This document shows positions 1-64,000 of a stretch of 64,000 nt of DNA, in pieces. The notes beneath the pieces are model-generated. The model was given only the letters and a program-made list of their open reading frames with translations. It was not told the origin of the DNA and searched no databases. Within the stretch, counting starts at the first letter, position 1; each line of letters begins with the position of its first letter. The stretch is from contig NZ_QICJ01000006.1 in NCBI RefSeq assembly GCF_003201105.1, forward strand, positions 62,001 through 126,000. Reading direction: 5' to 3'. Position numbers and translations under genes: made by a program. Source of the DNA: Dyella sp. AtDHG13. Its GTDB lineage: Bacteria; Pseudomonadota; Gammaproteobacteria; Xanthomonadales; Rhodanobacteraceae.

Positions 1-28
1 ATGCGCGGCATTCCGCCAACGCGGCCAT
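1..28 (-). CDS. Start of a gene downstream of the YbbA-type ATPase, probably its FtsX/YbbP-type permease (partial)
   Basis: An ATG on the minus strand at 28-26 overlaps the stop codon of the ABC ATPase gene as TGATG. The reading frame stays open to the window edge (M-A-A-L-A-E-C-R-A). A TGATG junction is typical of translational coupling. In YbbA-type systems the ATPase gene is normally followed by its large permease gene, so that identity is inferred from position only; nine residues cannot show homology. Confidence 0.45.
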
Positions 29-774
29 CACGGCGCCACCGCCGCGGAAGCGCGCGGCGCGACGAGCACGCGGCCGTTGTCCAGCGTCACCTGCCGCGCG
101 CAGCGCGCGGCGAGGCGGGGATCGTGGGTCACCAGCACCAGGGTCGTGCGGTGATCGTGGTTCAGTGCGAACAGCAGATCGCTCACGTGCTGGCCGGTGC
201 GCTGGTCCAGATTGCCGGTGGGTTCGTCCGCGAACAGCAGGCGGGGGCTGTGCACGAAGGCGCGGGCGATGGCCACGCGCTGCTGTTCGCCGCCGGAGAG
301 CTGCGCCGGATAGTGCCGACGCCGCGCCGTCAGTTCGACCGCCTCCAGTGCTTCGCGGGCGCGGCCGCGCGCGTCGTCGCGGCCTTCCAGATCCAGCGGC
401 AGCATCACGTTTTCCTCGGCGGTCAGCGCCGGCAACAGGTGGAACGACTGGAACACGAAACCGACCAGGCGGCGGCGCAGGTCCGCGCGGGCTTCTTCGT
501 CCATGCGTTCTAGCGAGTTGCCGTCCAGCGCGATATGCCCGCTGGACGGCGTATCCAGCCCGGCCAGCAGGCCGAGCAGGGTGGTCTTGCCCGAGCCCGA
601 CGCGCCGACGATGGCGAAACTTTCGCCTTCGCGCACCTGCAGCGACACACCGCTGAGGATGTCCAGCCGGCCCTCGGGGCCCTGAACCGACTTGCTAACA
701 TCGGTCGCGTCCAACAGGACACCCTTGGGGCCGGGTTGCGGGCTCCCGGATATTGCGGAGGCATTGCCACTCAT
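28..774 (-). CDS. ybbA: ABC transporter ATP-binding protein, YbbA/LolD-like
   Basis: A 248-residue nucleotide-binding subunit. The Walker A motif GASGSGKT, the Q-loop in VFQSFHLL, the signature [14 protein letters not shown], the Walker B LLFADEP and the switch histidine in VTHD are all visible in order, so it should be an active ATPase of the MacB/LolD/YbbA class that works with an FtsX-like permease. The frame stays open upstream, but the true start is taken at 774 because an AAAGGA Shine-Dalgarno lies 8-9 bases before that ATG and the added upstream sequence is antisense to tesA. It is divergent from tesA, as ybbA is in Escherichia coli, and the two ATG codons share the bases CATG. The substrate is unknown; envelope lipid or lipoprotein export is a family-level inference. 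Confidence 0.9.
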
Positions 775-1390
775 GCGTCGTTTCCTTTGCTGCCTGGTCG
801 TGCTGTGGGGTGCCGTCATCGGCACCGCGCAGGCGGCGCCGCCGAAAACCGTGCTCGTGCTGGGCGATTCGCTGTCCGCTGCGCACAACATTCCGGTCGA
901 GGCCGGCTGGGTCCATCTGCTCGGTGACCGTCTGGCCAAGATGGAGCCGGGTTGGACCGTGGTCAATGCCAGCATCAGCGGTGAAACCTCGCTCAGCGGA
1001 CGCAACCGTCTTCCGGCGCTGCTGGAAAAGACCCATCCGGCGGTGCTGGTGATCGAGCTGGGCGCCAACGACGGCCTGCGCGGCCTGCCCCTGGCCCAGT
1101 TGAAGGAGAACCTGGCCGCCATGATCGATGCCGGCCAGAAGGCCCACGCCCGGGTGCTGCTGCTGGGCATCGAGCTGCCGGTGAATTACGGCCCGCAGTA
1201 CCGCGATGGCTTGCGCGCCGTGTATGCCGACCTGGCCAAATCCAAGCACGTGGCCCTGGTGCCCTTCCTGTTGGATGGCGTGGCGCTGAAGCCGGAGTTG
1301 ATGCAGGAGGACGGCCTGCACCCCGTGGCCGCCGGCGAGCCCCTGGTGCTGGACAACGTATGGAAGGAGTTGGCGCCGCTTTTGCGCTGA
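773..1390 (+). CDS. tesA: Periplasmic arylesterase/acyl-CoA thioesterase I (SGNH hydrolase)
   Basis: A 205-residue secreted GDSL/SGNH hydrolase that cleaves acyl esters and thioesters. An N-terminal signal peptide (residues 1-21, ending A-Q-A) precedes block I, VLVLGDSLS, with the nucleophile Ser33. Block II has the oxyanion glycine in SGETS, block III has GANDGLRG, and block V has DGLHP with Asp180 and His183 as the other triad members. The length matches TesA of enterobacteria. The start at 773 is preceded by GGAGG about 11 bases upstream. It is divergent from the ABC ATPase gene, with overlapping start codons. Confidence 0.93.
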   Translation: MRRFLCCLVVLWGAVIGTAQAAPPKTVLVLGDSLSAAHNIPVEAGWVHLLGDRLAKMEPGWTVVNASISGETSLSGRNRLPALLEKTHPAVLVIELGANDGLRGLPLAQLKENLAAMIDAGQKAHARVLLLGIELPVNYGPQYRDGLRAVYADLAKSKHVALVPFLLDGVALKPELMQEDGLHPVAAGEPLVLDNVWKELAPLLR

Positions 1391-1478
1391 AAACGGCAGT
1401 ACGTGATGATAATCACAACCGCGCGTGAATCGGGCGTCACTGCCTTCACACGACCCTCACGATGGCGGTCGTTAGCTG

Positions 1479-1492
1479 TTCACCTTTGTGAA
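1479..1492. promoter_or_regulatory. Short perfect inverted repeat upstream of the response regulator gene
   Basis: TTCAC-CTTT-GTGAA lies 20 bases before the start codon of the OmpR-type regulator and just upstream of its AGGAGG ribosome-binding site. Its size and position would suit an operator or an RNA hairpin in the leader. There is no T-tract, so a terminator is unlikely. Confidence 0.3.
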
Positions 1493-1512
1493 GTCAGCTT
1501 CAGGAGGTACGG

Positions 1513-2244
1513 ATGAGCTCGCGCGACGAACAAGCAGGACTGATCCTTCTGGTCGAGGACAACCGCCAGATCGCAGAAATGGTCGGCGAATTTCTGGAGC
1601 GCAGGGGATACTCGGTCGACTACGCGGCCGATGGCGTCAGTGGTCTGCACCTGGCCGTTTCCAACAGCTACGACGTGGTCGTGCTCGACCTGATGCTGCC
1701 GGGCATGGACGGCCTGGACGTGTGCCGCAAGCTGCGGCGCGACGCCAAGAAATCCACCCCGGTGCTCATGCTCACCGCCCGCGACACGCTCGAAGACAAA
1801 CTCATCGGCCTGGAAGCCGGCGCCGACGACTACCTGGTCAAGCCCTTCGAGGTGCGCGAACTGGAAGCGCGCCTGCGCGCACTGATCCGCCGCGACCGCC
1901 GCCAGGTATCCACCGAAATCCTTACCGTGGGCGACATGACGCTCGACACCGCCACGCTGCGTCTGGTGCGCGGCGGACAGGAGCTCACCGTGTCGCCGAT
2001 CGGGCTGAAGTTGCTGGCGATCCTCATGCGCGAATCGCCCCGCGTGGTGAGCCGCCGCGACATCGAACGCGAGATCTGGGGCGACACCTTGCCCGATTCG
2101 GACACCTTGCGGTCCCATCTCTATAATCTGCGCCGCGTCATCGACAAACCGTTCGATCGCCCGCTGCTGCATACCATCCACTCCGCCGGATATCGCCTTG
2201 CCGATCTTGAGTCGGAGGTGGCCTCGGCCTCGCAGCCGGCATGA
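1513..2244 (+). CDS. OmpR/PhoB-family DNA-binding response regulator
   Basis: A 243-residue two-domain regulator. The receiver domain (about 10-125) has the acidic pair E15-D16, the phosphoacceptor Asp59 in VVLDLMLPGMDG, the conserved Thr88 and Lys110 in YLVKPF. The C-terminal winged helix (about 140-235) has the usual recognition-helix region SDTLRSHLYNLRRVID and ends with the family hairpin HTIHSAGYRL. A strong AGGAGG sits 6 bases before the ATG. The cognate kinase gene follows after 21 bases, so the pair is probably one operon. The input signal and regulon cannot be told from sequence. Confidence 0.93.
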   Translation: MSSRDEQAGLILLVEDNRQIAEMVGEFLERRGYSVDYAADGVSGLHLAVSNSYDVVVLDLMLPGMDGLDVCRKLRRDAKKSTPVLMLTARDTLEDKLIGLEAGADDYLVKPFEVRELEARLRALIRRDRRQVSTEILTVGDMTLDTATLRLVRGGQELTVSPIGLKLLAILMRESPRVVSRRDIEREIWGDTLPDSDTLRSHLYNLRRVIDKPFDRPLLHTIHSAGYRLADLESEVASASQPA

Positions 2245-2265
2245 TCGTGTCCGCATGAGTTGATT

Positions 2266-3246
2266 ATGGCCAGCAGGGGCAGTTCCAAGCCCGCGCGGAT
2301 CTTCCCGCGCGGGCGCTTTCATCGGCGCATGGCGATCATCTTTGGCCTGCAGTTGCTGGCCATCGTGATCGTGTGCCTGATGGGTTTCTACGACGTCGCG
2401 CCGATGGGCGCGGTGCTCGCGCTCATCGTCATCATCAGCGCGCTGTCATGGCTGGCCGCGCGGCGCGAATGGACGCCGGTCAGCCGTCTTGCGCAGGCCG
2501 TCAGCGCGTGGGACGAACAATCCAGCGGCCTGGATGGCTGGCGGCCCGACCAGATCTCGCGCCGCACCGACGCCGACGTGGCTACGCTAGCGAGCAGCCT
2601 CTACGGTTTTGCCAACCGCATCGCCGGATACAACCAGCGCGAGCGCAACTTCACCCGCGACGCAAGCCACGAACTGCGCAGCCCGCTCACCGTGATCAAG
2701 ATGTCCGCCGACATGCTGGCCGACGACGCCTCGCTGGGCGAGTTCGGCCAGCGCTCCGTGCAACGCATCAAGCGCTCCACGCGCGAAATGGAAGCACTGG
2801 TCGAGGCCTTGCTGATCCTGGCGCGCGAATCGGACAACGGGCTCACCGAAGAGGATTTCGTCGTCAACGACGTGATCCGCCACGAGCTGCCGGATGTGAT
2901 GGAAATGCTGGAAGGGCGCCCGATCACGCTGGAACTCGACGAGCCCGCGCGCTTCGCCTTGCACGGCTCGCCACGCGTATTCGCCGTGCTGTGCTGGCAA
3001 CTGATCCGCAATGCCTGCCAGCAGGCGGAAGGCGGCACCGTAGTGATCACCGTGATGCCGGGCATGGTGACGGTGACGCACCGTTATGACGACTCGCACG
3101 GCCGCGCCAACCGTCATGGTTTCGAACTGGCCATCGCGCAGCGCATCAGCGAGCGTTTCCAGTGGCCCCTGGAATTGCAGACGCACGACGGACGCCGCCA
3201 CATAGCGCGCATCCGCTTTCCGGAATCGACGCCGCTGCCTGCCTGA
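2266..3246 (+). CDS. Membrane histidine kinase with a reduced catalytic domain
   Basis: A 326-residue sensor kinase paired with the preceding OmpR-type regulator. Two closely spaced membrane helices (about 22-41 and 45-65) leave almost no periplasmic loop, so sensing is probably within the membrane. A linker follows, then a HisKA domain with His135 in RDASHELRSP. The ATPase domain is short: the N-box WQLIRNACQ (Asn249) is recognisable and the C-terminal HGFELAIAQRI resembles the G2 segment, but the expected DxGxG of the G1 box is absent. The protein ends only about 80 residues after the N-box. A TTG at 2260 or an ATG at 2329 are alternative starts; no clear ribosome-binding site decides between them. 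Confidence 0.82.
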   Translation: MASRGSSKPARIFPRGRFHRRMAIIFGLQLLAIVIVCLMGFYDVAPMGAVLALIVIISALSWLAARREWTPVSRLAQAVSAWDEQSSGLDGWRPDQISRRTDADVATLASSLYGFANRIAGYNQRERNFTRDASHELRSPLTVIKMSADMLADDASLGEFGQRSVQRIKRSTREMEALVEALLILARESDNGLTEEDFVVNDVIRHELPDVMEMLEGRPITLELDEPARFALHGSPRVFAVLCWQLIRNACQQAEGGTVVITVMPGMVTVTHRYDDSHGRANRHGFELAIAQRISERFQWPLELQTHDGRRHIARIRFPESTPLPA

Positions 3247-3284
3247 GCATGCCTGGCGCTGCGTCTCCTTCGGCGCCTGCCTAC

Positions 3285-3352
3285 CTCAAAATCTTCGAGC
3301 CGTATCCAACTTCCTCACCGTCATCCCGGCTTTCGCCGGAATGACGGTGAGG
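3285..3352. repeat. Dispersed palindromic repeat, short copy
   Basis: A CCTCACCGTCATCCCGGC arm and its inverted GCCGGAATGACGGTGAGG arm flank a small TTTC loop, preceded by the outer motif TCAAAATCTTCGAGC that also occurs at the other copies. It lies between the convergent 3' ends of the kinase gene and the CoA-transferase gene, where it could also act as a bidirectional transcription stop. Confidence 0.75.
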
Positions 3353-3361
3353 AGCAGGGGT

Positions 3362-4720
3362 TCACTGCTTCAGCGACGGGCTCACCGCGAACGCGCAGCC
3401 CGTCTTCGCCTTCACGTCATCCAGCGTCACGCCGTCGTGCAGTTCGATCAGGGTCAGGCCTTTGCCTTTGTCGACCGAGAACACGCACAGGTCGGTGATG
3501 ATCAGGTCCACGCATTCCTTGCCGGTGATGGGCAGGTCGCACTGATTCTTGATCTTGGGCGAACCGTCCTTCGCGGTGTGCTCCATCAGCACGACCACGC
3601 GCTTCACGCCGCTGACCAGGTCCATCGCGCCGCCGGGCCCCTTCACCATCTTGCCCGGCACCATCCAGTTGGCGATGTCGCCGGTGCAGGACACTTCCAG
3701 GCCGCCGAGGATGGACAGGTCGATATGGCCGCCGCGGATCATCGCGAACGATTCGGCGCTGGAGAAGAAGCTCGAGCCGGGCAGGGCGGTGATGGTCTGC
3801 TTGCCGGCGTTGATCAGGTCCGGATCCACGTTCGCTTCATCCGGGAACGGGCCGATGCCGAGCAGGCCGTTCTCCGACTGCAGCGTGACGTCCATGCCCG
3901 GCGGGATGTAATTGGCCACCAGCGTGGGAATGCCGATGCCGAGGTTCACGTAGAAACCGTCCTGCAGTTCCTTCGCGGCGCGCTGCGCCATGGCCGTGCG
4001 GATCGGGCTTTCCTTGCCGGTGTTGGCGCCGGCCACGGTGCGGAACTCGATGCGCTTCTCGTAGGACGGGCCCTGGATGATGCGATCGACGTAGATGCCC
4101 GGCACGTGGATGTTGTTCGGATCGAGCGAACCCACTTCGACCAGTTCTTCCACCTCGGCCACGCAGACCTTGCCGCAGGTGGCGATCATCGGGTTGAAGT
4201 TGCGCGCGGTTTCGCGGAACACCAGGTTGCCCAGGCGATCGCCCTTCCAGGCTTTCACGATGGACAGGTCGGCATGGATGGCCTCTTCCAGCACGTATTC
4301 CTTGCCGTTGAAGACCTTGGTTTCCTTGCCTTCGGCCAGCTTGGTGCCGAACGCCGTGCGCGTGTAGAAGCCCGGGATGCCCGCGCCGCCGGCGCGCAGC
4401 TTCTCCGCCAGCGTGCCCTGCGGCACGAGGTGCAGCTCCAGTTCGCCGGCCAGCACCTGGCGCTCGAATTCCTTGTTCTCGCCCACGTAGGAGGCATACA
4501 CGCGCTTGACCTGCCGGGTCTTGAGCAGCGGGCCCATGCCGAAGTCATCCACGCCGGCATTGTTGCCCACGATGGTGAGCCCCTTGGTGCCCGCCTTCAG
4601 CAGTGCAGCGATGAGGTTCTCGGGAATGCCGCACAGGCCGAAGCCGCCGGCGGCGATGGTCATGTCGTCGAACAGCAGGCCGTCGAGAGCTTGCGCCGCG
4701 CTTGCATAAACCTTGTCCAT
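3362..4720 (-). CDS. Succinyl-CoA:3-ketoacid CoA-transferase, A and B subunits fused
   Basis: A 452-residue class I CoA-transferase that moves CoA from succinyl-CoA to acetoacetate (ketone body or ketoacid use). Residues 1-229 match the ScoA/AtoD subunit, including [13 protein letters not shown] and the end EKRIEFRTV. After a linker of about 15 residues, residues 244-452 match the ScoB/AtoA subunit ([14 protein letters not shown]). The catalytic glutamate is Glu283 in [10 protein letters not shown]. No stop codon separates the halves, so the protein resembles the single-chain mitochondrial enzyme rather than the usual two-gene bacterial form. The start at 4720 (MDKVY) was chosen because homology begins there; the frame upstream is antisense to the isoaspartyl peptidase gene. 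Confidence 0.9.
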
Positions 4721-4912
4721 TGCGATGCCTTCTTGCAGGGGAGAGCCAGCTGCCAAGGATACGACGGAATGGTGACCGCACATGCTGTACCAAGGTCGCA
4801 AGGCGGATGGATGGCGCCGTGAAGCGGCTTGAGCCTTGACGTCGCACCATCCGGATGAGCATGGAGGAAATGGCTGGCTATACTCCCGCCAACGTTGTGG
4901 GGAGTGCCGTCC

Positions 4913-5947
4913 GTGAAGTCCAGCCGTCTTGTCGCCGCTGTCGCGGCGCTGGGGATAGCGTCCATGAGCCATGCCGCTTCGCCGGTGTTGGTGATCCATG
5001 GTGGGGCGGGCGTGATCAAGCGTGACATGACACCGGTCAGGGAGAAGGCCGTGCGCGCCGCGCTGACGCAGGCCCTGCAGAGCGGCTATGCGCAGCTCAA
5101 GGCCGGCAAGAGCGCGGTGGAGGCGGTGTCGGCGGCGATCGTCGTGCTCGAGGATGACCCCAACTTCAATGCGGGCAAGGGTTCGGTCTTCACGCACGAT
5201 GGCAAGAACGAGATGGACGCCGCCGTCATGGATGGCGCGACTCTGGAGGCGGGCTCGGTGGCCGGCGTGCATCGCGTGAAGAACCCGATCCTGCTGGCGC
5301 GCGCGGTGATGGAGAAATCGCAGCACGTGATGCTGGTAGGCGACGGCGCTGAGGAGTTCGCCAGGCAAGTAGGCGTCACTCTGGTCGATCCCGCGTACTT
5401 CCGCACGGACGAGCGTTGGCAGCAGTTGCAGAAGGCGCTCAAGGAAGACGAGAACCACGAGAAGCATTCCGACCCGGAAACGGCCAGGCATTTCGGTACG
5501 GTCGGCGCTGTTGCGCTCGATGCCGAAGGGCATCTGGCGGCGGGCACGTCCACCGGCGGCATGAACGACAAGCGCTGGGGACGTGTCGGCGACTCCCCGC
5601 TCATCGGCGCGGGCACCTATGCCAATTCAGGCTGCGCGGTATCCGGCACGGGCTGGGGCGAGTACTACATCCGCACCGTGGCGGCGCATGAGATCTGCAT
5701 GCGTGTGACGCAGATGCGCGTGCCGCTGCGTCGTGCGGCGGCCGAGGTGATCAATCAGGAAATCCCGTCGATGGGCGGCAATGGCGGCGCCATTGCGCTG
5801 GACGCGAACGGCACCGTATCGATGCCGTTCAATACCGATGGCATGTATCGCGGCTGGATCGGCGCCGATGGCGTGCCGCACGTGGCCATTTATGGCGATG
5901 AGGACGACGGCACTTCGGAGCCCTTGCCCGAGAGCAAGGGTGAGTGA
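4913..5947 (+). CDS. Secreted isoaspartyl peptidase/L-asparaginase (plant-type, Ntn hydrolase)
   Basis: A 344-residue precursor of the IaaA/plant-type asparaginase family, which removes isoaspartyl residues from dipeptides and hydrolyses asparagine. A signal peptide (about 1-21, ending S-H-A) precedes [11 protein letters not shown]. The autocleavage site is Gly195-Thr196 in [11 protein letters not shown]; Thr196 becomes the N-terminal nucleophile of the small subunit. The following [17 protein letters not shown] is the family's substrate-pocket signature. The GTG at 4913 was chosen because GGGGAG lies 8 bases upstream; TTG 4895 and GTG 4904 are open but lack that spacing. The gene is divergent from the CoA-transferase gene. 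Confidence 0.9.
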
Positions 5948-5957
5948 AAGACATAGG

Positions 5958-6039
5958 AGTGAGTGAAGAGAAGTGAGAAGTGAGAGAAGAGCGTGGCACG
6001 GGCCGGCTTTCTCTCACTTCTCACTTCTCTTCACTCACT
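5958..6039. repeat. Perfect 31-bp inverted repeat of GAGTGA/GAAGTGA units
   Basis: The left arm 5958-5988 and right arm 6009-6039 are exact reverse complements, separated by a 20-base loop rich in G and C. The arms are made of short purine-rich units (AGTGAGTGAAGAG, AAGTGAGAAG) unlike the surrounding GC-rich DNA. The repeat lies between the convergent ends of the isoaspartyl peptidase gene and the RegA-type regulator gene, so a transcript from either side would form a long hairpin. There is no T-tract. Confidence 0.85.
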
Positions 6040-6048
6040 TCTCGCTTC

Positions 6049-6612
6049 TCAATCCTCGCTCTCCGGCCTTTCCCGTACCGGGTGTTTGCTGAGCTTGCGC
6101 TGCAGCGTGCGGCGATGCATGCCCAGGCGGCGGGCGGTTTCCGAGATGTTGCCGTCGCATTCGGTCAGTACGCGCTGGATGTGTTCCCATTCCAGGCGGC
6201 GCAGGGCCAGCGGTGCTTCCGGTGCGTCGATCACGTCGTCTTCGCTGGCGGCGGTGTCGCCGTCGAGGAGGGCGCGCACCACGGCATCGGCGTCCACGGG
6301 CTTGGCGAGGTAGTCGTGCGCGCCGCGCTTGATGGCTTCAACGGCGGTGGCGATGGAGGCGTAGCCGGTCAGCAGCAGCACGCGGATTTCGGGCACCAGG
6401 GCCTGCAGTTCCGGGATCAGGCGCAGGCCGTTCTCTTCGCCGAGCTTCAGGTCGAGCACGCAGTAGCGCGGCTGGTGGCGGCGGGTGAGCGCGCGGGCCT
6501 CATCGGCGTTGCTGGCGGTGATGACCTCGAAGCCGCGCGAGCTCAGCGCACGCGCAAGCACGCGGGCAAAAGTGGCGTCGTCATCGATAATGAGTAGTTG
6601 CTGATCGCTCAT
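6049..6612 (-). CDS. regA: RegA/PrrA/ActR-type redox response regulator
   Basis: A 187-residue regulator. The receiver domain (about 5-120) has the acidic cluster D10-D11-D12, the phosphoacceptor Asp54 in CVLDLKLGEENG and the lysine in YLAKPVD. The C-terminal Fis-type helix-turn-helix ISETARRLGMHRRTLQRKL is the near-invariant DNA-binding helix of the RegA/PrrA/ActR family, which controls respiration and redox metabolism. GAGGAG is 6 bases before the ATG. The sensor gene regB lies 98 bases upstream on the same strand, so the two probably share a transcript. Confidence 0.92.
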   Translation of the reverse strand: MSDQQLLIIDDDATFARVLARALSSRGFEVITASNADEARALTRRHQPRYCVLDLKLGEENGLRLIPELQALVPEIRVLLLTGYASIATAVEAIKRGAHDYLAKPVDADAVVRALLDGDTAASEDDVIDAPEAPLALRRLEWEHIQRVLTECDGNISETARRLGMHRRTLQRKLSKHPVRERPESED

Positions 6613-6710
6613 GGTGTTCTCCTCGGCATCGTGCCGATGTAGGCATTTTCGCCGCTGCGACAACGCATGCCTATGTGGCCACGTGCCACTGTGGCTATCC
6701 GCCGCAGGGA

Positions 6711-7985
6711 TTATGGCGCAGCGATCACCGCCAGCGGCAGGCGCAGCCGCATCTGGGCGCCATGCCCGGTATTGAGCGCGATCAGTTCGCCTTCCAGGCG
6801 TTCGGCGGTGGCTTCGGCCAGCGCGAGCCCAATGCCCAGTCCGGTCTGCTTGTGCGAGCGGCCAAGTTCAGACAATTCCCCAGTGGGGTCGGCAAAGCCG
6901 GGTCCGTGGTCGGCCACGATCAGCTCCAGCCAACCGCCATCCCGCCGCACGGTGAGTGCCACGGCCTGTGAGTGATGGAGCGCGGAAGCATCCGCGGCGT
7001 TGTTCAGCAGATTCAGCAGGGCATGGCGCAGGCCCGGTGGCGTGCGCAAAACAGTGCGCGCGGCCTCCTGGTCGAGCGCAAGCGCCAGGTCCGCTTCCGG
7101 ACGCAACAGCTGGAACCGTTCCAGGCAGCCGTGGATGAAGCTGTCCACGGTGAGCTGTTCCGGTTCCTGCGAGAGCTGCGCCTTGCCGAAGGCGACCATC
7201 TCGCGAAGGATGGTGCGGCAGCGGTCGACCTGTCCTTCCAGCAATGCCAGATCGTCGGCCAGTGCGGTGTCACCGGCGTGCTCGCGGCGCAGCTCGGGCA
7301 GCAGCGTGCGCATGGTGGCCAGGGGCGTGTTGAGTTCGTGCGCGGCGCCCGCCGCCTGCGTGGCGATGGCGAGAATGCCTTCGTCGCGCAAGGCACGCTC
7401 GCGCACGCGCTGCATTTCCAGCTGCTGCAGGCGCACGGCGCGCGCCAGCCGGTTGATGAAGAAGCCCAGCAGCACCGCCATGATCACGAAGTTCACGCCC
7501 ATGCCGAGCACGTGCAGCGAGAACTCGGCGGTGGAATGCATGGGCACCGGCAACGGCACGTACCAGAACAACAGCACCGCGTAGGCCGCGCCCACCAGGG
7601 CCGCGACGGCGAGCACCGCGTTGACCGTCAGCGCCGCCGCGCTCAGCGCGATGGGAATCAGCAATAGCGAAATAAAGGGATTGCTCGCGCCGCCGGTGAA
7701 ATGCAGCAGATAGCCCAGCACCAGCGTGTCCACGCCCACGTGGAGGATGGTTTCCCATTGGCGGATGGGCCAGGGCTGGGTGAGTCGCCAGGCAGCAAAC
7801 ACTGCGAACACGGCGAGCAGGCCGATGCCGACCATCAAGGGCAGCAGCGGGATGTCCATGTGCATCCACAGGGCACAGACCAGCACGGCGGTGCTCTGCC
7901 CGGCGATGGCGCAGATGCGCAGCCAGGCGAGGCTGCGGAAAAGGGTGCGTGGGCCGATGCGTTGCTGCGTGGAGGGGCGTTTCAT
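6711..7985 (-). CDS. regB: RegB/PrrB-type redox sensor histidine kinase
   Basis: A 424-residue inner-membrane kinase with about six helices (25-180). The loop GGASNPF (98-104) matches the GGxxNPF quinone-binding signature of RegB. The H-box AAHELNTPLATM carries His216, and Cys256 in QVDRCRTILREM lies 40 residues later, the same offset as His225 and redox-active Cys265 reported for Rhodobacter capsulatus RegB. The N-box (LLNLLNNAADAS), G1 (DHGPGF) and G2 (GLGIGLALAEA) are intact. Family knowledge: it senses the ubiquinone pool and phosphorylates RegA. An upstream ATG at 8015 would add 10 residues; neither start has a convincing ribosome-binding site. Confidence 0.9.
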   Translation of the reverse strand: MKRPSTQQRIGPRTLFRSLAWLRICAIAGQSTAVLVCALWMHMDIPLLPLMVGIGLLAVFAVFAAWRLTQPWPIRQWETILHVGVDTLVLGYLLHFTGGASNPFISLLLIPIALSAAALTVNAVLAVAALVGAAYAVLLFWYVPLPVPMHSTAEFSLHVLGMGVNFVIMAVLLGFFINRLARAVRLQQLEMQRVRERALRDEGILAIATQAAGAAHELNTPLATMRTLLPELRREHAGDTALADDLALLEGQVDRCRTILREMVAFGKAQLSQEPEQLTVDSFIHGCLERFQLLRPEADLALALDQEAARTVLRTPPGLRHALLNLLNNAADASALHHSQAVALTVRRDGGWLELIVADHGPGFADPTGELSELGRSHKQTGLGIGLALAEATAERLEGELIALNTGHGAQMRLRLPLAVIAAP

Positions 7986-8063
7986 GGGCGGGATACTAGC
8001 CGGTTTGTTCGGCATCCCCGATATAGGGTACGCAGGTGCGTCGCTATGGGTCCCGGTTTTTAT

Positions 8064-8092
8064 CGTCATTCCGGGGCAGGCCGGAATCCAGA
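8064..8092. repeat. Half copy of the dispersed palindromic repeat
   Basis: CGTCATTCCGGGGCAGGCC followed by GGAATCCAG matches the left arm of the full-length copy at 40345-40484. No matching right arm was found nearby. It lies just upstream of regB. Confidence 0.55.
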
Positions 8093-8178
8093 TGCGAGGC
8101 GTGGCGATGGTCGCGAAAAGCTGGTCAGCCCTTCAGCGACTGCCGACCTGACGGCGATGGGCTGCGGCGGCGTAGGCC

Positions 8179-8209
8179 CAAAAAAACTCGCCCCGGCGAG
8201 CGGGGCGAG
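8179..8209 (-). terminator. Rho-independent terminator of the peptide transporter gene
   Basis: On the minus strand the stem CTCGCCCC/GGGGCGAG is followed by seven T residues, 11 bases after the stop codon of the POT transporter gene. Strong stem plus T-tract. Confidence 0.88.
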
Positions 8210-8219
8210 CAGTGGTCGA

Positions 8220-9761
8220 TCAGACTTCTTCGCTATGCACCGCCGGCAGCGGTGTGTGCGCTTCGGAATGGCTGCGCGAGAGCTTGTTCATCAACGGCAG
8301 CATGACCACGGCGACCACGGTGCAGGCAATGCCCACGAAGCCGAGTTTGTTGAACAGGCTCACGTAGATGTTGAGCGATTCGACCGGGCTGCTGATGTTC
8401 TCCGGCATGGCGGCCAGGTTGGCCACGACGCTGCCCAGGTACTGGGAGATGCCCACGGCCACGTAGTACGCGCCCATCATGAAACCGCCCATGCGGGCCG
8501 GCACGTAGCGGGCGATCATCGCCAGGCCCAGGCCGCTCACCAGCAGCTCGCCGAGCGAGTAGAGGCCGTAGCCCCAGATCATGGTCCAGGAGGACACCTG
8601 GCCATCGACCGCGCTCATCGCGCCGAAGCCGTACATGAAGAAGCCCAGCGCCACGGCGGCGAAACCGAAGGCGAATTTGGTGGCCACCGAGGGATCTTTC
8701 CCCGCGCGGCCGAGCGTGTTGTAGATCGCCACCAGCACCGGGCTCAGGATCACGATCCAGATCGCATTGAGATTCTGGTACTGCTCCGGGATCCAGGTGA
8801 TGTGAAACTGGGTGATGCCCAGGTTGAAGTCCTGCTGCAGGTTGACGTTCTTCTGCGCGAACAGATTCAGCGACGTCGCCATCTGCGCATAGAAGATGAA
8901 GAAGAAGATCGTCTGCACGGTGAGCACCAGCGCAGCGATCAGGCCGGCGCGCTCGCTCTTCTCGGCGTTGCGGATCAGGTGCACGAAGATCGCCAGGATC
9001 ACGATGCCGGCCAGGTACACGCAGATCTTGGCGGCCAGCAGGCTCTGCAGGATGAAGGCCGCAACGGCCACGATGGCCAGCGACGCGCCGGCCAGCGCGA
9101 GCACGCGCTTGGCCTGCAGGGCCTGCTCGTCCGCGGGCGAGCCGATGTGCGCCAGCGTGCGATGCATCAGCGAGTAGTTGATCAGGCCGAGCACCAGGCC
9201 CACGGCGCAGGCGCCGAACGCGGTGTGCCAGCCCATCGCGTCGCCCATGTGCGCGCCGACGTAGTCGCGGATCCACGGCGTGGCCGTCATCGACACCATC
9301 GAGCCGATGTTCACCGCCATGTAGTAGATGGTGAAGGCGCTATCGATGCGCACATCGTCGCCCTCGTAGATCTTGCGCACGAGGTTGCCCGCGTTGGGCT
9401 TGAAGAAACCGTTGCCGACGATGATCACGCCCAGCGACAGGTAGGTGAGCGTCGGATTGTTGGAGGGGATCCACAGCATCGCGTAGCCCAGCGCCAGCAC
9501 CACGGCGCCGGTGACCATGGTGCGGCGGGTGCCGATGAGCTTGTCGCCCACCCAGCCGCCAATGGCGGGCGTGGCGTAGATCAGCGCGGCGGCCGCGCCC
9601 CACACGAGGTTGGCCTTGCTGTCGGCGAAGCCCAGCTTCTTCATCATGTAGGTGACCATGAGCACCTGCATGCCGTAGAAGCCGAAGCGCTCCCACATCT
9701 CGATCAGGAACACGGTGCTGAACGAGCGGGCCTGTGAGACCGGTGGATTCTGGATTGCCAT
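8220..9761 (-). CDS. POT/PTR-family proton-dependent oligopeptide transporter
   Basis: A 513-residue inner-membrane symporter with about 14 hydrophobic segments, as in bacterial DtpA-type transporters. The proton-coupling motif appears as EMWERFGFYG at residues 21-30. The PTR2 signature region follows (GWVGDKLIGTRRTM, then GNGFFKPNAGNLV). It imports di- and tripeptides using the proton gradient. It is monocistronic: a terminator lies downstream and the divergent dgkA gene upstream. The ATG at 9761 is followed directly by family-like sequence; no ribosome-binding site stands out. Confidence 0.9.
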   Translation of the reverse strand: MAIQNPPVSQARSFSTVFLIEMWERFGFYGMQVLMVTYMMKKLGFADSKANLVWGAAAALIYATPAIGGWVGDKLIGTRRTMVTGAVVLALGYAMLWIPSNNPTLTYLSLGVIIVGNGFFKPNAGNLVRKIYEGDDVRIDSAFTIYYMAVNIGSMVSMTATPWIRDYVGAHMGDAMGWHTAFGACAVGLVLGLINYSLMHRTLAHIGSPADEQALQAKRVLALAGASLAIVAVAAFILQSLLAAKICVYLAGIVILAIFVHLIRNAEKSERAGLIAALVLTVQTIFFFIFYAQMATSLNLFAQKNVNLQQDFNLGITQFHITWIPEQYQNLNAIWIVILSPVLVAIYNTLGRAGKDPSVATKFAFGFAAVALGFFMYGFGAMSAVDGQVSSWTMIWGYGLYSLGELLVSGLGLAMIARYVPARMGGFMMGAYYVAVGISQYLGSVVANLAAMPENISSPVESLNIYVSLFNKLGFVGIACTVVAVVMLPLMNKLSRSHSEAHTPLPAVHSEEV

Positions 9762-9814
9762 TCAATTGTCCGTACTGCGGTTCATACAACGGCCGCACGC
9801 AGCGGCCGGCTCGC

Positions 9815-9835
9815 GTGACCTGGGAAATCGGTCAC
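9815..9835. promoter_or_regulatory. 21-bp inverted repeat GTGACC-N9-GGTCAC, possible operator
   Basis: A perfect 6-bp dyad sits between the divergent starts of the peptide transporter gene and dgkA, about 54 bases before the transporter ATG. Size and position suit a dimeric regulator. No family is named, because the half-site is short and not specific. Confidence 0.35.
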
Positions 9836-9995
9836 AAAGTGGCAAAGCGTAACCTATCCGTCATTCAGGTAACGTTGCGCTGCCGCAAGCAGGAAACTGC
9901 GATCTGCCGGCCTCGGGGCGGGTATGGCAAAATTGCGGACTTATGCCCGCGGCACGCGGGGCGGCCGCGCCGCAATCTCACAGAGGACGACACCC

Positions 9996-10367
9996 ATGGC
10001 CGCCACCGGTTTTCGCGGGCCCCGGCAAATCTGGAACGCGTTCAAGTGGTCCATGAAGGGGCTGCAGGCCGGCTGGCGCCATGAGGCCTCGTTCCGCCTG
10101 GAGGTGTGCATCGCCGTGGTGCTGGTGCCGCTGGGCCTGTGGGTGGGCAATGGCGCGCTGGAAAAGATTGCCCTGGTGCTGCCGCCGGTACTGGTGCTTT
10201 CCGCCGAGCTGCTCAATTCGGCGGTGGAAGCGGTGGTCGACAAGGTCAGCCCGGAGTTCCACGAACTGGCCGGGCGCGCCAAGGACATGGGCTCGGCCGC
10301 GGTGTTCCTGCTGCTGGCCATGACCGCCCTGACCTGGGGGCTGATCCTGTGGCCGCGGTGGTTCTGA
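9996..10367 (+). CDS. dgkA: Diacylglycerol kinase
   Basis: A 123-residue integral membrane kinase that phosphorylates diacylglycerol to phosphatidic acid, recycling the lipid left by periplasmic glucan and lipid A modification. It has three hydrophobic segments, and the family signature AELLNSAVEAVVDKV contains Glu71, Asn74 and Glu78. The length equals that of the enterobacterial enzyme. The start at 9996 follows GAGGA by 9 bases; the longer frame beginning at 9924 adds 24 residues with no membrane or family character. Confidence 0.93.
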   Translation: MAATGFRGPRQIWNAFKWSMKGLQAGWRHEASFRLEVCIAVVLVPLGLWVGNGALEKIALVLPPVLVLSAELLNSAVEAVVDKVSPEFHELAGRAKDMGSAAVFLLLAMTALTWGLILWPRWF

Positions 10368-10406
10368 GGCGACAGTCCTGACTGGCTCTGCCGCAGGAGC
10401 CTGTTC

Positions 10407-10434
10407 CGTCATTCCGGCCTGTGCCGGAATGACG
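10407..10434. repeat. Dispersed palindromic repeat, minimal copy
   Basis: CGTCATTCCGGC-CTGT-GCCGGAATGACG is a perfect 12-bp stem with a 4-base loop, the core of the repeat family found at six other sites in the window. It lies downstream of dgkA and could form a hairpin at the 3' end of that transcript. Confidence 0.75.
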
Positions 10435-10541
10435 AGCGGCTAGGGTTGAGGCCTCTCAACAGGTTCCTAAGACTTCGCAAGATTGCGCCATTCACAACGG
10501 AATGCTGCAATGGCGCCTCCACCGGATTGGAGCACTTCCCC

Positions 10542-11156
10542 ATGAAATTTCTTCGCGTCCTCGCCGTGTTGTTGGTTGCCGTCGGCCTGTCGGGCTGCGG
10601 ATACAACGCCATCCAGCGTCAGGACGAGGCCGTGAAGGCGGCCTGGTCCGAAGTGCTCAACCAGTACCAGCGCCGCGCCGACCTTGTGCCCAACCTCGTC
10701 AACACGGTGAAGGGCTATGCCCAGCACGAAGAGCGCGTGCTGACCGAAGTGACCAACGCACGCGCCAAGGTGGGCAGCACGCAGCTGACCACCGACGACC
10801 TGAACAACCCCGAGAAGCTCAAGCAGTTCCAGGCCGCGCAGGGTGAATTGTCCAGTGCGCTGTCCCGCCTGATGGTGGTGAGCGAGAACTACCCGCAGCT
10901 CAAGGCCGATGGCCTGTTCCAGAACCTGCAGGCGCAGCTGGAAGGCACCGAGAACCGCATCACCGTGGCGCGCAACCGCTACGTGAAGGAAGTGCAGGAA
11001 TACAACTCGATGATCCGCACCTTCCCGAACAACCTCACCGCCAAGATGTTCGGCTACCAGGTGAAGCCGAATTTCTCGGTCGAGAACGAAAAGGCCATTT
11101 CCACGGCGCCGACGGTGGATTTCGGCAGCCCGGCGCCCGCCTCCTCGGCGCACTGA
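10542..11156 (+). CDS. lemA: LemA-family lipoprotein
   Basis: A 204-residue LemA protein. The N-terminus has a lipoprotein signal with lipobox LSGC (Cys19), so it should be lipidated by the Lgt encoded at 15971. The body is helical and carries the family core QRRADLVPNLVNTVKGYA and FPNNLTAKMFGY. The molecular function of LemA is not established. It is followed after one base by a TPM-domain gene, a partnership seen in many bacteria. The start at 10542 (MKFLRV) gives a proper lipoprotein signal; the frame upstream does not. Confidence 0.9.
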   Translation: MKFLRVLAVLLVAVGLSGCGYNAIQRQDEAVKAAWSEVLNQYQRRADLVPNLVNTVKGYAQHEERVLTEVTNARAKVGSTQLTTDDLNNPEKLKQFQAAQGELSSALSRLMVVSENYPQLKADGLFQNLQAQLEGTENRITVARNRYVKEVQEYNSMIRTFPNNLTAKMFGYQVKPNFSVENEKAISTAPTVDFGSPAPASSAH

Positions 11157-11157
11157 C

Positions 11158-12045
11158 GTGACCCGGCGCGTTGCGCGCCTGCTGCTCGTGCTGGCGGTGG
11201 CCTTGCTGCCGCTGGCATGGCTGCATGCGGATGAAGCCTTACCCACCCTCACGCGCCACGTCACCGACCTCACCGGCACGTTGACGCCCCAGCAGGTCGA
11301 CCAGCTCGACGCGCAACTGGTGTCGCTGGAAAAGACCAAGGGCGCGCAGCTGGTGGTCCTCATGGTGCCGACCACGCAGCCGCAGGAGATCGAGGAATAC
11401 TCGCTGGCGGTGGCCGAAGCCAACAAGATCGGCCGCAAGGGCACCGACGACGGCCTGCTGCTGGTGGTGGCGAAGAACGATCGCCGCGTGCGCATCGAGG
11501 TCGGCTATGGCCTGGAAGGCGCCGTGCCGGATGCGGCCACGGCGCGCATCATCCGCGAATACATCGCGCCGAAATTCCGCACCAACGATTACTACGGCGG
11601 CATCAGCGACGCTGTCGGCGCACTGACTCAACTGGTCAACGGCGAGGCGTTGCCGCCGCCGGTGCAGAGCGGCAACCGCGAACGCCGCGGCGTGCCCTTC
11701 GGGCAGGTGTTGCTGATCGGCGTATTCATCGGGATCTTCCTGCGCAGCTTCCTTGGCGGCACGACGGTATGGCTGCGCACGCCCCTGGGCGCGGCGGTCG
11801 CCGGCGGCATCGTGTGGCTGCTGGCGGCATCGGTAGGGGCGGGCATTCTGGCGGCGATCATCGGCGGCGTCATGATGCTGCTGCCCGGCGGTGGCGGGCG
11901 CTCGATTGGCGGTGGTGGCTGGGGCGGCTTCGGTGGCTGGGGCGGTGGTGGCTTCGGCGGCGGCGGTGGCGGAGGCTTTGGGGGTGGCGGCTTCAGCGGT
12001 GGCGGCGGCAGTTTTGGTGGTGGCGGATCGTCAGGGAGCTGGTGA
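11158..12045 (+). CDS. TPM-domain membrane protein (YgcG family)
   Basis: A 295-residue protein with a GTG start one base after the lemA stop. A signal peptide (about 1-24) leads into a TPM domain (about 30-165) with LTPQQVDQLDAQL and RRVRIEVGYGLEGAVPD. Two or three hydrophobic segments (about 180-245) and a glycine/serine-rich tail follow. TPM domains occur in a plant thylakoid phosphatase and in many bacterial envelope proteins; the bacterial role is unknown. The lemA-TPM-TPM order suggests a membrane complex. The low-complexity tail is typical of the family. Confidence 0.87.
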   Translation: MTRRVARLLLVLAVALLPLAWLHADEALPTLTRHVTDLTGTLTPQQVDQLDAQLVSLEKTKGAQLVVLMVPTTQPQEIEEYSLAVAEANKIGRKGTDDGLLLVVAKNDRRVRIEVGYGLEGAVPDAATARIIREYIAPKFRTNDYYGGISDAVGALTQLVNGEALPPPVQSGNRERRGVPFGQVLLIGVFIGIFLRSFLGGTTVWLRTPLGAAVAGGIVWLLAASVGAGILAAIIGGVMMLLPGGGGRSIGGGGWGGFGGWGGGGFGGGGGGGFGGGGFSGGGGSFGGGGSSGSW

Positions 12046-12046
12046 C

Positions 12047-12550
12047 ATGTCGCGCACGCAACGCCTTTTCATGAATCTGTTCGACGGCTGGTTCCAGTTG
12101 CGCCGGCGTTTCCCCAAGAGCCTGCTCGACGAGATGACCACCGCGATTGCCCAGGGCGAGCGCGAACATCGCGGCGAAGTGTGCTTTGCCATCGAGTCGC
12201 GGCTTGCGCCCGGCGCCGTGCTGGCCGGCATGAACGCGGAACATCGCGCGCGCCAGGTCTTCGCGCAACTGCACGTATGGGACACGCTGCACAACAGCGG
12301 CGTGCTGTTCTACGTGCTGATGGCCGAGCATCGCGTGGTGATCATCGCCGACCGCGGCGTCGCGGCAGCGGTGACCCAGACCGAGTGGGATGCCATTCGC
12401 GATCACATGCTGGCCAGCTTCGCACGAGGCGAGTGGCGCAAGGGCTGCCTCGAGGGCATTGCCGAGGCGCATGCGCTCTTGCTCAAGCACTTCCCAGGCA
12501 ATGACAAGGATGCGCCGGACGAGTTGCCGGACAGGCCGGTATTGCTCTGA
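12047..12550 (+). CDS. Second TPM-domain protein
   Basis: A 167-residue protein without signal peptide or clear membrane segment. It has the TPM-like stretch GEVCFAIESRLAP and EHRVVIIADRGVAAAV, matching the C-terminal half of the TPM fold. It starts one base after the preceding TPM gene with GGGAG upstream, so lemA and the two TPM genes form one operon. It probably works on the cytoplasmic side with the membrane TPM protein; that is inference from position. Confidence 0.82.
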   Translation: MSRTQRLFMNLFDGWFQLRRRFPKSLLDEMTTAIAQGEREHRGEVCFAIESRLAPGAVLAGMNAEHRARQVFAQLHVWDTLHNSGVLFYVLMAEHRVVIIADRGVAAAVTQTEWDAIRDHMLASFARGEWRKGCLEGIAEAHALLLKHFPGNDKDAPDELPDRPVLL

Positions 12551-12691
12551 GCACAGGATCGGCGTTGTATGTCGGCCGCTCACTTCCATCCGCATGGCTT
12601 ACCAATAATCCGGTCCATGTCGGAAGGTTGCTTGTGTCTGGCGTCGCGCGGAATACGTGTCGCCCGTGCGACCCTTCACGGCAGCCGCTCA

Positions 12692-12720
12692 TAAAAAAGC
12701 GGGCCCGAAGGCCCGCTTTT
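12692..12720. terminator. Bidirectional rho-independent terminator
   Basis: The stem GCGGGCC-CGAA-GGCCCGC is flanked by A residues on the left and TTTT on the right. It lies between the convergent ends of the TPM operon and the TonB receptor gene and can serve both. The minus-strand T-tract (six T) is the better one, so it chiefly ends the receptor transcript. Confidence 0.85.
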
Positions 12721-12743
12721 CGAAGTACCGCACTCTTTCGAGC

Positions 12744-15617
12744 TTAGAACTTCTGGTTGTACGACACGTACCAGTAACGGTCGATGTCGAACGCCGGGTT
12801 GTACGGCGCGCTGCCGGTGCCCGAGGTGGTCACGGAGTAGTAGTACGGGCCCTTCTTGTTGAAGATGTTGTTCACACCGACAGTGAAGGTGCCCTTCCAC
12901 GGAGCCGTGTAGCGGAACTGCGCGTCGTTGAACGCCACCGAACCCTTCTGGCTCATGCCGTAGGTGCCCCACCAGGGGTTGGTGTAGTTCGGCGAGGAGC
13001 ATTCCACGGTCGCGGTGTAGCAGCTGTCCTTCAGACCCGAGTAGTAGCGGACTGTCCAGCTGGCACCGAACTGCTTGAAGTCCCAATCCACCTGCAGGTT
13101 GGAACGCAGACGGTACAGGCCGTCTTCGCCACTCATGAAGCCGACCGGCGTGTTGGCCACGGCGCCCGGACCCGACACGGTCTCGTACTTGGTCAGGTAG
13201 GTGCTGTCCGAAGCGATGCGGAAGCGGCCGATCGAGGTCTCAGGCAGACGGTAGTGGATACCGACGTCGTAGCCTTCGGTCTTCAGCGTGCCGAGGTTGG
13301 CGAGGCCTTCGTTGAGCGAGTCGATCGAGCCGGCTGCCAGGTTCGAGGTGGCCGTTCCGGTGCGGCTGAAGTTGTTGCAGAAGTTCTGGTCGTTGTTGAT
13401 GTAGCAGTAGTCAACGATGTTCTGCGCAAGCACCGACGAGATGATGTTCTTCACGTAGATGTTGTAGTAGTCAACCGTGAAGTCCAGGCCTTCCACGTAG
13501 TGCGGGCTGTAGACCAGGCCCAGTGTACGGGTGATCGACGTTTCCGGCTTCAGGTTCGGGTTGGAGCCGGAAAGGAACGCCACCGGCGTCTGACCACCGT
13601 TGGTGCTGGTGATCTGCTGGCCGGTCTGATCGACCTGGCGGTAGTTCGCCGGCACGCCAGCGGCGGTACAGCGAGCCTTGACGCTGGCATTGGTGGCAGC
13701 CGCGCCGTACTGGGAATCGCACGGGTCGAGGAACGTTTCGAAGCTCTGGCCGACACCGCCGTACAGGTCGTTGATGGTCGGAGCGCGGAAGCCCTGCGCC
13801 CAGGTACCGCGGACCAGCAGGTCCGCGAACGGACGCCAGCGGAAGCTGTACTTGTTGTTCGTGGTGCTGCCGAAGTTGCTGTAGTGCGAGTAGCGGCTGG
13901 CCACGTTCACGCCCAGCTCCTGCGCGCCCGGCAGGTCACGCAGCAGCGGTACGTCGAGCTCGAGGTAGGCTTCGTTGGTGTTGTACGCACCGGAGGTCGG
14001 GGCGCTGGCCAGGTTGGTGGTCAGGCCCGCGGAGTCGGCGGCGTCCGGACGGAAGTTGCCCTTCTCGCCGCGGTGTTCCACGCCCACTGCCAGGTTGACC
14101 GTGCCGGCCGGCAAGTCGAACAGGCCGCCGGAGACGTTGGCGGTCCAGTCGGAGGTGTAGCTGGCCTGGCGATCGGTGCTGCGGTAGTTCAGGTAGTTCC
14201 ACACCGACTGCGGCGTGGCGCCCGGACCGGCCAGGATGTTCCACGGCACGCAACCGGCAGCGCGGTCGGCGGCGCTGGCGCAAGCCACCTGGCCGTCGAT
14301 CATGGTCGTCGGGCCCAGGGCCGCGCGCGCGTTCGGCAGGTAGATGTTGCCGGTGCCACGGATGCGGATCTTGTTGGCGTCGTAGGTGAAGCCAGCGTCC
14401 CACGACCAGTCGTGGTTGAGGAACTGGAAGTAGCCTTCGGCGCCCAGGTCGATGTGAGCGAGCTTGGACTGGGTGTCCGTGACGCGCGGCATTTCCACCG
14501 TGCGACGGAAGAACTCGACGTCCTGGCCCGGGAACGGGTTGTAGGCGTTCTGGCCGCTGATCAGGATCGGCTCATCGGCCGCGCCCGACTGGAAGGGGTA
14601 GCCGGCGAGCTGGCTCGACGTGTCGCGCGTGCTGTAGCTGGCGGCAGCGTGCAGCGTGATGTTGTCGGTGAGCTTGTAGCGATCCTGCAGGTACAGGTTC
14701 TTCAGCTTGGTGCCGGCGCGGAAGGTCATGTCCTTCTGCGTGTTGTACTTGTCGGCGGTGCTGTTGGGGTCGTACAGGTGGTAGCCCGCGGGCGCACCGG
14801 CGGTCGTCGTCTGCGAACCGTGGTTGTACACGTACTGGTCGTCCGTGGCCGGATCGACCACGCGGCCGTACGGGCCAAGGCCCAGGCCGGCGTTCGGGTG
14901 ACGCGGACCCTGAGCGTAGGAGGTTTCCGGACGCTCCTTGTTCCACATCGAGTCGACGTTCTGGTAGGACGCGCCGAGGATGATGGAGTTCTTCTCGGTG
15001 CTGTGACCCCAGGTGAAGTCGTAGTTCTGCGTTTCGCCGTCGCCCTTGCCGTTCTGGCCGTAGTAGACGTTGGCTTCGGCGCCGTCGAACTTCTCCTTGG
15101 TGATGATGTTCACCACGCCGCCGATGGCGTCGGAGCCGTAGATGGAGGAGGCGCCATCCTTGAGGATGTCGATGCGCTCGATCATCGCGACCGGGATGGT
15201 CGACAGGTCGGTCAGGCCGTTCAGGCTGGTGCTCCAGCGACGACCGTTGACCAGCACCAGGGTGCGCTGCGAGCCGAGGTTGCGGATGTTGACGTAGCGG
15301 CCGCCGACGTCAGCGCCGGAGGACAGCGTGTCCTGCGGGGTGATGTCCGGCGTGCCCGCGGACGGCATGCGGGCCAGGATGTCGTTGACGTTGGTCAGAC
15401 CGGTCGCCTTGATGGCGGCCTTGTCCATGGTGAAGACGGGCTGAGAGGTCTCCACGTCCACGCTGCGGATGCGCGAACCGGTGACGGTGACGGTCTCGAG
15501 GCTCTTGGCCGAGGACTGATCGGCCTGGGCGGGGGCAGCGTCCTGTGCGGCCACCGACCACGTCTGCAGCACGAGCGCTGCGGCGATGGCAGTAGCCAGC
15601 AGTGTCTTTTGCTTCAT
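12744..15617 (-). CDS. TonB-dependent outer-membrane receptor
   Basis: A 957-residue receptor. A signal peptide (1-24, ending V-A-A-Q) is followed by a short alanine-rich linker and a TonB box in ETVTVTGSRI. The plug domain contains NIRNLGSQRTLVLVNGRRW and DGASSIYGSDAIGGVVNII, and a long beta-barrel ends in Y-N-Q-K-F with the terminal phenylalanine of outer-membrane proteins. It lacks the extra N-terminal signalling domain of FecA-type receptors. The class is greatly expanded in Xanthomonadales and imports complex substrates such as glycans or peptides; the ligand is unknown. The start at 15617 follows GGAG by about 9 bases. It is monocistronic, with a terminator downstream. Confidence 0.93.
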   Translation of the reverse strand: MKQKTLLATAIAAALVLQTWSVAAQDAAPAQADQSSAKSLETVTVTGSRIRSVDVETSQPVFTMDKAAIKATGLTNVNDILARMPSAGTPDITPQDTLSSGADVGGRYVNIRNLGSQRTLVLVNGRRWSTSLNGLTDLSTIPVAMIERIDILKDGASSIYGSDAIGGVVNIITKEKFDGAEANVYYGQNGKGDGETQNYDFTWGHSTEKNSIILGASYQNVDSMWNKERPETSYAQGPRHPNAGLGLGPYGRVVDPATDDQYVYNHGSQTTTAGAPAGYHLYDPNSTADKYNTQKDMTFRAGTKLKNLYLQDRYKLTDNITLHAAASYSTRDTSSQLAGYPFQSGAADEPILISGQNAYNPFPGQDVEFFRRTVEMPRVTDTQSKLAHIDLGAEGYFQFLNHDWSWDAGFTYDANKIRIRGTGNIYLPNARAALGPTTMIDGQVACASAADRAAGCVPWNILAGPGATPQSVWNYLNYRSTDRQASYTSDWTANVSGGLFDLPAGTVNLAVGVEHRGEKGNFRPDAADSAGLTTNLASAPTSGAYNTNEAYLELDVPLLRDLPGAQELGVNVASRYSHYSNFGSTTNNKYSFRWRPFADLLVRGTWAQGFRAPTINDLYGGVGQSFETFLDPCDSQYGAAATNASVKARCTAAGVPANYRQVDQTGQQITSTNGGQTPVAFLSGSNPNLKPETSITRTLGLVYSPHYVEGLDFTVDYYNIYVKNIISSVLAQNIVDYCYINNDQNFCNNFSRTGTATSNLAAGSIDSLNEGLANLGTLKTEGYDVGIHYRLPETSIGRFRIASDSTYLTKYETVSGPGAVANTPVGFMSGEDGLYRLRSNLQVDWDFKQFGASWTVRYYSGLKDSCYTATVECSSPNYTNPWWGTYGMSQKGSVAFNDAQFRYTAPWKGTFTVGVNNIFNKKGPYYYSVTTSGTGSAPYNPAFDIDRYWYVSYNQKF

Positions 15618-15758
15618 TGTTGGAACTCCGAACAAAAAATAGCCATCAGCCAGCGGCGAGAGCTGGGCATCTGGATATGGGGATGGCGCGTCCGGCCTTG
15701 GGGAAAGGGGGCGTGCCGTGGCATCGCCAGGCTTGGGGGACAGGCGATGTAATCCCGA

Positions 15759-15787
15759 AGTTAAAACAAAGTGACGTGTAGGTGCAA
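15759..15787 (-). promoter_or_regulatory. Possible sigma-70 promoter of the TonB receptor gene
   Basis: On the minus strand TTGCAC (-35) and TTAACT (-10) are separated by 17 bases, about 142 bases before the receptor ATG. The spacing is ideal but the -10 match is only moderate. The rest of the 353-base gap 15618-15970 has no gene or clear repeat; it also holds the unassigned promoter of lgt. Confidence 0.4.
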
Positions 15788-15970
15788 GCCTGCTGCAACA
15801 GTCAGGTGATAGTAGGTTTTAGAGTGAGAGAACTGCCCGCGCAGGGCGGAAAAGGCCGGTTGAGGCGGCGCGGGCGCGAATATCCGGACCTGTTCGCGGG
15901 TGATCGTCGCCGCCATGTCTAAGCATGGCGTGGCCGGCTACACTGGCGCTTTGTCGCTACCCGCTTGCCC

Positions 15971-16861
15971 ATGACGCAGCCCTTCACCGTTGCCTTCGAC
16001 CCCATCGCCTTCAGGCTGGGGCCGCTACAGATTCACTGGTATGGCCTGATGTACCTGGGAGGCTTCCTCGGCGCCTGGCTGCTTGCCGAGTACCGCCGCC
16101 GGCGCGGACGCCTGCCGGTGACGCGCGATGCGCTGGGCGACCTGGCGTTCTACGTGATGATGGGCGTGATCATCGGCGGACGTATCTGGTACATGCTGTT
16201 CTACGCCGACATCCACTGGATCTGGCAGGACCCGCTGGCGATCTTCCGCGTATGGGATGGCGGCATGAGTTTCCACGGCGGGCTGCTTGGCGTGCTTACC
16301 GCGGGCCTGTGGTGGTCGCGCCGCAACCACATGCATTTCTTCGATACGGTCGATTTCGTCGCGCCGCTGGTGCCGATCGGGCTGGGCCTGGGGCGCCTGG
16401 GCAATTTCATCAATGGCGAACTGTGGGGCAAACCTGGCACGGTGCCTTGGGCGATGCTGTTCCCGAATGCACGCTCCGCCGATGTGGACTGGGCTGCCAC
16501 GCATCCCCAGTGGCAGGCGGCGCTGGCGCAGTTCGGCGGGTTGCCGCGCCACCCCTCGCAGCTCTATGAAATGCTGCTGGAAGGCGTGGTGATGTTCTCG
16601 GTGCTGTTCCTGGTGTCGCTGAAGCCGCGCCCGCGCTATCTCGTTTCCGGCCTGTTCGCGCTGATGTATGGCTGCTTCCGCTTTGGCGTGGAGTTCGTGC
16701 GCGTGCCCGATCCGCAACTGGGCTACCTGGCGTGGGGCTGGCTGACCATGGGCCAGATCCAGTCGTTGCCATTGATCGTGATCGGCGTGGTGTTGCTGGT
16801 GATGTCGCGCAACGCGCCGACCCTGCGCCTGTACAACGTCGCCATGCCGACCAAGGAGTAA
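15971..16861 (+). CDS. lgt: Prolipoprotein diacylglyceryl transferase
   Basis: A 296-residue integral membrane enzyme that transfers diacylglycerol from phosphatidylglycerol to the lipobox cysteine of prolipoproteins, the first step of lipoprotein maturation. It has seven or so hydrophobic segments, the N-terminal [11 protein letters not shown] and the signature [16 protein letters not shown]. The ATG at 15971 is used; a TTG two codons earlier is open but less likely. thyA starts 3 bases after its stop, the conserved lgt-thyA pair of proteobacteria. Confidence 0.95.
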
Positions 16862-16864
16862 GCC

Positions 16865-17659
16865 GTGCGCGCCTACCTCGACCTGTTGCAGCACGTGCTT
16901 GACCACGGTACGGAGAAGGCGGACCGCACCGGCACCGGTACGCGCAGCGTGTTCGGCTGGCAGATGCGTTATGACCTGTCGGAAGGGTTTCCGCTAGTCA
17001 CGACCAAGAAGCTGCACCTGCGGTCGATCATCCATGAGCTGATCTGGTTTCTGCAGGGCGACACCAACATCGCCTATCTCAAGGACAACGGCGTCAGCAT
17101 CTGGGACGAGTGGGCCGACGAGCATGGCGACCTTGGTCCGGTCTACGGCCAGCAGTGGCGCGCATGGCCGACCGCCGACGGCGGCGTGGTGGACCAGATC
17201 CGCTGGGTGGTGGACGAGATCCAGCGCAACCCAGATTCCCGCCGGCTGGTGGTAAGCGCCTGGAACGTCGGCGAGCTGCCGAAAATGGCGCTGATGCCGT
17301 GCCATGCCCTGTTCCAGTTCTACGTGGCGAACGGCAAGCTCAGCTGCCAGCTGTACCAGCGGTCCGCCGACATCTTCCTGGGCGTGCCGTTCAACATCGC
17401 CAGCTACGCGCTGCTGACCCACATGATCGCCCAGGTGTGCGGTCTGGGCGTGGGCGACTTCGTGCACACGCTGGGCGACGCGCATCTCTACAACAACCAC
17501 GTGGAGCAGGCGCGCCTGCAACTGACCCGCGAGCCGCGTCCGCTGCCCCGGCTGCAGCTCAACCCGGACGTGCGCTCGATCTTCGATTTCCGCTACGAGG
17601 ACGTCGCCATCGTGGGTTACGAGCCCCACGGCGCCATCAAGGCCCCCGTGGCGGTATAA
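16865..17659 (+). CDS. thyA: Thymidylate synthase
   Basis: A 264-residue enzyme, the same length as that of Escherichia coli. It methylates dUMP to dTMP with methylene-tetrahydrofolate. The catalytic cysteine is Cys146 in [13 protein letters not shown], and the folate/dUMP-binding motifs [16 protein letters not shown] and [18 protein letters not shown] are intact. It starts with GTG 3 bases after the lgt stop. folA lies downstream and regenerates the folate oxidised here. Confidence 0.96.
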
Positions 17660-17810
17660 AGGCAAGACGGGGCCTGCGCTGACAGAAGGACGCGTGCCCC
17701 GCCGATTGTCATCTGGCGAGGGCGGCGCCCGCATCCTGCTAAGATCGGCGCCGCGCGGCGGCCCTGGCGGACGGCGCGAGGTCAATACCGTCGATGATTC
17801 AAGGATTTCC

Positions 17811-18299
17811 ATGGCTATTTCGCTGATTGCCGCGCTGGATGAGAACTTCGCCATTGGCCGCAAGGGCCAGTTGCCCTGGCACCTGCCGGACGACCTGCGC
17901 TGGTTCAAGGAGCTCACGCTCGGCAAGTACGTGCTGATGGGCTACAACACGGCCGTGGCCATCGGCCGGCCCCTGCCGGATCGCACCAACCTGGTGCTGA
18001 GCCGCAAGCACGAGGCGCCGTTTCCCGGCCAGATCACCGTGCGCTCCCTCGCCGAGGGTTATGCCCGCGCCGGCGGCACCGGCCTGATGGTGATCGGCGG
18101 CGGCGAGGTCTACACCGAGGCCCTGCCCAAGGCGCGACGCCTGTACCTCACCTGGGTCAACGCCGCGGTGGACGGGGCGGACACCTTCTTCCCTGGCGTG
18201 CATTTCAGTGACTGGACCGAGGTTTCCCGCGTGCATCACAAGAAGGACGAGACCCACGCCTACGACTTCGACATGGTCGAATACATCCGCAACGACTGA
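17811..18299 (+). CDS. folA: Dihydrofolate reductase
   Basis: A 162-residue enzyme that reduces dihydrofolate to tetrahydrofolate with NADPH. It has the N-terminal SLIAALDENFAIG, the substrate loop LPWHLPDDLRWFK (the conserved Asp is in HLPDDL) and the NADPH-binding MVIGGGEVYTEAL. The start at 17811 (MAISL) is set by homology. The frame is open upstream to 17694, but that sequence is arginine- and glycine-rich and unlike the family. The 151-base gap after thyA shows no clear promoter. Confidence 0.95.
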   Translation: MAISLIAALDENFAIGRKGQLPWHLPDDLRWFKELTLGKYVLMGYNTAVAIGRPLPDRTNLVLSRKHEAPFPGQITVRSLAEGYARAGGTGLMVIGGGEVYTEALPKARRLYLTWVNAAVDGADTFFPGVHFSDWTEVSRVHHKKDETHAYDFDMVEYIRND

Positions 18300-18311
18300 G
18301 CGGATCAGCGC

Positions 18312-19265
18312 ATGACCGCTCCGACGGCCGGCGCCATGCACGTCATGGCCGGCGTCATGCTGGACGCCCAGGGGCGCGTGCTGCTGGCGCAACGCCCCCC
18401 GGGCAAGCACCTGGCGGGCCTGTGGGAATTTCCCGGCGGAAAGCTGGAGGCGGGCGAGGCGCCCGCCGATGGCCTGGTGCGCGAGCTTCAGGAAGAGCTT
18501 GGCATCGATGCGGCCATCGGCGAGCCACTGATTCGCGTGCCCTGGCGCTACGGCGAGCGCTCGCTGCTGCTGGATGCGCGTGTAGTGCGCTCCTGGCGGG
18601 GCCAGCCGGCCTCCTTGGACGGGCAGGCGCTGCGATGGTGCGCCCCTGCCGCCGTCGACCTGAACCTGCTTGCGCCGGCGGATCGGCACATCCTGCGCGC
18701 ACTTCAGCTGCCGGCACGCTATGCCATCACGGCGGATGTGCCCGTGGAGGAAACCGGGGAGTGGAGCCGGCGCATTCGCGGCGCCATCGCCGCCGGCGAG
18801 CGGATGATCCTCCTGCGCTTTCCCCAATGGCCTGTGGCACAGGTGCGGGCGCTGGCTGCCGAACTGTTGCCCGAGGCGCGCGACCGCGGCACGCATCTGC
18901 TGCTGAGCGGCGATGTCGACGGCGCGCTGGCCTTGGGCGAGGGCGTGGGTGTACAGCTCAAGGCCGCGCAATTGGCGACTTTCCACGCCCGGCCGCTGCC
19001 ACTCACGCAATGGGTCGGCGCGAGCTGCCACCGCGACGATGAGCTTGAGCAGGCCCAGGAAGTCGCGGACTTCGCCACCTTGTCGCCCGTCGCCGCCACG
19101 GCGACACATCCTGGCGTCACGCCCATGGGCTGGGCGGCCTTCGAGGCGCGGGTCAGCGGGTCGGCCTTGCCGGTCTATGCGCTAGGCGGGATGAGCCTGG
19201 CGTTGCTCGACACGGCGAGAGCGGCGGGCGGGCAGGGCGTGGCGGGTATCCGCGGCTTCTGGTGA
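18312..19265 (+). CDS. mutT: MutT-type Nudix hydrolase fused to a ThiE-like domain
   Basis: A 317-residue two-domain protein. The N-terminal half is a MutT/8-oxo-dGTP diphosphatase: the Nudix box spans residues 42-64 with GGKLEAGE and RELQEELGI in the GX5EX7REUXEEXGU pattern, preceded by LAGLWEFPGG. The C-terminal half (about 180-317) resembles thiamine-phosphate synthase, with VGASCHRDDELEQA and LPVYALGGMSLALL. The same fusion is known in other gammaproteobacteria; its thiamine-like domain has no proven activity. The N-terminal domain should remove 8-oxo-dGTP and limit A:T to C:G mutation. It follows folA by 12 bases. Confidence 0.9.
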   Translation: MTAPTAGAMHVMAGVMLDAQGRVLLAQRPPGKHLAGLWEFPGGKLEAGEAPADGLVRELQEELGIDAAIGEPLIRVPWRYGERSLLLDARVVRSWRGQPASLDGQALRWCAPAAVDLNLLAPADRHILRALQLPARYAITADVPVEETGEWSRRIRGAIAAGERMILLRFPQWPVAQVRALAAELLPEARDRGTHLLLSGDVDGALALGEGVGVQLKAAQLATFHARPLPLTQWVGASCHRDDELEQAQEVADFATLSPVAATATHPGVTPMGWAAFEARVSGSALPVYALGGMSLALLDTARAAGGQGVAGIRGFW

Positions 19266-19266
19266 T

Positions 19267-19890
19267 TCAGCGTTTCGCGTGCGCGAACGCCAGATAGCGC
19301 GCGTGCAGTTCGGCCACGGCCCGGTCGAGAGCGGATTCGTCGCCACTGTTCTCGATCACGTCGTGGGCGAGCGACAGCCGCTGTTCGCGCCGTGCCTGGC
19401 GTTCGATCATCCGGCGGGCCAGGGCCTCGTCGATGCCATCGCGCTGCATGAGGCGTTGCAGTTGCAGCGATTCGGGCGCGTCAACGACGAGGATGCGATC
19501 CACCCATCGATAGTGATCGTGGTTCTCGGCGAACAGGGGAATGGCGAGAAGGCAGTAGGGGCCATCGTCCGCCTGCACGCGCTCGCGCAACCATGCCCGC
19601 ACGCGCGGGTGCGTGATGGCTTCCAGCGCAAGTCGTTCCGCGTCGTTGCCGAACACGCGCTGGCGCATCGAGGCGCGATCGAGCGCGCCGCCGGCGTCGA
19701 GCACCTCGGGGCCGAAGTGGGCTGCAATGGCGGCCAGCCCTTCCGAACCCGGCGCGACGACCTCACGGGCGGCGACGTCAGCGTCGTAGACATGGATGCC
19801 CAATGCTTCGAACCGCCGGGAGACCGCGCTCTTGCCCGCGGCGATGCCGCCGGTCAGCGCGACAACGTAACCCGGATGGGGCGAGGTCAT
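19267..19890 (-). CDS. coaE: Dephospho-CoA kinase
   Basis: A 207-residue P-loop kinase for the last step of CoA synthesis, phosphorylating the ribose 3'-hydroxyl of dephospho-CoA. Walker A is GGIAAGKS at 14-21, followed by GIHVYDADVAAREVV, the ITHPRVRAWLRER segment and the lid region RMIERQARREQR. Its ATG overlaps the pilD stop by 4 bases (ATGA), so the two are translationally coupled. The pilD-coaE pair is common in gammaproteobacteria. The stop codon lies 1 base from the convergent mutT gene. Confidence 0.95.
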   Translation of the reverse strand: MTSPHPGYVVALTGGIAAGKSAVSRRFEALGIHVYDADVAAREVVAPGSEGLAAIAAHFGPEVLDAGGALDRASMRQRVFGNDAERLALEAITHPRVRAWLRERVQADDGPYCLLAIPLFAENHDHYRWVDRILVVDAPESLQLQRLMQRDGIDEALARRMIERQARREQRLSLAHDVIENSGDESALDRAVAELHARYLAFAHAKR

Positions 19891-20744
19891 GACAGTCCGG
19901 TCAGCTGCATGTACTGCTGCATCAGCCAACCGCCGGCCACAAACCACACCCAGCCCGCCGCGGCGATGAAGGGGCCGAAGGGCATGGGGATGTCGCGACC
20001 GTGCTTGCGCAGCGCAATCAGGCTGCCGCCGACAATGGCGCCAATGAACGAGGAAAGCAGGATCACCGGCAGCAGAGCCGTCGGCCCCATCCATGCGCCC
20101 AATGCGGCGAGCAGCTTGAAATCGCCGTAGCCCATGCCCTCCTTGCCGGTGAGCAACTTGAACAGCCAATACACGCTCCACAGGCTGAGGTAGCCAATGG
20201 CGGCGCCGAGAATGGCCGTGCCGGGAAGCACGAACATCGGCAACAGGCTGAGCAGCAGGCCCAGCCACAGCAGCGGGTAATTCAGCTGGTCAGGCAGGTA
20301 CTGGGTGCGAAAATCGATGCCGGCGAGCGCGATGAGCATCCAGGTAAAGACCAGACCGGCGAGCGCCATCCAGGTTGGGCCGAACTTCCAGACGATCACC
20401 GCGCTGGCCACGCCGCTCAGCAGCTCGACCAGCGGGTACTGGATGGAAATCGGCGCCTTGCAATAGCGGCAGCGTCCGCCCAGCAGCAGCCAGCCGAACA
20501 GGGGAATGTTGTCGTGGATCGCGAGCGGATGCTTGCAGTGCGGGCAGTGGGACGGCTCACGCACGATGCCGGGTGGCAGGCTCTGGCCGTCGGGCTCCAT
20601 GGCCAGCGTATCGAAGGCATCCAGCCGCCATTGCGCCATGAGGCGCGCGGGCAGGCGCAGGATCACCACATTCAGGAAACTGCCCACCAGCAGGCCGAGC
20701 ACGCCGGCGGCAAGGATCCAGGCCCAGAGGGGAAGTGCGAGCAT
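19887..20744 (-). CDS. pilD: Type IV prepilin peptidase/N-methyltransferase
   Basis: A 285-residue inner-membrane aspartyl protease that cleaves prepilins after glycine and methylates the new N-terminal phenylalanine. The cytoplasmic loop has the two CxxC zinc pairs Cys67/Cys70 and Cys92/Cys95. The catalytic aspartates are Asp144 in AGIDFRTQYLPD and Asp208 in GMGYGDFKLLAALGAWMG. Its substrates probably include the two pilins encoded at 36585 and 37151. A terminator separates it from pilC, so it may have its own promoter in the 65-base gap. Confidence 0.95.
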   Translation of the reverse strand: MLALPLWAWILAAGVLGLLVGSFLNVVILRLPARLMAQWRLDAFDTLAMEPDGQSLPPGIVREPSHCPHCKHPLAIHDNIPLFGWLLLGGRCRYCKAPISIQYPLVELLSGVASAVIVWKFGPTWMALAGLVFTWMLIALAGIDFRTQYLPDQLNYPLLWLGLLLSLLPMFVLPGTAILGAAIGYLSLWSVYWLFKLLTGKEGMGYGDFKLLAALGAWMGPTALLPVILLSSFIGAIVGGSLIALRKHGRDIPMPFGPFIAAAGWVWFVAGGWLMQQYMQLTGLS

Positions 20745-20762
20745 GCGAACATCCGAAGGCTA

Positions 20763-20794
20763 TAAAAAAGCCCCTCTCCCGGCGGGAGAGGGGC
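20763..20794 (-). terminator. Rho-independent terminator between pilC and pilD
   Basis: On the minus strand the stem GCCCCTCTCCC/GGGAGAGGGGC is followed by six T residues, 16 bases after the pilC stop. It should end most pilC transcripts before pilD. Confidence 0.85.
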
Positions 20795-20809
20795 CTGACG
20801 TCCAAGAGC

Positions 20810-22072
20810 TTACACGGTGCTGGCGAGCTTGAAGATCGGCAGATAGAGCGAAATCACCATGCCGCCGACGAGCACGCCTAGGATCACCATGATCAGCGGT
20901 TCGAGCAGCGTGGAGAGCGTATCGACCGCGTTGTTCACCTCTTCTTCGTAGAACTCGGCGACCTTGAAGAGCATGTGATCGAGTGCACCCGATTCTTCGC
21001 CGATGGCCGTCATCTGCACGACCATGTTCGGGAACAGCCCAGTCTGCCGCATCGACAGCTGCAGCTGATGGCCAACCGCCACGTCCTCGCGCATCTGCTT
21101 GACGGCATCGCCGTAGACCACACTGCCCGTCGCGCCGGCTACCGCGTCCATGGCCTCCACCAGGGGCACGCCCGCGCGGAATGTCACGCCCAAGGTGCGC
21201 GCGAAGCGGGCAATGGCGGACTGCCGGAGGATGCTGCCGATAACCGGCACTTTCAGCATCACGCGATCAAGGAAGTGCGCAAACTTGACGGAGCGCTTCT
21301 TGGCCATCACCAGCGCGACGATGCTGCCGATGATGCCGCCAACGACCAGCCACCAATAGGACTTCATGAACTCGGAGGCGCTGATGACGATCTGCGTGGG
21401 TGCGGGAAGCTCGGCACCGGCGTCCTTGAAGGTCTGCGCGAACACCGGCACCACGAAGAGCAGCATGATCATGCTGACCAGCAGCGCCACGGCCAACACC
21501 ATGACAGGATAGAACAGGGCCTTCTTGATCTTGGCCTTGATGGCTTCCGTGCGTTCCTTGTAGGTGGCCACGGTGTCCAGTACCGAGTCGAGCACACCGG
21601 AAGCCTCGCCCGCATGCACCAGGTTTCGATACAGCTCGTCGAACTGCACGGGATACTTGCCCAGCGCCTCGTGGAGCGCGGAACCGCCCTCGATGGTCTG
21701 CTTGACGTCCGTCAGCATGTTCTTGAAGCGGATGTTCTTCTGGCCGTCCGCGATGATGTCGAAGGCCTGCACCATCGGCACGCCGGAGGCCATCATGGTG
21801 GCGATCTGGCGGCTGAAGATGGCGACATCGCGGGGCTTGACCGTGCTGCCGGAGGCGCCGAACAGCGGCTTGCCGCGTTCCTTCACTGTCTGCGGGTTCA
21901 TGCCCTGACGGCGCAATTCGGCCTTGACGAGCGAGGCGTTCTTGGCCGCCATGTCGCCCTTCATGCGCTTGCCGCGCTTGTCCAGCGCCACCCAGTCGTA
22001 GGTGGTCAGCTTGCTGATCTCCGCGCGCTGGGCGCCAATCGACTTGACGTTTTTAGCGGTGGCCGCAGCCAT
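20810..22072 (-). CDS. pilC: Type IV pilus inner-membrane platform protein
   Basis: A 420-residue GspF/PilC-family protein with two repeated T2SSF domains (about 85-210 and 290-410) and three membrane helices. The family motifs GVPMVQAFDIIADGQ and GALHEALGKYPVQFDELYRNLVHAGE are in the first domain; GVPLVEAMDAVAGATG and PNMVVQMTAIGEESGALD are in the second. It couples the PilB ATPase in the cytoplasm to pilus assembly. It lies between pilB (159 bases upstream) and pilD; no strong sigma-54 site was found in the gap before it. Confidence 0.95.
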   Translation of the reverse strand: MAAATAKNVKSIGAQRAEISKLTTYDWVALDKRGKRMKGDMAAKNASLVKAELRRQGMNPQTVKERGKPLFGASGSTVKPRDVAIFSRQIATMMASGVPMVQAFDIIADGQKNIRFKNMLTDVKQTIEGGSALHEALGKYPVQFDELYRNLVHAGEASGVLDSVLDTVATYKERTEAIKAKIKKALFYPVMVLAVALLVSMIMLLFVVPVFAQTFKDAGAELPAPTQIVISASEFMKSYWWLVVGGIIGSIVALVMAKKRSVKFAHFLDRVMLKVPVIGSILRQSAIARFARTLGVTFRAGVPLVEAMDAVAGATGSVVYGDAVKQMREDVAVGHQLQLSMRQTGLFPNMVVQMTAIGEESGALDHMLFKVAEFYEEEVNNAVDTLSTLLEPLIMVILGVLVGGMVISLYLPIFKLASTV

Positions 22073-22230
22073 GGCATTTTCCCCCTGCTGGTACGGTCGG
22101 GCCGCCTCAGGATGGCGACCGTCTAATCGATACAGCTTAAGTCATTCCCCTAGGTCAATTCGTGGCACCTGACGCAACTTCGGTGCGACGGACAGCCCAT
22201 CCCCGCGGCGGCCGGACCGCCGTCGGTGCT

Positions 22231-23952
22231 TCAGTCCTTCGTGACGCGGTCGATTTCGGCCAGGCTGGTCACGCCCTTCTTGACCTTGAGCAGTGCCGAG
22301 TCACGCAGGTCGTTCACGCCGGCTTTCCTGGCCGCTTCGCCGATCTGCAGCGTGTTGCCGCCCTGCAGGATGATCTTCTGGATCTCCTCCAGCATGGGCA
22401 TCACCTGGTAGATACCCACGCGGCCCTTGTAGCCTTCGTTGCAGTTGTCGCAACCCACGGCTTCGTAGATGGTAAGGCCGGCGTCGATATCCGCCTGGGT
22501 GAAGCCCGCGTCCAGCAAGGCCTGTGGCGGCAGGTTCATCGGCCGCTTACAGTCGTGCAGGCGGCGGGCCAGTCGTTGGGCAATCACCAGGGTGACCGAC
22601 GAGGTGATGTTGTAGGGCGCGATGCCCATGTTCATCAGGCGGGAGATGGTCTGCGGAGCGTCATTCGTGTGCAGGGTGGAGAGCACCATGTGGCCCGTCT
22701 GCGCCGCCTTGATGGCGATCTCGGCGGTTTCCAGGTCGCGGATTTCGCCCACCATGATCACGTCCGGGTCCTGACGCAGGAACGAGCGCAGGGCGGCGGC
22801 GAAGGTCATGCCGCGCTTGGTGTTCTGCTGAACCTGGTTGATGCCCTCGACGCGGATTTCCACCGGGTCTTCCACCGTGGAGATATTGCGCTCGGCGGTG
22901 TTGAGGATATTGAGCGCCGTGTACAGCGACACCGTCTTGCCCGAGCCGGTGGGGCCGGTGACCAGCACCATGCCGTAGGGCTTGTGGATGGCGCTGAGGT
23001 AAAGCTGTTTCTGCTCGTCCTCGTAGCCCAGGGCATCGATGCCCAGCTTGGCCGCCGAGCCGTCGAGGATACGCAGCACGATCTTCTCGCCGAACAGCGT
23101 GGGCAGGGTGCTCACGCGGAAGTCGACCGAGCGGCTCTTGGACAGGTTGAGCTTGATGCGGCCGTCCTGCGGCACGCGGCGCTCGGCGATGTCCAGGCCG
23201 GACATCACCTTGATGCGCGAGGCAATGCGCGAGGCGAGCTTCATCGGCGGGCTGGCAACGGCGCGCAGCATGCCGTCCATGCGCAGGCGCACGCGGTACT
23301 GCGTCTCGAACGGCTCGAAATGGATGTCGGACGCGCCGCGCTTGATGGCGTCGACCAGGATCTTGTTGACGAACTTGACGACAGGTGCATCGTCATTCGC
23401 GGTAGCATCGATACCGGTGGATTCGGCCTCGTCGTCGCCGCCCTCCAGCGATAGCTCGTCGAACTCCCCGCCGCCCATGTCAGGCACCGCATTGCCCAGG
23501 GCGGTAAGCGCGGTTTCGATCACCTTCAGCAGCTGGCCCCGCTCGACCAGGATCGGCTCCACCATGCAGTTGGAGTGGAACTTGATTTCATCCAGTGCAT
23601 GCGACTGCATGGGGTCGGCGATGCCGACGAACAGGCGCTTGCCGCGCTTGAACAGCGGCAATGCATGATGCTTGTTGATCAGCGCCTCGCTGATCAGGCT
23701 CACCGGCATGTTGGCGGTCGCCAGTGCGCTGACATCCATCATCGGCATGCCGAACTCGTCGGATGCGATGCGGGTGAGCCGCGCGCTTTCGACCAGGTTG
23801 TTATCCAGCAGCCAGGCCGTGAGCGAGGTCTTGCTCTGGGTCGATTCGGCGACTGCCCGGCGCACGTCGGCCTCGGGCAGCACATCTTCCGATACCAGCC
23901 TGCGCGCGAGGCCGGTGAGGCCCGCGAGCGACGGTTGCATTAGCGTTGACAT
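22231..23952 (-). CDS. pilB: Type IV pilus assembly ATPase
   Basis: A 573-residue secretion ATPase that powers pilus extension. The N-terminal MshEN/T2SSE domain (about 1-150) is followed by an acidic linker and the ATPase core. Walker A is GPTGSGKT at 333-340; the Asp box, the Walker B in QDPDVIMVGEIRDLETAE and the His box with MVLSTLHTNDAPQT follow. A cysteine motif GCDNCNEGYKGRVGIYQ near the C-terminus is the metal-binding element of PilB. A sigma-54 promoter candidate lies at 24091-24106. The neighbouring pilin and accessory genes are 12 kb away, across the glycan island. Confidence 0.95.
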   Translation of the reverse strand: MSTLMQPSLAGLTGLARRLVSEDVLPEADVRRAVAESTQSKTSLTAWLLDNNLVESARLTRIASDEFGMPMMDVSALATANMPVSLISEALINKHHALPLFKRGKRLFVGIADPMQSHALDEIKFHSNCMVEPILVERGQLLKVIETALTALGNAVPDMGGGEFDELSLEGGDDEAESTGIDATANDDAPVVKFVNKILVDAIKRGASDIHFEPFETQYRVRLRMDGMLRAVASPPMKLASRIASRIKVMSGLDIAERRVPQDGRIKLNLSKSRSVDFRVSTLPTLFGEKIVLRILDGSAAKLGIDALGYEDEQKQLYLSAIHKPYGMVLVTGPTGSGKTVSLYTALNILNTAERNISTVEDPVEIRVEGINQVQQNTKRGMTFAAALRSFLRQDPDVIMVGEIRDLETAEIAIKAAQTGHMVLSTLHTNDAPQTISRLMNMGIAPYNITSSVTLVIAQRLARRLHDCKRPMNLPPQALLDAGFTQADIDAGLTIYEAVGCDNCNEGYKGRVGIYQVMPMLEEIQKIILQGGNTLQIGEAARKAGVNDLRDSALLKVKKGVTSLAEIDRVTKD

Positions 23953-24090
23953 GGCGATACGGTCCAGCCCCCTGATGGGAAGGGAATTTACCCCAGTTGC
24001 GGGGGTGGGTCACCTGCCGGGATCAGGGCATGGGCCCGGGAGTGATGGGGCGCACAGATCACTAATGCATCCGGCGCCAAGGCTTGGGCA

Positions 24091-24106
24091 TGCAACACAT
24101 GTGCCT
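24091..24106 (-). promoter_or_regulatory. Sigma-54 promoter candidate for pilB
   Basis: The minus strand reads AGGCACATGTGTTGCA, with GG and GC exactly 10 bases apart (consensus TGGCAC-N5-TTGCA). It is 139 bases upstream of the pilB ATG. Type IV pilus genes are classic RpoN/PilR targets, and both pilin genes here carry similar sites. Confidence 0.6.
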
Positions 24107-24179
24107 TCCGATCACTGGCGTGGACGCCGCCGTGGGCTTGGGATAGAAAGACCGGCCACCTCGAAGAACCGGATCGTTC

Positions 24180-24626
24180 GTGACGCAGCCTGACACTTCC
24201 ACGCCCTTTCTGGTCTTTGGCGCGCCTCGTATCGAAGAGGATGAGATCGCCGAGGTCGAGGCCTGCCTGCGCTCGGGCTGGCTGGGCACCGGGCCGCGCG
24301 TGGCCCAGTTCGAGCAGGATTTCGCGCGCTGGCGCGGCGTGCAGGCCTCACAGGTGGTGGCGGTCAATTCCTGCACCGCGGCCCTGCACGTAGGCATGGC
24401 CGGATCCTTCCTGGCCATGAATACCCATCGCATCGGTAAGGGCGTCCACTACCTGTCGGTGCCCGAGCATCCCTATTACCAGCAGCGCTTCGGCTGGCGG
24501 CCCGACCAGTGGCCGGAAGCCATGCGCCTGGGGCGACAGACCGTGAGCTTGCCGCTGTCTCCGGCCATGTCCGATGGTGACGTGGAGCGGGTCATCGAGG
24601 CGGTTCGCTCTGTCCTTTTGGCCTGA
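24180..24626 (+). pseudogene. DegT/DnrJ/EryC1 sugar aminotransferase with a large in-frame internal deletion
   Basis: The 148-residue product joins the first about 75 residues of a PLP-dependent sugar aminotransferase (GAPRIEEDEIAEVEACLRSG, then VVAVNSCTAALHVGM) directly to its last about 70 (THRIGKGVHYLSVPEHPYY, then LGRQTVSLPLSP). The middle of the roughly 370-residue family, including the PLP-binding lysine, is missing, so it cannot be an active transaminase. The reading frame is kept across the join. It starts with GTG and is the first plus-strand gene of the glycan island, so the ancestral gene probably made an amino sugar for that locus. Confidence 0.85.
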
Positions 24627-24658
24627 AGCCGTCAAAATCGCCGGGCGTCCCGGGTTCG

Positions 24659-24690
24659 CTCACCGTCATCCGGCGAAACCTGGAATCCCG
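24659..24690. repeat. Degraded half copy of the dispersed palindromic repeat
   Basis: CTCACCGTCATCCGGCGAAACC then TGGAATCCCG resembles the left arm of the family but carries changes, and no right arm follows. It lies between the aminotransferase remnant and the GT2 gene. Confidence 0.35.
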
Positions 24691-24839
24691 CGACTTTAAG
24701 GCGCCAGGGAAGACCAAAGAGCGCTGCCACGACACAGCGTGATGTGACCCAGAGCCCGCAATTTCACGCGGGCCCGTGTTGGCCGCGGATTGGCGCAACA
24801 CTCAGGTTATGATGCCGGCTCACTCTCGGGGACACGCTT

Positions 24840-25694
24840 TTGAATCGCCTAAGCATCATCCTGCCCGCCAAAAACGAAGGAGCGGCGCTTAAGGATTTGT
24901 TGCCACGCCTGCGCCAGGCTCAACCCGCGGCAGAGATCATCGTGGTGGATGACGGTTCGACCGACGACACGCGGGACATCTGCACGGCAGCCGGCGTGAG
25001 CTGCCTGTCCTCGCCCTACTCCATGGGCAATGGCGCAGCGATCAAGCGCGGCGCCCGCGCCGCCAGCGGCGACGTGCTGGTATTCATGGATGGCGACGGC
25101 CAGCATGACCCGATGGACATCGCTCGGCTCCTGGAAAAGCTGGATCAGGGCTACGACATGGTCGTCGGCGCCCGCGACTGGAGCAGCCAGGCGGGCGTGG
25201 GTCGCGGAGTGGCCAATACCATCTACAACTGGCTGGCCACACGCATGACCGGGCACGTTGTGGCGGATCTGACGTCGGGTTATCGCGCAGTGCACGCCGA
25301 CAAATTCCGCGAATTCCTGCACCTGCTGCCCAACGGATTTTCCTATCCGACCACGAGCACCATGGCGTTTTTCCGAAGCGCGTACCCCGTGGCTTACGTG
25401 CCAATCACGGCGTCGCAGCGTGTGGGTAAGAGCCACATCAAGCCGCTGAAGGATGGTGTGCGTTTCTTGCTGATCATTTTCAAGATCGCGACGCTGTACT
25501 CGCCGTTGAAGCTGTTCGCGCCTGCAAGCGCCTTGTTCTTCCTGCTGGGTTGCGTCAACTACGCACGAACGTTCCTCGTGGATGGACGGCTGACGAACAT
25601 GAGCACGCTGATGTGGAGCGCGGCGGTGATCGTCTTCCTGATCGGTTTGGTTTCCGAGCAGATCACGTCGTTGATCTACCGGCGCGATGCGTGA
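24840..25694 (+). CDS. GT2 glycosyltransferase, dolichyl-phosphate-mannose-synthase-like
   Basis: A 284-residue inverting glycosyltransferase. The GT-A domain (1-200) has the N-terminal SIILPAKNEG, VVDDGSTDDT and the metal-binding region FMDGDGQHDPMDI. QRVGKSHIKPLKDGVRFLL and two C-terminal membrane helices (about 220-240, 255-275) are typical of GtrB/DPM1-type enzymes. These load one sugar from a nucleotide donor onto polyprenyl phosphate, making the donor used by GT-C enzymes. TTG start at 24840 with GGGGA about 8 bases upstream. It could feed the two GT-C proteins encoded at 32493-36525. Confidence 0.88.
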   Translation: MNRLSIILPAKNEGAALKDLLPRLRQAQPAAEIIVVDDGSTDDTRDICTAAGVSCLSSPYSMGNGAAIKRGARAASGDVLVFMDGDGQHDPMDIARLLEKLDQGYDMVVGARDWSSQAGVGRGVANTIYNWLATRMTGHVVADLTSGYRAVHADKFREFLHLLPNGFSYPTTSTMAFFRSAYPVAYVPITASQRVGKSHIKPLKDGVRFLLIIFKIATLYSPLKLFAPASALFFLLGCVNYARTFLVDGRLTNMSTLMWSAAVIVFLIGLVSEQITSLIYRRDA

Positions 25695-25715
25695 CCTGAC
25701 CTGCGTGTTGCAGTC

Positions 25716-26921
25716 ATGAAAAAGATGCGCGTGCTTGCATTGACGACGTCCTATCCGTTGCGACCCGAGAGTTCCGCCGGCATCTTCGTGCAAAGCCTTT
25801 ATCGGCAGCTGGCTGCTGTATGCACGATAGACGTGGTCTGTCCCGCCGATTCAAAGACGCTGAAAGCGACGTTTACTGATGACGTCGCGCCCGATATTCG
25901 CGTTCATGCCGTGCGTTATGCGCCCGGTGCATGGCGTACCCTCGCGCAGGGTGCCGGTGGCGTGATGACCGGACTGCAACGTGCGCCATGGCGTGCATGG
26001 TTGCTGCCATGCTTGTTGCTTGGATTGTTTTGGCGCTGCCTGCGGCTCGCGGGAGATGCGGACCTGATCCACGCCAACTGGTCCATATGCGGGGCCATGG
26101 CAGGCGTGGTCGGACGCTTGCGGGGAAAGCCTGTCGTCACGACATTGCGTGGCAGTGACGTGGCGCGCTCGACGCGTTCGCGGCTGGATCGAATGATCCT
26201 CGGGCGGGCGGTGCGCTACAGCAGCACCCTGATATGCGTGTCGGCACCGATGGCCGAGCGGCTGCGCGAACAATTCCCCAGCCGGGCTTCCGATATCCAC
26301 GCCTGTCTCAACGGGACCGATGAGGCATTCTTTCGGGTGGATAGAGCGATTTCAGGCGATGCCAGTTTGCGGGTGCTGGCGGTGGGCAACCTGATTCGGC
26401 TGAAAGGTTTCGACGTGTTGATCGAGGCCGTCGCGCGCGCGCGTCACCGCGAGCAGGTGCGGGTGACCATCGTCGGCAGCGGACCGGAACGGGAACCGTT
26501 GCTGGCCCTGGCGGCATCCCGTGGCGTGTCTTCCTGCTTTAACTTTGCCGGGGCCGTACCCGCAAGTGACATGCCCAAACGCATGTCGGAAGCGGACGTG
26601 TTTGTGCTTTCCAGCCGTTCGGAAGGTCGGCCCAATGTCGTGGTGGAGGCGCTGGCTAGTGGCTTGCCGGTTATCTCCACCGATCTGGACGGTGTGCAGG
26701 GAATGGTGGACAACGGCGACAACGGTTGGCTGGTCAACGTCGATGATCCCGTTGGCCTGGCCGCTGCACTGGATCATGCTGTGATTGATCGCGTTGAGCT
26801 TCAGCGTCGTGGCGAACGTGCACGGACGTTTGCCCGCGCTCATATCGGAACATGGTCGGATACCGCGCGCTGTTATGGAGCGCTGTTCAACGCGGTTTTG
26901 ACGGCAGACGAGAGGCAATAA
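25716..26921 (+). CDS. GT4-family glycosyltransferase
   Basis: A 401-residue GT-B enzyme of glycosyltransferase family 4. The N-terminal domain starts LALTTSYPLRPESSAGIFVQ; the C-terminal nucleotide-sugar-binding domain contains VGNLIRLKGFDVLIEAVA and FVLSSRSEGRPNVVVEALAS with the conserved EGxxNxxxEA glutamates. It acts in the cytoplasm, adding a sugar from a nucleotide donor to a growing lipid-linked glycan. It lies 21 bases after the GT2 gene and 5 bases before asnB, in the same transcription unit. Confidence 0.88.
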   Translation: MKKMRVLALTTSYPLRPESSAGIFVQSLYRQLAAVCTIDVVCPADSKTLKATFTDDVAPDIRVHAVRYAPGAWRTLAQGAGGVMTGLQRAPWRAWLLPCLLLGLFWRCLRLAGDADLIHANWSICGAMAGVVGRLRGKPVVTTLRGSDVARSTRSRLDRMILGRAVRYSSTLICVSAPMAERLREQFPSRASDIHACLNGTDEAFFRVDRAISGDASLRVLAVGNLIRLKGFDVLIEAVARARHREQVRVTIVGSGPEREPLLALAASRGVSSCFNFAGAVPASDMPKRMSEADVFVLSSRSEGRPNVVVEALASGLPVISTDLDGVQGMVDNGDNGWLVNVDDPVGLAAALDHAVIDRVELQRRGERARTFARAHIGTWSDTARCYGALFNAVLTADERQ

Positions 26922-26926
26922 CCTTC

Positions 26927-28768
26927 ATGTGTGGAATAGCCTTTCTTCGAGCCCCAACCGTATCGTCAGGCGAGCGTCGCGAGCGCATGGACGCAGCACT
27001 GCAACGGCTCAAGCACCGCGGCCCAGACGAAACCGGGTGTTTTGTCGGTGACGATTTCGTGGCCGGGCACACACGGTTGGCGATCATTGACCTCAAGGGC
27101 GGCCATCAACCCATGCACGATCCCGCTGGGCGCTGGGTGTTGGTGTTCAACGGGGAGATCTACAACTACCGGGAACTGCGCGCCCAGTTGCAGGGGCGGT
27201 GGGATTTTCGGGACGACAGCGACACTGAGGTGTTGCTGGCAGGCTTGATCATCGAAGGCGCAAGGTTTGTCGAGCGCCTGGATGGCATGTGGGCATTCGT
27301 GCTGCATGATCGCGCTTCCGGCGACATGCTGCTTTCGCGGGATCGCTTCGGCAAAAAGCCCCTGTATTATCGTCGCCACGGAGCGATATTCGCTTGCGCT
27401 TCCGAATTGCCCGCATTGGAAGTGCTGACACCGGATGTGGCCATTACCGAAGATGCCGCCGGCATCGCAGATTATTTTCGCTACGGCTATGCGCTGCCGG
27501 GAGCGACCTGCGTGTCCGGTGTAAGCGAAGTCCTGCCGGCGCATATGCTGCAATTGCGCGCAGACGGCTCCGCCGTTCAGGAACGCTATTGGTCGCCCTC
27601 GGTCGAGCCCTGGACGGGAAGCTTTGAAGAAGCCGCCGAGCAGGTTCGCGAGCTGTTGACGCAGGGCGTGCGCCGGCGCCAGCTGGCCTCTGACGTTGAG
27701 GTCGGCGCGTTTCTCTCCGGCGGCGTCGATTCGACCACCGTCTGCGCGCTCGCGCAGGAATCGGGTTTCGGCAAACTGCGAACATTCACCGCGGGCTTCG
27801 CAGAGCCGACCTACGACGAACGCGCGCCGGCTGCGCGGGCAGCTGCTGAGCTCGATACATTGCACACGGCGGAAGAGATCAAGCCGGACATGGCCGCGGC
27901 GCTCGCCACCGAGCTTCCGCGTCGCATGGGCCAGCCGTTCGGTGATTCTTCGCTGGTCCCTAGCGCACTGGTCGCTTCCGTGGCCGCACGGCACGTCAAG
28001 GTGGTGCTTAGCGGTGATGGCAGCGACGAAATCTTCGGTGGCTATGCGCGCTATATGGGTCGACTGCTTCGCCAGCGATACCATCGGCTGCCCGCCCCGT
28101 TGCGTTCGGTCGTCGAACGCGCCGTACTGGCCACGCCGGAACCTTATGCGCATCACAGTGGCAGCCTTCTGAAGCGTGCACATCTTTTCGTGCGCCTGGC
28201 ACGCGAGGACAGGGATACCTATATCGGCCCCCCGGCCATTCGCAAGGAAACGTTGGCGCAATTGGTACCCGGGCTGGGTGTGGGAAATCCGATGCCCGAT
28301 CGGCCATGGCCCGATGATCCGGCGGAATTGCGGCACATGCTGCTGATGGACTGTCTGGTCTATCTACCCCAGGACATCCTGCAAAAAGTCGACCGCGCGA
28401 CGATGATGTACTCGCTCGAAGCCCGCAGCCCCTTCCTGGACAAGGCGCTGTTTGAATTCGCGATTCGCCTGCCCTGGCAATGGCACTTCTCCGGAATGCA
28501 AGGCAAGCGCGTGTTGCGCGCTGCCATGCGCGGCCGCGTGCCAGACTTTATCTGGGCTCGCCGCAAGCAAGGATTTGCCTCGCCGGTCAGTCACTGGATG
28601 AGCGGCTGGCTGGGAGAAAACCTGCTGGCCATGACGGATTCGGACAATACCGGCGTTGTGGATGCAGCAGGTGTGCGCAAGCTTCTGAATGAGCATCGCG
28701 CTGGGCGCGCCGACCACTCCCAGCCCCTATGGCTGACTTACGCGTACCTTCGCTGGCGCATGGGCTGA
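26927..28768 (+). CDS. asnB: AsnB-type glutamine-dependent amidotransferase
   Basis: A 613-residue protein with an N-terminal class II glutaminase (Cys2 in MCGIAFLRAP, RGPDETG, HTRLAIIDLKGG, FNGEIYNY) and a C-terminal synthetase domain with the pyrophosphate loop FLSGGVDSTTV, plus SGDGSDEIFGGY. It would amidate a carboxylate with ATP and glutamine. In polysaccharide clusters such homologues often amidate uronic acids or act on unknown substrates, so asparagine synthesis is not certain here. The start MCGIA is set by the need for the N-terminal cysteine. GT4 genes flank it on both sides within 5 bases, indicating one operon. Confidence 0.9.
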   Translation: MCGIAFLRAPTVSSGERRERMDAALQRLKHRGPDETGCFVGDDFVAGHTRLAIIDLKGGHQPMHDPAGRWVLVFNGEIYNYRELRAQLQGRWDFRDDSDTEVLLAGLIIEGARFVERLDGMWAFVLHDRASGDMLLSRDRFGKKPLYYRRHGAIFACASELPALEVLTPDVAITEDAAGIADYFRYGYALPGATCVSGVSEVLPAHMLQLRADGSAVQERYWSPSVEPWTGSFEEAAEQVRELLTQGVRRRQLASDVEVGAFLSGGVDSTTVCALAQESGFGKLRTFTAGFAEPTYDERAPAARAAAELDTLHTAEEIKPDMAAALATELPRRMGQPFGDSSLVPSALVASVAARHVKVVLSGDGSDEIFGGYARYMGRLLRQRYHRLPAPLRSVVERAVLATPEPYAHHSGSLLKRAHLFVRLAREDRDTYIGPPAIRKETLAQLVPGLGVGNPMPDRPWPDDPAELRHMLLMDCLVYLPQDILQKVDRATMMYSLEARSPFLDKALFEFAIRLPWQWHFSGMQGKRVLRAAMRGRVPDFIWARRKQGFASPVSHWMSGWLGENLLAMTDSDNTGVVDAAGVRKLLNEHRAGRADHSQPLWLTYAYLRWRMG

Positions 28769-28772
28769 CCGG

Positions 28773-29879
28773 ATGGCCACGCGCGCTGATCGCATCCTGC
28801 TGGTCTTGCCGAGCCTCGAACGAGGGGGCGGCGAGCGTGTACTTCTGCAATTAGCCGGGGCATTTCAGGCTGCTGGGCGTGAAGTGCATGTAGCGGCCTT
28901 GTTAGGCGGTGGTCCGCTGCGCTCCGCCGTTCCAGGTTCGGTAAAGTTGCATGAGCTGGTCGATGTTAGCGAGGCGCCTAAGAGCCTTGCGCTGGCGCGG
29001 AAAGCTTTCCCGAGGTTGGCGTCCCTCATCCGTGTGATCAAGCCGCAAGCCGTGTTGAGCACGATGACAGGCACAAATCTGTTGGTTGCGTTGACGCTCA
29101 TGCGAGCGCGAGTTCGTGCACGGCTTATATTGCGAGAAGCCTCCAGTCTCGCCAACACCAGAAGTTCAATGAAGCGACAAGCGATGCGCTGGCTCTACAG
29201 GCGTGCTTACGGGGTGGTCGCCGTGTCGGCCGGGGTGGCGCAAGACCTACGAGGGATTGGCCTTGCAAGCGAACGCATCCACATCATACGCAATCCAGTT
29301 GATGTTGAGCGGCTGCGCCACCTTGCAAAGACTGGTTTGGTGCCAGCGGTCCAGCGTCGAACGCCATATATTGTTTCGCTAGGGCGCTTGACCGAGGCGA
29401 AAGATTTTCCAACCTTGTTGCGAGCTTATGCACTCAGTGCGTTGATGGAGAGTCACTGCCTAGTCATCGTCGGGGCCGGTGAACAGCGTTTGAGCCTGGA
29501 AGCCCTGATTGATGATTTGGGGCTAGGGGATCGCGTCCTGCTCACGGGTGCTCTCGATAATCCTTATCGTGTGCTTGCAGAAGCTAAGCTGCACGTTCTC
29601 TCTTCTCGCTGGGAGGGATGCCCGAATGTTCTACTGGAGGCGCTGGCATTGGGGGTTCCAGTGGTATGCACGGATTGCGCACATGGTCCACGTGAAATAC
29701 TTGATGGTGGACGTTACGGCAGGCTTGTGCCAGTGGGGGACGCGGGCGCGCTAGCAGGCGCGATGGATGCGGAATTGGAGCGGCCGTCTTCCCCGGGTGA
29801 TGCGGTGATCGCCGCCCACAGTTCACCGATGATCGCCTCGCGCTACCTCGATTTACTTGATGGGAAACTGGAGGATTGA
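28773..29879 (+). CDS. GT4-family glycosyltransferase
   Basis: A 368-residue GT-B enzyme. It begins ILLVLPSLERGGGERVLLQL, the motif of GT4 enzymes such as AmsD/PglA types. The C-terminal half has YIVSLGRLTEAKDFPTLLRA and HVLSSRWEGCPNVLLEALAL. It follows asnB by 4 bases. Codon use shifts here towards more A and T than in the housekeeping genes. The acceptor is unknown; a second or third sugar of the same lipid-linked glycan is the likely product. Confidence 0.88.
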   Translation: MATRADRILLVLPSLERGGGERVLLQLAGAFQAAGREVHVAALLGGGPLRSAVPGSVKLHELVDVSEAPKSLALARKAFPRLASLIRVIKPQAVLSTMTGTNLLVALTLMRARVRARLILREASSLANTRSSMKRQAMRWLYRRAYGVVAVSAGVAQDLRGIGLASERIHIIRNPVDVERLRHLAKTGLVPAVQRRTPYIVSLGRLTEAKDFPTLLRAYALSALMESHCLVIVGAGEQRLSLEALIDDLGLGDRVLLTGALDNPYRVLAEAKLHVLSSRWEGCPNVLLEALALGVPVVCTDCAHGPREILDGGRYGRLVPVGDAGALAGAMDAELERPSSPGDAVIAAHSSPMIASRYLDLLDGKLED

Positions 29880-29883
29880 AGTC

Positions 29884-30777
29884 GTGAATCGGCCGTGGCG
29901 AGTAGTGCGAAACGTCGCGTACTTTGCGCTTGTGGTCGTTGCGATAGTGTTGGTCGTCCACTGGTGGCCAGAGCTTGCAGCGATCTGGCGCAAACAGGCC
30001 CTTACTTTTGTGGGCGCCATCGTGATCATGATGTGCGGCACGCTGGTGCAGACACGCAACTTTTTGGTGTTTCTTAACGTGGGGCATTCGGTGCGATTTT
30101 GGCGTTTCGCGCAGGTCTGGGCCTTGAGCTCACTTGCGAATTACGTGGCCCCATTGCAGCCTGGCATTGCAGTACGAGTCGCTTGGCTGGCGCGTTGTGG
30201 CGTGAACGTGTCGGAAGGGCTGCTGGCGACTTGGCGCCAGCTGGTTGCCAGCGTCTGGATTTCGTTGGTCGGATTGGCTGTCGGACTATTACTAACAGGC
30301 GACTCGCGCGGCCGCTGGCCGGCCCTATTTCTTGGGGTGGCTTGGGTGGCGATATATTTGCTGCGTAGCTTATGTCTACGGTTATTGGATCGATGGACAC
30401 GTCCCGCATGGTTGGCGCACCGAAAGCAATTATTGCAGCGTGCCGCGACTGGCATTGTATCGAGTGGCTTGGCGGGGGTCGTCACGCAATATGTGTTAGG
30501 TACACTGGTACTGTATTGGGTCTATGGCCGATTCGGTGCCGACATTGGTATAGGGCAAGCGCTTGTGCTGACCTGCCTAGTGTACGTCTCGTCAATGATC
30601 TCCGTGTTACCGGGAAACCTTGGAGTGGTGGAGGCGATCTACATGTTCGGTGGACATGGATTCGGCCTTAGTGTGGCCGAGACGGGCGCGCTTGCACTGC
30701 TTTTACGGGTCTCAAACGTCGCCAGTAGCGTGCTGCTCGCTCTTTGCGGAGTAGTCAAGCCAAGTCGGGAAGGCTAG
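29884..30777 (+). CDS. Flippase-like membrane protein (UPF0104, lysylphosphatidylglycerol synthase TM family)
   Basis: A 297-residue integral membrane protein with about eight hydrophobic segments. The features of the AglD/MprF-type family are visible: NYVAPLQPGIAVRVAWLAR near the first third and SMISVLPGNLGVVEAIYM near the end. Members are thought to move lipid-linked substrates or to accompany glycosyltransferases. The GTG at 29884 was chosen because GGAGG lies 9 bases upstream; the ATG at 29860 overlaps the previous gene and lacks a site. It ends the plus-strand operon and converges with the methyltransferase gene 7 bases away. Confidence 0.82.
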   Translation: MNRPWRVVRNVAYFALVVVAIVLVVHWWPELAAIWRKQALTFVGAIVIMMCGTLVQTRNFLVFLNVGHSVRFWRFAQVWALSSLANYVAPLQPGIAVRVAWLARCGVNVSEGLLATWRQLVASVWISLVGLAVGLLLTGDSRGRWPALFLGVAWVAIYLLRSLCLRLLDRWTRPAWLAHRKQLLQRAATGIVSSGLAGVVTQYVLGTLVLYWVYGRFGADIGIGQALVLTCLVYVSSMISVLPGNLGVVEAIYMFGGHGFGLSVAETGALALLLRVSNVASSVLLALCGVVKPSREG

Positions 30778-30784
30778 GGACAAG

Positions 30785-31549
30785 TCAAACCTTGGTGATA
30801 ACACCCTGCCCAGTAGCCAGATGCAAGATGCTGATGCCCTGTGTGGCTGCCAACTCTTCGGCAGCGCGAGTGGCGCCCGGGCAGGTTTTGAACCCATAGT
30901 CATCCATCACGATCACGCCTCCCTTTACAAGGCGAGGGTAAAAAAATTCAAGGCTGTCGCGTGTTGGTTGATAAAGATCCACATCGATGTGCACGACACG
31001 GAATTGACGATTCGCAACCTCGTGGAACCGGTCAGGGATCCACCCGGGCAGCACCACAATTGAATCACCGTAGGGAGCAAGGTTGTTTCGTAGCACCGCC
31101 TCACTCGTACACAAATCTCCGGCAGTCCATGGCATGACGTCTGCGTCGATGTCTTTGTCGGTTGCGTCGGGATCGGATAGTCCTTCGAACGAGTCGAAAA
31201 GATAAAGCTTCCCGTGGGTCGAAGCCTGGGCAGTAAAGAAGGCGGAAGTGCCAACATAGCAACCACATTCGGCCAGATCGCCTGGTAACGCATTGCTAAG
31301 CTTCACGTATTCACGAAGCGTCCACTTTCTATCTTGCGAGTAAGGATTGCCGGGCGACATGCGATTGAAGTCGTCCAGGAACTGCTTATCCTCCCGCCAA
31401 AGCTTATAGTCATCGCTGATTGGGAAATCTCCGAATGCAGCGGCCGCGACACGCGCCAATTCTTGGCGTACACGTCTGCGCTGAGCTGGGTTGCCCGTAA
31501 TGAACCATTTTACGGCTCTGCCAAGGCGGCTAGGGGTGATCATCGCCAT
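30785..31549 (-). CDS. TylF/MycF-type sugar O-methyltransferase
   Basis: A 254-residue SAM-dependent methyltransferase of the macrocin O-methyltransferase family. It has the SAM-binding ALPGDLAECGCYVGTSAFF, LYLFDSFEGLSDPD, and the metal-binding region VHIDVDLYQPTRDSLEFFYP then GGVIVMDDYG. Enzymes of this type methylate sugar hydroxyls, often capping a glycan. Two adjacent ATGs (31549 and 31543) are possible starts; the first was taken. It is the last gene of the minus-strand series that begins at the pilins, so it may decorate the pilin glycan. Confidence 0.85.
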   Translation of the reverse strand: MAMITPSRLGRAVKWFITGNPAQRRRVRQELARVAAAAFGDFPISDDYKLWREDKQFLDDFNRMSPGNPYSQDRKWTLREYVKLSNALPGDLAECGCYVGTSAFFTAQASTHGKLYLFDSFEGLSDPDATDKDIDADVMPWTAGDLCTSEAVLRNNLAPYGDSIVVLPGWIPDRFHEVANRQFRVVHIDVDLYQPTRDSLEFFYPRLVKGGVIVMDDYGFKTCPGATRAAEELAATQGISILHLATGQGVITKV

Positions 31550-31625
31550 TAGTAGTTCCGGCTCTCGGATAATGTTTTGTTGGTGGAGGAAGGGCGCGTT
31601 GCCACTGCGGGATCTTTCATCGGTG

Positions 31626-32417
31626 TCAACCGCGCCGCTTGAACACGAATTCATTGCAGCCAAGTCCGTGGGTGAGGACGTGTCGCTGCAATTCAAAACC
31701 CTTTGTGGACAACCTGTTCACGACGTCCTCTGGTTTGGCGACTTCGAACGGGTATCCGCCCAGCCAGTCGCTCCAGTCATGTGTGATTGACATGCCACGC
31801 CTGCGTGGATAGTTGCGGATATGGTTGCCCGGAAGTTCTCCTTGGCGAATGTCCAGCGCCAGCGTGTAAAACCCGAACAGCGGAAAGAAGGTTGCCTTTA
31901 CCAGCCATCGTCCAAGGGTGCTGCTGCAGTAGAAACGCTTGATACCACGCCAGATCCGGGAGCGCATGCCCTGGTCATTATAAAGCGCAATCAACAGTAT
32001 TCCGTTGGGAGTCACCCCTTGCTGTGCGAGGTCAACTGCTGTCCACATGGCGCCGGTGTGGTGCAGTACACCCCACGAATAGACTAGATCGAATGTTCCC
32101 AGCGATTCCATGAATGCCGGATCGAGCACAGAGCCTCGCATCACAGTCCAACGTTTGTCATCCGCGCCGTAAAGTTGATGCAGTTCCTGGGTGCAGCTTA
32201 CAGAGTCAGAATCGTAATCGAAGGAGACTACTTCCGCGCCGAGCTGATACATGGCCAGGCTGGATAAACCACTTCCAGAGCCAATATCCAGCACGCGCCA
32301 GTCCTGCAGATTCTCTCGGTCCAGTAATTTACTGATGGCGACGCGTGATTGATCGATCCTGTGGTCATCCAGCAAGGACAGGAAGGAGCGCCAGTTTTTT
32401 CCGAAGGCGAAGCGCAT
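31626..32417 (-). CDS. Class I SAM-dependent methyltransferase
   Basis: A 263-residue protein with a Rossmann-type methyltransferase fold: motif I VLDIGSGSGLSSLAM, an acidic residue at the end of strand 2 (VVSFDYDSDSV), and FDLVYSWGVLHHTGAMW in the motif IV region. The C-terminal part (GYPFEVAKPEDVVNRL, GLGCNEFVFKRRG) matches the group often found in O-antigen and surface-glycan loci. The substrate is unknown. It lies 75 bases after the GT-C gene on the same strand. Confidence 0.83.
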   Translation of the reverse strand: MRFAFGKNWRSFLSLLDDHRIDQSRVAISKLLDRENLQDWRVLDIGSGSGLSSLAMYQLGAEVVSFDYDSDSVSCTQELHQLYGADDKRWTVMRGSVLDPAFMESLGTFDLVYSWGVLHHTGAMWTAVDLAQQGVTPNGILLIALYNDQGMRSRIWRGIKRFYCSSTLGRWLVKATFFPLFGFYTLALDIRQGELPGNHIRNYPRRRGMSITHDWSDWLGGYPFEVAKPEDVVNRLSTKGFELQRHVLTHGLGCNEFVFKRRG

Positions 32418-32492
32418 GAATCGTATTCTTCCGAAAGGTGCCGTAATGCTTGTTATGACCGGTGTCTATGCTTCTGCCTGCGTTCACGAGCG

Positions 32493-34517
32493 CTATCGCA
32501 GTCCGTCGGCTGACGTCGGCGACGCAGGTTTGCTGAGAAGCGTTTCCAAAGATTGAATGGTGGTGTCCAACCTTCCGCCGAAATTCATGGTTTGCAGTTG
32601 CGCCAGGGCCTTGCGTGCTCTTTCGTTCTCTCTACTAGCTGCCAGCATGCGCACCAGTGTGACGCGGTAGCTTGGCTCATTGGGCGAAGAGTTCACCGCG
32701 CCTTCGATCATGCGAAGCCCAAGCGCATGATTGTCTAGCACGTTCCAAGCGTAGTTGCCGTACGTGGCCTGCAGCCGGGCGCTGGGATTGGGATGAGACA
32801 GTGCTGCCTCGAACGCCTGTGTCATCCGGTCACAGGGAAGAGGGCAGGAACCGTCCCGAGCACAGTCGACTAGCGCGGCGAGCGAGCTTTCGTCCTGCAC
32901 GCCCGATTTTCGGGCGTGGAGTTTTGCGATCATACTATCCCACCAATCTGCCTTGAGAGGCAGACCCATACGTGAATTCATGAAGATCAGCGCCTGCTGG
33001 GGCAGGATTGAGGATTCGGGGAGATTCGCCGCTTTTTCCAGCGGGGCGTAAGCCAATCTCGTATAAGGCGATGCTGGGTCGTAATGAGAATAGATAATGT
33101 AAGTGCGCCCTAACTCGTACTGAGCACGTGGTGAGCCAGGCGCTCGCTCTGCAAGTTCTTGCGCAAGGCGTAAGGGGTCACCCCAGACATGGGCGGTGAG
33201 AGCCGTGAGAGCTGCCCACCAGAGTATCAAAATGGCCAATATCCCGCGGCGTATCCACAATCGGGCTATCGAGTAGCTGTCCGCCTTGGCAAGCCAGGGC
33301 ACAACGGTCAGCAACACACCGAAACTGGCGAAATAGTTGCGATGTTCGTACACCAGTTCCAATTGCAGGATCGTGCCGGTTAATAGTTGGCATCCGAGGA
33401 ATAAGGCAATACCAAGAGCTGCTATTGATTCCCGCTTCCGCAACCAGAAAACCATCACGGCCAGCGTGGCCAAAGAGAGCATGCTGGTCAGCGTGGTCCA
33501 AGGCGAAAGCGGTCCGGTCGAAATGTGAAAATCATCATGGTAGAACGAGAGAGCATGCGATGTGGGCAGCAACGTCCATACGAGGTAGTCGCAAACGACC
33601 CGTGCCTCGCTGAGCAGTCGCTGGCCGAGCGTGAAATCGCGCGTAGCCCAGTTGGCTGGATTCAGAACTTGTGGAATTTGCCAAGCTAGCCCAGCGATCA
33701 TGGGGATAATCAGCACCAGCAAAAACAGGCCGATGATGTATCGACTTCGCGTCACATGGCCATCAGTACATGCTTGGCGCTGGCGCCGAAAATCGAACAT
33801 GATCCATTCAATAAGGAAAGCATAAAGCGGCAACATTACCGCCGTTTCCTTGGCGAGCAGACCAATAGTTGTGAGGATGGTCAGGCTTGCAGCACAAAGC
33901 CAGAAACCTCCCCAACCGGAATATCTCTCATTGCCCGGAATGGTACGGGCCTGCATCCATTGACGCCCTGCCACGTAACCTGTCAGCCCCAGAAGTACAA
34001 ACAGGTTGGCTATGCTCTCCTCGCGCTGGACCACGTACAGCACGCCGGTGAGGTTGATGGGCAGCAGCATCCACCCGGTGGCGATCAAAGCTGCAACGAT
34101 GGAAATAGAAGAAGCTTCCAACCCATTGCTCGGATGGTTGCTGGGAGCGGATGAAGCCGTTCCTGCTATGGCGAGCAGGCGGCGAGTGAGCACGAATACC
34201 AGAATGCCATTCAACAAGTGAATGATGAGGTTGAATAGCTTCCAGCCGAACGGATTTAAGCCTCCCGCCAGATAGTTCGCAGCAAAGCTCAGCGAAGCCA
34301 GCGGCCGCTTGAAATCGCTGGCCGGCGAGGACAGCGCGGCACGTACCAATGCCGGTACGCTTAATTCGCGCGGTTGCACTCCAGGGTTGTCCACGATGTT
34401 GGGGTTATCGTCGAAGAGCCAGTAGCCCTGTAGGCCAGGCCAATAGACCGCTGTGACGATAAGCAGCGAGATGGGCATGAGCCATCGCGCAGCAGGTATT
34501 TTCCAGGCGGAATTCAT
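32493..34517 (-). CDS. TMTC-like GT-C glycosyltransferase with TPR tail (paralogue 1)
   Basis: A 674-residue membrane protein with about ten hydrophobic segments followed by a soluble C-terminal region (about 430-670) of TPR-like repeats. The first loop has the acidic pair in GYWLFDDNPNI, typical of GT-C active sites. Other features shared with its neighbour are FKRPLASLSFAANY, LPINLTGVLYVVQREE, LLAKETAVMLPLYA, RDFTLGQRLLSE and YEHRNYF. The layout, and the VVQR and KE motifs, recall eukaryotic TMTC O-mannosyltransferases. Proposed role: transfer of a sugar from a polyprenyl-phosphate donor to a periplasmic protein. The nearby pilins are the obvious candidates, but that is inference. Confidence 0.78.
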   Translation of the reverse strand: MNSAWKIPAARWLMPISLLIVTAVYWPGLQGYWLFDDNPNIVDNPGVQPRELSVPALVRAALSSPASDFKRPLASLSFAANYLAGGLNPFGWKLFNLIIHLLNGILVFVLTRRLLAIAGTASSAPSNHPSNGLEASSISIVAALIATGWMLLPINLTGVLYVVQREESIANLFVLLGLTGYVAGRQWMQARTIPGNERYSGWGGFWLCAASLTILTTIGLLAKETAVMLPLYAFLIEWIMFDFRRQRQACTDGHVTRSRYIIGLFLLVLIIPMIAGLAWQIPQVLNPANWATRDFTLGQRLLSEARVVCDYLVWTLLPTSHALSFYHDDFHISTGPLSPWTTLTSMLSLATLAVMVFWLRKRESIAALGIALFLGCQLLTGTILQLELVYEHRNYFASFGVLLTVVPWLAKADSYSIARLWIRRGILAILILWWAALTALTAHVWGDPLRLAQELAERAPGSPRAQYELGRTYIIYSHYDPASPYTRLAYAPLEKAANLPESSILPQQALIFMNSRMGLPLKADWWDSMIAKLHARKSGVQDESSLAALVDCARDGSCPLPCDRMTQAFEAALSHPNPSARLQATYGNYAWNVLDNHALGLRMIEGAVNSSPNEPSYRVTLVRMLAASRENERARKALAQLQTMNFGGRLDTTIQSLETLLSKPASPTSADGLR

Positions 34518-34575
34518 TTCATAGACGTTGAGAGAGTTGGGCGATTATTGTGCCGTATGGGGCGCCATGGTTAGG

Positions 34576-36525
34576 CTACTCAGTCTCCCCTCTGGCATTA
34601 CGTTCATCCTTGCGCATCTGGCTGATTGCGGCGATATCCGCTGCGTTTATGCTGCGATCGTCCACAAGTAGGCGCCGCAGCAGCGGCAAACGGTGGTAAT
34701 CGGTATTGCTCAATACATCGACGGCTTGGTCATACAGGTGAGCGCTAGCCAGATATTGGGCCTCCAGACGCGGGATGTTGGCGTCTGGATCATTCTGGTA
34801 AGTGGCCTCAAGTTCGTGTATGGCCATGTTAAGGTCGCCTTGGCTGACGGCCCAGAAGTGCCTCTGATAGTGAAGATAGCCGGTCGCGAAACGGTTATTA
34901 ACGTATAGTGGATTGGAAAGCAATGCGCTGGTGATGCTCAACCAAGCGTCGGATGTAAGTGCTGGGCACGAGCCTTGGGTTGCGGCCGCGCGTAGCGTTT
35001 CTATGCTTTCTAACCCGCTCTGGTCGAAACGCGCGGTGCGAAGGAGCACGATCAGTTTGTCCAGATCGTTCTGTGTAAGGTCGCCTTGAGCGCATTGAAC
35101 CAAAACGCGATCTTCTGCAAGCGAAGGGGTGTTCGGGTGTAGTTGAATAGCCTTATCCAACACTTGCCGGGTAGCGTCCAGCTGCCTGTGCTTGTACAAC
35201 CGCTCAGCGAGATACGTCTGCGCGCGCACTGAGTCTGGTTGGGTGTTGGCCCAGACCAGGGCAAGCCGGTCTTCGGATGCATACGCGCCTGCGCTCAGCG
35301 CCGTGGTAATACAGCACGCCATTAGCCAGATGCAGGAAGCCATATACAACATGCGTTGCTGTCGCCCTTGAGGCTGACGCGCAACGATCAGTGCCAGAGC
35401 CATCACGGGGCCGATCAGTGGCATGTAGTTGCGGTGCTCGAAATACAACTCCAGCATCACGGTGGAGCTTTCGAGCAACTGACCGCCGAGATACCAGAGT
35501 ACAGCCAGCGCAAAGAGTGGCCACCGTCGGTAGCTCGCCAAGGCAGCGATCAGCGCTCCGATCGTTGTCAGCAGTGCAGGTAGCGTGGACCAGGGTGAAA
35601 ACAGGCTACGTGATACCGGGTAACCGTCGTGATATAGGCCATATAGCCCGAATCTCGGTAGAAAAATCTTGCCAAGATAGTCGAGCAGAATGCGCGGCTC
35701 TGTCAGCAGACGCTGGCCTATCGTGAAATCTCGCGTGCCAGTGTGCTCCCACTCGCTAAAGAGTGTCCAAAGCAAGTAGCTTAATACAAACAGCACGGCA
35801 GGCCAGATCAACAGGCGCCGCAGCCAAGACAGTGTGGAGGGCAAACGTTGCACGTCTGTACGCAACAACGTAGCGTCAAGCACTAGCGCATAGATTGGTA
35901 GCAGGATCCCGTTTTCCTTGCTCAAGAAAGCCAGTCCCATGCATACACCTAAACCCAGTACCATCCATGCGCCGCGTTGCCATATAGGCTTTTGGCCCGC
36001 CAATAAGCCTCGCGTGTAGGCCAGAAGCCCAAGCAGCATGAACATGGCCATGAGCAAAGTCATGCGTTGCACCACCAGCACCACGCCCGAAAGCTGGATA
36101 GGATTGAGCAACCATGCTGCAGCAGCTATGCATGCAGTCAGGCAGGCGCGGCCCTCCAGGGAATCTGCCGTGAGCCGGCCAGACAGCCAATGATGCGAAA
36201 CACGTCGGACCAAGGCGAAGACCAGAGCACCATTCAGCAAGTGAATGCTCACGTTGATCAGGCGGAACGGGAACGGATGACTTGGCCACGAGGATTTCTG
36301 CAGCAGAAAACTCAGCATGGCCACCGGCCTGCCAGGGAAGCTGCGTGGCTGCGAAAGATAGATGCCTAAGTCGCGCCAGCTTGATACGTGATCGATACTG
36401 TCTAGCGCTGCTAGATTGGGAAAGTCGTCAAACAGAAAAGGGCCGTGCATGGCCGGCCAGTACAAAAGTGCGCAGACGAGTAAGGCGGCCGTTAGCCCGA
36501 GCAGGGCAAATATTCGGGCAGACAT
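34576..36525 (-). CDS. TMTC-like GT-C glycosyltransferase with TPR tail (paralogue 2)
   Basis: A 649-residue paralogue of the preceding entry, with the same membrane part and C-terminal TPR-like region. Matching motifs are GPFLFDDFPNLAAL, PGRPVAMLSFLL, NPIQLSGVVLVVQRMT, LSKENGILLPIYA, RDFTIGQRLLTEPR and YFEHRNYMP. The ATG at 36525 was chosen because AGGA lies 7 bases upstream; the frame is open to 36561. It begins 59 bases after the stop of the second pilin gene on the same strand, so pilin and transferase probably share the sigma-54 promoter at 37068-37083. Sequence divergence from paralogue 1 is large, which suggests different acceptors or sugars. Confidence 0.78.
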   Translation of the reverse strand: MSARIFALLGLTAALLVCALLYWPAMHGPFLFDDFPNLAALDSIDHVSSWRDLGIYLSQPRSFPGRPVAMLSFLLQKSSWPSHPFPFRLINVSIHLLNGALVFALVRRVSHHWLSGRLTADSLEGRACLTACIAAAAWLLNPIQLSGVVLVVQRMTLLMAMFMLLGLLAYTRGLLAGQKPIWQRGAWMVLGLGVCMGLAFLSKENGILLPIYALVLDATLLRTDVQRLPSTLSWLRRLLIWPAVLFVLSYLLWTLFSEWEHTGTRDFTIGQRLLTEPRILLDYLGKIFLPRFGLYGLYHDGYPVSRSLFSPWSTLPALLTTIGALIAALASYRRWPLFALAVLWYLGGQLLESSTVMLELYFEHRNYMPLIGPVMALALIVARQPQGRQQRMLYMASCIWLMACCITTALSAGAYASEDRLALVWANTQPDSVRAQTYLAERLYKHRQLDATRQVLDKAIQLHPNTPSLAEDRVLVQCAQGDLTQNDLDKLIVLLRTARFDQSGLESIETLRAAATQGSCPALTSDAWLSITSALLSNPLYVNNRFATGYLHYQRHFWAVSQGDLNMAIHELEATYQNDPDANIPRLEAQYLASAHLYDQAVDVLSNTDYHRLPLLRRLLVDDRSINAADIAAISQMRKDERNARGETE

Positions 36526-36584
36526 CAATAATCCTGGAAGATCGAAAGATGGCGTAGCCATCCAGACGCTATATCGGGCGCAGG

Positions 36585-37019
36585 CTACTGGCAGGTTTGG
36601 GGGAGGTAAACCGGATCTGCATCACTACTGCATTGCCAGCTTATGGCGCCGCCCGTGCTTCCCCCCATCGTGAGTATGACCTGTTTGCCCTGTAGCCTGG
36701 GTGCGACGGTATGGTTTCGCATAAAGGCTGTAATCACGCAACCCGCTCCGCTGTTGGAGATCTTGACGTTATCCACGTATTTGCCGTTATAGCTGGCGGC
36801 TGCGGCGAAACCGTTTGCTCCAAGCGTCGGGCAGCTCCCGGCTTGGGCGTAGTACGTGGAGACGTCGGTTTTGAGGCCATCGGTAAGAGTAAATGCCTCG
36901 CTCAATTGTGCCTTGGCCACTGAATTCTGATAGATCGTGATAGCTAATGCACTGAGAATTGCAATGATCGCCACCACGATCATTACCTCGATGAGCGTAA
37001 AGCCCTTTATGCGTTTCAT
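36585..37019 (-). CDS. Type IV pilin, divergent second copy
   Basis: A 144-residue prepilin. The leader MKRIKG is cut before Phe7; Glu5 of the mature protein is in [15 protein letters not shown]. The hydrophobic helix departs from its neighbour after residue 25 (LSALAITIYQNS, lacking the usual proline in this stretch). Four cysteines (SCPTLG, GCVITAF, SWQCSS and the final TCQ) can form the two disulfides of the D-region. It shares the CPTLG block and the YLPQxCQ end with the other pilin but little between. It lies directly upstream of a GT-C gene. Confidence 0.92.
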   Translation of the reverse strand: MKRIKGFTLIEVMIVVAIIAILSALAITIYQNSVAKAQLSEAFTLTDGLKTDVSTYYAQAGSCPTLGANGFAAAASYNGKYVDNVKISNSGAGCVITAFMRNHTVAPRLQGKQVILTMGGSTGGAISWQCSSDADPVYLPQTCQ

Positions 37020-37067
37020 TGCCTTCCCCCTTTAGGCAATCCAATCCTGGGTCGCATCGCTTGGCCA

Positions 37068-37083
37068 AGCAAACGGTACGCCA
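37068..37083 (-). promoter_or_regulatory. Sigma-54 promoter candidate for the second pilin gene
   Basis: The minus strand reads TGGCGTACCGTTTGCT, with GG and GC 10 bases apart and only one or two departures from TGGCAC-N5-TTGCT. It lies 50 bases before the pilin ATG and just downstream of a terminator, so this pilin has its own promoter. Confidence 0.72.
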
Positions 37084-37098
37084 ATTCTTTGCTGAGCT

Positions 37099-37130
37099 GA
37101 AAAAAAAGCCCCTCCGTAGAGGGGCTTTTT
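37099..37130 (-). terminator. Rho-independent terminator after the first pilin gene
   Basis: The stem AGCCCCTC-CGTA-GAGGGGCT is flanked by A and T runs on both sides. It lies 21 bases after the stop of the upstream pilin gene and isolates its transcript from the second pilin gene. Confidence 0.92.
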
Positions 37131-37150
37131 GAACGCGTACTAGACGGGCC

Positions 37151-37609
37151 TTACTGGCAAGCCTGTGGCAGGTACTTCACGTCGACGTTCGAAGTGCAAG
37201 CCCAGGTGAAGTTTCCACCAACGTTCGCACCCTTGAAGACCGCATTCTTGCCACCCTGCAGCGGGGTCGAAATCGAGCCCGCAGTGTTCTTGAAATTAAT
37301 CGTGATGTCGCAGGTGGGATTGGTGGCGGCGGTGCCGGCAGCCACCGCGGCAGAGGCCACGTACTTGCCCGCGTAGCTGACGCCAGTCGGGAAACCAGGC
37401 GTAGTGCCAAGCGTCGGGCACTGTCCAGCCTGAGTGTAGTACTCGGCAATCGCGGTCTTCATGCCGTCAGCGATGGTCTGCGACTCGGAAAACTGCGACT
37501 TGGTGATGTAGTTCTGGTACTGCGGGATGGCGATAGCCGCCAGGATCGCGATGATCGCAACCACGATCATCAGTTCGATCAGGGTAAAGCCCTTCTGCAC
37601 GTTCTTCAT
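37151..37609 (-). CDS. pilA: Major type IV pilin
   Basis: A 152-residue prepilin with leader MKNVQKG, cleaved before Phe8, and the canonical helix [20 protein letters not shown] with Glu5 of the mature protein. Four cysteines ([25 protein letters not shown]) define the D-region. It is the more typical of the two pilins and has a strong terminator directly after it and a sigma-54 promoter candidate upstream, as expected for an abundant major pilin. The C-terminus is glutamine, not serine, so PilO/TfpO-type C-terminal glycosylation is not expected; any glycan would be on internal Ser or Thr. Confidence 0.94.
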
Positions 37610-37731
37610 GGTGGTTCCTCTGTTTTGGTTAGCTAACCGGTAGTGCCCCCTGAGCCCCGGTCCCGTATCCCCCTAGGCGGGAACGGACCCCTCACGCGGT
37701 CTGGAACGACCAGGAAGCTCCCGGCATCTGC

Positions 37732-37747
37732 AGCATGTTCTATGCCA
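37732..37747 (-). promoter_or_regulatory. Sigma-54 promoter candidate for pilA
   Basis: The minus strand reads TGGCATAGAACATGCT, with TGGCA intact and GG to GC spacing of 10. It is 123 bases before the pilA ATG, leaving a leader of about 110 bases. RpoN with PilR drives major pilin genes in Pseudomonas and Xanthomonas. Confidence 0.65.
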
Positions 37748-38172
37748 CGTTTGCCATGTGGTGGTTACCCGCAGCGATGCGGGTGTGAGGATTGTGCATA
37801 GGGTCACGGGCCCCGACAACCGGATACGGCCTACGTTCTTGCAGGATTGTCGAGCATGTCTCGGTGCGCCTGGGCCGTCTGCTCTTGCAGGGCAATAAGT
37901 GACGCTGTGCGTCAGCAGATTTGTGAGACGCCCGTCTCGAAGTGCTCTGGTTGGTCACTCTTTCGGGCTCGGGCAGGCGGGGCGGGGAAGGTGTTTTCCC
38001 GGGATTTCGGCGGGAAGCACGTACTCGCGGCATCGCCAAATACCTCGGCGGCATGAGACTGGAACCGGCTCAAAACGCCCGTCTGGGCTCCGCCCTTGCC
38101 GCACCGTGCCTTGCGCCAGGCCCCTCGCGCCACTTACCGTCACCCCTTTCGCAACACCCAGGAAACCCACGC
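37748..38172. other. Intergenic gap between pilA and the S9 peptidase gene
   Basis: 425 bases between divergent genes. The part next to the sigma-54 site would be the place for PilR-type activator sites, but no repeated element was recognised. Frames that run through the gap towards the peptidase gene lack any family character. Nothing else is supported. Confidence 0.4.
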
Positions 38173-40257
38173 ATGAAACCCTTGTTTGTCGCGCTGGCGC
38201 TGGCGCTCGCGCTGGCCGGTACCTCCGCCGTGGCGGCCGAGGTCGAAAATCACGGTACCCATCCCTTTGGCATCCGCGATCTGGTGATGATGGATCGCGT
38301 CGGCGACCCGCAGCTGTCGCCGGATGGCCGCCAGGCGCTTTATACCGTGCGCGCCACCGATTACGCCGCGAACAAGGGCATCACGTCGATTTACGTGCTC
38401 GATCTCGCCAAAGGCGGTGCGCCGGTGAAGCTGGTGGAGAAGGCCTCCTCGCCGCGTTGGGCGCCGGATGGTTCGGCCGTTTACTACGTGGCCGAGAAGG
38501 ATGGCGTGTCGCAGCTGTGGCGTCGCCCGCTCGGGGCGTCGGCCGTCGCAGTGCAGGTGACGCATGCGCCGATCGATGTGGATGGCTACAAGCTCTCGCC
38601 GGATGGCAAGAAGGCGTTGCTCACCTTGGGCGTGTTCACCGATTGCGCGGATCTGGCCTGCACCAAGGAGCGCCTGGACGGCCGCGAGAAGGACAAGGCC
38701 TCGGGCACGGTGTACGACAAGCTGTTCGTGCGTCACTGGGATACCTGGGCGGACGGCCGCCGTGCGCAGCTTTTCATTACCGACCTGGATAACCCGTCCG
38801 AACAGCCAGTGCTGCTAACCCGCGGCATCGATGGTGACGTGCCGAGCAAGCCGTTCGGTGACGATGGCGAATTCAGCTTCTCGCCCGATGGCAAGACGGT
38901 GTATTTCGACGTGCGCATCGCGGGCAAGAGCGAGCCGTGGTCGACCAATTTCGATGTCTACAGCGTGCCGGCGGATGGTTCGGCGGCGCCGCGCAACCTG
39001 ACCGCCGACAACCCGGCGTGGGATGCCTCCCCGGTGCCGTCGCCGGATGGCAAGACGCTGTACTACCTCGCCATGAAAGTGCCGGTGTCCGAGGCCGATC
39101 GCTTCCGCATCATGGCGCTGGACCTGGCCAGCGGCGAGAAGCGTGAAGTGGCCCCGAACTGGGACCGCTCCGCTGGTGGCATGCAGGTGTCGGCGGACGG
39201 CAAGACGCTCTACGTCACGGCCGACGACAACGGCCAGCGCCCGCTGTTCGCCGTGGACGCTGCCAGCGGCATGGTCACCACGCTCGTCACGAATGGCGAA
39301 GTGGGCGGCTATTCGCTGGGCAAGTCCTCGCTGCTCGTGCAGCGCGATGACCTGAAGCGTTCGGCCGACCTGTACACGGCCGACCTGCAGGGCAAGGGGC
39401 TCAAGCAGGTCACGCACTACAACGCCGAGCGCCTCAAGAAGACGCAGATGGGCGAGCCGGAGTTCTTCACCTTCAAGGGCTGGAACAACGAGACGGTGCA
39501 GGGCTACGTGGTGAAGCCGGTGGGCTACAAGTCCGGCAAGAAGTATCCGGTGGCCTTCATCATTCACGGCGGTCCGCAGGGCGCGATGAACAACGCGTGG
39601 AGCTACCGCTGGAATCCGCAGACCTACGCGGGCCAGGGTTTCGCCGTGGTCACCATCAACTTCCACGGTTCCACCGGTTACGGCCAGGCGTTCACCGACT
39701 CGATCTCGGGCGACTGGGGCGGCAAGCCGCTGGAAGACCTCAAGGCCGGTTGGGCCGCGGCGCTGTCCAAGTACAGCTTCCTCGATGGCGATCGCGCCTG
39801 TGCACTGGGCGCCAGCTACGGCGGCTACATGATCTATTGGATCGCCGGCGTGTGGAACCAGCCATGGAAGTGCCTGGTCGACCATGACGGCGTGTTCGAC
39901 GCACGCGCCATGTACTACGACACCGAAGAACTCTGGTTCGAGGAGCGCGAGAACGGCGGCACGCAATACGAGCACCCGGAAAACTACGAGAAGTTCAACC
40001 CGATCAACCACGTCAAGGATTGGCGCGTGCCGATGCTCGTGATCCATTCGGCCAAGGACTTCCGCATTCCGGATACCCAGGGCCTGGGCGCGTTCACCGC
40101 GCTGCAGCGCCGCGGTATTCCCAGCAAGCTGCTGCACTTCCCGGATGAGAACCATTGGGTGCTCAAGCCGCAGAACAGCGTGCAGTGGCATGAGACGGTG
40201 AATGCGTGGCTGAAGGAGTGGACGGCGAAGGGTGGGGCTGCTTCGGGCTCCAAATAA
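38173..40257 (+). CDS. Secreted S9-family prolyl oligopeptidase-like peptidase
   Basis: A 694-residue serine peptidase. A signal peptide (1-22, ending V-A-A) is followed by a beta-propeller built of WD40-like/TolB-type repeats with recurrent SPDGK motifs (about 40-420). The alpha/beta-hydrolase domain has the nucleophile Ser548 in LGASYGGYMIYW, Asp629 in HSAKDFRIPD and His661 in PDENHWVL. It resembles the acylaminoacyl-peptidase/dipeptidyl-peptidase group common in Xanthomonadales and would trim peptides in the periplasm. The start MKPLFV at 38173 is fixed by the signal peptide. A strong terminator follows. Confidence 0.92.
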   Translation: MKPLFVALALALALAGTSAVAAEVENHGTHPFGIRDLVMMDRVGDPQLSPDGRQALYTVRATDYAANKGITSIYVLDLAKGGAPVKLVEKASSPRWAPDGSAVYYVAEKDGVSQLWRRPLGASAVAVQVTHAPIDVDGYKLSPDGKKALLTLGVFTDCADLACTKERLDGREKDKASGTVYDKLFVRHWDTWADGRRAQLFITDLDNPSEQPVLLTRGIDGDVPSKPFGDDGEFSFSPDGKTVYFDVRIAGKSEPWSTNFDVYSVPADGSAAPRNLTADNPAWDASPVPSPDGKTLYYLAMKVPVSEADRFRIMALDLASGEKREVAPNWDRSAGGMQVSADGKTLYVTADDNGQRPLFAVDAASGMVTTLVTNGEVGGYSLGKSSLLVQRDDLKRSADLYTADLQGKGLKQVTHYNAERLKKTQMGEPEFFTFKGWNNETVQGYVVKPVGYKSGKKYPVAFIIHGGPQGAMNNAWSYRWNPQTYAGQGFAVVTINFHGSTGYGQAFTDSISGDWGGKPLEDLKAGWAAALSKYSFLDGDRACALGASYGGYMIYWIAGVWNQPWKCLVDHDGVFDARAMYYDTEELWFEERENGGTQYEHPENYEKFNPINHVKDWRVPMLVIHSAKDFRIPDTQGLGAFTALQRRGIPSKLLHFPDENHWVLKPQNSVQWHETVNAWLKEWTAKGGAASGSK

Positions 40258-40276
40258 AGCCAGCTGAGTGGGTTTG

Positions 40277-40307
40277 AAAACGGCGGCCCTTGGGTCGCCG
40301 TTTTTTT
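40277..40307 (+). terminator. Rho-independent terminator of the S9 peptidase gene
   Basis: The stem AAAACGGCG/CGCCGTTTT with a 10-base loop ends in seven T residues, 20 bases after the stop codon. Confidence 0.9.
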
Positions 40308-40344
40308 GTGGCTCCGAACAAAATATTCGAGCGGTACCCTATTT

Positions 40345-40484
40345 CCTCACCGTCATTCCGGCGCAGGCCGGAATCCAGCGACCGCTTGGTCCGGTTTTCG
40401 CCGGAGAGCCAAATGCTTTGACGCCATGCGACAACCGATCACTTCCGTCACTGGATTCCGGCCTGCGCCGGAATGACGGTGAGG
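40345..40484. repeat. Dispersed palindromic repeat, full-length copy
   Basis: Two perfect 34-base arms, 40345-40378 and 40451-40484, are exact reverse complements around a 72-base centre. Each arm is itself a smaller palindrome (ATTCCGGCGCAGGCCGGAAT). It is the cleanest copy in the window and lies between the convergent ends of the S9 peptidase and corA genes. The outer motif AAATATTCGAGCGGTACCC just before the left arm matches that at 3285. Confidence 0.9.
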
Positions 40485-40517
40485 GGAGATAAACTTCGCA
40501 GGGCCGTGAACAGACGT

Positions 40518-41546
40518 CTAGAGCCAGCGATTGCGCTTGAGCGTGATATAGATCGTCACGACGATCGTAAGCACCAACCCGATAATCACCGGATACGCCC
40601 ACGGCTTGGCGAGCTCCGGCATATGCGTGAAGTTCATGCCATACCAGCTGGTAATCAGCGTGGGCGCAGCGAGCATCGCCGCGTAGCCGGCCAGGCGCTT
40701 CATCACTTCGTTCTGGCCGAAGGTGACCAGCGACAGGTTCACGTTGATCGCCGCCGCGAGCATTTCGCGCATGGCGCTGATGGACTCGTTGGCGCGGAAC
40801 ACGTGGTCGTACACGTCGCGGAAATAGGCGCGCAATTCGTCCGGAATCAGCTGCGGGTGCTGGCGTACCAGCTGGCTGATGATGTCCTGCATGGGCGCCA
40901 CGGCCAGTCGCAGCGTCATCAGGTCGCGCTGCATGTCGTACAGCCGGCGGATGGTGCTGCGCTTGAAGGTGTCGGAGAAGATGTCCTTCTCCAGTTCCTG
41001 CAGCTCTTCGCGGAAATCGCGCACGATGGGCAGCAGGTTGTCGACGATGAAATCGAGCACGCCGTACAGCCCATAGGCAGGCCCCAGGGCCAGCAATTCC
41101 GGCGTGTGTTCGCAGGTGCGCCGCGCCGGTGCGTAGGACAGCGAGGCGCCGTGGCGCACGGTCACCAGGTAGCGCGGGCCAAGGAACACGTGGGTTTCGC
41201 CGAAGGCGATGTGCCCGCTCACCAGCTGCGCTGTCTGCACGACGATAAAGAGCGAATCGCCGTAGGCTTCGATCTTGGTGCGCTGGTGGGCTTGCTGCGC
41301 GTCCTCGATCGCAAGATCGTGCAGGTCGAACTCTTCCTGCAGCTTTTCCAGCAGCGTCTCGTCCGGCTCGTGCAGGCCCACCCAGACGAAGGTGTCCGGT
41401 TGTTTCAGCACTTCGCTGATGTCGTCGACGCTGATATCGCCGGTGCGCTGCCCATCGAAGCGATAGGCGACGCAGTTGACGACCATGGAGGCAGAGGGGG
41501 GCGGGGTCGTCATGGATATGGTGCGGGAAGACGTCATGGTGTTCAT
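40518..41546 (-). CDS. corA: CorA-family magnesium/divalent cation transporter
   Basis: A 342-residue inner-membrane channel. A large cytoplasmic alpha/beta and coiled domain (1-280) is followed by two C-terminal helices with the selectivity motif YGMNFTHMPEL between them, and a basic end KRNRWL. It carries Mg2+, Co2+ or Ni2+ as a pentamer. Several ATGs are in frame; 41546 was chosen because AAGG lies about 6 bases upstream, while 41513 lacks a site. It is divergent from the acyltransferase gene. Confidence 0.92.
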   Translation of the reverse strand: MNTMTSSRTISMTTPPPSASMVVNCVAYRFDGQRTGDISVDDISEVLKQPDTFVWVGLHEPDETLLEKLQEEFDLHDLAIEDAQQAHQRTKIEAYGDSLFIVVQTAQLVSGHIAFGETHVFLGPRYLVTVRHGASLSYAPARRTCEHTPELLALGPAYGLYGVLDFIVDNLLPIVRDFREELQELEKDIFSDTFKRSTIRRLYDMQRDLMTLRLAVAPMQDIISQLVRQHPQLIPDELRAYFRDVYDHVFRANESISAMREMLAAAINVNLSLVTFGQNEVMKRLAGYAAMLAAPTLITSWYGMNFTHMPELAKPWAYPVIIGLVLTIVVTIYITLKRNRWL

Positions 41547-41655
41547 GATGGCCTTGACGGGAGCCCGGGCGCAATTGAAAAGTATGAGCGATCTTTGGTC
41601 GGGGGGCGTGCCGTCAGTACTGTTGGGTATTGAACGGGGCAGGGGATGACGTTTC

Positions 41656-43623
41656 ATGAAGTCGAATGACTATCGGCTGGGCTACCGTGGCGATATAGAG
41701 GGGTTGCGGGCGGTTGCGATACTGCTTGTCATCGCCGCTCACGCAGGTGTCCCTTGGCTCGCCGGCGGTTTCATTGGCGTGGACGTGTTTTTTGTCCTCT
41801 CCGGCTTTCTGATCACCGGCCTGCTACTACGCGAAATGGCAGACACCGGCCAGATTGATTTTGCGTGTTTCTATTTGCGACGACTTCGGCGCCTTATGCC
41901 GGCATTGATCCTAATGATCGTGCTGATATCGCTTAGTGCGTATCTACTCCTTGGTCCAGAGGAGCAGTTGCCGCAAGCCAACAAGGCGAGCTTGGCGGCT
42001 CTGTGGTTGAGCAATGTGTCCTTTGCTTTGACGCAAACGGACTACTTTGCGCCGAGTGCGGAGAACAGCCTTTTTCTGCATACATGGTCGCTGGGCGTAG
42101 AAGAGCAGTTCTATCTGGTGTGGCCAGCGCTGCTCCTTTGGTCGCTCGGTCGAGGACATCGTGAACTTCCGTTGCAACGGCTCAAAAGCATCATGTTGGG
42201 GATTTTTGCGATCAGTCTAGGGGTGTGCGTTCTCGCTACACCGCGTTCCCCACAGTTCGCTTTTTACATGATGCCTGTGCGCGCCTGGGAGTTTGCTGGC
42301 GGAGCGTTGATCTGGCTGTTCTCTGGGAAGATGCGTGCTGGTGAAGTAGCCAGGGAAAAAGGCGCCGTGTTCACGCGGTGGCTTGGCTGGACCGGAATGG
42401 TGATGATCATTGGCACGGCTGCGAGCTACGGCACACAGATGTCGTATCCGGGTTGGCATGCGGTGTTGCCGGTAGCAGGGACTATGGCCGTCATTGCAGC
42501 AGGGTGGGCCGATGATACGCATAGTGTGTCGCGCCTGCTGTCGTATCGGTGGATGCAGGCCGTCGGTCGCGTTTCTTATTCATGGTATTTGTGGCACTGG
42601 CCGGTCCTGGTGCTTGGGCACGCGCTGAATTGGAGCCATGATCCAAGTGGCCGTTTGGTTGCCGTGCTGTTGTCTCTGGGGCTTGCGATGGCGTCATACC
42701 GGTTTGTGGAGACGCCTATCCGCCAACAGGATTTCTGGCTTTCGCATCGACGTACCGCCATGTATGGGACGCTTGGTATAACGGTGGCGGTTTGTTTGGT
42801 GTCTATGCATTGGTTCAACGTTGCAGCCGCGTATAGCGAGAGCCCGATCATGCAGCGTTACAGCCATGCACGTTTCGATGCGCCTTCAATCTATTCCCGA
42901 GGTTGCGATGATTGGTATTACAGCGATCGGGTAATGTTGTGCAGTTATGGTCCCAGCGATGCCGCACATACACTTGTGCTGATGGGTGACAGTATCGCCG
43001 GGCAGTGGTTTTCTGCATTGTTACCATTGGCGACGAAGCCTGGTTGGCGACTAGTCGTCGCGACCAAGTCATCGTGCCCCATGGTCGATGAGCCTTATTT
43101 CTATGCGCGCATTGGCCGGGAATATACCGAGTGCGCAAGCTGGCGACATCAGGCGGTTGATCAGGTCGCATCGCTTCACCCGGATGTCGTTGTGCTCAGT
43201 ATGGGGTTGGGCGGCACACAATCGTTCTCTCAAACGCAGTGGATCGAAGGCACGGCACGCTCTTTGAGCGCATTGAGTGGACAGGCTGGTCGGGTCTATT
43301 TGTTGCGCACCACGCCTCACCTCGATTTCGACGGTCCAAGTTGCCTTGCCTCGCGGGCAGGTCGGCCCAAGTGGTTAGGCTCTGCAGCCGGTTGTGAATC
43401 GGTAGTCGACGACGCGCGCGAGCGACAGGTTTACCAATGGCTGCAGCAGGCTGCTGCGCGCTTCCCCAATGTCCAGATAGTAGACATGAATGGAATGATA
43501 TGTCCGGAGCTGCGTTGTAGCGCAGAGCGTAACGGCCAGGTCGTATTCCGCGATGCCCAGCATCTGACCGCCAGCTTTGCGACTTCATTGGGACCGGCGC
43601 TGTCTGCTCGACTTGGACTTTAG
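41656..43623 (+). CDS. OafA/YrhL-type acyltransferase with C-terminal SGNH domain
   Basis: A 655-residue membrane O-acetyltransferase. The AT3 membrane domain (about 8-390) has RGDIEGLRAVAILLVIAAHA with the conserved His, FFVLSGFLITGLLL and HTWSLGVEEQFYLVWP. The periplasmic SGNH domain has Ser446 in VLMGDSIAGQW and Asp633/His636 in DAQHLTASFA. Such proteins acetylate O-antigen, peptidoglycan or exopolysaccharide: the AT3 part moves acetyl groups across the membrane and the SGNH part transfers them. Codon use is more A/T-rich than the flanking genes, hinting at acquisition. It stands alone, between divergent corA and a convergent operon end. Confidence 0.92.
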   Translation: MKSNDYRLGYRGDIEGLRAVAILLVIAAHAGVPWLAGGFIGVDVFFVLSGFLITGLLLREMADTGQIDFACFYLRRLRRLMPALILMIVLISLSAYLLLGPEEQLPQANKASLAALWLSNVSFALTQTDYFAPSAENSLFLHTWSLGVEEQFYLVWPALLLWSLGRGHRELPLQRLKSIMLGIFAISLGVCVLATPRSPQFAFYMMPVRAWEFAGGALIWLFSGKMRAGEVAREKGAVFTRWLGWTGMVMIIGTAASYGTQMSYPGWHAVLPVAGTMAVIAAGWADDTHSVSRLLSYRWMQAVGRVSYSWYLWHWPVLVLGHALNWSHDPSGRLVAVLLSLGLAMASYRFVETPIRQQDFWLSHRRTAMYGTLGITVAVCLVSMHWFNVAAAYSESPIMQRYSHARFDAPSIYSRGCDDWYYSDRVMLCSYGPSDAAHTLVLMGDSIAGQWFSALLPLATKPGWRLVVATKSSCPMVDEPYFYARIGREYTECASWRHQAVDQVASLHPDVVVLSMGLGGTQSFSQTQWIEGTARSLSALSGQAGRVYLLRTTPHLDFDGPSCLASRAGRPKWLGSAAGCESVVDDARERQVYQWLQQAAARFPNVQIVDMNGMICPELRCSAERNGQVVFRDAQHLTASFATSLGPALSARLGL

Positions 43624-43634
43624 GATTGCTCGAC

Positions 43635-44897
43635 TCAATAACTGGATGGAATTGGTCGCTGGCGCGTGCTCCACGCCACAGCCAACCAAGCCGGCAGCGC
43701 GAACAGCAACCACGGCTGGTTCTGCTGCACCACGCCGGGAAGCAGATGCATCGCGCAGGCGACCAGTACGGCGGCCAGTTGCAGGACGATCAGCGCGTTG
43801 GCAAAGCGCGATGCGGCGAGCGCCTTGCGTGAGCGCCATAGCGCCGGCAGCAGGAAGAACGCCAGTGGGTTGAACAGCAGCAGGTTGGCGTTCGCCCAGG
43901 CGGAGTGGTGGGTGGTGAGGCCCCACAGGATCAGCAGCGCGACGCCGACAAAACCGGCCAGCACGAGATAGAGCGAGCCCAGCACGGCGTAGACCGCGGG
44001 CGCGTAGCGGTGGGCGAGGAACAGCAGTGCAGCGAAGATCACTCCTGCCAGTGCGAGCGGCAGGCGAAGGTCGGGTGCCGTGGCCGGTGGCGGTGTAAGG
44101 CGGTTGGGCGAGAGCAGTTGCTGGTCCAGGACCAGCGGCTGCGCCTTGCCATCGTTGCCGGTGACGGTGACGTGGGTGATTTCCTGCTGCAGCACTTCCG
44201 GCAGGAAGCTCTCCTGCCACGCGTTGAGCGGCTGGTCGGCGTAGGGGCCCAGCCCCAGGTCGAGGATCAGCATCAGCCAGGCCTGCTGGCTCATCAGGCG
44301 GGCCGTCTGCTGGCGGTAGGTCATGCCGCCCGGGCGCGCTTCGAGCTGGGGTTTCAGGGTGCCGCCGAGGGCCTTGTCCAGCGCGTCGCGCACGCGGGTG
44401 GCGCAGTTGCGCACGTAGTAGTCGTACTCGTAGCGCACGTTTTCCGGCTGCAGGTTCCACAGCAGATAGTCGCGCAGGTCAGCCGCCTGCGCCGGACTGA
44501 AGGCCAGGTGCTGGCGCGTTACCGAGCGGCCGACTTCGGTGTAGTAGCGCTGGTCGACGTCCGATGGCGCGGCGTCCATCAGGTAGTGCATCTGGCCGCG
44601 CGCGAAGTTCAGCAGGAAGCCGCTCTCGTCGAAATCGAACACGCCGTAGTTGAAGGTGACGGCTTCGCCGCTCACGGTGTCGCGCAGTTCGATGGCGTCG
44701 TGTCCGAAGCGCTCCCAGTAGGTGTCGCCCGGCCCGTAGGTGATCAGTGACACTTCCAGGTTGCTGCCCGGCGCGTTGGCCACGCCCGCCTGGGCGTGCG
44801 ATGGCCAGAGCAGTACGCAGCAAAGGGCCAGCGCGGCGAAACCGGTGATCAGGCGTTGCATCAGCGACGCTACAGGCGTCCTGCCTCGAGGGGGCAT
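43635..44897 (-). CDS. DUF4105/Lnb-type membrane protein, candidate lipoprotein N-acyltransferase
   Basis: A 420-residue protein. A signal peptide or anchor (about 13-37) leads into a periplasmic DUF4105 domain, now also named the Lnb N-terminal domain (about 45-260). His66 in WERFGHDAIELR and Cys165 in YYVRNCATRVRD are the likely catalytic pair. About five membrane helices follow (277-415) with TTHHSAWANANLLLFNPLAF. Family knowledge: Lnb of Bacteroides N-acylates lipoproteins. The ATG at 44897 follows AAGG by 8 bases and lies 3 bases after the corC stop, where gammaproteobacteria usually have lnt. ATG 44861 is an alternative start. The enzymatic assignment is inference. Confidence 0.8.
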   Translation of the reverse strand: MPPRGRTPVASLMQRLITGFAALALCCVLLWPSHAQAGVANAPGSNLEVSLITYGPGDTYWERFGHDAIELRDTVSGEAVTFNYGVFDFDESGFLLNFARGQMHYLMDAAPSDVDQRYYTEVGRSVTRQHLAFSPAQAADLRDYLLWNLQPENVRYEYDYYVRNCATRVRDALDKALGGTLKPQLEARPGGMTYRQQTARLMSQQAWLMLILDLGLGPYADQPLNAWQESFLPEVLQQEITHVTVTGNDGKAQPLVLDQQLLSPNRLTPPPATAPDLRLPLALAGVIFAALLFLAHRYAPAVYAVLGSLYLVLAGFVGVALLILWGLTTHHSAWANANLLLFNPLAFFLLPALWRSRKALAASRFANALIVLQLAAVLVACAMHLLPGVVQQNQPWLLFALPAWLAVAWSTRQRPIPSSY

Positions 44898-44900
44898 CGA

Positions 44901-45749
44901 TCAGCCTTCCCGCAGGCGGGTGACGCGGAAGGCCTGCACGCGCCGGTCGTCCGCTTCGGTGACGTGGAACAGGTAGTCGCCAATGGCGATTTCCTCGCCC
45001 ACTTCCGGCAGGTGGCCGAATTCGGAGGTGCACATGCCGCCCACCGTGTCGAATTCCTCGTCGGAGAATTGGGCGCCGGTCTGTTCGTTGAAATCGGCGA
45101 TCGGCGTGAGGGCGCTGACGGCCCAGCCGCCGCCCGATTGTTCGTGCATCAGCGAGGGTTCTTCCTCGTCGTCGTGCTCGTCGTCGATCTCGCCGACGAT
45201 CTGCTCGAGCACGTCTTCGATGGTGATCAGGCCAGCGACGCCGCCGTATTCGTCCACCACCAGCGCCATGTGGTTGCGCGTGTGGCGGAACTCCGCCAGC
45301 AGCACGTTCAGGCGCATGGATTCGGGAATGAGCACCGCCGGGCGCAGCACGCTGGCGATGTCGAAATGGTCGCCGTTGCCGACGAAGCGGAGCAGGTCCT
45401 TGGCGAGCAGGATGCCGAGGATGTCGTCCTTGTCTTCACCGTGCACGGGGAAGCGCGAGTGGCCGGATTCGACGACGGTGTCGAGGATCTCGCGCAGCGG
45501 CGCATCGGCCGAGAGCATCACGATCTGCGCGCGCGGGATCATGACGTCGTCCACGCTCAGCTCGGTGACCTTGATCGCACCCTCGACCATGGTCAGGGTG
45601 TCGGGAGACATCAGGCCGTTGGCCTGGGCGGTGCGCAGCTCGTCGATGAGCTCCTTGCGGTTGCGCGGCTCGCCGGAAAACATGTGGCCCAGTCGATCCC
45701 ACCAACTGCGGTGGGCCGGGCCGCTGGTACTGCCAGGGTCCTCGTTCAT
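44901..45749 (-). CDS. corC: CorC/YbeX-family CBS-domain protein
   Basis: A 282-residue cytoplasmic protein with two CBS domains (about 65-185; ELSVDDVMIPRAQIVML and HMALVVDEYGGVAGLITIEDV) and a C-terminal CorC_HlyC transporter-associated domain (about 200-280; EEFDTVGGMCTSEFGHLP). YbeX/CorC is linked to magnesium homeostasis and, with YbeY and YbeZ, to ribosome maintenance. It lies in the miaB-phoH-ybeY operon, 113 bases after the glycosidase-like gene, and is followed directly by the Lnb-type gene. Confidence 0.93.
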   Translation of the reverse strand: MNEDPGSTSGPAHRSWWDRLGHMFSGEPRNRKELIDELRTAQANGLMSPDTLTMVEGAIKVTELSVDDVMIPRAQIVMLSADAPLREILDTVVESGHSRFPVHGEDKDDILGILLAKDLLRFVGNGDHFDIASVLRPAVLIPESMRLNVLLAEFRHTRNHMALVVDEYGGVAGLITIEDVLEQIVGEIDDEHDDEEEPSLMHEQSGGGWAVSALTPIADFNEQTGAQFSDEEFDTVGGMCTSEFGHLPEVGEEIAIGDYLFHVTEADDRRVQAFRVTRLREG

Positions 45750-45862
45750 TACTCGTGCGGGTGCTGCCCGGTACCGGGCGGAAGGGGCAGTCTAGCGGAA
45801 AATTCGTGACGATTCAGGAACAAGGGCGGGGGAGGGCCGGGAAGCCGGGGCCGGCTGAGGGT

Positions 45863-47125
45863 TCAAGGCGCCGTCTTCGCCGGGGCGATGGGGCGCCCGG
45901 TGAACGGGTTCCAGCCCTTGGCGGCCAGGGCCGCCCAGGCCGTCGCGCCGAGGTGTGGCTGGTGGTAGTAGAAGAAGTCGGCGTAGGTGGAGGTAGGGCC
46001 GATCGCGAAGTCGGTGGCGATGCGTGCCTGTGGCGTGGCGTAGAGCATGCCGCCTGGGCTGCGCTGGGCCAGGAGCAAGCGCCACAACGTGTCGGGCACC
46101 GGTTTGCCGCTGGCGAGCAGGGCGGTGGCGACCTGGGCTGTTCCTTCCGTCCACATGCCATCGGGCTGGCGCCGATAGCCGTAGCCCTCGCCGCTGCGGT
46201 GTTGCGATTCGATCCAGGGCCACACCTGGTCCCATTCGGCCGGATGCGGGTCGAAGGCGAGCAGGGGCCATACCTGGGCATCGATGGCCGACTTGTCGCG
46301 GGAAAGCGTCTTGCCGTCATCCAGCGTACCGACCAGGAAGCGATGCTGGCGCGGGTCCCACATCGACGTCACGAAGTCGCCTGCGGTCCTTGCCTGCTGC
46401 ATCAAGGCGGCATCGCCGCTGTCGCGCGCTGCCCAGGTGGCGGCGGCATGGACGTCCAGATTGTGTTCCGTGGCCTTCCAGTGCTGCGGACGTTGGGCGT
46501 TGTCGTAACCGAACACACCGCCCTCATAGGCCGCTGGAGCGGTGCCGAGGGTGTGCGCCTGGATCCAGCGCAACTGCGCGACCGCGCCATCGAGGTAGCG
46601 CCGGTCGTGGGTGTCGTCGTAGACGGTAAGCATCAGCAGGGCGGCCCAGGCGACATTGCCGGTGGCAGTGCCGACTTGATAAGGATCCTGGCTCCAGTAA
46701 TTCCCCTGGGTTTGCCAGTAGCCGGGCAGCTCGACCTTTCCGTCCGTGATGGCGCCAGCGCGGTAGGCGTTGCGCAGCCTGCCGTCCTTGAAGCTCGGGT
46801 CATGCGATGCGGCGAGCAGCAGGGCGTCGGCGATGCGACGCGCCTGCGCCGGCTCGCCGCAGGCGGTGAGCGCAATGCCGGCAAGCGCGTTGTCGTAGAC
46901 GAAGGCGACGTTCTCCAGCGCGCGCACCGTACCCGGTGGCAGGCCGGGATAGCTCGGCAGCAGCATCGGCCCCTGGCCCGGCGCCGACGCGGCCGCGGCA
47001 TGCAGGGCGCCGCAGGTGGTCTGGGCCAGCGACTGTCGGGCGGTGTCGGCGGACATCGCAGGAAGCGATGCGGCCATCGCCAACAGAAGTCCCAGGCCCA
47101 GCAGAAGACGCCATTGCCTACGCAT
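45863..47125 (-). CDS. Secreted six-hairpin glycosidase-like protein
   Basis: A 420-residue protein with a clear signal peptide (1-26, ending M-S-A). The body has the repeated aromatic helical hairpins of an (alpha/alpha)6 barrel: VAFVYDNALAGIALTACG, GNVAWAALLMLTVYD, WKATEHNLDVHAAATWAARD and WTEGTAQVATALLASG. The acidic residues in VYDNA, ATEHNLD and WTEG could serve catalysis. The family is not certain, and no substrate is claimed. The ATG at 47125 follows GGAGG by 5 bases. It sits between ybeY and corC, which are usually adjacent, so it is an insertion in a conserved operon. Confidence 0.75.
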   Translation of the reverse strand: MRRQWRLLLGLGLLLAMAASLPAMSADTARQSLAQTTCGALHAAAASAPGQGPMLLPSYPGLPPGTVRALENVAFVYDNALAGIALTACGEPAQARRIADALLLAASHDPSFKDGRLRNAYRAGAITDGKVELPGYWQTQGNYWSQDPYQVGTATGNVAWAALLMLTVYDDTHDRRYLDGAVAQLRWIQAHTLGTAPAAYEGGVFGYDNAQRPQHWKATEHNLDVHAAATWAARDSGDAALMQQARTAGDFVTSMWDPRQHRFLVGTLDDGKTLSRDKSAIDAQVWPLLAFDPHPAEWDQVWPWIESQHRSGEGYGYRRQPDGMWTEGTAQVATALLASGKPVPDTLWRLLLAQRSPGGMLYATPQARIATDFAIGPTSTYADFFYYHQPHLGATAWAALAAKGWNPFTGRPIAPAKTAP

Positions 47126-47168
47126 GCCTGCCTCCATCGCGCTGATCAGCGCCGCGATCGTGCCGTAC

Positions 47169-47645
47169 TCAGCGGTCGTCAACGACCGTGTAGGGATCGT
47201 CGATGCCCAGCCCGGCAAGGATGCGCGTTTCCAGCGCTTCCATGGCTTCGGCTTCATCGTCCTCGATATGGTCGTAGCCGAGCAGATGGAGCACGCCGTG
47301 CACGGTCATGTGAGCCCAGTGATCACGCGCCTGTTTGCCCTGTTCGGCGGCTTCCCGCGCCACCACCGGTGCGCAGATCACCAGGTCGCCGATCAGCGGC
47401 AGCTTCACGCCCGGCGGCAGCTCGACGGGAAACGACAGCACGTTGGTGGCGTAGTCCTTGTCGCGGTAGTCGCGGTTGAGCGTACGTCCTTCCTTCGCAT
47501 CGACGATGCGGATGGAAAGCTCCGTCGCCTTGCGTCGCTTCGCGCCGCGCAGCGCGGCCTCCACCCACTGGCGGAAGCTGGCGGAGGTGGGAACGCCCTT
47601 GCGCGAGGCGGCATAGCCGACAGAAAGGCTCAGCTCCGCACTCAC
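47169..47645 (-). CDS. ybeY: Endoribonuclease YbeY
   Basis: A 158-residue metal-dependent RNase involved in 16S rRNA 3'-end maturation and ribosome quality control. The zinc-binding [11 protein letters not shown] has His116, His120 and His126, preceded by the conserved [11 protein letters not shown]. Its start overlaps the end of the phoH-like gene by 4 bases. The length is typical. Confidence 0.95.
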
Positions 47646-48628
47646 TTCGGCGACTCCTCGGACGACTGCTCGAACGCCTCGTAGGCGCGCACGATCTTCG
47701 CCACCAGCGGATGGCGCACCACGTCGCGCGAGGTGAAGAAGGTGAAGCTGATGCCGTCCACGCCGCGCAACACTTCAATGGCGTGGCGCAGGCCGGAGCG
47801 CACGTTGCGCGGCAGGTCGACCTGGCTGACGTCGCCGGTGATGACTGCCACCGAGCCGAAGCCGATGCGCGTCAGGAACATCTTCATCTGCTCGACCGTG
47901 GTGTTCTGCGCTTCGTCCAGGATCACGTAGGAATCGTTGAGCGTGCGTCCGCGCATATAGGCGAGCGGCGCGATTTCGATCACGTTGCGCTCGATCAGCT
48001 TGGCCACTTTCTCGAAGCCCAGCATTTCGTACAGCGCGTCGTAGAGCGGGCGCAGGTAGGGGTCGACCTTTTGCGAGAGGTCGCCCGGCAGAAAGCCCAG
48101 CTTTTCGCCCGCTTCCACCGCCGGGCGCACCAGCAGCAGGCGCTGCACGCGGTTCGCTTCCAGTGCCTCCACCGCGCTGGCCACGGCCAGGTAGGTCTTG
48201 CCGGTGCCGGCCGGGCCCACGCCAAAGCTGATGTCGTGCGTGGTGATGGCGTGCAGGTAGCGGGCCTGGTTGGGGCCGCGTCCCTTGATCACGCCACGCT
48301 TCACCTTGATGGTGACTTCCTGCGCGCCTTCGGCCGCGTCATTGACGATGGCGTCGATGCCCGATTCGGCCAGGTGCAGGTTGATCTTCGCGCCGGTGAG
48401 CGACTCGTGCTCTGTCGTGGCGTAGAGCGCGCGCAGCACCTTCTCGGTGGCGCGCGAGGCGCCTTCCTCGCCGATCACCTGGAACAGGCTGCCGCGATGG
48501 TTGATCTCCACGCCCAGGCGCAGCTCGATCTGGCGCAGGTGTTCGTCGAAGGGACCGCAGAGGTTGGACAGCCGGGCATTGTCTTCCGGCTCGAGGGAAA
48601 AATCGCGTTGATTGAGGCCGTTGGTCAT
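47642..48628 (-). CDS. ybeZ: PhoH-like P-loop ATPase (YbeZ)
   Basis: A 328-residue PhoH-family NTPase, partner of YbeY in RNA metabolism. A KH-like N-terminal region (about 35-110) precedes the ATPase domain with Walker A GPAGTGKT (138-145) and Walker [13 protein letters not shown], then [10 protein letters not shown]. It is coupled to ybeY by a 4-base overlap. The GNAT gene ends 4 bases upstream of its ATG. Confidence 0.95.
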
Positions 48629-48632
48629 AGGG

Positions 48633-49127
48633 TCAAAGATGCCGGTGCATCACGTAGACGTCCGTCGGGCCATGTGCGGCGTGGCGGAACGCGCCCGGCA
48701 CCTGTCCGACGATGCGGAAACCGTGGCGCTGCCACAGGCGCACCGCGGTGGTATTGATCGAGACGACAAAGTTGAACTGCATGGCGGTGAAGCCCGCGTC
48801 GCGGGCCTGCGCCATCGAATGCTCGCACATGGCCGACGCTACGCCTTGCCCACGCGCCGCGGGCGACACCATGTAGCCCGCGTTGGCGACATGGTCGCCC
48901 AACCCTGGCTGGTTCGGGCGAAGCATGTAGTAGCCCAGCACGAGTTTCGAGCGCTCGGCGACGAAACAGCGCGTGGGCGGCGAGGTCCACCAGTCGCGTG
49001 CCTGTTCGAAACTCAGGTCGGGTGGATAGCTGTAGGTGTCGCCGGCCGCGACCACGCTGCGGAAGAGCGGCCAGACGAGGGTGAACTCGTCCGGCCCGAT
49101 TTCGCGGATCGAAAGCGCCGGCGTCAC
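48633..49127 (-). CDS. GNAT-family N-acetyltransferase
   Basis: A 164-residue acetyltransferase. The acetyl-CoA-binding motif A is [18 protein letters not shown], followed by [19 protein letters not shown], the usual C-terminal segment. It resembles small GNAT enzymes that acetylate amino acids or antimetabolites; the substrate is unknown. It overlaps miaB by 4 bases and precedes the phoH-like gene by 4, so it is translated as part of that operon. It is not found at this place in enterobacteria. Confidence 0.87.
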
Positions 49128-50476
49128 GAGGCCAGGGCGACGTCTTCGTCCGCCAGCTTGACGCGGCCGCGCAGCGAGTTGCTCATCGCCTCGGTGATCA
49201 CCACGTCGACGAACTGGCCGATCATGCGCGTGCTGCCGGGGAAGTTCACGAAGCGCATGTTCTCGGTGCGGCCGGTAAGTTCGTTCGCGTTCTTCTTGCT
49301 CACCTTTTCCACCAGCACGCGCTGCACGGTGCCGACCATAGCCTCGTTGATCTGGCGGGCGTTGTCGTTGAGCTTGGCCTGCAGGCGCGACAGGCGCGCG
49401 TGCTTCACTTCCGAGGAGGTGTCGTCAGCGAGATTGGCGGCCGGCGTGCCGGGGCGCGCGGAGAAGATGAAGGAGAAGCTCTGGTCGAAGCCCACGTCCT
49501 CGATCAGCTTCATGGTCTTTTCGAAATCCTCGTCCGTCTCGCCGGGGAAACCCACGATGAAGTCGGAGGAAATGCAGATGTCCGGGCGCACCGCGCGCAG
49601 CTTGCGGATCTTCTGCTTGAATTCCAGCGCCGTGTAGCCGCGCTTCATCGCGGTGAGGGTGCGGTCCGAACCCGCCTGCACCGGCAGGTGCAGGAAGTTG
49701 CACAGCTGCGGCACGTTGGCATACGCCTCGATCAGCGAATCGGAGAACTCCAGCGGGTGCGAGGTGGTGAAGCGGATGCGGCCGATGCCTTCGATCTGCG
49801 CGATGGCGTGGATCAGCACGGCAAGGTCGGCGATGCCGCCATCGTGCGTGGGGCCGCGATAGGCGTTGACGTTCTGGCCGAGCAGGGTGACTTCGCGCAC
49901 GCCTTGTTCGGCGAGCTGGGCGATCTCCACGATCACGTCGTCGAATGGACGGCTGATCTCCTCGCCACGGGTGTAAGGCACCACGCAATACGAGCAGTAT
50001 TTGGAGCAGCCTTCCATGATCGACACGAAGGCGGTCGGGCCCTCCGCGCGCGGCTCGGGCAGGCGGTCGAACTTCTCGATCTCCGGGAAGCTGATGTCCA
50101 CCTGCGGCTTGCCGGAAGCGCGCTGCGCCTCGATCAGCTCGGGCAGGCGGTGCAGCGTCTGCGGGCCGAACACCAGGTCCACATACGGCGCGCGCTTGAT
50201 GATGTCCTGGCCTTCCTGCGAGGCCACGCAGCCGCCCACGCCGATCAGCACCGGCTTGCCGCCCTGCTTGTGCTCCTTCCAGCGGCCGAGCTGGCTGAAC
50301 ACCTTCTCTTGGGCCTTTTCGCGGATGGAGCAGGTGTTGATCAGGATCACGTCCGCCTCGGACTCGTCCTGGGTCAGTTCCAGACCGTGCGAGGCCTTGA
50401 GCACGTCCGCCATCTTGGCGGAGTCGTACTCGTTCATCTGGCAGCCGTGGGTTTTGATGAAAAGCTTGCCGGTCAT
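49124..50476 (-). CDS. miaB: tRNA-2-methylthio-N6-dimethylallyladenosine synthase
   Basis: A 450-residue radical-SAM methylthiotransferase that adds a methylthio group to i6A37 of tRNAs. The N-terminal UPF0004 domain starts with [16 protein letters not shown] (first cluster cysteine Cys12, with others in NTCSIREKA and GGCVASQEG). The radical-SAM motif is [15 protein letters not shown], and a C-terminal TRAM domain ends in [10 protein letters not shown]. The start MTGKLF at 50476 is set by homology; the frame is open 16 codons further. It is the first gene of the operon to ybeZ-ybeY. Confidence 0.96.
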
Positions 50477-50977
50477 GGGCTGGTACCGTGGTTCATGGGC
50501 GGCTGGGTGCTTGCCGAACCGCACAGTTTACGCGCTCGGCGGCCCCGTCGCCACTGCAACGGGCGTGCCGGATCAATCACTTGCGTGTCCGTGAGGCGGC
50601 TTCGACGCTGCCGTTTGCTCAAGGTTTCCGGGGTGTCGGCTCCGTCATCGCTTCGCCCAACCTCACCGTCATCCCCGCGAAGGCGGGGATCCAGGGCCTT
50701 TTGATGCGCGTCGACAAGTGCGAAAGACGCTGGACCTCCGCCTTCGCGGGGATGACGGCGAAGGGATGCGTGTCCCGGAGAGGTTTTGAACAGGCCCCGA
50801 GAACGGGCGCTGACGCACGAATCGGCCTCGTCCTGCTTGGCGCGCGACGGGCGCCGGAGCACACTTCCCGGCGGACCGGCCGTTGTGACCCGTGCCGGGC
50901 GTGGAGGAAGGGGGATGGATGTCGGTGCTTGACCGGGATGAGGCCGTCGCCAAGGCTGGGCGGCCCGAGGGAAGTCC
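50477..50977. other. Intergenic gap between miaB and the transglycosylase gene
   Basis: 501 bases between divergent genes. It holds the palindromic repeat at 50661-50764 and its outer motif TTTTGAACAGGCCCCG at 50784-50799. No coding sequence with family character was seen, and no promoter stood out for either gene. Confidence 0.5.
50661..50764. repeat. Dispersed palindromic repeat, long copy
   Basis: The left arm CCTCACCGTCATCCCCGCG with GGCGGGGATCCAG, and the right arm CTGGACCTCCGCC with TTCGCGGGGATGACGGCGAAGG, are inverted around a short centre with a few mismatches. The core uses CCCCGC in place of CCGGC, like the copy at 63502, so two subfamilies are present. Confidence 0.78.
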
Positions 50978-52087
50978 GTGACCGGGCTGCCCCCACCGCG
51001 GCTGTCTGCGCCGATGCGACTGGTGGCCGCCTGCGCCATCCTGGCGGGTTGGCTGGTGCTTCCCGGCGCGGGGCATGCGGGCGCGCTTTACCGCTGCACG
51101 GGTTCATCCGGCGAAGTGGTTTTCAGCAGCAATACCGCGGGTTACCAGGGATGCAGCCGCATCGCGGGAGCGCCGGAGCCGGCGCGCAAGAAGGCGGCTG
51201 CACCGGCCGCTCCGTCGCTGGGCGCGGTCAAGGCTTCGGTCAGTACCTCGGCAAGCAAGGCGACCGCGCCTGAGCCTCCCCAGCCCCCGTCGGTGGCCTG
51301 GGTGAAGGATTCCGTGGATACCACCGCGCGCGTGGTGCCTCCCGCGCAGCCGTCCCCATTGCCTGCGGCCAAGCCGGAGCAAGGGGGCTATCGCGAGTTC
51401 AAGCCCGAGCAGGGCGCGCCGGCACCCGAACGGCCGGTCGCCAGCGCCGGTACGCGAGTCTTGAGCGGCACGGTCTACAAGGTGAAAGGCAAGGACGGCA
51501 CGGTCGAATACACCAACGTGAAGCCGGCGGGCGAGCAAGGCCCTGCCGTGACCGCGCTGTTCGGCTACTACGAGGTGATCAAGACCTGCACAGCCTGCGA
51601 TCTGCATTCGAATGTCCGCTGGGATTCGGTCGCCCTGCACCTGGAGGAATACGGCGACGTGATCCAGCTGGCGAGCAGGGAATCGGGCGTGGACGAGGCT
51701 TTCCTGCGCGCGATCATCCATGCCGAAAGCGCGTTCAATCCGCGCGCGCTGTCGATCAAGGGCGCGCAGGGCCTGATGCAGCTGATGCCGGCCACCGCCA
51801 CCAACATGGGCGTGAGCGACGCCTTCGACACGGCGCAGAACATTCGTGGCGGCGCGCGCTATCTCGCGCTGCTGCTGCGCACCTTCAACGGCAACGAGCG
51901 CCTGGCTACGGCGGCCTACAACGCGGGCCCCGGCAACGTGCAGAAGTACAACGGCGTGCCGCCCTTTGCCGAAACGCAGGTGTACGTCGAGCGTGTCGGC
52001 ACGCTGCGCAAGCGCTACGGGGTGGCCATCCGTCCCTCCGGTGGCCGTACGCCGGTGGCGGCGGCCGGCATATCAGCCATCCAGTGA
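50978..52087 (+). CDS. Lytic transglycosylase with DUF4124-like N-terminus
   Basis: A 369-residue secreted murein hydrolase. After a signal peptide (about 1-34) comes a DUF4124-like segment (ALYRCTGSSGEVVFSS), a proline/alanine-rich linker (about 65-155), a short second DUF4124-like stretch (VYKVKGKDGTVEYTN) and an SLT domain (about 230-350). The catalytic glutamate is Glu250 in AIIHAESAFNP, followed by GAQGLMQLMPATA and ATAAYNAGPGNV. It cleaves glycan strands to 1,6-anhydromuramic products. GTG start with GAGG upstream. Its 3' end overlaps the convergent protease gene by 15 bases. Confidence 0.9.
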   Translation: MTGLPPPRLSAPMRLVAACAILAGWLVLPGAGHAGALYRCTGSSGEVVFSSNTAGYQGCSRIAGAPEPARKKAAAPAAPSLGAVKASVSTSASKATAPEPPQPPSVAWVKDSVDTTARVVPPAQPSPLPAAKPEQGGYREFKPEQGAPAPERPVASAGTRVLSGTVYKVKGKDGTVEYTNVKPAGEQGPAVTALFGYYEVIKTCTACDLHSNVRWDSVALHLEEYGDVIQLASRESGVDEAFLRAIIHAESAFNPRALSIKGAQGLMQLMPATATNMGVSDAFDTAQNIRGGARYLALLLRTFNGNERLATAAYNAGPGNVQKYNGVPPFAETQVYVERVGTLRKRYGVAIRPSGGRTPVAAAGISAIQ

Positions 52088-53254
52088 GGCCGTCGGCGTC
52101 ATCGGCGGACGCTGGGCCAGGATCACCTCGGTATGGAACGGCGCGCCGTTGCGCAGGCCGGACACTTCCACCTTGCTGCCGGGCTTGATGGCGGCCTCGT
52201 GCCGGCGCAGGTCCGCCGGATCGACGATGTACTCCGAGCCGATGCGTAGCAGGATGTCGTGCGGCTGGATACCCGCCTGGGCCGCGGGTCCGCCGGGGTA
52301 GACATCGGTGACTTGCGCGCCGCGCGCCGCCGCTGGCAGGCCGCTGTCGGCCGCGACGGGAACGAAGGTGTAGTCGGCGCCCATCCAGCCGCGCACGACG
52401 TGGCCCGAATCGATGATCTGATCGAGCACGCGCTTGGCGCTGGCCACGGGAATAGCGAAGCTGATGCCTTCGGCGTTGGCGGCCTTGCCGATCAGCAAGG
52501 TGTTGATGCCCACCAGTTCGCCGTCGGTGTTGACCAGCGCGCCGCCCGAATTGCCGAGGTTGATCGCCGCATCCGTCTGGATGAAGTCCTCAGGGCTGGA
52601 CGTGTTCAACTGGCGGCCGATAGCGCTGATGATGCCCATGGTCACCGTCTGGTTCAGGCCCAGCGGATTGCCGATGGCCAGCACGACGTCGCCGGTGCGC
52701 GCAGGGCGCTGATCGGCGATGTGGATCACCGGCAGGTTGCCGGCGTCGATGCGCAGCACGGCGAGGTCGGTCTCCTGGTCGGCGCCGACCACGGTGGCCT
52801 TGGCCACGCGGCCGTCGTACAGCAGCACCTGGATGTCGTCCGCGTTGGCGATGACGTGGTTGTTGGTCAGCACATAGCCCTGCTGCACGATCACGCCCGA
52901 GCCCAGGCTCTGCTCGCGCCGCTTGTAGGCCGGGCCGGCGGGGCGCCCGCCGAACAGGCGTTGCAGCACCGGGTCGGTGTACATCTGCACAGCCTGCTCG
53001 GTGACCATCTTGTTGGCGTAGATGTTCACCACCGACGGCGCGGCCTTGGCGACGGCATCGGCGTAGGACACCGGGCCGCTCGAACGCGTCGGCGCGGGCG
53101 TGCTCACGGGCTCGGTGGTGGCGTGCATCACCCCGAAATGTTCCCGCAGCCGGTTGCCCACGTTTGGCCAGGCCAGGCTGATGACGAAGGCCGCCGCCAG
53201 CCCGAGCACGACGAAGCGGGCGATGAATGCGAGCGTGCCGGCGGCATGTTTCAT
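52073..53254 (-). CDS. DegS/HtrA-type periplasmic serine protease, membrane-anchored
   Basis: A 393-residue trypsin-like protease. A single N-terminal helix (about 9-29) without a clean cleavage site suggests an inner-membrane anchor. The catalytic triad is His133 (VLTNNHVIA), Asp163 (ETDLAVLRID) and Ser236 (NLGNSGGAL). One PDZ domain follows (about 285-385; AQVTDVYPGGPAAQAGIQ). The single PDZ and anchor fit DegS/AlgW, which starts sigma-E activation by cutting RseA in response to misfolded porins, better than DegP with two PDZ domains. A TACAAT -10-like element on the minus strand at 53329-53324 may belong to its promoter. Confidence 0.9.
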   Translation of the reverse strand: MKHAAGTLAFIARFVVLGLAAAFVISLAWPNVGNRLREHFGVMHATTEPVSTPAPTRSSGPVSYADAVAKAAPSVVNIYANKMVTEQAVQMYTDPVLQRLFGGRPAGPAYKRREQSLGSGVIVQQGYVLTNNHVIANADDIQVLLYDGRVAKATVVGADQETDLAVLRIDAGNLPVIHIADQRPARTGDVVLAIGNPLGLNQTVTMGIISAIGRQLNTSSPEDFIQTDAAINLGNSGGALVNTDGELVGINTLLIGKAANAEGISFAIPVASAKRVLDQIIDSGHVVRGWMGADYTFVPVAADSGLPAAARGAQVTDVYPGGPAAQAGIQPHDILLRIGSEYIVDPADLRRHEAAIKPGSKVEVSGLRNGAPFHTEVILAQRPPMTPTASLDG

Positions 53255-53636
53255 GTCGTTAAAGCGTTTCGCGGCAAGGTGTTAGAGAGGGGTGTGTACA
53301 GGTGTCGCAGGCGCGGCGCTTTTATTGTACGAGCCATGCCATGACGCTAGACTAACGCGATTTGCGGGAGCCAGATTCTGCTGGCGCTTGCGAAGCGGGT
53401 TGTCCCGGGGTTGCCCCGGTGCGCTTGGCGCCTGACAACGGAAAGCCTGTGGCTCTCGCTGCATGCTCATCGTGCCGGTACCGCGCGTGCCTGCTGTTCT
53501 CTAAGGGGGAGACTTAGGGGAATTTCTGGCCACAGCAATGTAGTCTCTTGCTGCCGGACTTGATCGACGCGCTTGGCAAGCACCAGCGGAACTCATTAAG
53601 TTCCGCATCTCAATGGCATAAGTACCGGAGAGCCTG
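53255..53636. other. Intergenic gap between the DegS-like gene and petA
   Basis: 382 bases between divergent genes. It contains the minus-strand TACAAT element at 53324-53329 and the inverted repeat at 53587-53605 near petA. No coding sequence was recognised. Confidence 0.45.
53587..53605. promoter_or_regulatory. Inverted repeat CGGAACT-N5-AGTTCCG upstream of petA
   Basis: A perfect 7-bp dyad with a 5-base centre (CATTA), ending 31 bases before the petA ATG. It could be an operator over the petABC promoter or a leader hairpin. No T-tract. Confidence 0.35.
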
Positions 53637-54242
53637 ATGGCGAACGAAGTCGTCGATCACGGCCGCCGCCGCTTCCTCACAGCGACCACGGCCGTGGTCG
53701 GAGGTGTGGGAGTCGTCACGGCAGTCGTGCCCTTCATCAAGTCGTGGGAACCCAGTGCGCGGGCCAAGTCCGCAGGTGCCCCGGTCACCGTCGACATCAG
53801 CAAGATCGAAGAAGGCCAGCGGGTGACCTACCCGTGGCGCGGTCTGCCGGTCTTCGTGGTCAATCGTTCCAAGGCGCAGCTCGACGCGCTGCCCAGCCAG
53901 GATTCGCGTCTGGTCGACGCCAAGTCCGATGCGGGCTCGGCCGATCAGCAGCCCAAGTACGCGCAGAACGAAACACGCTCCATCAAGCCCGAGTGGCTGG
54001 TGCTGGTGGGCCTGTGCACCCACCTGGGCTGCGTGCCGGACTTCGTGCCGGTGATGAAGCCCGAACCGTTCGACCCGGACTGGAAGGGCGGCTTCTACTG
54101 CCCCTGCCACAAGTCGCGCTACGACATGGCCGGCCGTGTCTACCAGGGCGTGCCGGCGCCGAAGAACCTGCTGGTGCCTCCGTACCATTTCGTCGACGAC
54201 ACGCACATCCAGGTTGGCGTGGATCCGAAGGAGGCAGGCTGA
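53637..54242 (+). CDS. petA: Ubiquinol-cytochrome c reductase Rieske iron-sulfur subunit
   Basis: A 201-residue subunit of the cytochrome bc1 complex. The N-terminal RRRFL plus hydrophobic helix (about 16-33) is a Tat-type uncleaved anchor. The 2Fe-2S ligands are Cys127/His129 in CTHLGC and Cys155/His158 in CPCHKS; Cys132 and Cys157 form the stabilising disulfide. GGAGAG lies 5 bases before the ATG. Its stop overlaps the petB start (TGATG), so the three pet genes are coupled. Confidence 0.96.
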   Translation: MANEVVDHGRRRFLTATTAVVGGVGVVTAVVPFIKSWEPSARAKSAGAPVTVDISKIEEGQRVTYPWRGLPVFVVNRSKAQLDALPSQDSRLVDAKSDAGSADQQPKYAQNETRSIKPEWLVLVGLCTHLGCVPDFVPVMKPEPFDPDWKGGFYCPCHKSRYDMAGRVYQGVPAPKNLLVPPYHFVDDTHIQVGVDPKEAG

Positions 54243-55543
54243 TGGCCAACGTATTTACGCGTGTCGGCGATTGGGTCAACGAGCGGGCGCCGGGCCTCAT
54301 GCCCATGTACCGCAAGCACATGACCGAGTACTACGCGCCGAAGAACTTCAATCTCTGGTACTACTTCGGTTCGCTCGCGCTGGTGGTGCTGATCAACCAG
54401 ATCGTCACCGGCATCTTCCTCACCATGAACTACAAGACGAGTGCGGCGGAAGCCTTCAACTCGGTCGAGTACATCATGCGCGACGTGGAGTGGGGCTGGC
54501 TGATCCGCTACATGCACTCCACCGGTGCGTCGCTGTTCTTCGTGGTGGTGTTCCTGCACATGTTCCGCGGGCTCATGTACGGCTCGTACCAGAAGCCGCG
54601 CGAGCTGGTGTGGCTGCTGGGCATGCTGATCTTCCTCGTGCTGATGGCCGAGGCCTTCATGGGCTACGTGCTGCCGTGGGGCAACATGTCGTTCTGGGGC
54701 GCCAAGGTGATCATCTCGCTGTTCGGCACCATCCCGGTGATCGGCGGTTCGCTGGTCGAATGGATCATGGGCGACTACCTGCCGGCCGACGCCACGCTCA
54801 ACCGCTTCTTCGCGCTGCACGTGATCGCACTGCCCATCGTGCTGCTGCTGCTGGTGGTTCTGCACCTGGCCGCGCTGCATGAAGTGGGTTCGAACAACCC
54901 CGATGGCGTCGATACCAAGCACGGCCCCAAGGGCAACCGCTGGGATCCGAAGGCGCCGGCAGACGGCATTCCGTTCCACCCGTACTACACGGTGAAGGAT
55001 CTGGCCGGCGTCGGCTTCTTCCTGATCATCGCGGCGTTCATCATCTTCTTCGCGCCGACCTTCGGTGGCTGGTTCCTGGAGCATGACAACTTCATCCCGG
55101 CCAACAACCTGGTGACGCCGACGCACATCAAGCCGTCGTGGTACTTCACCCCGTTCTACGCCATCCTGCGCATGATCCCGTCGTTCTTCGGCACCGCTTT
55201 CTGGGGCGTGCTGGGCATGTTCGGCGCCATCGCGCTGCTGTTCCTGCTGCCGTGGATCGATGCGGGCAAGGTGCGCTCCATCCGCTATCGCGGCACCGGC
55301 TTCAAGGTGGCGCTGATGGCCTTCGCCGTGTCGTTCATCGGCCTGGCCATGGTCGGCGCGGGCGTGATCGGCGAGCTGGCGCTCGACTGGTTCCCGGCGG
55401 ATGCAACCGCAGCCGAGAACACCTTCGGTCGCGTGATGACCTTCATCTACTTCGGGTACTTCGTGTTCCTGTGGTTCTACACGCGCGGCGGCAGGGAAAA
55501 GACCAAGCCGGTCCCGGAGCGGGTGGTGTTCGACCATGACTAA
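54242..55543 (+). CDS. petB: Cytochrome b subunit of the bc1 complex
   Basis: A 433-residue integral membrane subunit with eight helices that carries the two b hemes and the quinol oxidation and quinone reduction sites. Conserved stretches include GYVLPWGNMSFWGAKV (Qo region), the heme histidines around MHSTGASLFFVVVFLHMFRG and FALHVIALPIVLLLLVVLHL, and the PEWY-like region at HIKPSWYFTPFYAILR. Here PEWY is PSWY, as in some other proteobacteria. A long frame upstream belongs to petA's shadow; the start at 54242 is set by homology and by overlap with petA. Confidence 0.95.
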   Translation: MANVFTRVGDWVNERAPGLMPMYRKHMTEYYAPKNFNLWYYFGSLALVVLINQIVTGIFLTMNYKTSAAEAFNSVEYIMRDVEWGWLIRYMHSTGASLFFVVVFLHMFRGLMYGSYQKPRELVWLLGMLIFLVLMAEAFMGYVLPWGNMSFWGAKVIISLFGTIPVIGGSLVEWIMGDYLPADATLNRFFALHVIALPIVLLLLVVLHLAALHEVGSNNPDGVDTKHGPKGNRWDPKAPADGIPFHPYYTVKDLAGVGFFLIIAAFIIFFAPTFGGWFLEHDNFIPANNLVTPTHIKPSWYFTPFYAILRMIPSFFGTAFWGVLGMFGAIALLFLLPWIDAGKVRSIRYRGTGFKVALMAFAVSFIGLAMVGAGVIGELALDWFPADATAAENTFGRVMTFIYFGYFVFLWFYTRGGREKTKPVPERVVFDHD

Positions 55544-56291
55544 GCGACTGTTCCCGATGAAGAAGATCTTTGTCTCGTTCGCGCTCACCGTTGGCCTGAT
55601 CGCCGGCGTCACCTCCGTGGCGGCGGCCGAAGAGGGCGGCATGCCCTCCGCGGGCACGAACATCCGCGACACCGCCTCCCTGCAGCGCGGCGCCAAGCTG
55701 TTCTTCAACTACTGCGTGGGCTGCCACTCGCTGAAGTACGTGCGTTATTCGCGCATGGCCGAGGATCTGGGCCTGTCCGAAGACGAGGTCATGAAGAACC
55801 TCAACTTCACGGGCGCCAAGTTCGGCGATCCGGTGATCTCCCACATGCCGGAGGATTCCGCCCAGCAGTTCTTCGGCAAGGCGCCGCCGGATCTGTCGCT
55901 GGAAGTCCGCGCCAAGGAGCAGGGCCCGGACTGGGTCTTCGCCTACCTCAACTCGTTCTACGTCGACCCGACCCGTCCGGTGGGCTGGAACAACACCGTG
56001 TTCCCGAACGCCTCCATGCCGTTCCCGTTGTGGGAGTTGCAGGGCATCCAGACCGCGGTGAAGAAGGAAGGCAGCGACGACGTGGAGAAGCTTGAGCTGT
56101 CCCAGCCGGGCAAGCTCACGCCGGCGCAGTACCAGCAGGCCACCCGCGACCTCACCAACTTCCTGGAATACGCCTCCGAGCCGGCGGCCCTGCAGCGCCA
56201 GCGCTACGGCATCTGGGTGCTGCTCTTCCTGGCGGGCTTCACTTTCCTGGCATATCTGCTAAAGAAGGAGTACTGGAAGGACGTCCACTAA
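55536..56291 (+). CDS. petC: Cytochrome c1
   Basis: A 251-residue heme subunit of the bc1 complex. The signal sequence ends at V-A-A-A (about 31). The heme-c motif is CVGCH (Cys60, Cys63, His64). A C-terminal anchor helix (about 223-242) ends in KKEYWKDVH. It overlaps petB by 8 bases. The ATG at 55557 (MKKIF) would give a more usual signal peptide but neither start has a strong ribosome-binding site. Confidence 0.95.
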   Translation: MTKRLFPMKKIFVSFALTVGLIAGVTSVAAAEEGGMPSAGTNIRDTASLQRGAKLFFNYCVGCHSLKYVRYSRMAEDLGLSEDEVMKNLNFTGAKFGDPVISHMPEDSAQQFFGKAPPDLSLEVRAKEQGPDWVFAYLNSFYVDPTRPVGWNNTVFPNASMPFPLWELQGIQTAVKKEGSDDVEKLELSQPGKLTPAQYQQATRDLTNFLEYASEPAALQRQRYGIWVLLFLAGFTFLAYLLKKEYWKDVH

Positions 56292-56315
56292 GACGTCACC
56301 TTCCGGAGCCTACGG

Positions 56316-56356
56316 TACGGCGGCCTGCGACCTAGATGGGTTCCGAGGCCGCCGTA
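56316..56356 (+). terminator. Stem-loop after petC
   Basis: TACGGCGGCCT and AGGCCGCCGTA form a perfect 11-bp stem around a 19-base loop, 24 bases after the petC stop. No T-tract follows, so it may be a weak terminator or a 3'-end stabiliser between petABC and sspA. Confidence 0.5.
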
Positions 56357-56384
56357 TCGCATCATGTCGATGGGGAGATCGCGC

Positions 56385-57008
56385 ATGGTTCAAAGCGCTC
56401 GTTCGCGTACCGCACTCACCCTGTACACCACCGCAGATGGCATCCAGTGCCACCGGACACGCCTCGTGCTGGCCGCCAAGGGCGTGAGCTATGACCGGGT
56501 GATCGTCGATCCCGCCAAGCCGCCGGAAGACCTGCTCGACCTCAACCCCTATGGCAGCACGCCGACCCTGGTCGACCGTGACCTGACCCTCTACAACACC
56601 GCGGTCGTCTGCGAATACCTCGACGAACGCTACCCCCACCCACCGCTGATGCCGATCGACCCGCTGTCCAGGGCGCGCCTGCGCCTGGCGACGGTGCGGA
56701 TCGAGCTGGACTGGCTGCCCGAGGTGGATGTCATCAAGGCCGGCGGCCGCCCGGCGGATGCGGCCCGCAAGCGGCTGCGCGAGCACCTCCTGTCCACCCT
56801 GCCGCTGTTCAAGGCGTCGCGGTTCTTCCTGAATCCGGAAATGAGCCTGACCGATTGCCTGGTGGCCCCGGTGGTATGGCGACTGCCCTGGCTCGGGGTG
56901 GACCTGGGCCGCGAAGGCAAGCCCATCCTGGATTACGGCGAGCGCCTGTTCGCCAGCCAGGGCTACGCTCGCAGCATGACGCCCGAAGAAAAGGCCATGC
57001 GTCCCTGA
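56385..57008 (+). CDS. sspA: Stringent starvation protein A
   Basis: A 207-residue GST-fold protein that binds RNA polymerase and adjusts transcription during starvation and acid stress. The thioredoxin-like N-terminal half has TLYTTADGIQCHRTRLVLAAKGV and NPYGSTPTLVDRDLTLYNT; the C-terminal half is helical. The ATG at 56385 was chosen because GGGGAG lies 7 bases upstream; 56364 is an alternative. The petABC-sspA-sspB order is conserved in many gamma- and betaproteobacteria. Confidence 0.94.
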   Translation: MVQSARSRTALTLYTTADGIQCHRTRLVLAAKGVSYDRVIVDPAKPPEDLLDLNPYGSTPTLVDRDLTLYNTAVVCEYLDERYPHPPLMPIDPLSRARLRLATVRIELDWLPEVDVIKAGGRPADAARKRLREHLLSTLPLFKASRFFLNPEMSLTDCLVAPVVWRLPWLGVDLGREGKPILDYGERLFASQGYARSMTPEEKAMRP

Positions 57009-57171
57009 TCCTGGACGGCTGAGTCAGGGCCGGCCGTAGCGAGTCCCTCGGGGCCAGCGAGGGCGCTTATGGCGCCTGTGCGACAACTTGTCGTTGGCAT
57101 TACACTCGCACCGTCCCACTGGCGTGCCCCGGACTGCGTCCTGCGAGGCCGTGCCCTCCATAGGTTTTTGA

Positions 57172-57624
57172 ATGACCGACGACAAGCTTCCGCCGATGTC
57201 CTCCAATCGCCCCTATCTGCTCAGGGCGATCTACGACTGGATCACCGACAACAACCTCACGCCCTACGTCCTGGTGGATGCCACGCGGGAAGGGGTGAGG
57301 GTGCCACCGCAGGTCATCAAGAACGGGCAGGTCGTGCTGAACCTGGCCATGCGCGCCGTCGCCAACCTGGACCTGGGCAACGACTGGATCAGCTTCCAGG
57401 CGCGCTTCTCCGGCGTGAGCCACAACATCCACATTCCCGTGCAGGCCGTGCTCGCCCTGTATGCACAGGAAAACGGCCAGGGCATGATGTTTCCGGCGGA
57501 AGAGGGTGGCGACCAGCCGCCGCCGTCGTCACCCGATCCGGACGACACGCCGCCACCCACCGATGGCGACCAGACCGGCGAGAAGCCCAAGCGCAGCGCG
57601 CCGTTCCTGCGGGTCGTGAAGTAA
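57172..57624 (+). CDS. sspB: ClpXP adaptor SspB
   Basis: A 150-residue adaptor that brings ssrA-tagged proteins to ClpXP. The substrate-binding domain (about 10-115) has RPYLLRAIYDWITDNNLTPY and NDWISFQARFSGVSHNI. An acidic, proline-rich linker of about 30 residues leads to the C-terminal APFLRVVK, the conserved ClpX-docking tail. It is 163 bases after sspA. In most proteobacteria the two are cotranscribed. Confidence 0.95.
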   Translation: MTDDKLPPMSSNRPYLLRAIYDWITDNNLTPYVLVDATREGVRVPPQVIKNGQVVLNLAMRAVANLDLGNDWISFQARFSGVSHNIHIPVQAVLALYAQENGQGMMFPAEEGGDQPPPSSPDPDDTPPPTDGDQTGEKPKRSAPFLRVVK

Positions 57625-57658
57625 CGCCCGCGTGCGGGCGCCATGGCGGCCCCGCGCC

Positions 57659-58069
57659 TCAGTGCAGCTGGTTGTCCTTGTGCAGGCGCGGGCGCAGCGG
57701 GATCACGTTGTTGCCTGTCGCCTGGGGCGGCTCGTGCTCGTTCAACAGGCCCGGCAGATGGCTATGGATGGTCGGCAGGCTCAGTCCGCTGAGCGTGTGG
57801 CCGATCAGCCACAGCTTGCCTGGCTCGCGGTCGTTGCCGTCGATGCTCACTTCGAAGGTATAGCAGCGCTCCAGCAGCAACCCGCCGTGCTGGCGGAGCA
57901 GCCGCACGCCACGCAGCCCTACGCTTTCATCGAGCAGTTGCAGGCCATGCTGGCGGCACTGCAGGCGCGCCTCCTGCGTGGCCTGCTCGCGGCCACGGGC
58001 AAGTTTGAGCCACAGGCCGGCGATGGCCAGCAGTACAAGCAGGACAAGCAGGTCGGAAAGCTCACTCAT
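57659..58069 (-). CDS. DUF3301 membrane protein
   Basis: A 136-residue protein with one N-terminal membrane helix (about 5-23, DLLVLLVLLAIAGLWL) and a cytoplasmic domain with the family features CRQHGLQLLDESVGL and CYTFEVSIDGNDREPGKLWL. The function is unknown. It converges with sspB and lies after nadC on the same strand. The start at 58069 is set by the membrane helix; the frame is open further upstream but is antisense noise. Confidence 0.8.
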   Translation of the reverse strand: MSELSDLLVLLVLLAIAGLWLKLARGREQATQEARLQCRQHGLQLLDESVGLRGVRLLRQHGGLLLERCYTFEVSIDGNDREPGKLWLIGHTLSGLSLPTIHSHLPGLLNEHEPPQATGNNVIPLRPRLHKDNQLH

Positions 58070-58137
58070 GCCGCGAGAGTGTAGGCGTTGCGATCCGCTT
58101 GCAAGGGGCGCGATGTGAACGCAAACCCCTGCGAACC

Positions 58138-58160
58138 GGAGGCTCCCGTGGGGAGCCTCC
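58138..58160 (-). terminator. GC-rich hairpin after nadC
   Basis: GGAGGCTCCC and GGGAGCCTCC form a perfect 10-bp stem with a 3-base loop, 4 bases after the nadC stop. There is no T-tract directly after it on either strand, so termination is likely but not certain. Confidence 0.5.
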
Positions 58161-58164
58161 GCGA

Positions 58165-59019
58165 TCAGTCCAGCTGCAGGCGCAGCGACAGATCCACGGC
58201 GCGCACGTGCTTGGTCAGCGCGCCCACCGAGATGTAATCCACGCCCGTGCTGGCGTACTCGCCGATGGTGGAAAGGTCCACGTTGCCGGAAATCTCCAGC
58301 TCCGCCTTGCCCTTGGCGATGGCGACTGCCTCGCGCATCAGGGGCAGGGTGAAGTTGTCGAGCATGATGCGGTCGGCGCCGGCATCCAGCGCCTGTTGCA
58401 GTTCGTCGAGGTTCTCCACCTCGATCTCGAGCAGCAGCGTGGGATGCAGTTTGCGGGCGGCCTCGGCCGCCGCCTTGATGCCGCCGGCGGCGATGATGTG
58501 GTTTTCCTTCACCAGGATGGCGTCGTAGAGGCCGACGCGGTGGTTGCGGCCACCACCGCAGCGCACGGCGTACTTCTGGGCGAGGCGAAGGCCGGGCACG
58601 GTCTTGCGCGTATCGAGCACGCGTGCGCCCGTGCCCGCCACCGCGGCCACGTATGCAGCCGTGGCGGTGGCCGTGCCGGAAAGCAGTTGCAGGAAGTTCA
58701 GCGCCGAGCGCTCTGCGCTCACCAGCGCGCGCGCCTTGCCGTGCAGGCGGCAGATCACCGAGCCGGCGGTGACGCGATCGCCGTCGCGCACGTTCCAGTC
58801 GATCTGCACCTGCGGGTCGAGCCGGCGGAAGCAGGCGTTGAACCAGTCGATGCCCGCCATGACGGCGTTCTCGCGGCAGGTCAGCGTGGCGCTGGCGGAG
58901 GCGTCGGCCGGCAACAGGTCGGCGGTGGCGTCGCCGGTGCCGATGTCCTCGGCAAAGACGCGCGTGACATCCGCCTCGATCAGGTCGGACGTCGCTGCAG
59001 CAAGTTGTGGTGAGCTCAT
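58165..59019 (-). CDS. nadC: Nicotinate-nucleotide pyrophosphorylase (quinolinate phosphoribosyltransferase)
   Basis: A 284-residue enzyme of de novo NAD synthesis that converts quinolinate and PRPP to nicotinate mononucleotide. It has EDIGTGDATADLL at the N-terminus, SAERSALNFLQLLSG, the active-site LDTRKTVPGLRLAQKYAV, and GGGRNHRVGLYDAILVKENH. The C-terminal GVDYISVGALTKHVRAVDLS is typical. It overlaps the DUF1631 gene upstream by 4 bases. Confidence 0.95.
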   Translation of the reverse strand: MSSPQLAAATSDLIEADVTRVFAEDIGTGDATADLLPADASASATLTCRENAVMAGIDWFNACFRRLDPQVQIDWNVRDGDRVTAGSVICRLHGKARALVSAERSALNFLQLLSGTATATAAYVAAVAGTGARVLDTRKTVPGLRLAQKYAVRCGGGRNHRVGLYDAILVKENHIIAAGGIKAAAEAARKLHPTLLLEIEVENLDELQQALDAGADRIMLDNFTLPLMREAVAIAKGKAELEISGNVDLSTIGEYASTGVDYISVGALTKHVRAVDLSLRLQLD

Positions 59020-61304
59020 TCGGTCGGGGCTTGAGAGGGGGCCGGTTGACTGAGGCGACCGACGATGGCGTCCAGCGCACGGTCGAACAGTGCGGTGGAT
59101 TCAAGCACGCGCGCCGTGGCGCTGGCGAGTGCCTGGGCCAGTTCGTGCGGCGCGTAGTCGGCCACCTTCAGGCCGCGACGGTTCACGAACAGATAGCGGC
59201 CGCTCATCGGGCTGATCCACGACAGCTTGGCGCGCTCAATGGTTTCCGGGCCGGTCACGAACTCCAGCCAGGTGCCGGGCTTGAGCTCGGCCACCAGCTG
59301 CATCTCCGGCGTATCGACCGGTGCTTCCGGCTCCGGCTCGCTGCGCGCCAGCTCCGCCTCGGACTCGGCGATGGGCTGGATGCTCTCGGGAATGGGCAGG
59401 CTGGTAGATTCCTCCACCGCCTGCACGTCGGCCTCCGGCACGGCTTCGCCGAGCTGGTGGCGGTAGTACGTGTGCAGTTGGGCCAGCAGGCGGTCGATGT
59501 CGCTTTCCTGGAAGGCCACGTTGGCCAGGCCGCGGCGCAGCGCGCGCTCGATGCCGGGCAGCATCTGGCGCAGCGCGCGGCGCTCATCGAGCGTGCGCGC
59601 AGGCTTGGTGCTGTCGATGAAGTCGTTGGCGAAGCGCAGGGCGTCGCGGAACTCGCTCGATTCCTCGCCCTGGCGCAGGATGGTCAGCACCAGGTAGTTC
59701 GCCCAGGCACGCGACAGGATGCCGTGGATCAGCGGCGGCAGGTTATGGCCGTCTATACGGCTCAGGATTTCCCGCGCGGCGCGGCGGCGCGCCTGTTCCA
59801 GCTTCTCGCGCCCGCGCGTGGATTCGGCCACGCGCTGCTCGGCCAGCTCGGCGCGGCGGCGGCTGATGTCCTGGAATTCCTGCAGCTCGGCGCACAGGCG
59901 CTCGAAGATGGTCATGTCATCGTCGAAGTCCTGCAGCAGGCGGTCGACGATGGACTTGATCTTGTCGTGCAGGCGATGGTCGCGATCGGATTCCGCCGAC
60001 CAGCCCTTGGCGGCGTCGGCCAGCGCATCGAGCAGGCGGCGCGCCGGATGCTGGCGGTGCGCGAACAGCTTGCGGTCGAGGATCGCGGCCTTGAGGTACG
60101 GAATCTGCAGGCGCGCCAGCAACACCTGCATGTCGGTCGGCAGGTTGCGGTCTTCGAGGATGAACTCGAACAGCATGCCGACCAGGTCGATGGTGTCCTC
60201 GTCGATGGTCGACACCTGGCTCGGCTTTTCGCCGCGCAGGGAGCCGATCTGGGCGAGCAGGTGCTCCTTCAGGTGCTGCACTTCGCTGGCCAGCTCGGCC
60301 GCATTGCCGTTGTTCACCGGCATCTGTTGGCTGATGGCGGCCTGGCTTTGCAGCACGCTGAGCGCACCGATCAATTCATTGGCGCTGGGCAACTGCACCG
60401 CGCCCGCCGGCATGCGCTGGCCGACCAGCGGCGACGCGCGGCGCGCACTGAACAGCGTGCGCAGGGTCTGGATCAGTTCGCTGGAGGCGCCGGCGTCGTC
60501 TTCCGCCAGGAAGGTCGCCTCGGACGCTTCGGCGCCGCCCGCATCGCCGGCTGCCGCGGTGGCGCCTGCCATGCGGGGCGCGCCACCGGAGCGCGGAATC
60601 TCGTGGCGCAGCTGCGGCAGCACGCCGGCGCGCACCAGTTCGGCGTTGATCTCCTGGTAGAGCTCGTCCAGCGAGGCCAGCACGTAGCGGTCGAACAGCT
60701 TGTAGATGATGAGCTTGACGCGCATCTCCGCGTTGAGCTCGCGCATCGCCTGGCGGAAGGCCTGCGACAGCGCGGCCGGACCCACCGGGTTGGTGGCGTC
60801 GTCGATCTTCAGGCCGCCATAGATCACCGACAGACGCTGGTTCACGGCGAACAGTTCGCGCGTCAGGCGCGTTTCGTTCTTGCCGATCATGCTGGTGATG
60901 GCCAGCGATTCTTCCAGCTCGTTGTCGGCGACCAGGGACAGTTCCACCGAGCCCAGCGGCGGCGACACCGGGCCGCCGTTGCCGTTGCTGGTGCGGTAGC
61001 TGGAGGCGAAGTCGGACAGCTCGCGCGAGATCTGCGCCAGGAAGCTGCGCTCCACCATCGGCCGGCGCTTGCGCACTTCGCGCATGCCGTCGAAGTAATG
61101 CATCTGCGCGGCGTTGTTCTCGGCCTTTTCGGCCAGGTCGAAGAGGGCGTCGTCGACGTGCTCGAACATGCCGTTGACCAGCAGCTGCAGGCGGCGTCCG
61201 GCGATATCCCTGATGGTGTTCAAGAGGGCGCCTCCGCGCTCGCTGGAGGGATCCAGGCGCTGGGTCAGGCTGACGATATTGGATGATTCACTGGCGTCTT
61301 TCAT
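59016..61304 (-). CDS. DUF1631 protein
   Basis: A 762-residue soluble, mostly helical protein of the DUF1631 family (often misnamed thymidine phosphorylase). The N-terminal part has LLNTIRDIAGRRLQLLVNGM and FDGMREVRKRRPMVE; the middle has a low-complexity alanine/glycine stretch; the C-terminal about 75 residues (LKPGTWLEFVTG, RYLFVNRRGLKVADY) resemble a PilZ-like beta-barrel, so cyclic-di-GMP binding is possible but unproven. The start at 61304 follows a G-rich site by about 9 bases. It is coupled to nadC by a 4-base overlap. Confidence 0.82.
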   Translation of the reverse strand: MKDASESSNIVSLTQRLDPSSERGGALLNTIRDIAGRRLQLLVNGMFEHVDDALFDLAEKAENNAAQMHYFDGMREVRKRRPMVERSFLAQISRELSDFASSYRTSNGNGGPVSPPLGSVELSLVADNELEESLAITSMIGKNETRLTRELFAVNQRLSVIYGGLKIDDATNPVGPAALSQAFRQAMRELNAEMRVKLIIYKLFDRYVLASLDELYQEINAELVRAGVLPQLRHEIPRSGGAPRMAGATAAAGDAGGAEASEATFLAEDDAGASSELIQTLRTLFSARRASPLVGQRMPAGAVQLPSANELIGALSVLQSQAAISQQMPVNNGNAAELASEVQHLKEHLLAQIGSLRGEKPSQVSTIDEDTIDLVGMLFEFILEDRNLPTDMQVLLARLQIPYLKAAILDRKLFAHRQHPARRLLDALADAAKGWSAESDRDHRLHDKIKSIVDRLLQDFDDDMTIFERLCAELQEFQDISRRRAELAEQRVAESTRGREKLEQARRRAAREILSRIDGHNLPPLIHGILSRAWANYLVLTILRQGEESSEFRDALRFANDFIDSTKPARTLDERRALRQMLPGIERALRRGLANVAFQESDIDRLLAQLHTYYRHQLGEAVPEADVQAVEESTSLPIPESIQPIAESEAELARSEPEPEAPVDTPEMQLVAELKPGTWLEFVTGPETIERAKLSWISPMSGRYLFVNRRGLKVADYAPHELAQALASATARVLESTALFDRALDAIVGRLSQPAPSQAPTE

Positions 61305-61468
61305 CGCCTTCACCCCCTGAAAGTGATGCCGCCGGGCATCCTGCCGCGTACGACAATACGCCAGCCTACAATAAGGGATGGCAAGGGCCGCTGTCATTCG
61401 CCGTATCGATATATGTCGACACGTTCACAAGACGCGGGTGTTTGCGTTGCGCGGCCCCGGAAAAGGGC
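61305..61468. other. Gap between the DUF1631 and Trm112-like genes
   Basis: 164 bases, both neighbours on the minus strand. No repeat or hairpin was recognised; it probably contains the promoter of the DUF1631-nadC operon, which was not pinpointed. Confidence 0.3.
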
Positions 61469-61741
61469 TCAGGCGGCGGCCGGGAAGTCAGTGAGCTGCA
61501 AGGTTCCGATGCCCTCTTCGGGGAGCATCACCGGAATGCCGTCCTCGACCCGGTAGATGACCTTGCGGTCGGTGGTCACCAGGCCCTCGGTGAGGGGAGC
61601 GGTGACGGCCACGGCGGCCACGGTCTGCACCTGGCCGGCGGCGATGGCCTTGTTCAGGGCGTCGAGCTCCTGGCGCTGGAGCGGGCGGACGGGGACCTTG
61701 CTGACCGGGCAGCAGAGGATGTCGAGCAGGCGTTTGTCCAT
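61469..61741 (-). CDS. Trm112/YcaR-like small protein, extended and lacking one zinc-site cysteine
   Basis: A 90-residue protein. The N-terminal LLDILCCPVSKVPVRPL and the C-terminal YRVEDGIPVMLPEEG match the UPF0434/Trm112 family, whose members are about 60 residues and carry CPxC. Here the second cysteine is serine, and about 25 extra residues (LDALNKAIAAGQVQTVAA and following) sit in the middle. Trm112 proteins activate methyltransferases; YcaR lies near lpxK/kdsB in enterobacteria. It is divergent from purE. The start at 61741 is set by homology. Confidence 0.85.
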   Translation of the reverse strand: MDKRLLDILCCPVSKVPVRPLQRQELDALNKAIAAGQVQTVAAVAVTAPLTEGLVTTDRKVIYRVEDGIPVMLPEEGIGTLQLTDFPAAA

Positions 61742-61805
61742 GGGGAGCGGGATCGTGCCGAAACGCGGAAAGTCCGTACAATAACCCTTTTGGATGGCTT
61801 GGGTC

Positions 61806-62309
61806 ATGACCTCGACTTCCCTCCCGCCGCGCGTGGGTGTTGTGATGGGCTCCCGTTCGGACTGGGAAACCATGGAGCACGCCTCCAGCGTGCTGGCCGA
61901 ACTGGGCGTGGCGCACGAGGTGCGCGTGGTCTCGGCGCACCGTACCCCCGACCTGCTGTTCCAATACGCGGAAGAGGCCGTTGGCCGCGGCATCCAGGTC
62001 ATCATTGCCGGCGCCGGCGGTGCCGCCCACCTGCCGGGCATGCTGGCCGCCAAGACGCGCTTGCCCGTGTTCGGCGTGCCCGTGCAGTCGAAGGCGCTCA
62101 ATGGCATGGATTCCCTGCTTTCCATCGCCCAGATGCCGGCGGGCATCCCGGTCGGCACGCTGGCCATTGGCCGCGCCGGCGCCGTGAATGCCGGCATTCT
62201 CGCCGCCTCGGTGCTGGCCCTGCATGACCCGGTCATCGCCACGGCGCTGGACGCCTACCGCACCCGCCAGACGCAGACCGTGCTGGACCATCCGGACCCG
62301 CGCGCATGA
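61806..62309 (+). CDS. purE: N5-carboxyaminoimidazole ribonucleotide mutase
   Basis: A 167-residue class I PurE that shifts the carboxyl group of N5-CAIR to give CAIR in purine synthesis. The active-site motifs [30 protein letters not shown] and [15 protein letters not shown] are intact. The start at 61806 is preferred by homology; an ATG at 61794 is possible. It overlaps purK by 4 bases. Confidence 0.95.
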
Positions 62310-63469
62310 GCGCCCGCCGTCAACCCGTGCTGGGCATTCTCGGCGGCGGCCAGCTGGCCCGCATGCTTGCGCTCGCGGCGGCCCCGCTGGGGGTGAAGAC
62401 ATTGGTGGTCGACAGCGCCGCCGACGCCTGCGCCGGGCAGGTGGCTCCGCTGGTGGTGGCGGACTGGACCGACTACGACGCGCTGGAGCACTTTGCGCGC
62501 GAAGTGGACGTGGTCACCTTCGATTTCGAGAACGTGCCGGCGGAAACCGCGCACTGGCTGGCCCAGCGCGTGGCGGTGTTTCCCGCGCCGCGCGCGCTCG
62601 CCGTGGCGCAGGATCGCCTGGCCGAGAAGACACTGTTCCGCGAATGCGGCCTGATGACGCCGGAGTTCCAGGCGGTCGACACGCGTGAGGATCTGGACCG
62701 CGCCCTGGCGACCGTCGGTGCGCCGGCCATCCTCAAGACCCGTCGCCTTGGTTACGACGGCAAGGGTCAGTTCCGCATCAAGACGCTGGCCGACGCGGAT
62801 GCCGCCTGGGCGGCCCTGGGCGCGCAGGCGCAGGCGCATGGCCTGATCCTGGAAGCCTTCGTGCCGTTCGATCGCGAACTCTCGGTGATCGCCGTGCGCA
62901 GCCGCGAGGGCGATTTCCGCACCTGGCCGCTCACGCAGAACTGGCATACCGATGGCGTGTTGTCGCTGAGCCTTGCGCCCGCTTCCGATATCGACGCGCT
63001 GCAGGCGCGGGCCACCGAACTGGTCCGCACGCTGGCGGAAAAGCTGGAATACGTCGGCGTGTTCGCGCTGGAGCTGTTCGTCAAGAACGGCGAGCTGCTC
63101 GGCAACGAGATGGCGCCGCGCGTGCACAACTCCGGCCACTGGACCATCGAAGGCGCGCTGACCAGCCAGTTCGAAAACCACGTGCGCGCCGTGCTGGGGC
63201 TGCCGCTGGGTGATACCTCGGCGCGCGGGCTGTCGGCGATGTTCAACTGGATCGGCGAACTGCCCGATGCGGCTCCCGTGCTGGAAGCCGTGGACGCGCA
63301 CTGGCACGACTACGGCAAGCAGCCCCGCGCCGGACGCAAGGTAGGACATGCCACGGTGTGCGCACCTGATGCCACGCGATTGGTCGAGCGCCTGTCCGGC
63401 ATTGCGCATGCGCTGGGGCGCGACCAGCAGGCCGATCCCGCGGTGGGCAAGCTGAAGGAAGCCCGCTAA
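62306..63469 (+). CDS. purK: N5-carboxyaminoimidazole ribonucleotide synthase
   Basis: A 387-residue ATP-grasp enzyme that makes N5-CAIR from AIR, bicarbonate and ATP, directly feeding PurE. It has the N-terminal [36 protein letters not shown], the ATP-binding [14 protein letters not shown] and [20 protein letters not shown]. Coupled to purE by the ATGA overlap. Confidence 0.96.
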
Positions 63470-63472
63470 GGG

Positions 63473-63669
63473 CCTCAAAATCTTCTGAGCGCAGACCGTT
63501 CCCTCATCGTCATCTCCGCGAAAGCGGGGATCCATTGCCTTTAAGCCATCTCGCAGCGAGTAAAGTCGCTGGATGACCAGCCTTCGTCTGTTGATGAGGC
63601 GCCTCCCGCTTTCGCGGGGATGACGATGAGGAGAAAAGTGCACTCGCACGAGATTTTGAACAGGCTCTA
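63473..63669. repeat. Dispersed palindromic repeat, long copy with outer motifs
   Basis: The inner arms 63502-63535 and 63601-63631 are inverted (CCTCATCGTCATC and GATGACGATGAGG) with the CCGCGAAAGCGGGG core. The outer flanks CCTCAAAATCTTC on the left and GAGATTTTGAACAGG on the right are also roughly inverted, giving an element of about 195 bases. It lies between the convergent ends of purK and sodB. Confidence 0.8.
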
Positions 63670-63700
63670 ATAAGGCCAGAGCATCATTCCGCGAGAAGGC

Positions 63701-63731
63701 AAAAAAAACGGGGCCTCGCGGCCCCGTTTTT
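63701..63731. terminator. Bidirectional rho-independent terminator
   Basis: The stem ACGGGGCC-TCGC-GGCCCCGT has an A run on the left and five T on the right. It ends sodB on the minus strand (with seven or more T) and can also stop purK readthrough. Confidence 0.9.
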
Positions 63732-63752
63732 CATGGCTGATGATCGAAGGAA

Positions 63753-64000
63753 TCAGGCCAGATTCTTGGCCGCGAAGTCCCAGTTCACCAGGTTCCAGAA
63801 CGCCTCGATGTACTTCGGACGGGCGTTGCGGTAATCGATATAGTACGCGTGTTCCCACACGTCGCAGGTCAGCAGCGGCTTGTCGCTGCCGGTGATCGGC
63901 GTGGCGGCGTTGGAGGTGTTGACGATGCCGAGCGAACCATCGGGGCGCTGCACCAGCCAGGTCCAGCCCGAACCGAAGTTGCCCACGGCCGACTTGGTGA
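63753..64000 (-). CDS. sodB: Iron superoxide dismutase, 3' end only
   Basis: The last 82 codons of an Fe/Mn superoxide dismutase; the gene runs off the window. [13 protein letters not shown] and [18 protein letters not shown] are present, with the metal ligands Asp and His of the DVWEHAYY motif. The end [15 protein letters not shown] resembles the Fe enzyme of Escherichia coli more than the Mn enzyme. It dismutates superoxide in the cytoplasm. Confidence 0.93.

Follow-up and report, generated by a model that had tools for sequence, protein, structure and literature searches.

A putative type IV pilin O-glycosylation locus with two TMTC-like GT-C/TPR proteins in Dyella sp. AtDHG13

The window, the whole stretch of 64,000 nucleotides that was analysed, carries on its minus strand two type IVa pilin genes directly followed by two genes for large paralogous membrane proteins. 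In the direction of transcription the order is pilin A, pilin B, proximal GTC2 and distal GTC1 (Table 1). The two large frames behind the pilins, which had originally been noticed from the letters of the sequence, were confirmed as full-length genes. GTC1 has 674 residues, while GTC2 has 661 residues from its first ATG or 649 from the ATG at 36522. Both pilins combine a PF00114 domain with a prepilin N-terminus and were classed as type IVa on this basis. They account for the 2 PF00114 matches of the whole genome, and GTC1 and GTC2 are likewise the 2 members of the GT-C/TPR family found in it. The pilin/GT-C block is flanked by pilB and pilC on one side and by an S9 peptidase gene on the other, with sugar-related genes in between. 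The latter, in the region as a whole, comprise GT4 enzymes, an asparagine-synthase-like gene and methyltransferases.

Table 1. Genes and sequence elements at and around the pilin/GT-C block (positions in the window).
Feature	Position	Strand	Evidence or remark
pilC-type protein	20810..22072	-	T2SSF 1.2e-63
pilB-type ATPase	22231..23952	-	T2SSE 5.3e-150, MshEN
GT2 polyprenyl-phosphate-sugar synthase, probable donor supplier	24840..25694	+	PF00535
PF03706 membrane protein, speculative candidate donor flippase	29857..30777	+	PF03706 1.3e-15
GTC1, distal GT-C/TPR protein	32493..34517	-	homology to GTC2, E 3.9e-52
GTC2, proximal GT-C/TPR protein	34576..36561	-	AlphaFold2 model, fold match, invariant residues
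Type IVa pilin B, proximal copy	36585..37019	-	PF00114 7.9e-23
Sigma-54-type promoter-like site, upstream of pilin B	37068..37084	-	pattern match
Intrinsic terminator-like hairpin then 8 T, attenuator candidate	37109..37122	-	pattern match
Type IVa major-type pilin A, upstream copy	37151..37609	-	PF00114 5.8e-18, N_methyl 1.1e-10
S9 peptidase	37942..40257		flanks the pilin/GT-C block
Acyltransferase gene	41656..43623

Two candidate regulatory elements lie between the pilin genes. The terminator-like hairpin is one of 9 hairpin plus T-run sites in the region, where 5.1 (sd 2.4) would be expected, and a terminator 3' of the pilin is a trait of pilin-accessory cassettes described in excerpts of PMC11841053. 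The sigma-54-type site is the single match to its pattern in the window, where 0.28 were expected and 23 of 100 shuffles contained at least one. Across the loci collected, a core of this type precedes 26 of 132 proximal pilins, 3 of 50 other pilins and 166 of 9962 background 250-mers.

GTC1 and GTC2 are ∼30% identical (32% over the matched part). Both contain the motifs that had been read from the sequence, namely DD in the first loop, VVQR, KE(N/T) and EHRNY. Homologues of the two proteins numbered 1806 and 3178, each drawn from ∼8000 scored candidates. Eleven residues were identical in 96 of 96 aligned homologues (D32, D33, R65, Q152, R153, K202, E203, R271, R277, Y282 and R364), and at these positions GTC1 has the same residues as GTC2. 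Since 58 of the 96 sequences were picked by patterns around VQRM and EHRNY, conservation of these two motifs was favoured. Among 21 sequences picked without any motif, the residues of DD, RP, QR, KE and EHR likewise showed no or almost no variation. TPR repeats in GTC1 and GTC2 themselves stay below the Pfam cut-off, and the TPR-like tails proposed earlier are clear across the family, in the profile and in the GTC2 model; 14 of 21 family members gave a TPR_19 match with an E value no higher than 1 (best 3.6e-7).

The AlphaFold2 model of GTC2 (pLDDT 94.5, pTM 0.93) predicts a GT-C fold of the STT3/PMT/ArnT type joined to a TPR domain, in the topology of the TMTC proteins. According to this model, 11 transmembrane helices and an additional helix in the TM7-TM8 loop form the membrane domain, the loop after TM1 faces outwards and bears the acidic pair, as in GT-C enzymes, and the active side of the GT-C domain and the TPR domain behind it both lie on the outer side. 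Comparison of the model by VIA-align returned ArnT among the structural matches, and PilF among those of the C-terminal domain. The modelled layout is thus of the TMTC kind for which structure prediction had been suggested as a check.

Sequence families were less informative about the membrane domain. A Pfam search with 31 membrane-domain sequences gave 12 families at E up to 1, none of them a named glycosyltransferase, and GTC1 and GTC2 themselves matched no curated GT-C sequence family. Comparison with PF02366 relatives gave P 2.7e-4 and a probability of 42%. No match to PDB sequences was obtained with the membrane domain at E up to 10; the full-profile PDB matches fall in the TPR part (among the 60 of 292 listed). 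With E values up to 1 allowed, PF08409 (DUF1736) was absent from the matches of GTC1, GTC2 and the 31 membrane domains, and it was not among the best 25 of 44 families for 21 family members; in 185 class genomes it was found in 0/185, a search in which the control likewise gave no match anywhere. Nor did GTC1, GTC2 or the 31 membrane domains give a Pfam match, with E values up to 1 allowed, to any domain of the WaaL/O-antigen-ligase type, in line with the original prediction that the proteins are distinct from PilO/TfpO. NF041437 (TfpX/TfpY/TfpZ) had no match in GTC1 or GTC2. It was the best model for separate genes of some cassettes, with 197.8 and 78.6 bits lying below the cut-off of 200.

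These features were compared with known systems as described in excerpts of the papers cited. TMTC1-4 are animal protein O-mannosyltransferases that consist of a GT-C and a TPR part, with the motifs DD, SHKSYRP, KET(Q)xxT, DW and ERxxY (PMC7801869). The predicted 11 transmembrane helices, the outer-side helix in the TM7-TM8 loop and the outer TPR tail of GTC2 resemble this topology. Judged by position, there are possible counterparts for DD in the first loop, for the RP motif, for KE(N/T), and for the conserved Arg before TM10 (Arg364, 96/96, within EHRNY, where TMTC proteins have ERxxY); Asp299 is conserved in 93/96. The window proteins differ from TMTC proteins in having no PF08409 match, and their acceptor is presumably a pilin, whereas that of TMTC proteins is cadherin. 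The pilin arabinosyltransferase of Pseudomonas, TfpW, belongs to the GT-C enzymes, and its gene is part of a pilin cassette (PMC11841053, PMC5836110, PMC12369383). Here, too, a GT-C-type gene lies within a pilin cassette, a likeness of gene setting; in contrast to TfpW, the linked donor synthase is of the ArnC/DPM/AglJ kind. TfpO/PilO, TfpM, PglL and PglS, which transfer whole glycans en bloc, are marked by WaaL-like and O-antigen-ligase-related domains, and TfpO, TfpM and PglS share with the window proteins that they are often encoded close to their own pilin (PMC12645811). In the GtrA/GtrB/Gtr and GT136 pentofuranose systems a polyprenyl-phosphate-sugar synthase, a flippase and a GT-C enzyme act on O antigen (PMC11127046). 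The pair of such a synthase and a GT-C transferase recurs here, but the linked gene encodes a pilin and the GT-C protein bears a TPR domain. Similarly, the GT2 protein is nearest to ArnC in the PDB and the GT-C model resembles ArnT, as in lipid A modification, but the genes here are linked to pilins.

Linkage to pilins was followed through the window's family (147 genomes, 26 genera), in which a GT-C match was found in 131 genomes and PF00114 in 144. A check for co-occurrence had originally been suggested across Rhodanobacteraceae, and a pilin was linked to the GT-C gene in 110 of the 121 genomes that have GT-C among the matches listed. In 72 of the 121 a listed pilin precedes the GT-C gene on its own strand at a distance of no more than 10 kb. 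The remaining 49 were scanned for prepilin frames; in 38 of them such a frame lies ∼1 kb or less from a GT-C gene, upstream of it and in the same orientation. In three of the other 11 no more than 0.5 kb of contig precedes the first GT-C frame, and 8 belong to a single genus, g25. Four of these 8 genomes have at least 6 kb of upstream sequence; the GT-C genes are still near the sugar-lipid synthase in four genomes of this genus, and near pilB in one (L042). GT-C genes without nearby pilins, named at the outset as evidence against a role in pilin modification, do occur in g25 and at a few other loci. Among 36 genomes from other families of the order with GT-C matches of at least 261 bits, the pilin is found at most 250 bp upstream in 29 and at 3.6 kb in one; three have an adjacent pilin in another orientation (L088, L098 and L112), and three (including L117 and L118) have none, one of them at a contig end.

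A similar picture was obtained for the class, where 109 of 369 genomes have a GT-C match and a pilin is visible in 19 of the best 29 short loci. PF00114 was detected in 96 of 143 class genomes searched. Of the 42 that carry GT-C, 40 also have PF00114 (Fisher p 1.2e-6, with the window's own genome counted inside the 96 pilin genomes and outside the 42), and it lies directly upstream of GT-C in 30. At loci from named genomes, a prepilin frame was present at most 450 bp upstream in 64 of 80. The sequence available upstream was shorter than 2 kb at 9 of the 16 others and at least 3 kb long at 7, two of the latter with a pilin at 1.5 and 3.9 kb. As a control, prepilin frames within 500 bp upstream were counted at 145 loci; they precede 115 of 194 GT-C frames versus 13 of 1178 other frames. 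No pilin was seen at 4 loci with weak, generic GT-C/TPR matches.

Further support for glycosyl transfer is provided by the GT2 gene. The PDB entries most similar to its product are ArnC, DPM synthase and a GtrB-type enzyme; the best NCBIfam models for this protein are AglJ, PpgS and ArnC, all far under their own cut-offs. AglJ makes a dolichyl-phosphate-hexose. A close relative (E up to 1e-50) was found in 127 of the 147 family genomes, as a single copy in all but one. It is present in 125 of the 131 genomes with GT-C, a few of which rest on weak matches, but in just 2 of the 16 that lack GT-C (Fisher p 3e-13), and the joint absence of enzyme and synthase could reflect a single block loss. Where both were among the matches listed (119 genomes), they share a contig in 107 and lie within 25 kb in 106, at a median distance of 9.6 kb. 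At 57 of the 80 named loci the GT2 gene follows GT-C in the same orientation at a distance of up to 3 kb, mostly within ∼130 bp, and it was never found within 3 kb upstream; 61 of the 80 had 3 kb of downstream sequence and 63 had upstream room. Polaromonas JS666, Acinetobacter tianfuensis and Marinobacter mobilis are examples, the last with a TfpX/TfpZ-like gene between GT-C and GT2. Identity to the window's GT2 in the named loci had a median of 61% (range 27-72, 64 matches), whereas the GT-C proteins of those loci are 21-31% identical to the window's. The donor enzyme is thus conserved and the transferase variable. When relatives of the window's neighbouring genes were sought in 84 loci, GT2 was found in 35, the first GT4 in 16 (none at or above 150 bits), the second GT4 in 6, the asparagine-synthase-like gene also in 6, and the methyltransferases in 2 and 1. 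The PF03706 gene of the window was considered as a conserved flippase, which was not supported, a close relative being present in 1 of 84 loci. A looser neighbour cluster with a PF03706-like representative (1e-7, just under the cut-off) occurs in 23 of 84 loci; these clusters are built by single linkage and may merge families.

In a midpoint-rooted tree of 170 GT-C sequences GTC2 and GTC1 fall into two clades, both class-wide, and so did not arise by recent duplication. The relation of pilins and enzymes was analysed by Mantel tests on 28 two-enzyme loci of the family; the loci fetched were mostly those whose pilin was absent from the matches listed, with five others and the window besides. 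Pilin distances followed the proximal enzyme (r 0.85, p 2e-4; partial 0.85 with the distal enzyme controlled), where the p value treats loci as exchangeable and only ∼13 exchanges underlie it. With the distal enzyme r was 0.12 (partial -0.14). The second pilin behaved alike in 21 loci (r 0.91 with the proximal and 0.08 with the distal enzyme; distal partial -0.28). Thirty-five two-enzyme loci comprise 8 proximal types, which change 13 times on the distal-enzyme tree, compared to a mean of 19.7 and a minimum of 14 after shuffling; this tree may not be the species tree. Pilin distance was 0.50 within proximal types (93 pairs) and 0.75 between them (285 pairs), and the pilin alignments form three visibly different groups. 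Within single types the signal is less clear: in type 4 (n = 10) the pilin correlates with the proximal (r 0.63) and the distal enzyme (0.52), and in type 1 it clearly follows neither (0.32 and -0.12). Over all 91 loci of all groups the pilin-proximal r was 0.40. This co-variation shows that, across types, both pilins move with the proximal enzyme as one exchangeable cassette and the distal enzyme stays. Physical linkage could contribute to the joint change of neighbours; against an account by linkage alone, the distal gene is the next neighbour and yet does not follow the pilins.

By eye, no common acceptor sequon was seen in the three pilin groups. Ser/Thr content is alike in proximal (0.228) and other pilins (0.218). 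The C-terminal Ser/Thr acceptor of the TfpO/TfpM systems has no counterpart in the window pilins, which end in Gln; a C-terminal Ser occurs in 8 of 147 proximal pilins, and Thr is outside the eight commonest end residues.

Several other explanations were weighed. The original prediction had each of the two enzymes modify one of the two pilins, and 21 of the 50 family loci fetched, among them the window, do have two of each. Nonetheless, copy numbers are unequal in 13 of the 43 fetched loci having at least one of each (two enzymes with one pilin in 7, one enzyme with two or three pilins in 6). Together with the class-wide separation of the two enzymes and the fact that both pilins track the proximal one and not the distal one, this makes matched pairs improbable. 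Equally improbable is that the acceptor is another pilus component (a minor pilin, PilQ or PilY1) or several periplasmic proteins and that the major pilin is a mere neighbour. PglL-type enzymes elsewhere do have many targets (PMC12645811), and genus g25 has no adjacent pilins; but the enzymes co-vary with the adjacent major-type pilins, and general PglL enzymes are not widely found in tight linkage, as far as the excerpt of PMC12645811 goes.

The GT-C proteins might also modify LPS or exopolysaccharide, as ArnT and Gtr do, and belong to a polysaccharide cluster inserted between pilB and pilA. The GT4, asparagine-synthase-like and methyltransferase genes, the acyltransferase gene beyond the S9 peptidase, and ArnT among the structural matches would suit such a role, which we regard as slightly less improbable than the two readings above but still unlikely. 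It is at odds with the arrangement elsewhere, where the enzyme lies directly behind the pilin and the donor synthase directly behind the enzyme, with the joint change of pilins and proximal enzyme, and with the poor conservation of the other sugar-related neighbours (1 to 16 of 84 loci versus 35 for the synthase). Moreover, PMT-type (PF02366) GT-C genes of related genomes had a pilin in 0/30 loci, examined with short flanks. The least probable account is that the GT-C/TPR proteins are assembly helpers like TfpX/TfpY/TfpZ and not enzymes. Their gene position is the same, TfpX/TfpZ-like genes occur in some cassettes (15 of 84 loci by clustering, 14 by BLAST), and TPR proteins such as PilF, which matches the C-terminal domain, serve pilus assembly. 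But TfpX/TfpZ is a separate gene of its own within the same cassettes, the predicted GT-C fold comes with DD, K-E and R residues identical in all aligned homologues, and a lipid-sugar synthase follows the gene at most named loci.

The TMTC-kind layout of GT-C and TPR domains, the lack of a PilO/TfpO domain and the tight linkage to pilins make a pilin glycosyltransferase the best reading. We therefore propose, with a probability of about 0.8, that the locus encodes a putative pilin O-glycosylation route consisting of a lipid-linked sugar, a transferring GT-C/TPR protein and a pilin in an exchangeable cassette. It is supported computationally by the predicted fold and topology, by residues of the active site that do not vary, by gene linkage and co-exchange, and by the joint inheritance of the donor synthase. 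On this best reading GTC1 and GTC2 are putative enzymes that would work like TfpW and the TMTC proteins, TMTC-like in their predicted layout and lacking a DUF1736 match. The original view of TMTC-like pilin glycosyltransferases with a TfpW-like role is retained in this qualified form, and its matched pairs are given up.

Judging from its family, the GT2 protein would load a sugar onto polyprenyl phosphate at the cytoplasmic side, and some flippase would then turn the sugar-lipid over in the membrane. The proximal GTC2, with an active site predicted to face the periplasm, would transfer the sugar to a Ser/Thr of the pilin while the latter is still held in the inner membrane, ahead of assembly. 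Pilin binding is the probable role of the periplasmic TPR domain of GTC2. The distal GTC1 mostly stays when the cassette changes and so probably acts on something common to cassettes. At about even odds, this would most simply be the first sugar, or GTC1 would act on another conserved acceptor.

Pilin glycosylation by the GT-C enzyme TfpW (PMC5836110, PMC11841053), three-component O-antigen routes (PMC11127046) and TMTC GT-C/TPR proteins are already known, and prokaryotic TMTC-like GT-C/TPR proteins have been noted and described as not yet well characterised (PMC7801869, in excerpt). No report of GT-C/TPR genes in pilin cassettes was found in the open-licence papers searched, subscription papers and preprints being outside this scope. 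Nor did these searches turn up the combination of GT-C/TPR protein, pilin and donor synthase, how widely it occurs, or the gene set that goes with it. Gene order, co-inheritance and co-exchange point to the substrate and leave a small gene set (pilin, GT-C/TPR protein and sugar-lipid synthase) that is directly testable. If the reading is correct, a widespread route has been overlooked because the membrane domain belongs to no Pfam or NCBIfam family and homologues are labelled, for example, 'hypothetical', 'tetratricopeptide repeat protein', 'ArnT family glycosyltransferase' or 'protein O-mannosyl-transferase'.

More tentatively, and at somewhat less than even odds, a large family among the bacterial TMTC-like proteins may serve type IV pilins specifically. 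Sugars drawn from a polyprenyl-phosphate donor would be added one at a time in the periplasm to build the glycan. The first enzyme would read the pilin fold with its TPR domain, and the second, seldom-exchanged GT-C/TPR protein would extend or complete the glycan. Whole pilin-enzyme cassettes would be swapped between lineages, perhaps allowing escape from pilus-binding phages; Pseudomonas evades phages with the help of pilin glycans (excerpt of PMC11841053). Transferases with a modular substrate-reading domain may be of interest for glycoengineering. If true, the proposed route would be a pathway of pilin glycosylation distinct from that of the known O-oligosaccharyltransferases, and more than a quarter of the genomes in the class sample (109/369) would have it.

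The window contains a remnant of a DegT/ArnB-PseC-type aminotransferase gene. Residues 9-95 of its product align with residues 8-87 of a 389-aa relative in locus L099, and residues 80-146 align with residues 321-387. These two matching stretches indicate that the middle of the aminotransferase is gone. Genes of the DegT cluster, as defined by clustering of neighbour genes, were found in 25 of the 84 neighbourhood loci.

Aminotransferase remnant and TfpX/TfpZ-like accessory genes
Feature	Location	Strand	Remark
DegT/ArnB-PseC-type aminotransferase remnant	window, 24180-24626	+	partial matches to 389-aa relative in L099
TfpX/TfpZ-like accessory gene	L084		cassette shared with GT-C/TPR gene
TfpX/TfpZ-like accessory gene	L177:7713-8417		cassette shared with GT-C/TPR gene

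Within genus g25 of the window's family, loci L038-L043, L045 and L046 retain GT-C genes with no adjoining pilin. In most of these loci the GT-C genes form a tandem pair, and the pair in L042 still has pilB and the GT2 gene nearby. L027, L031, L032, L034, L035 and L054 carry a third GT-C/TPR frame, a more distant one scoring 49-69 bits, no more than a few kb away from the pilins. The pilin-GT-C/TPR cassette is also contained in two metagenome-assembled records titled Klebsiella pneumoniae (L202, L206), a title that looks doubtful.

TfpX/TfpZ-like accessory genes share a cassette with a GT-C/TPR gene in 14-15 of the 84 loci, so an assembly helper and a presumed glycosyltransferase can co-occur.
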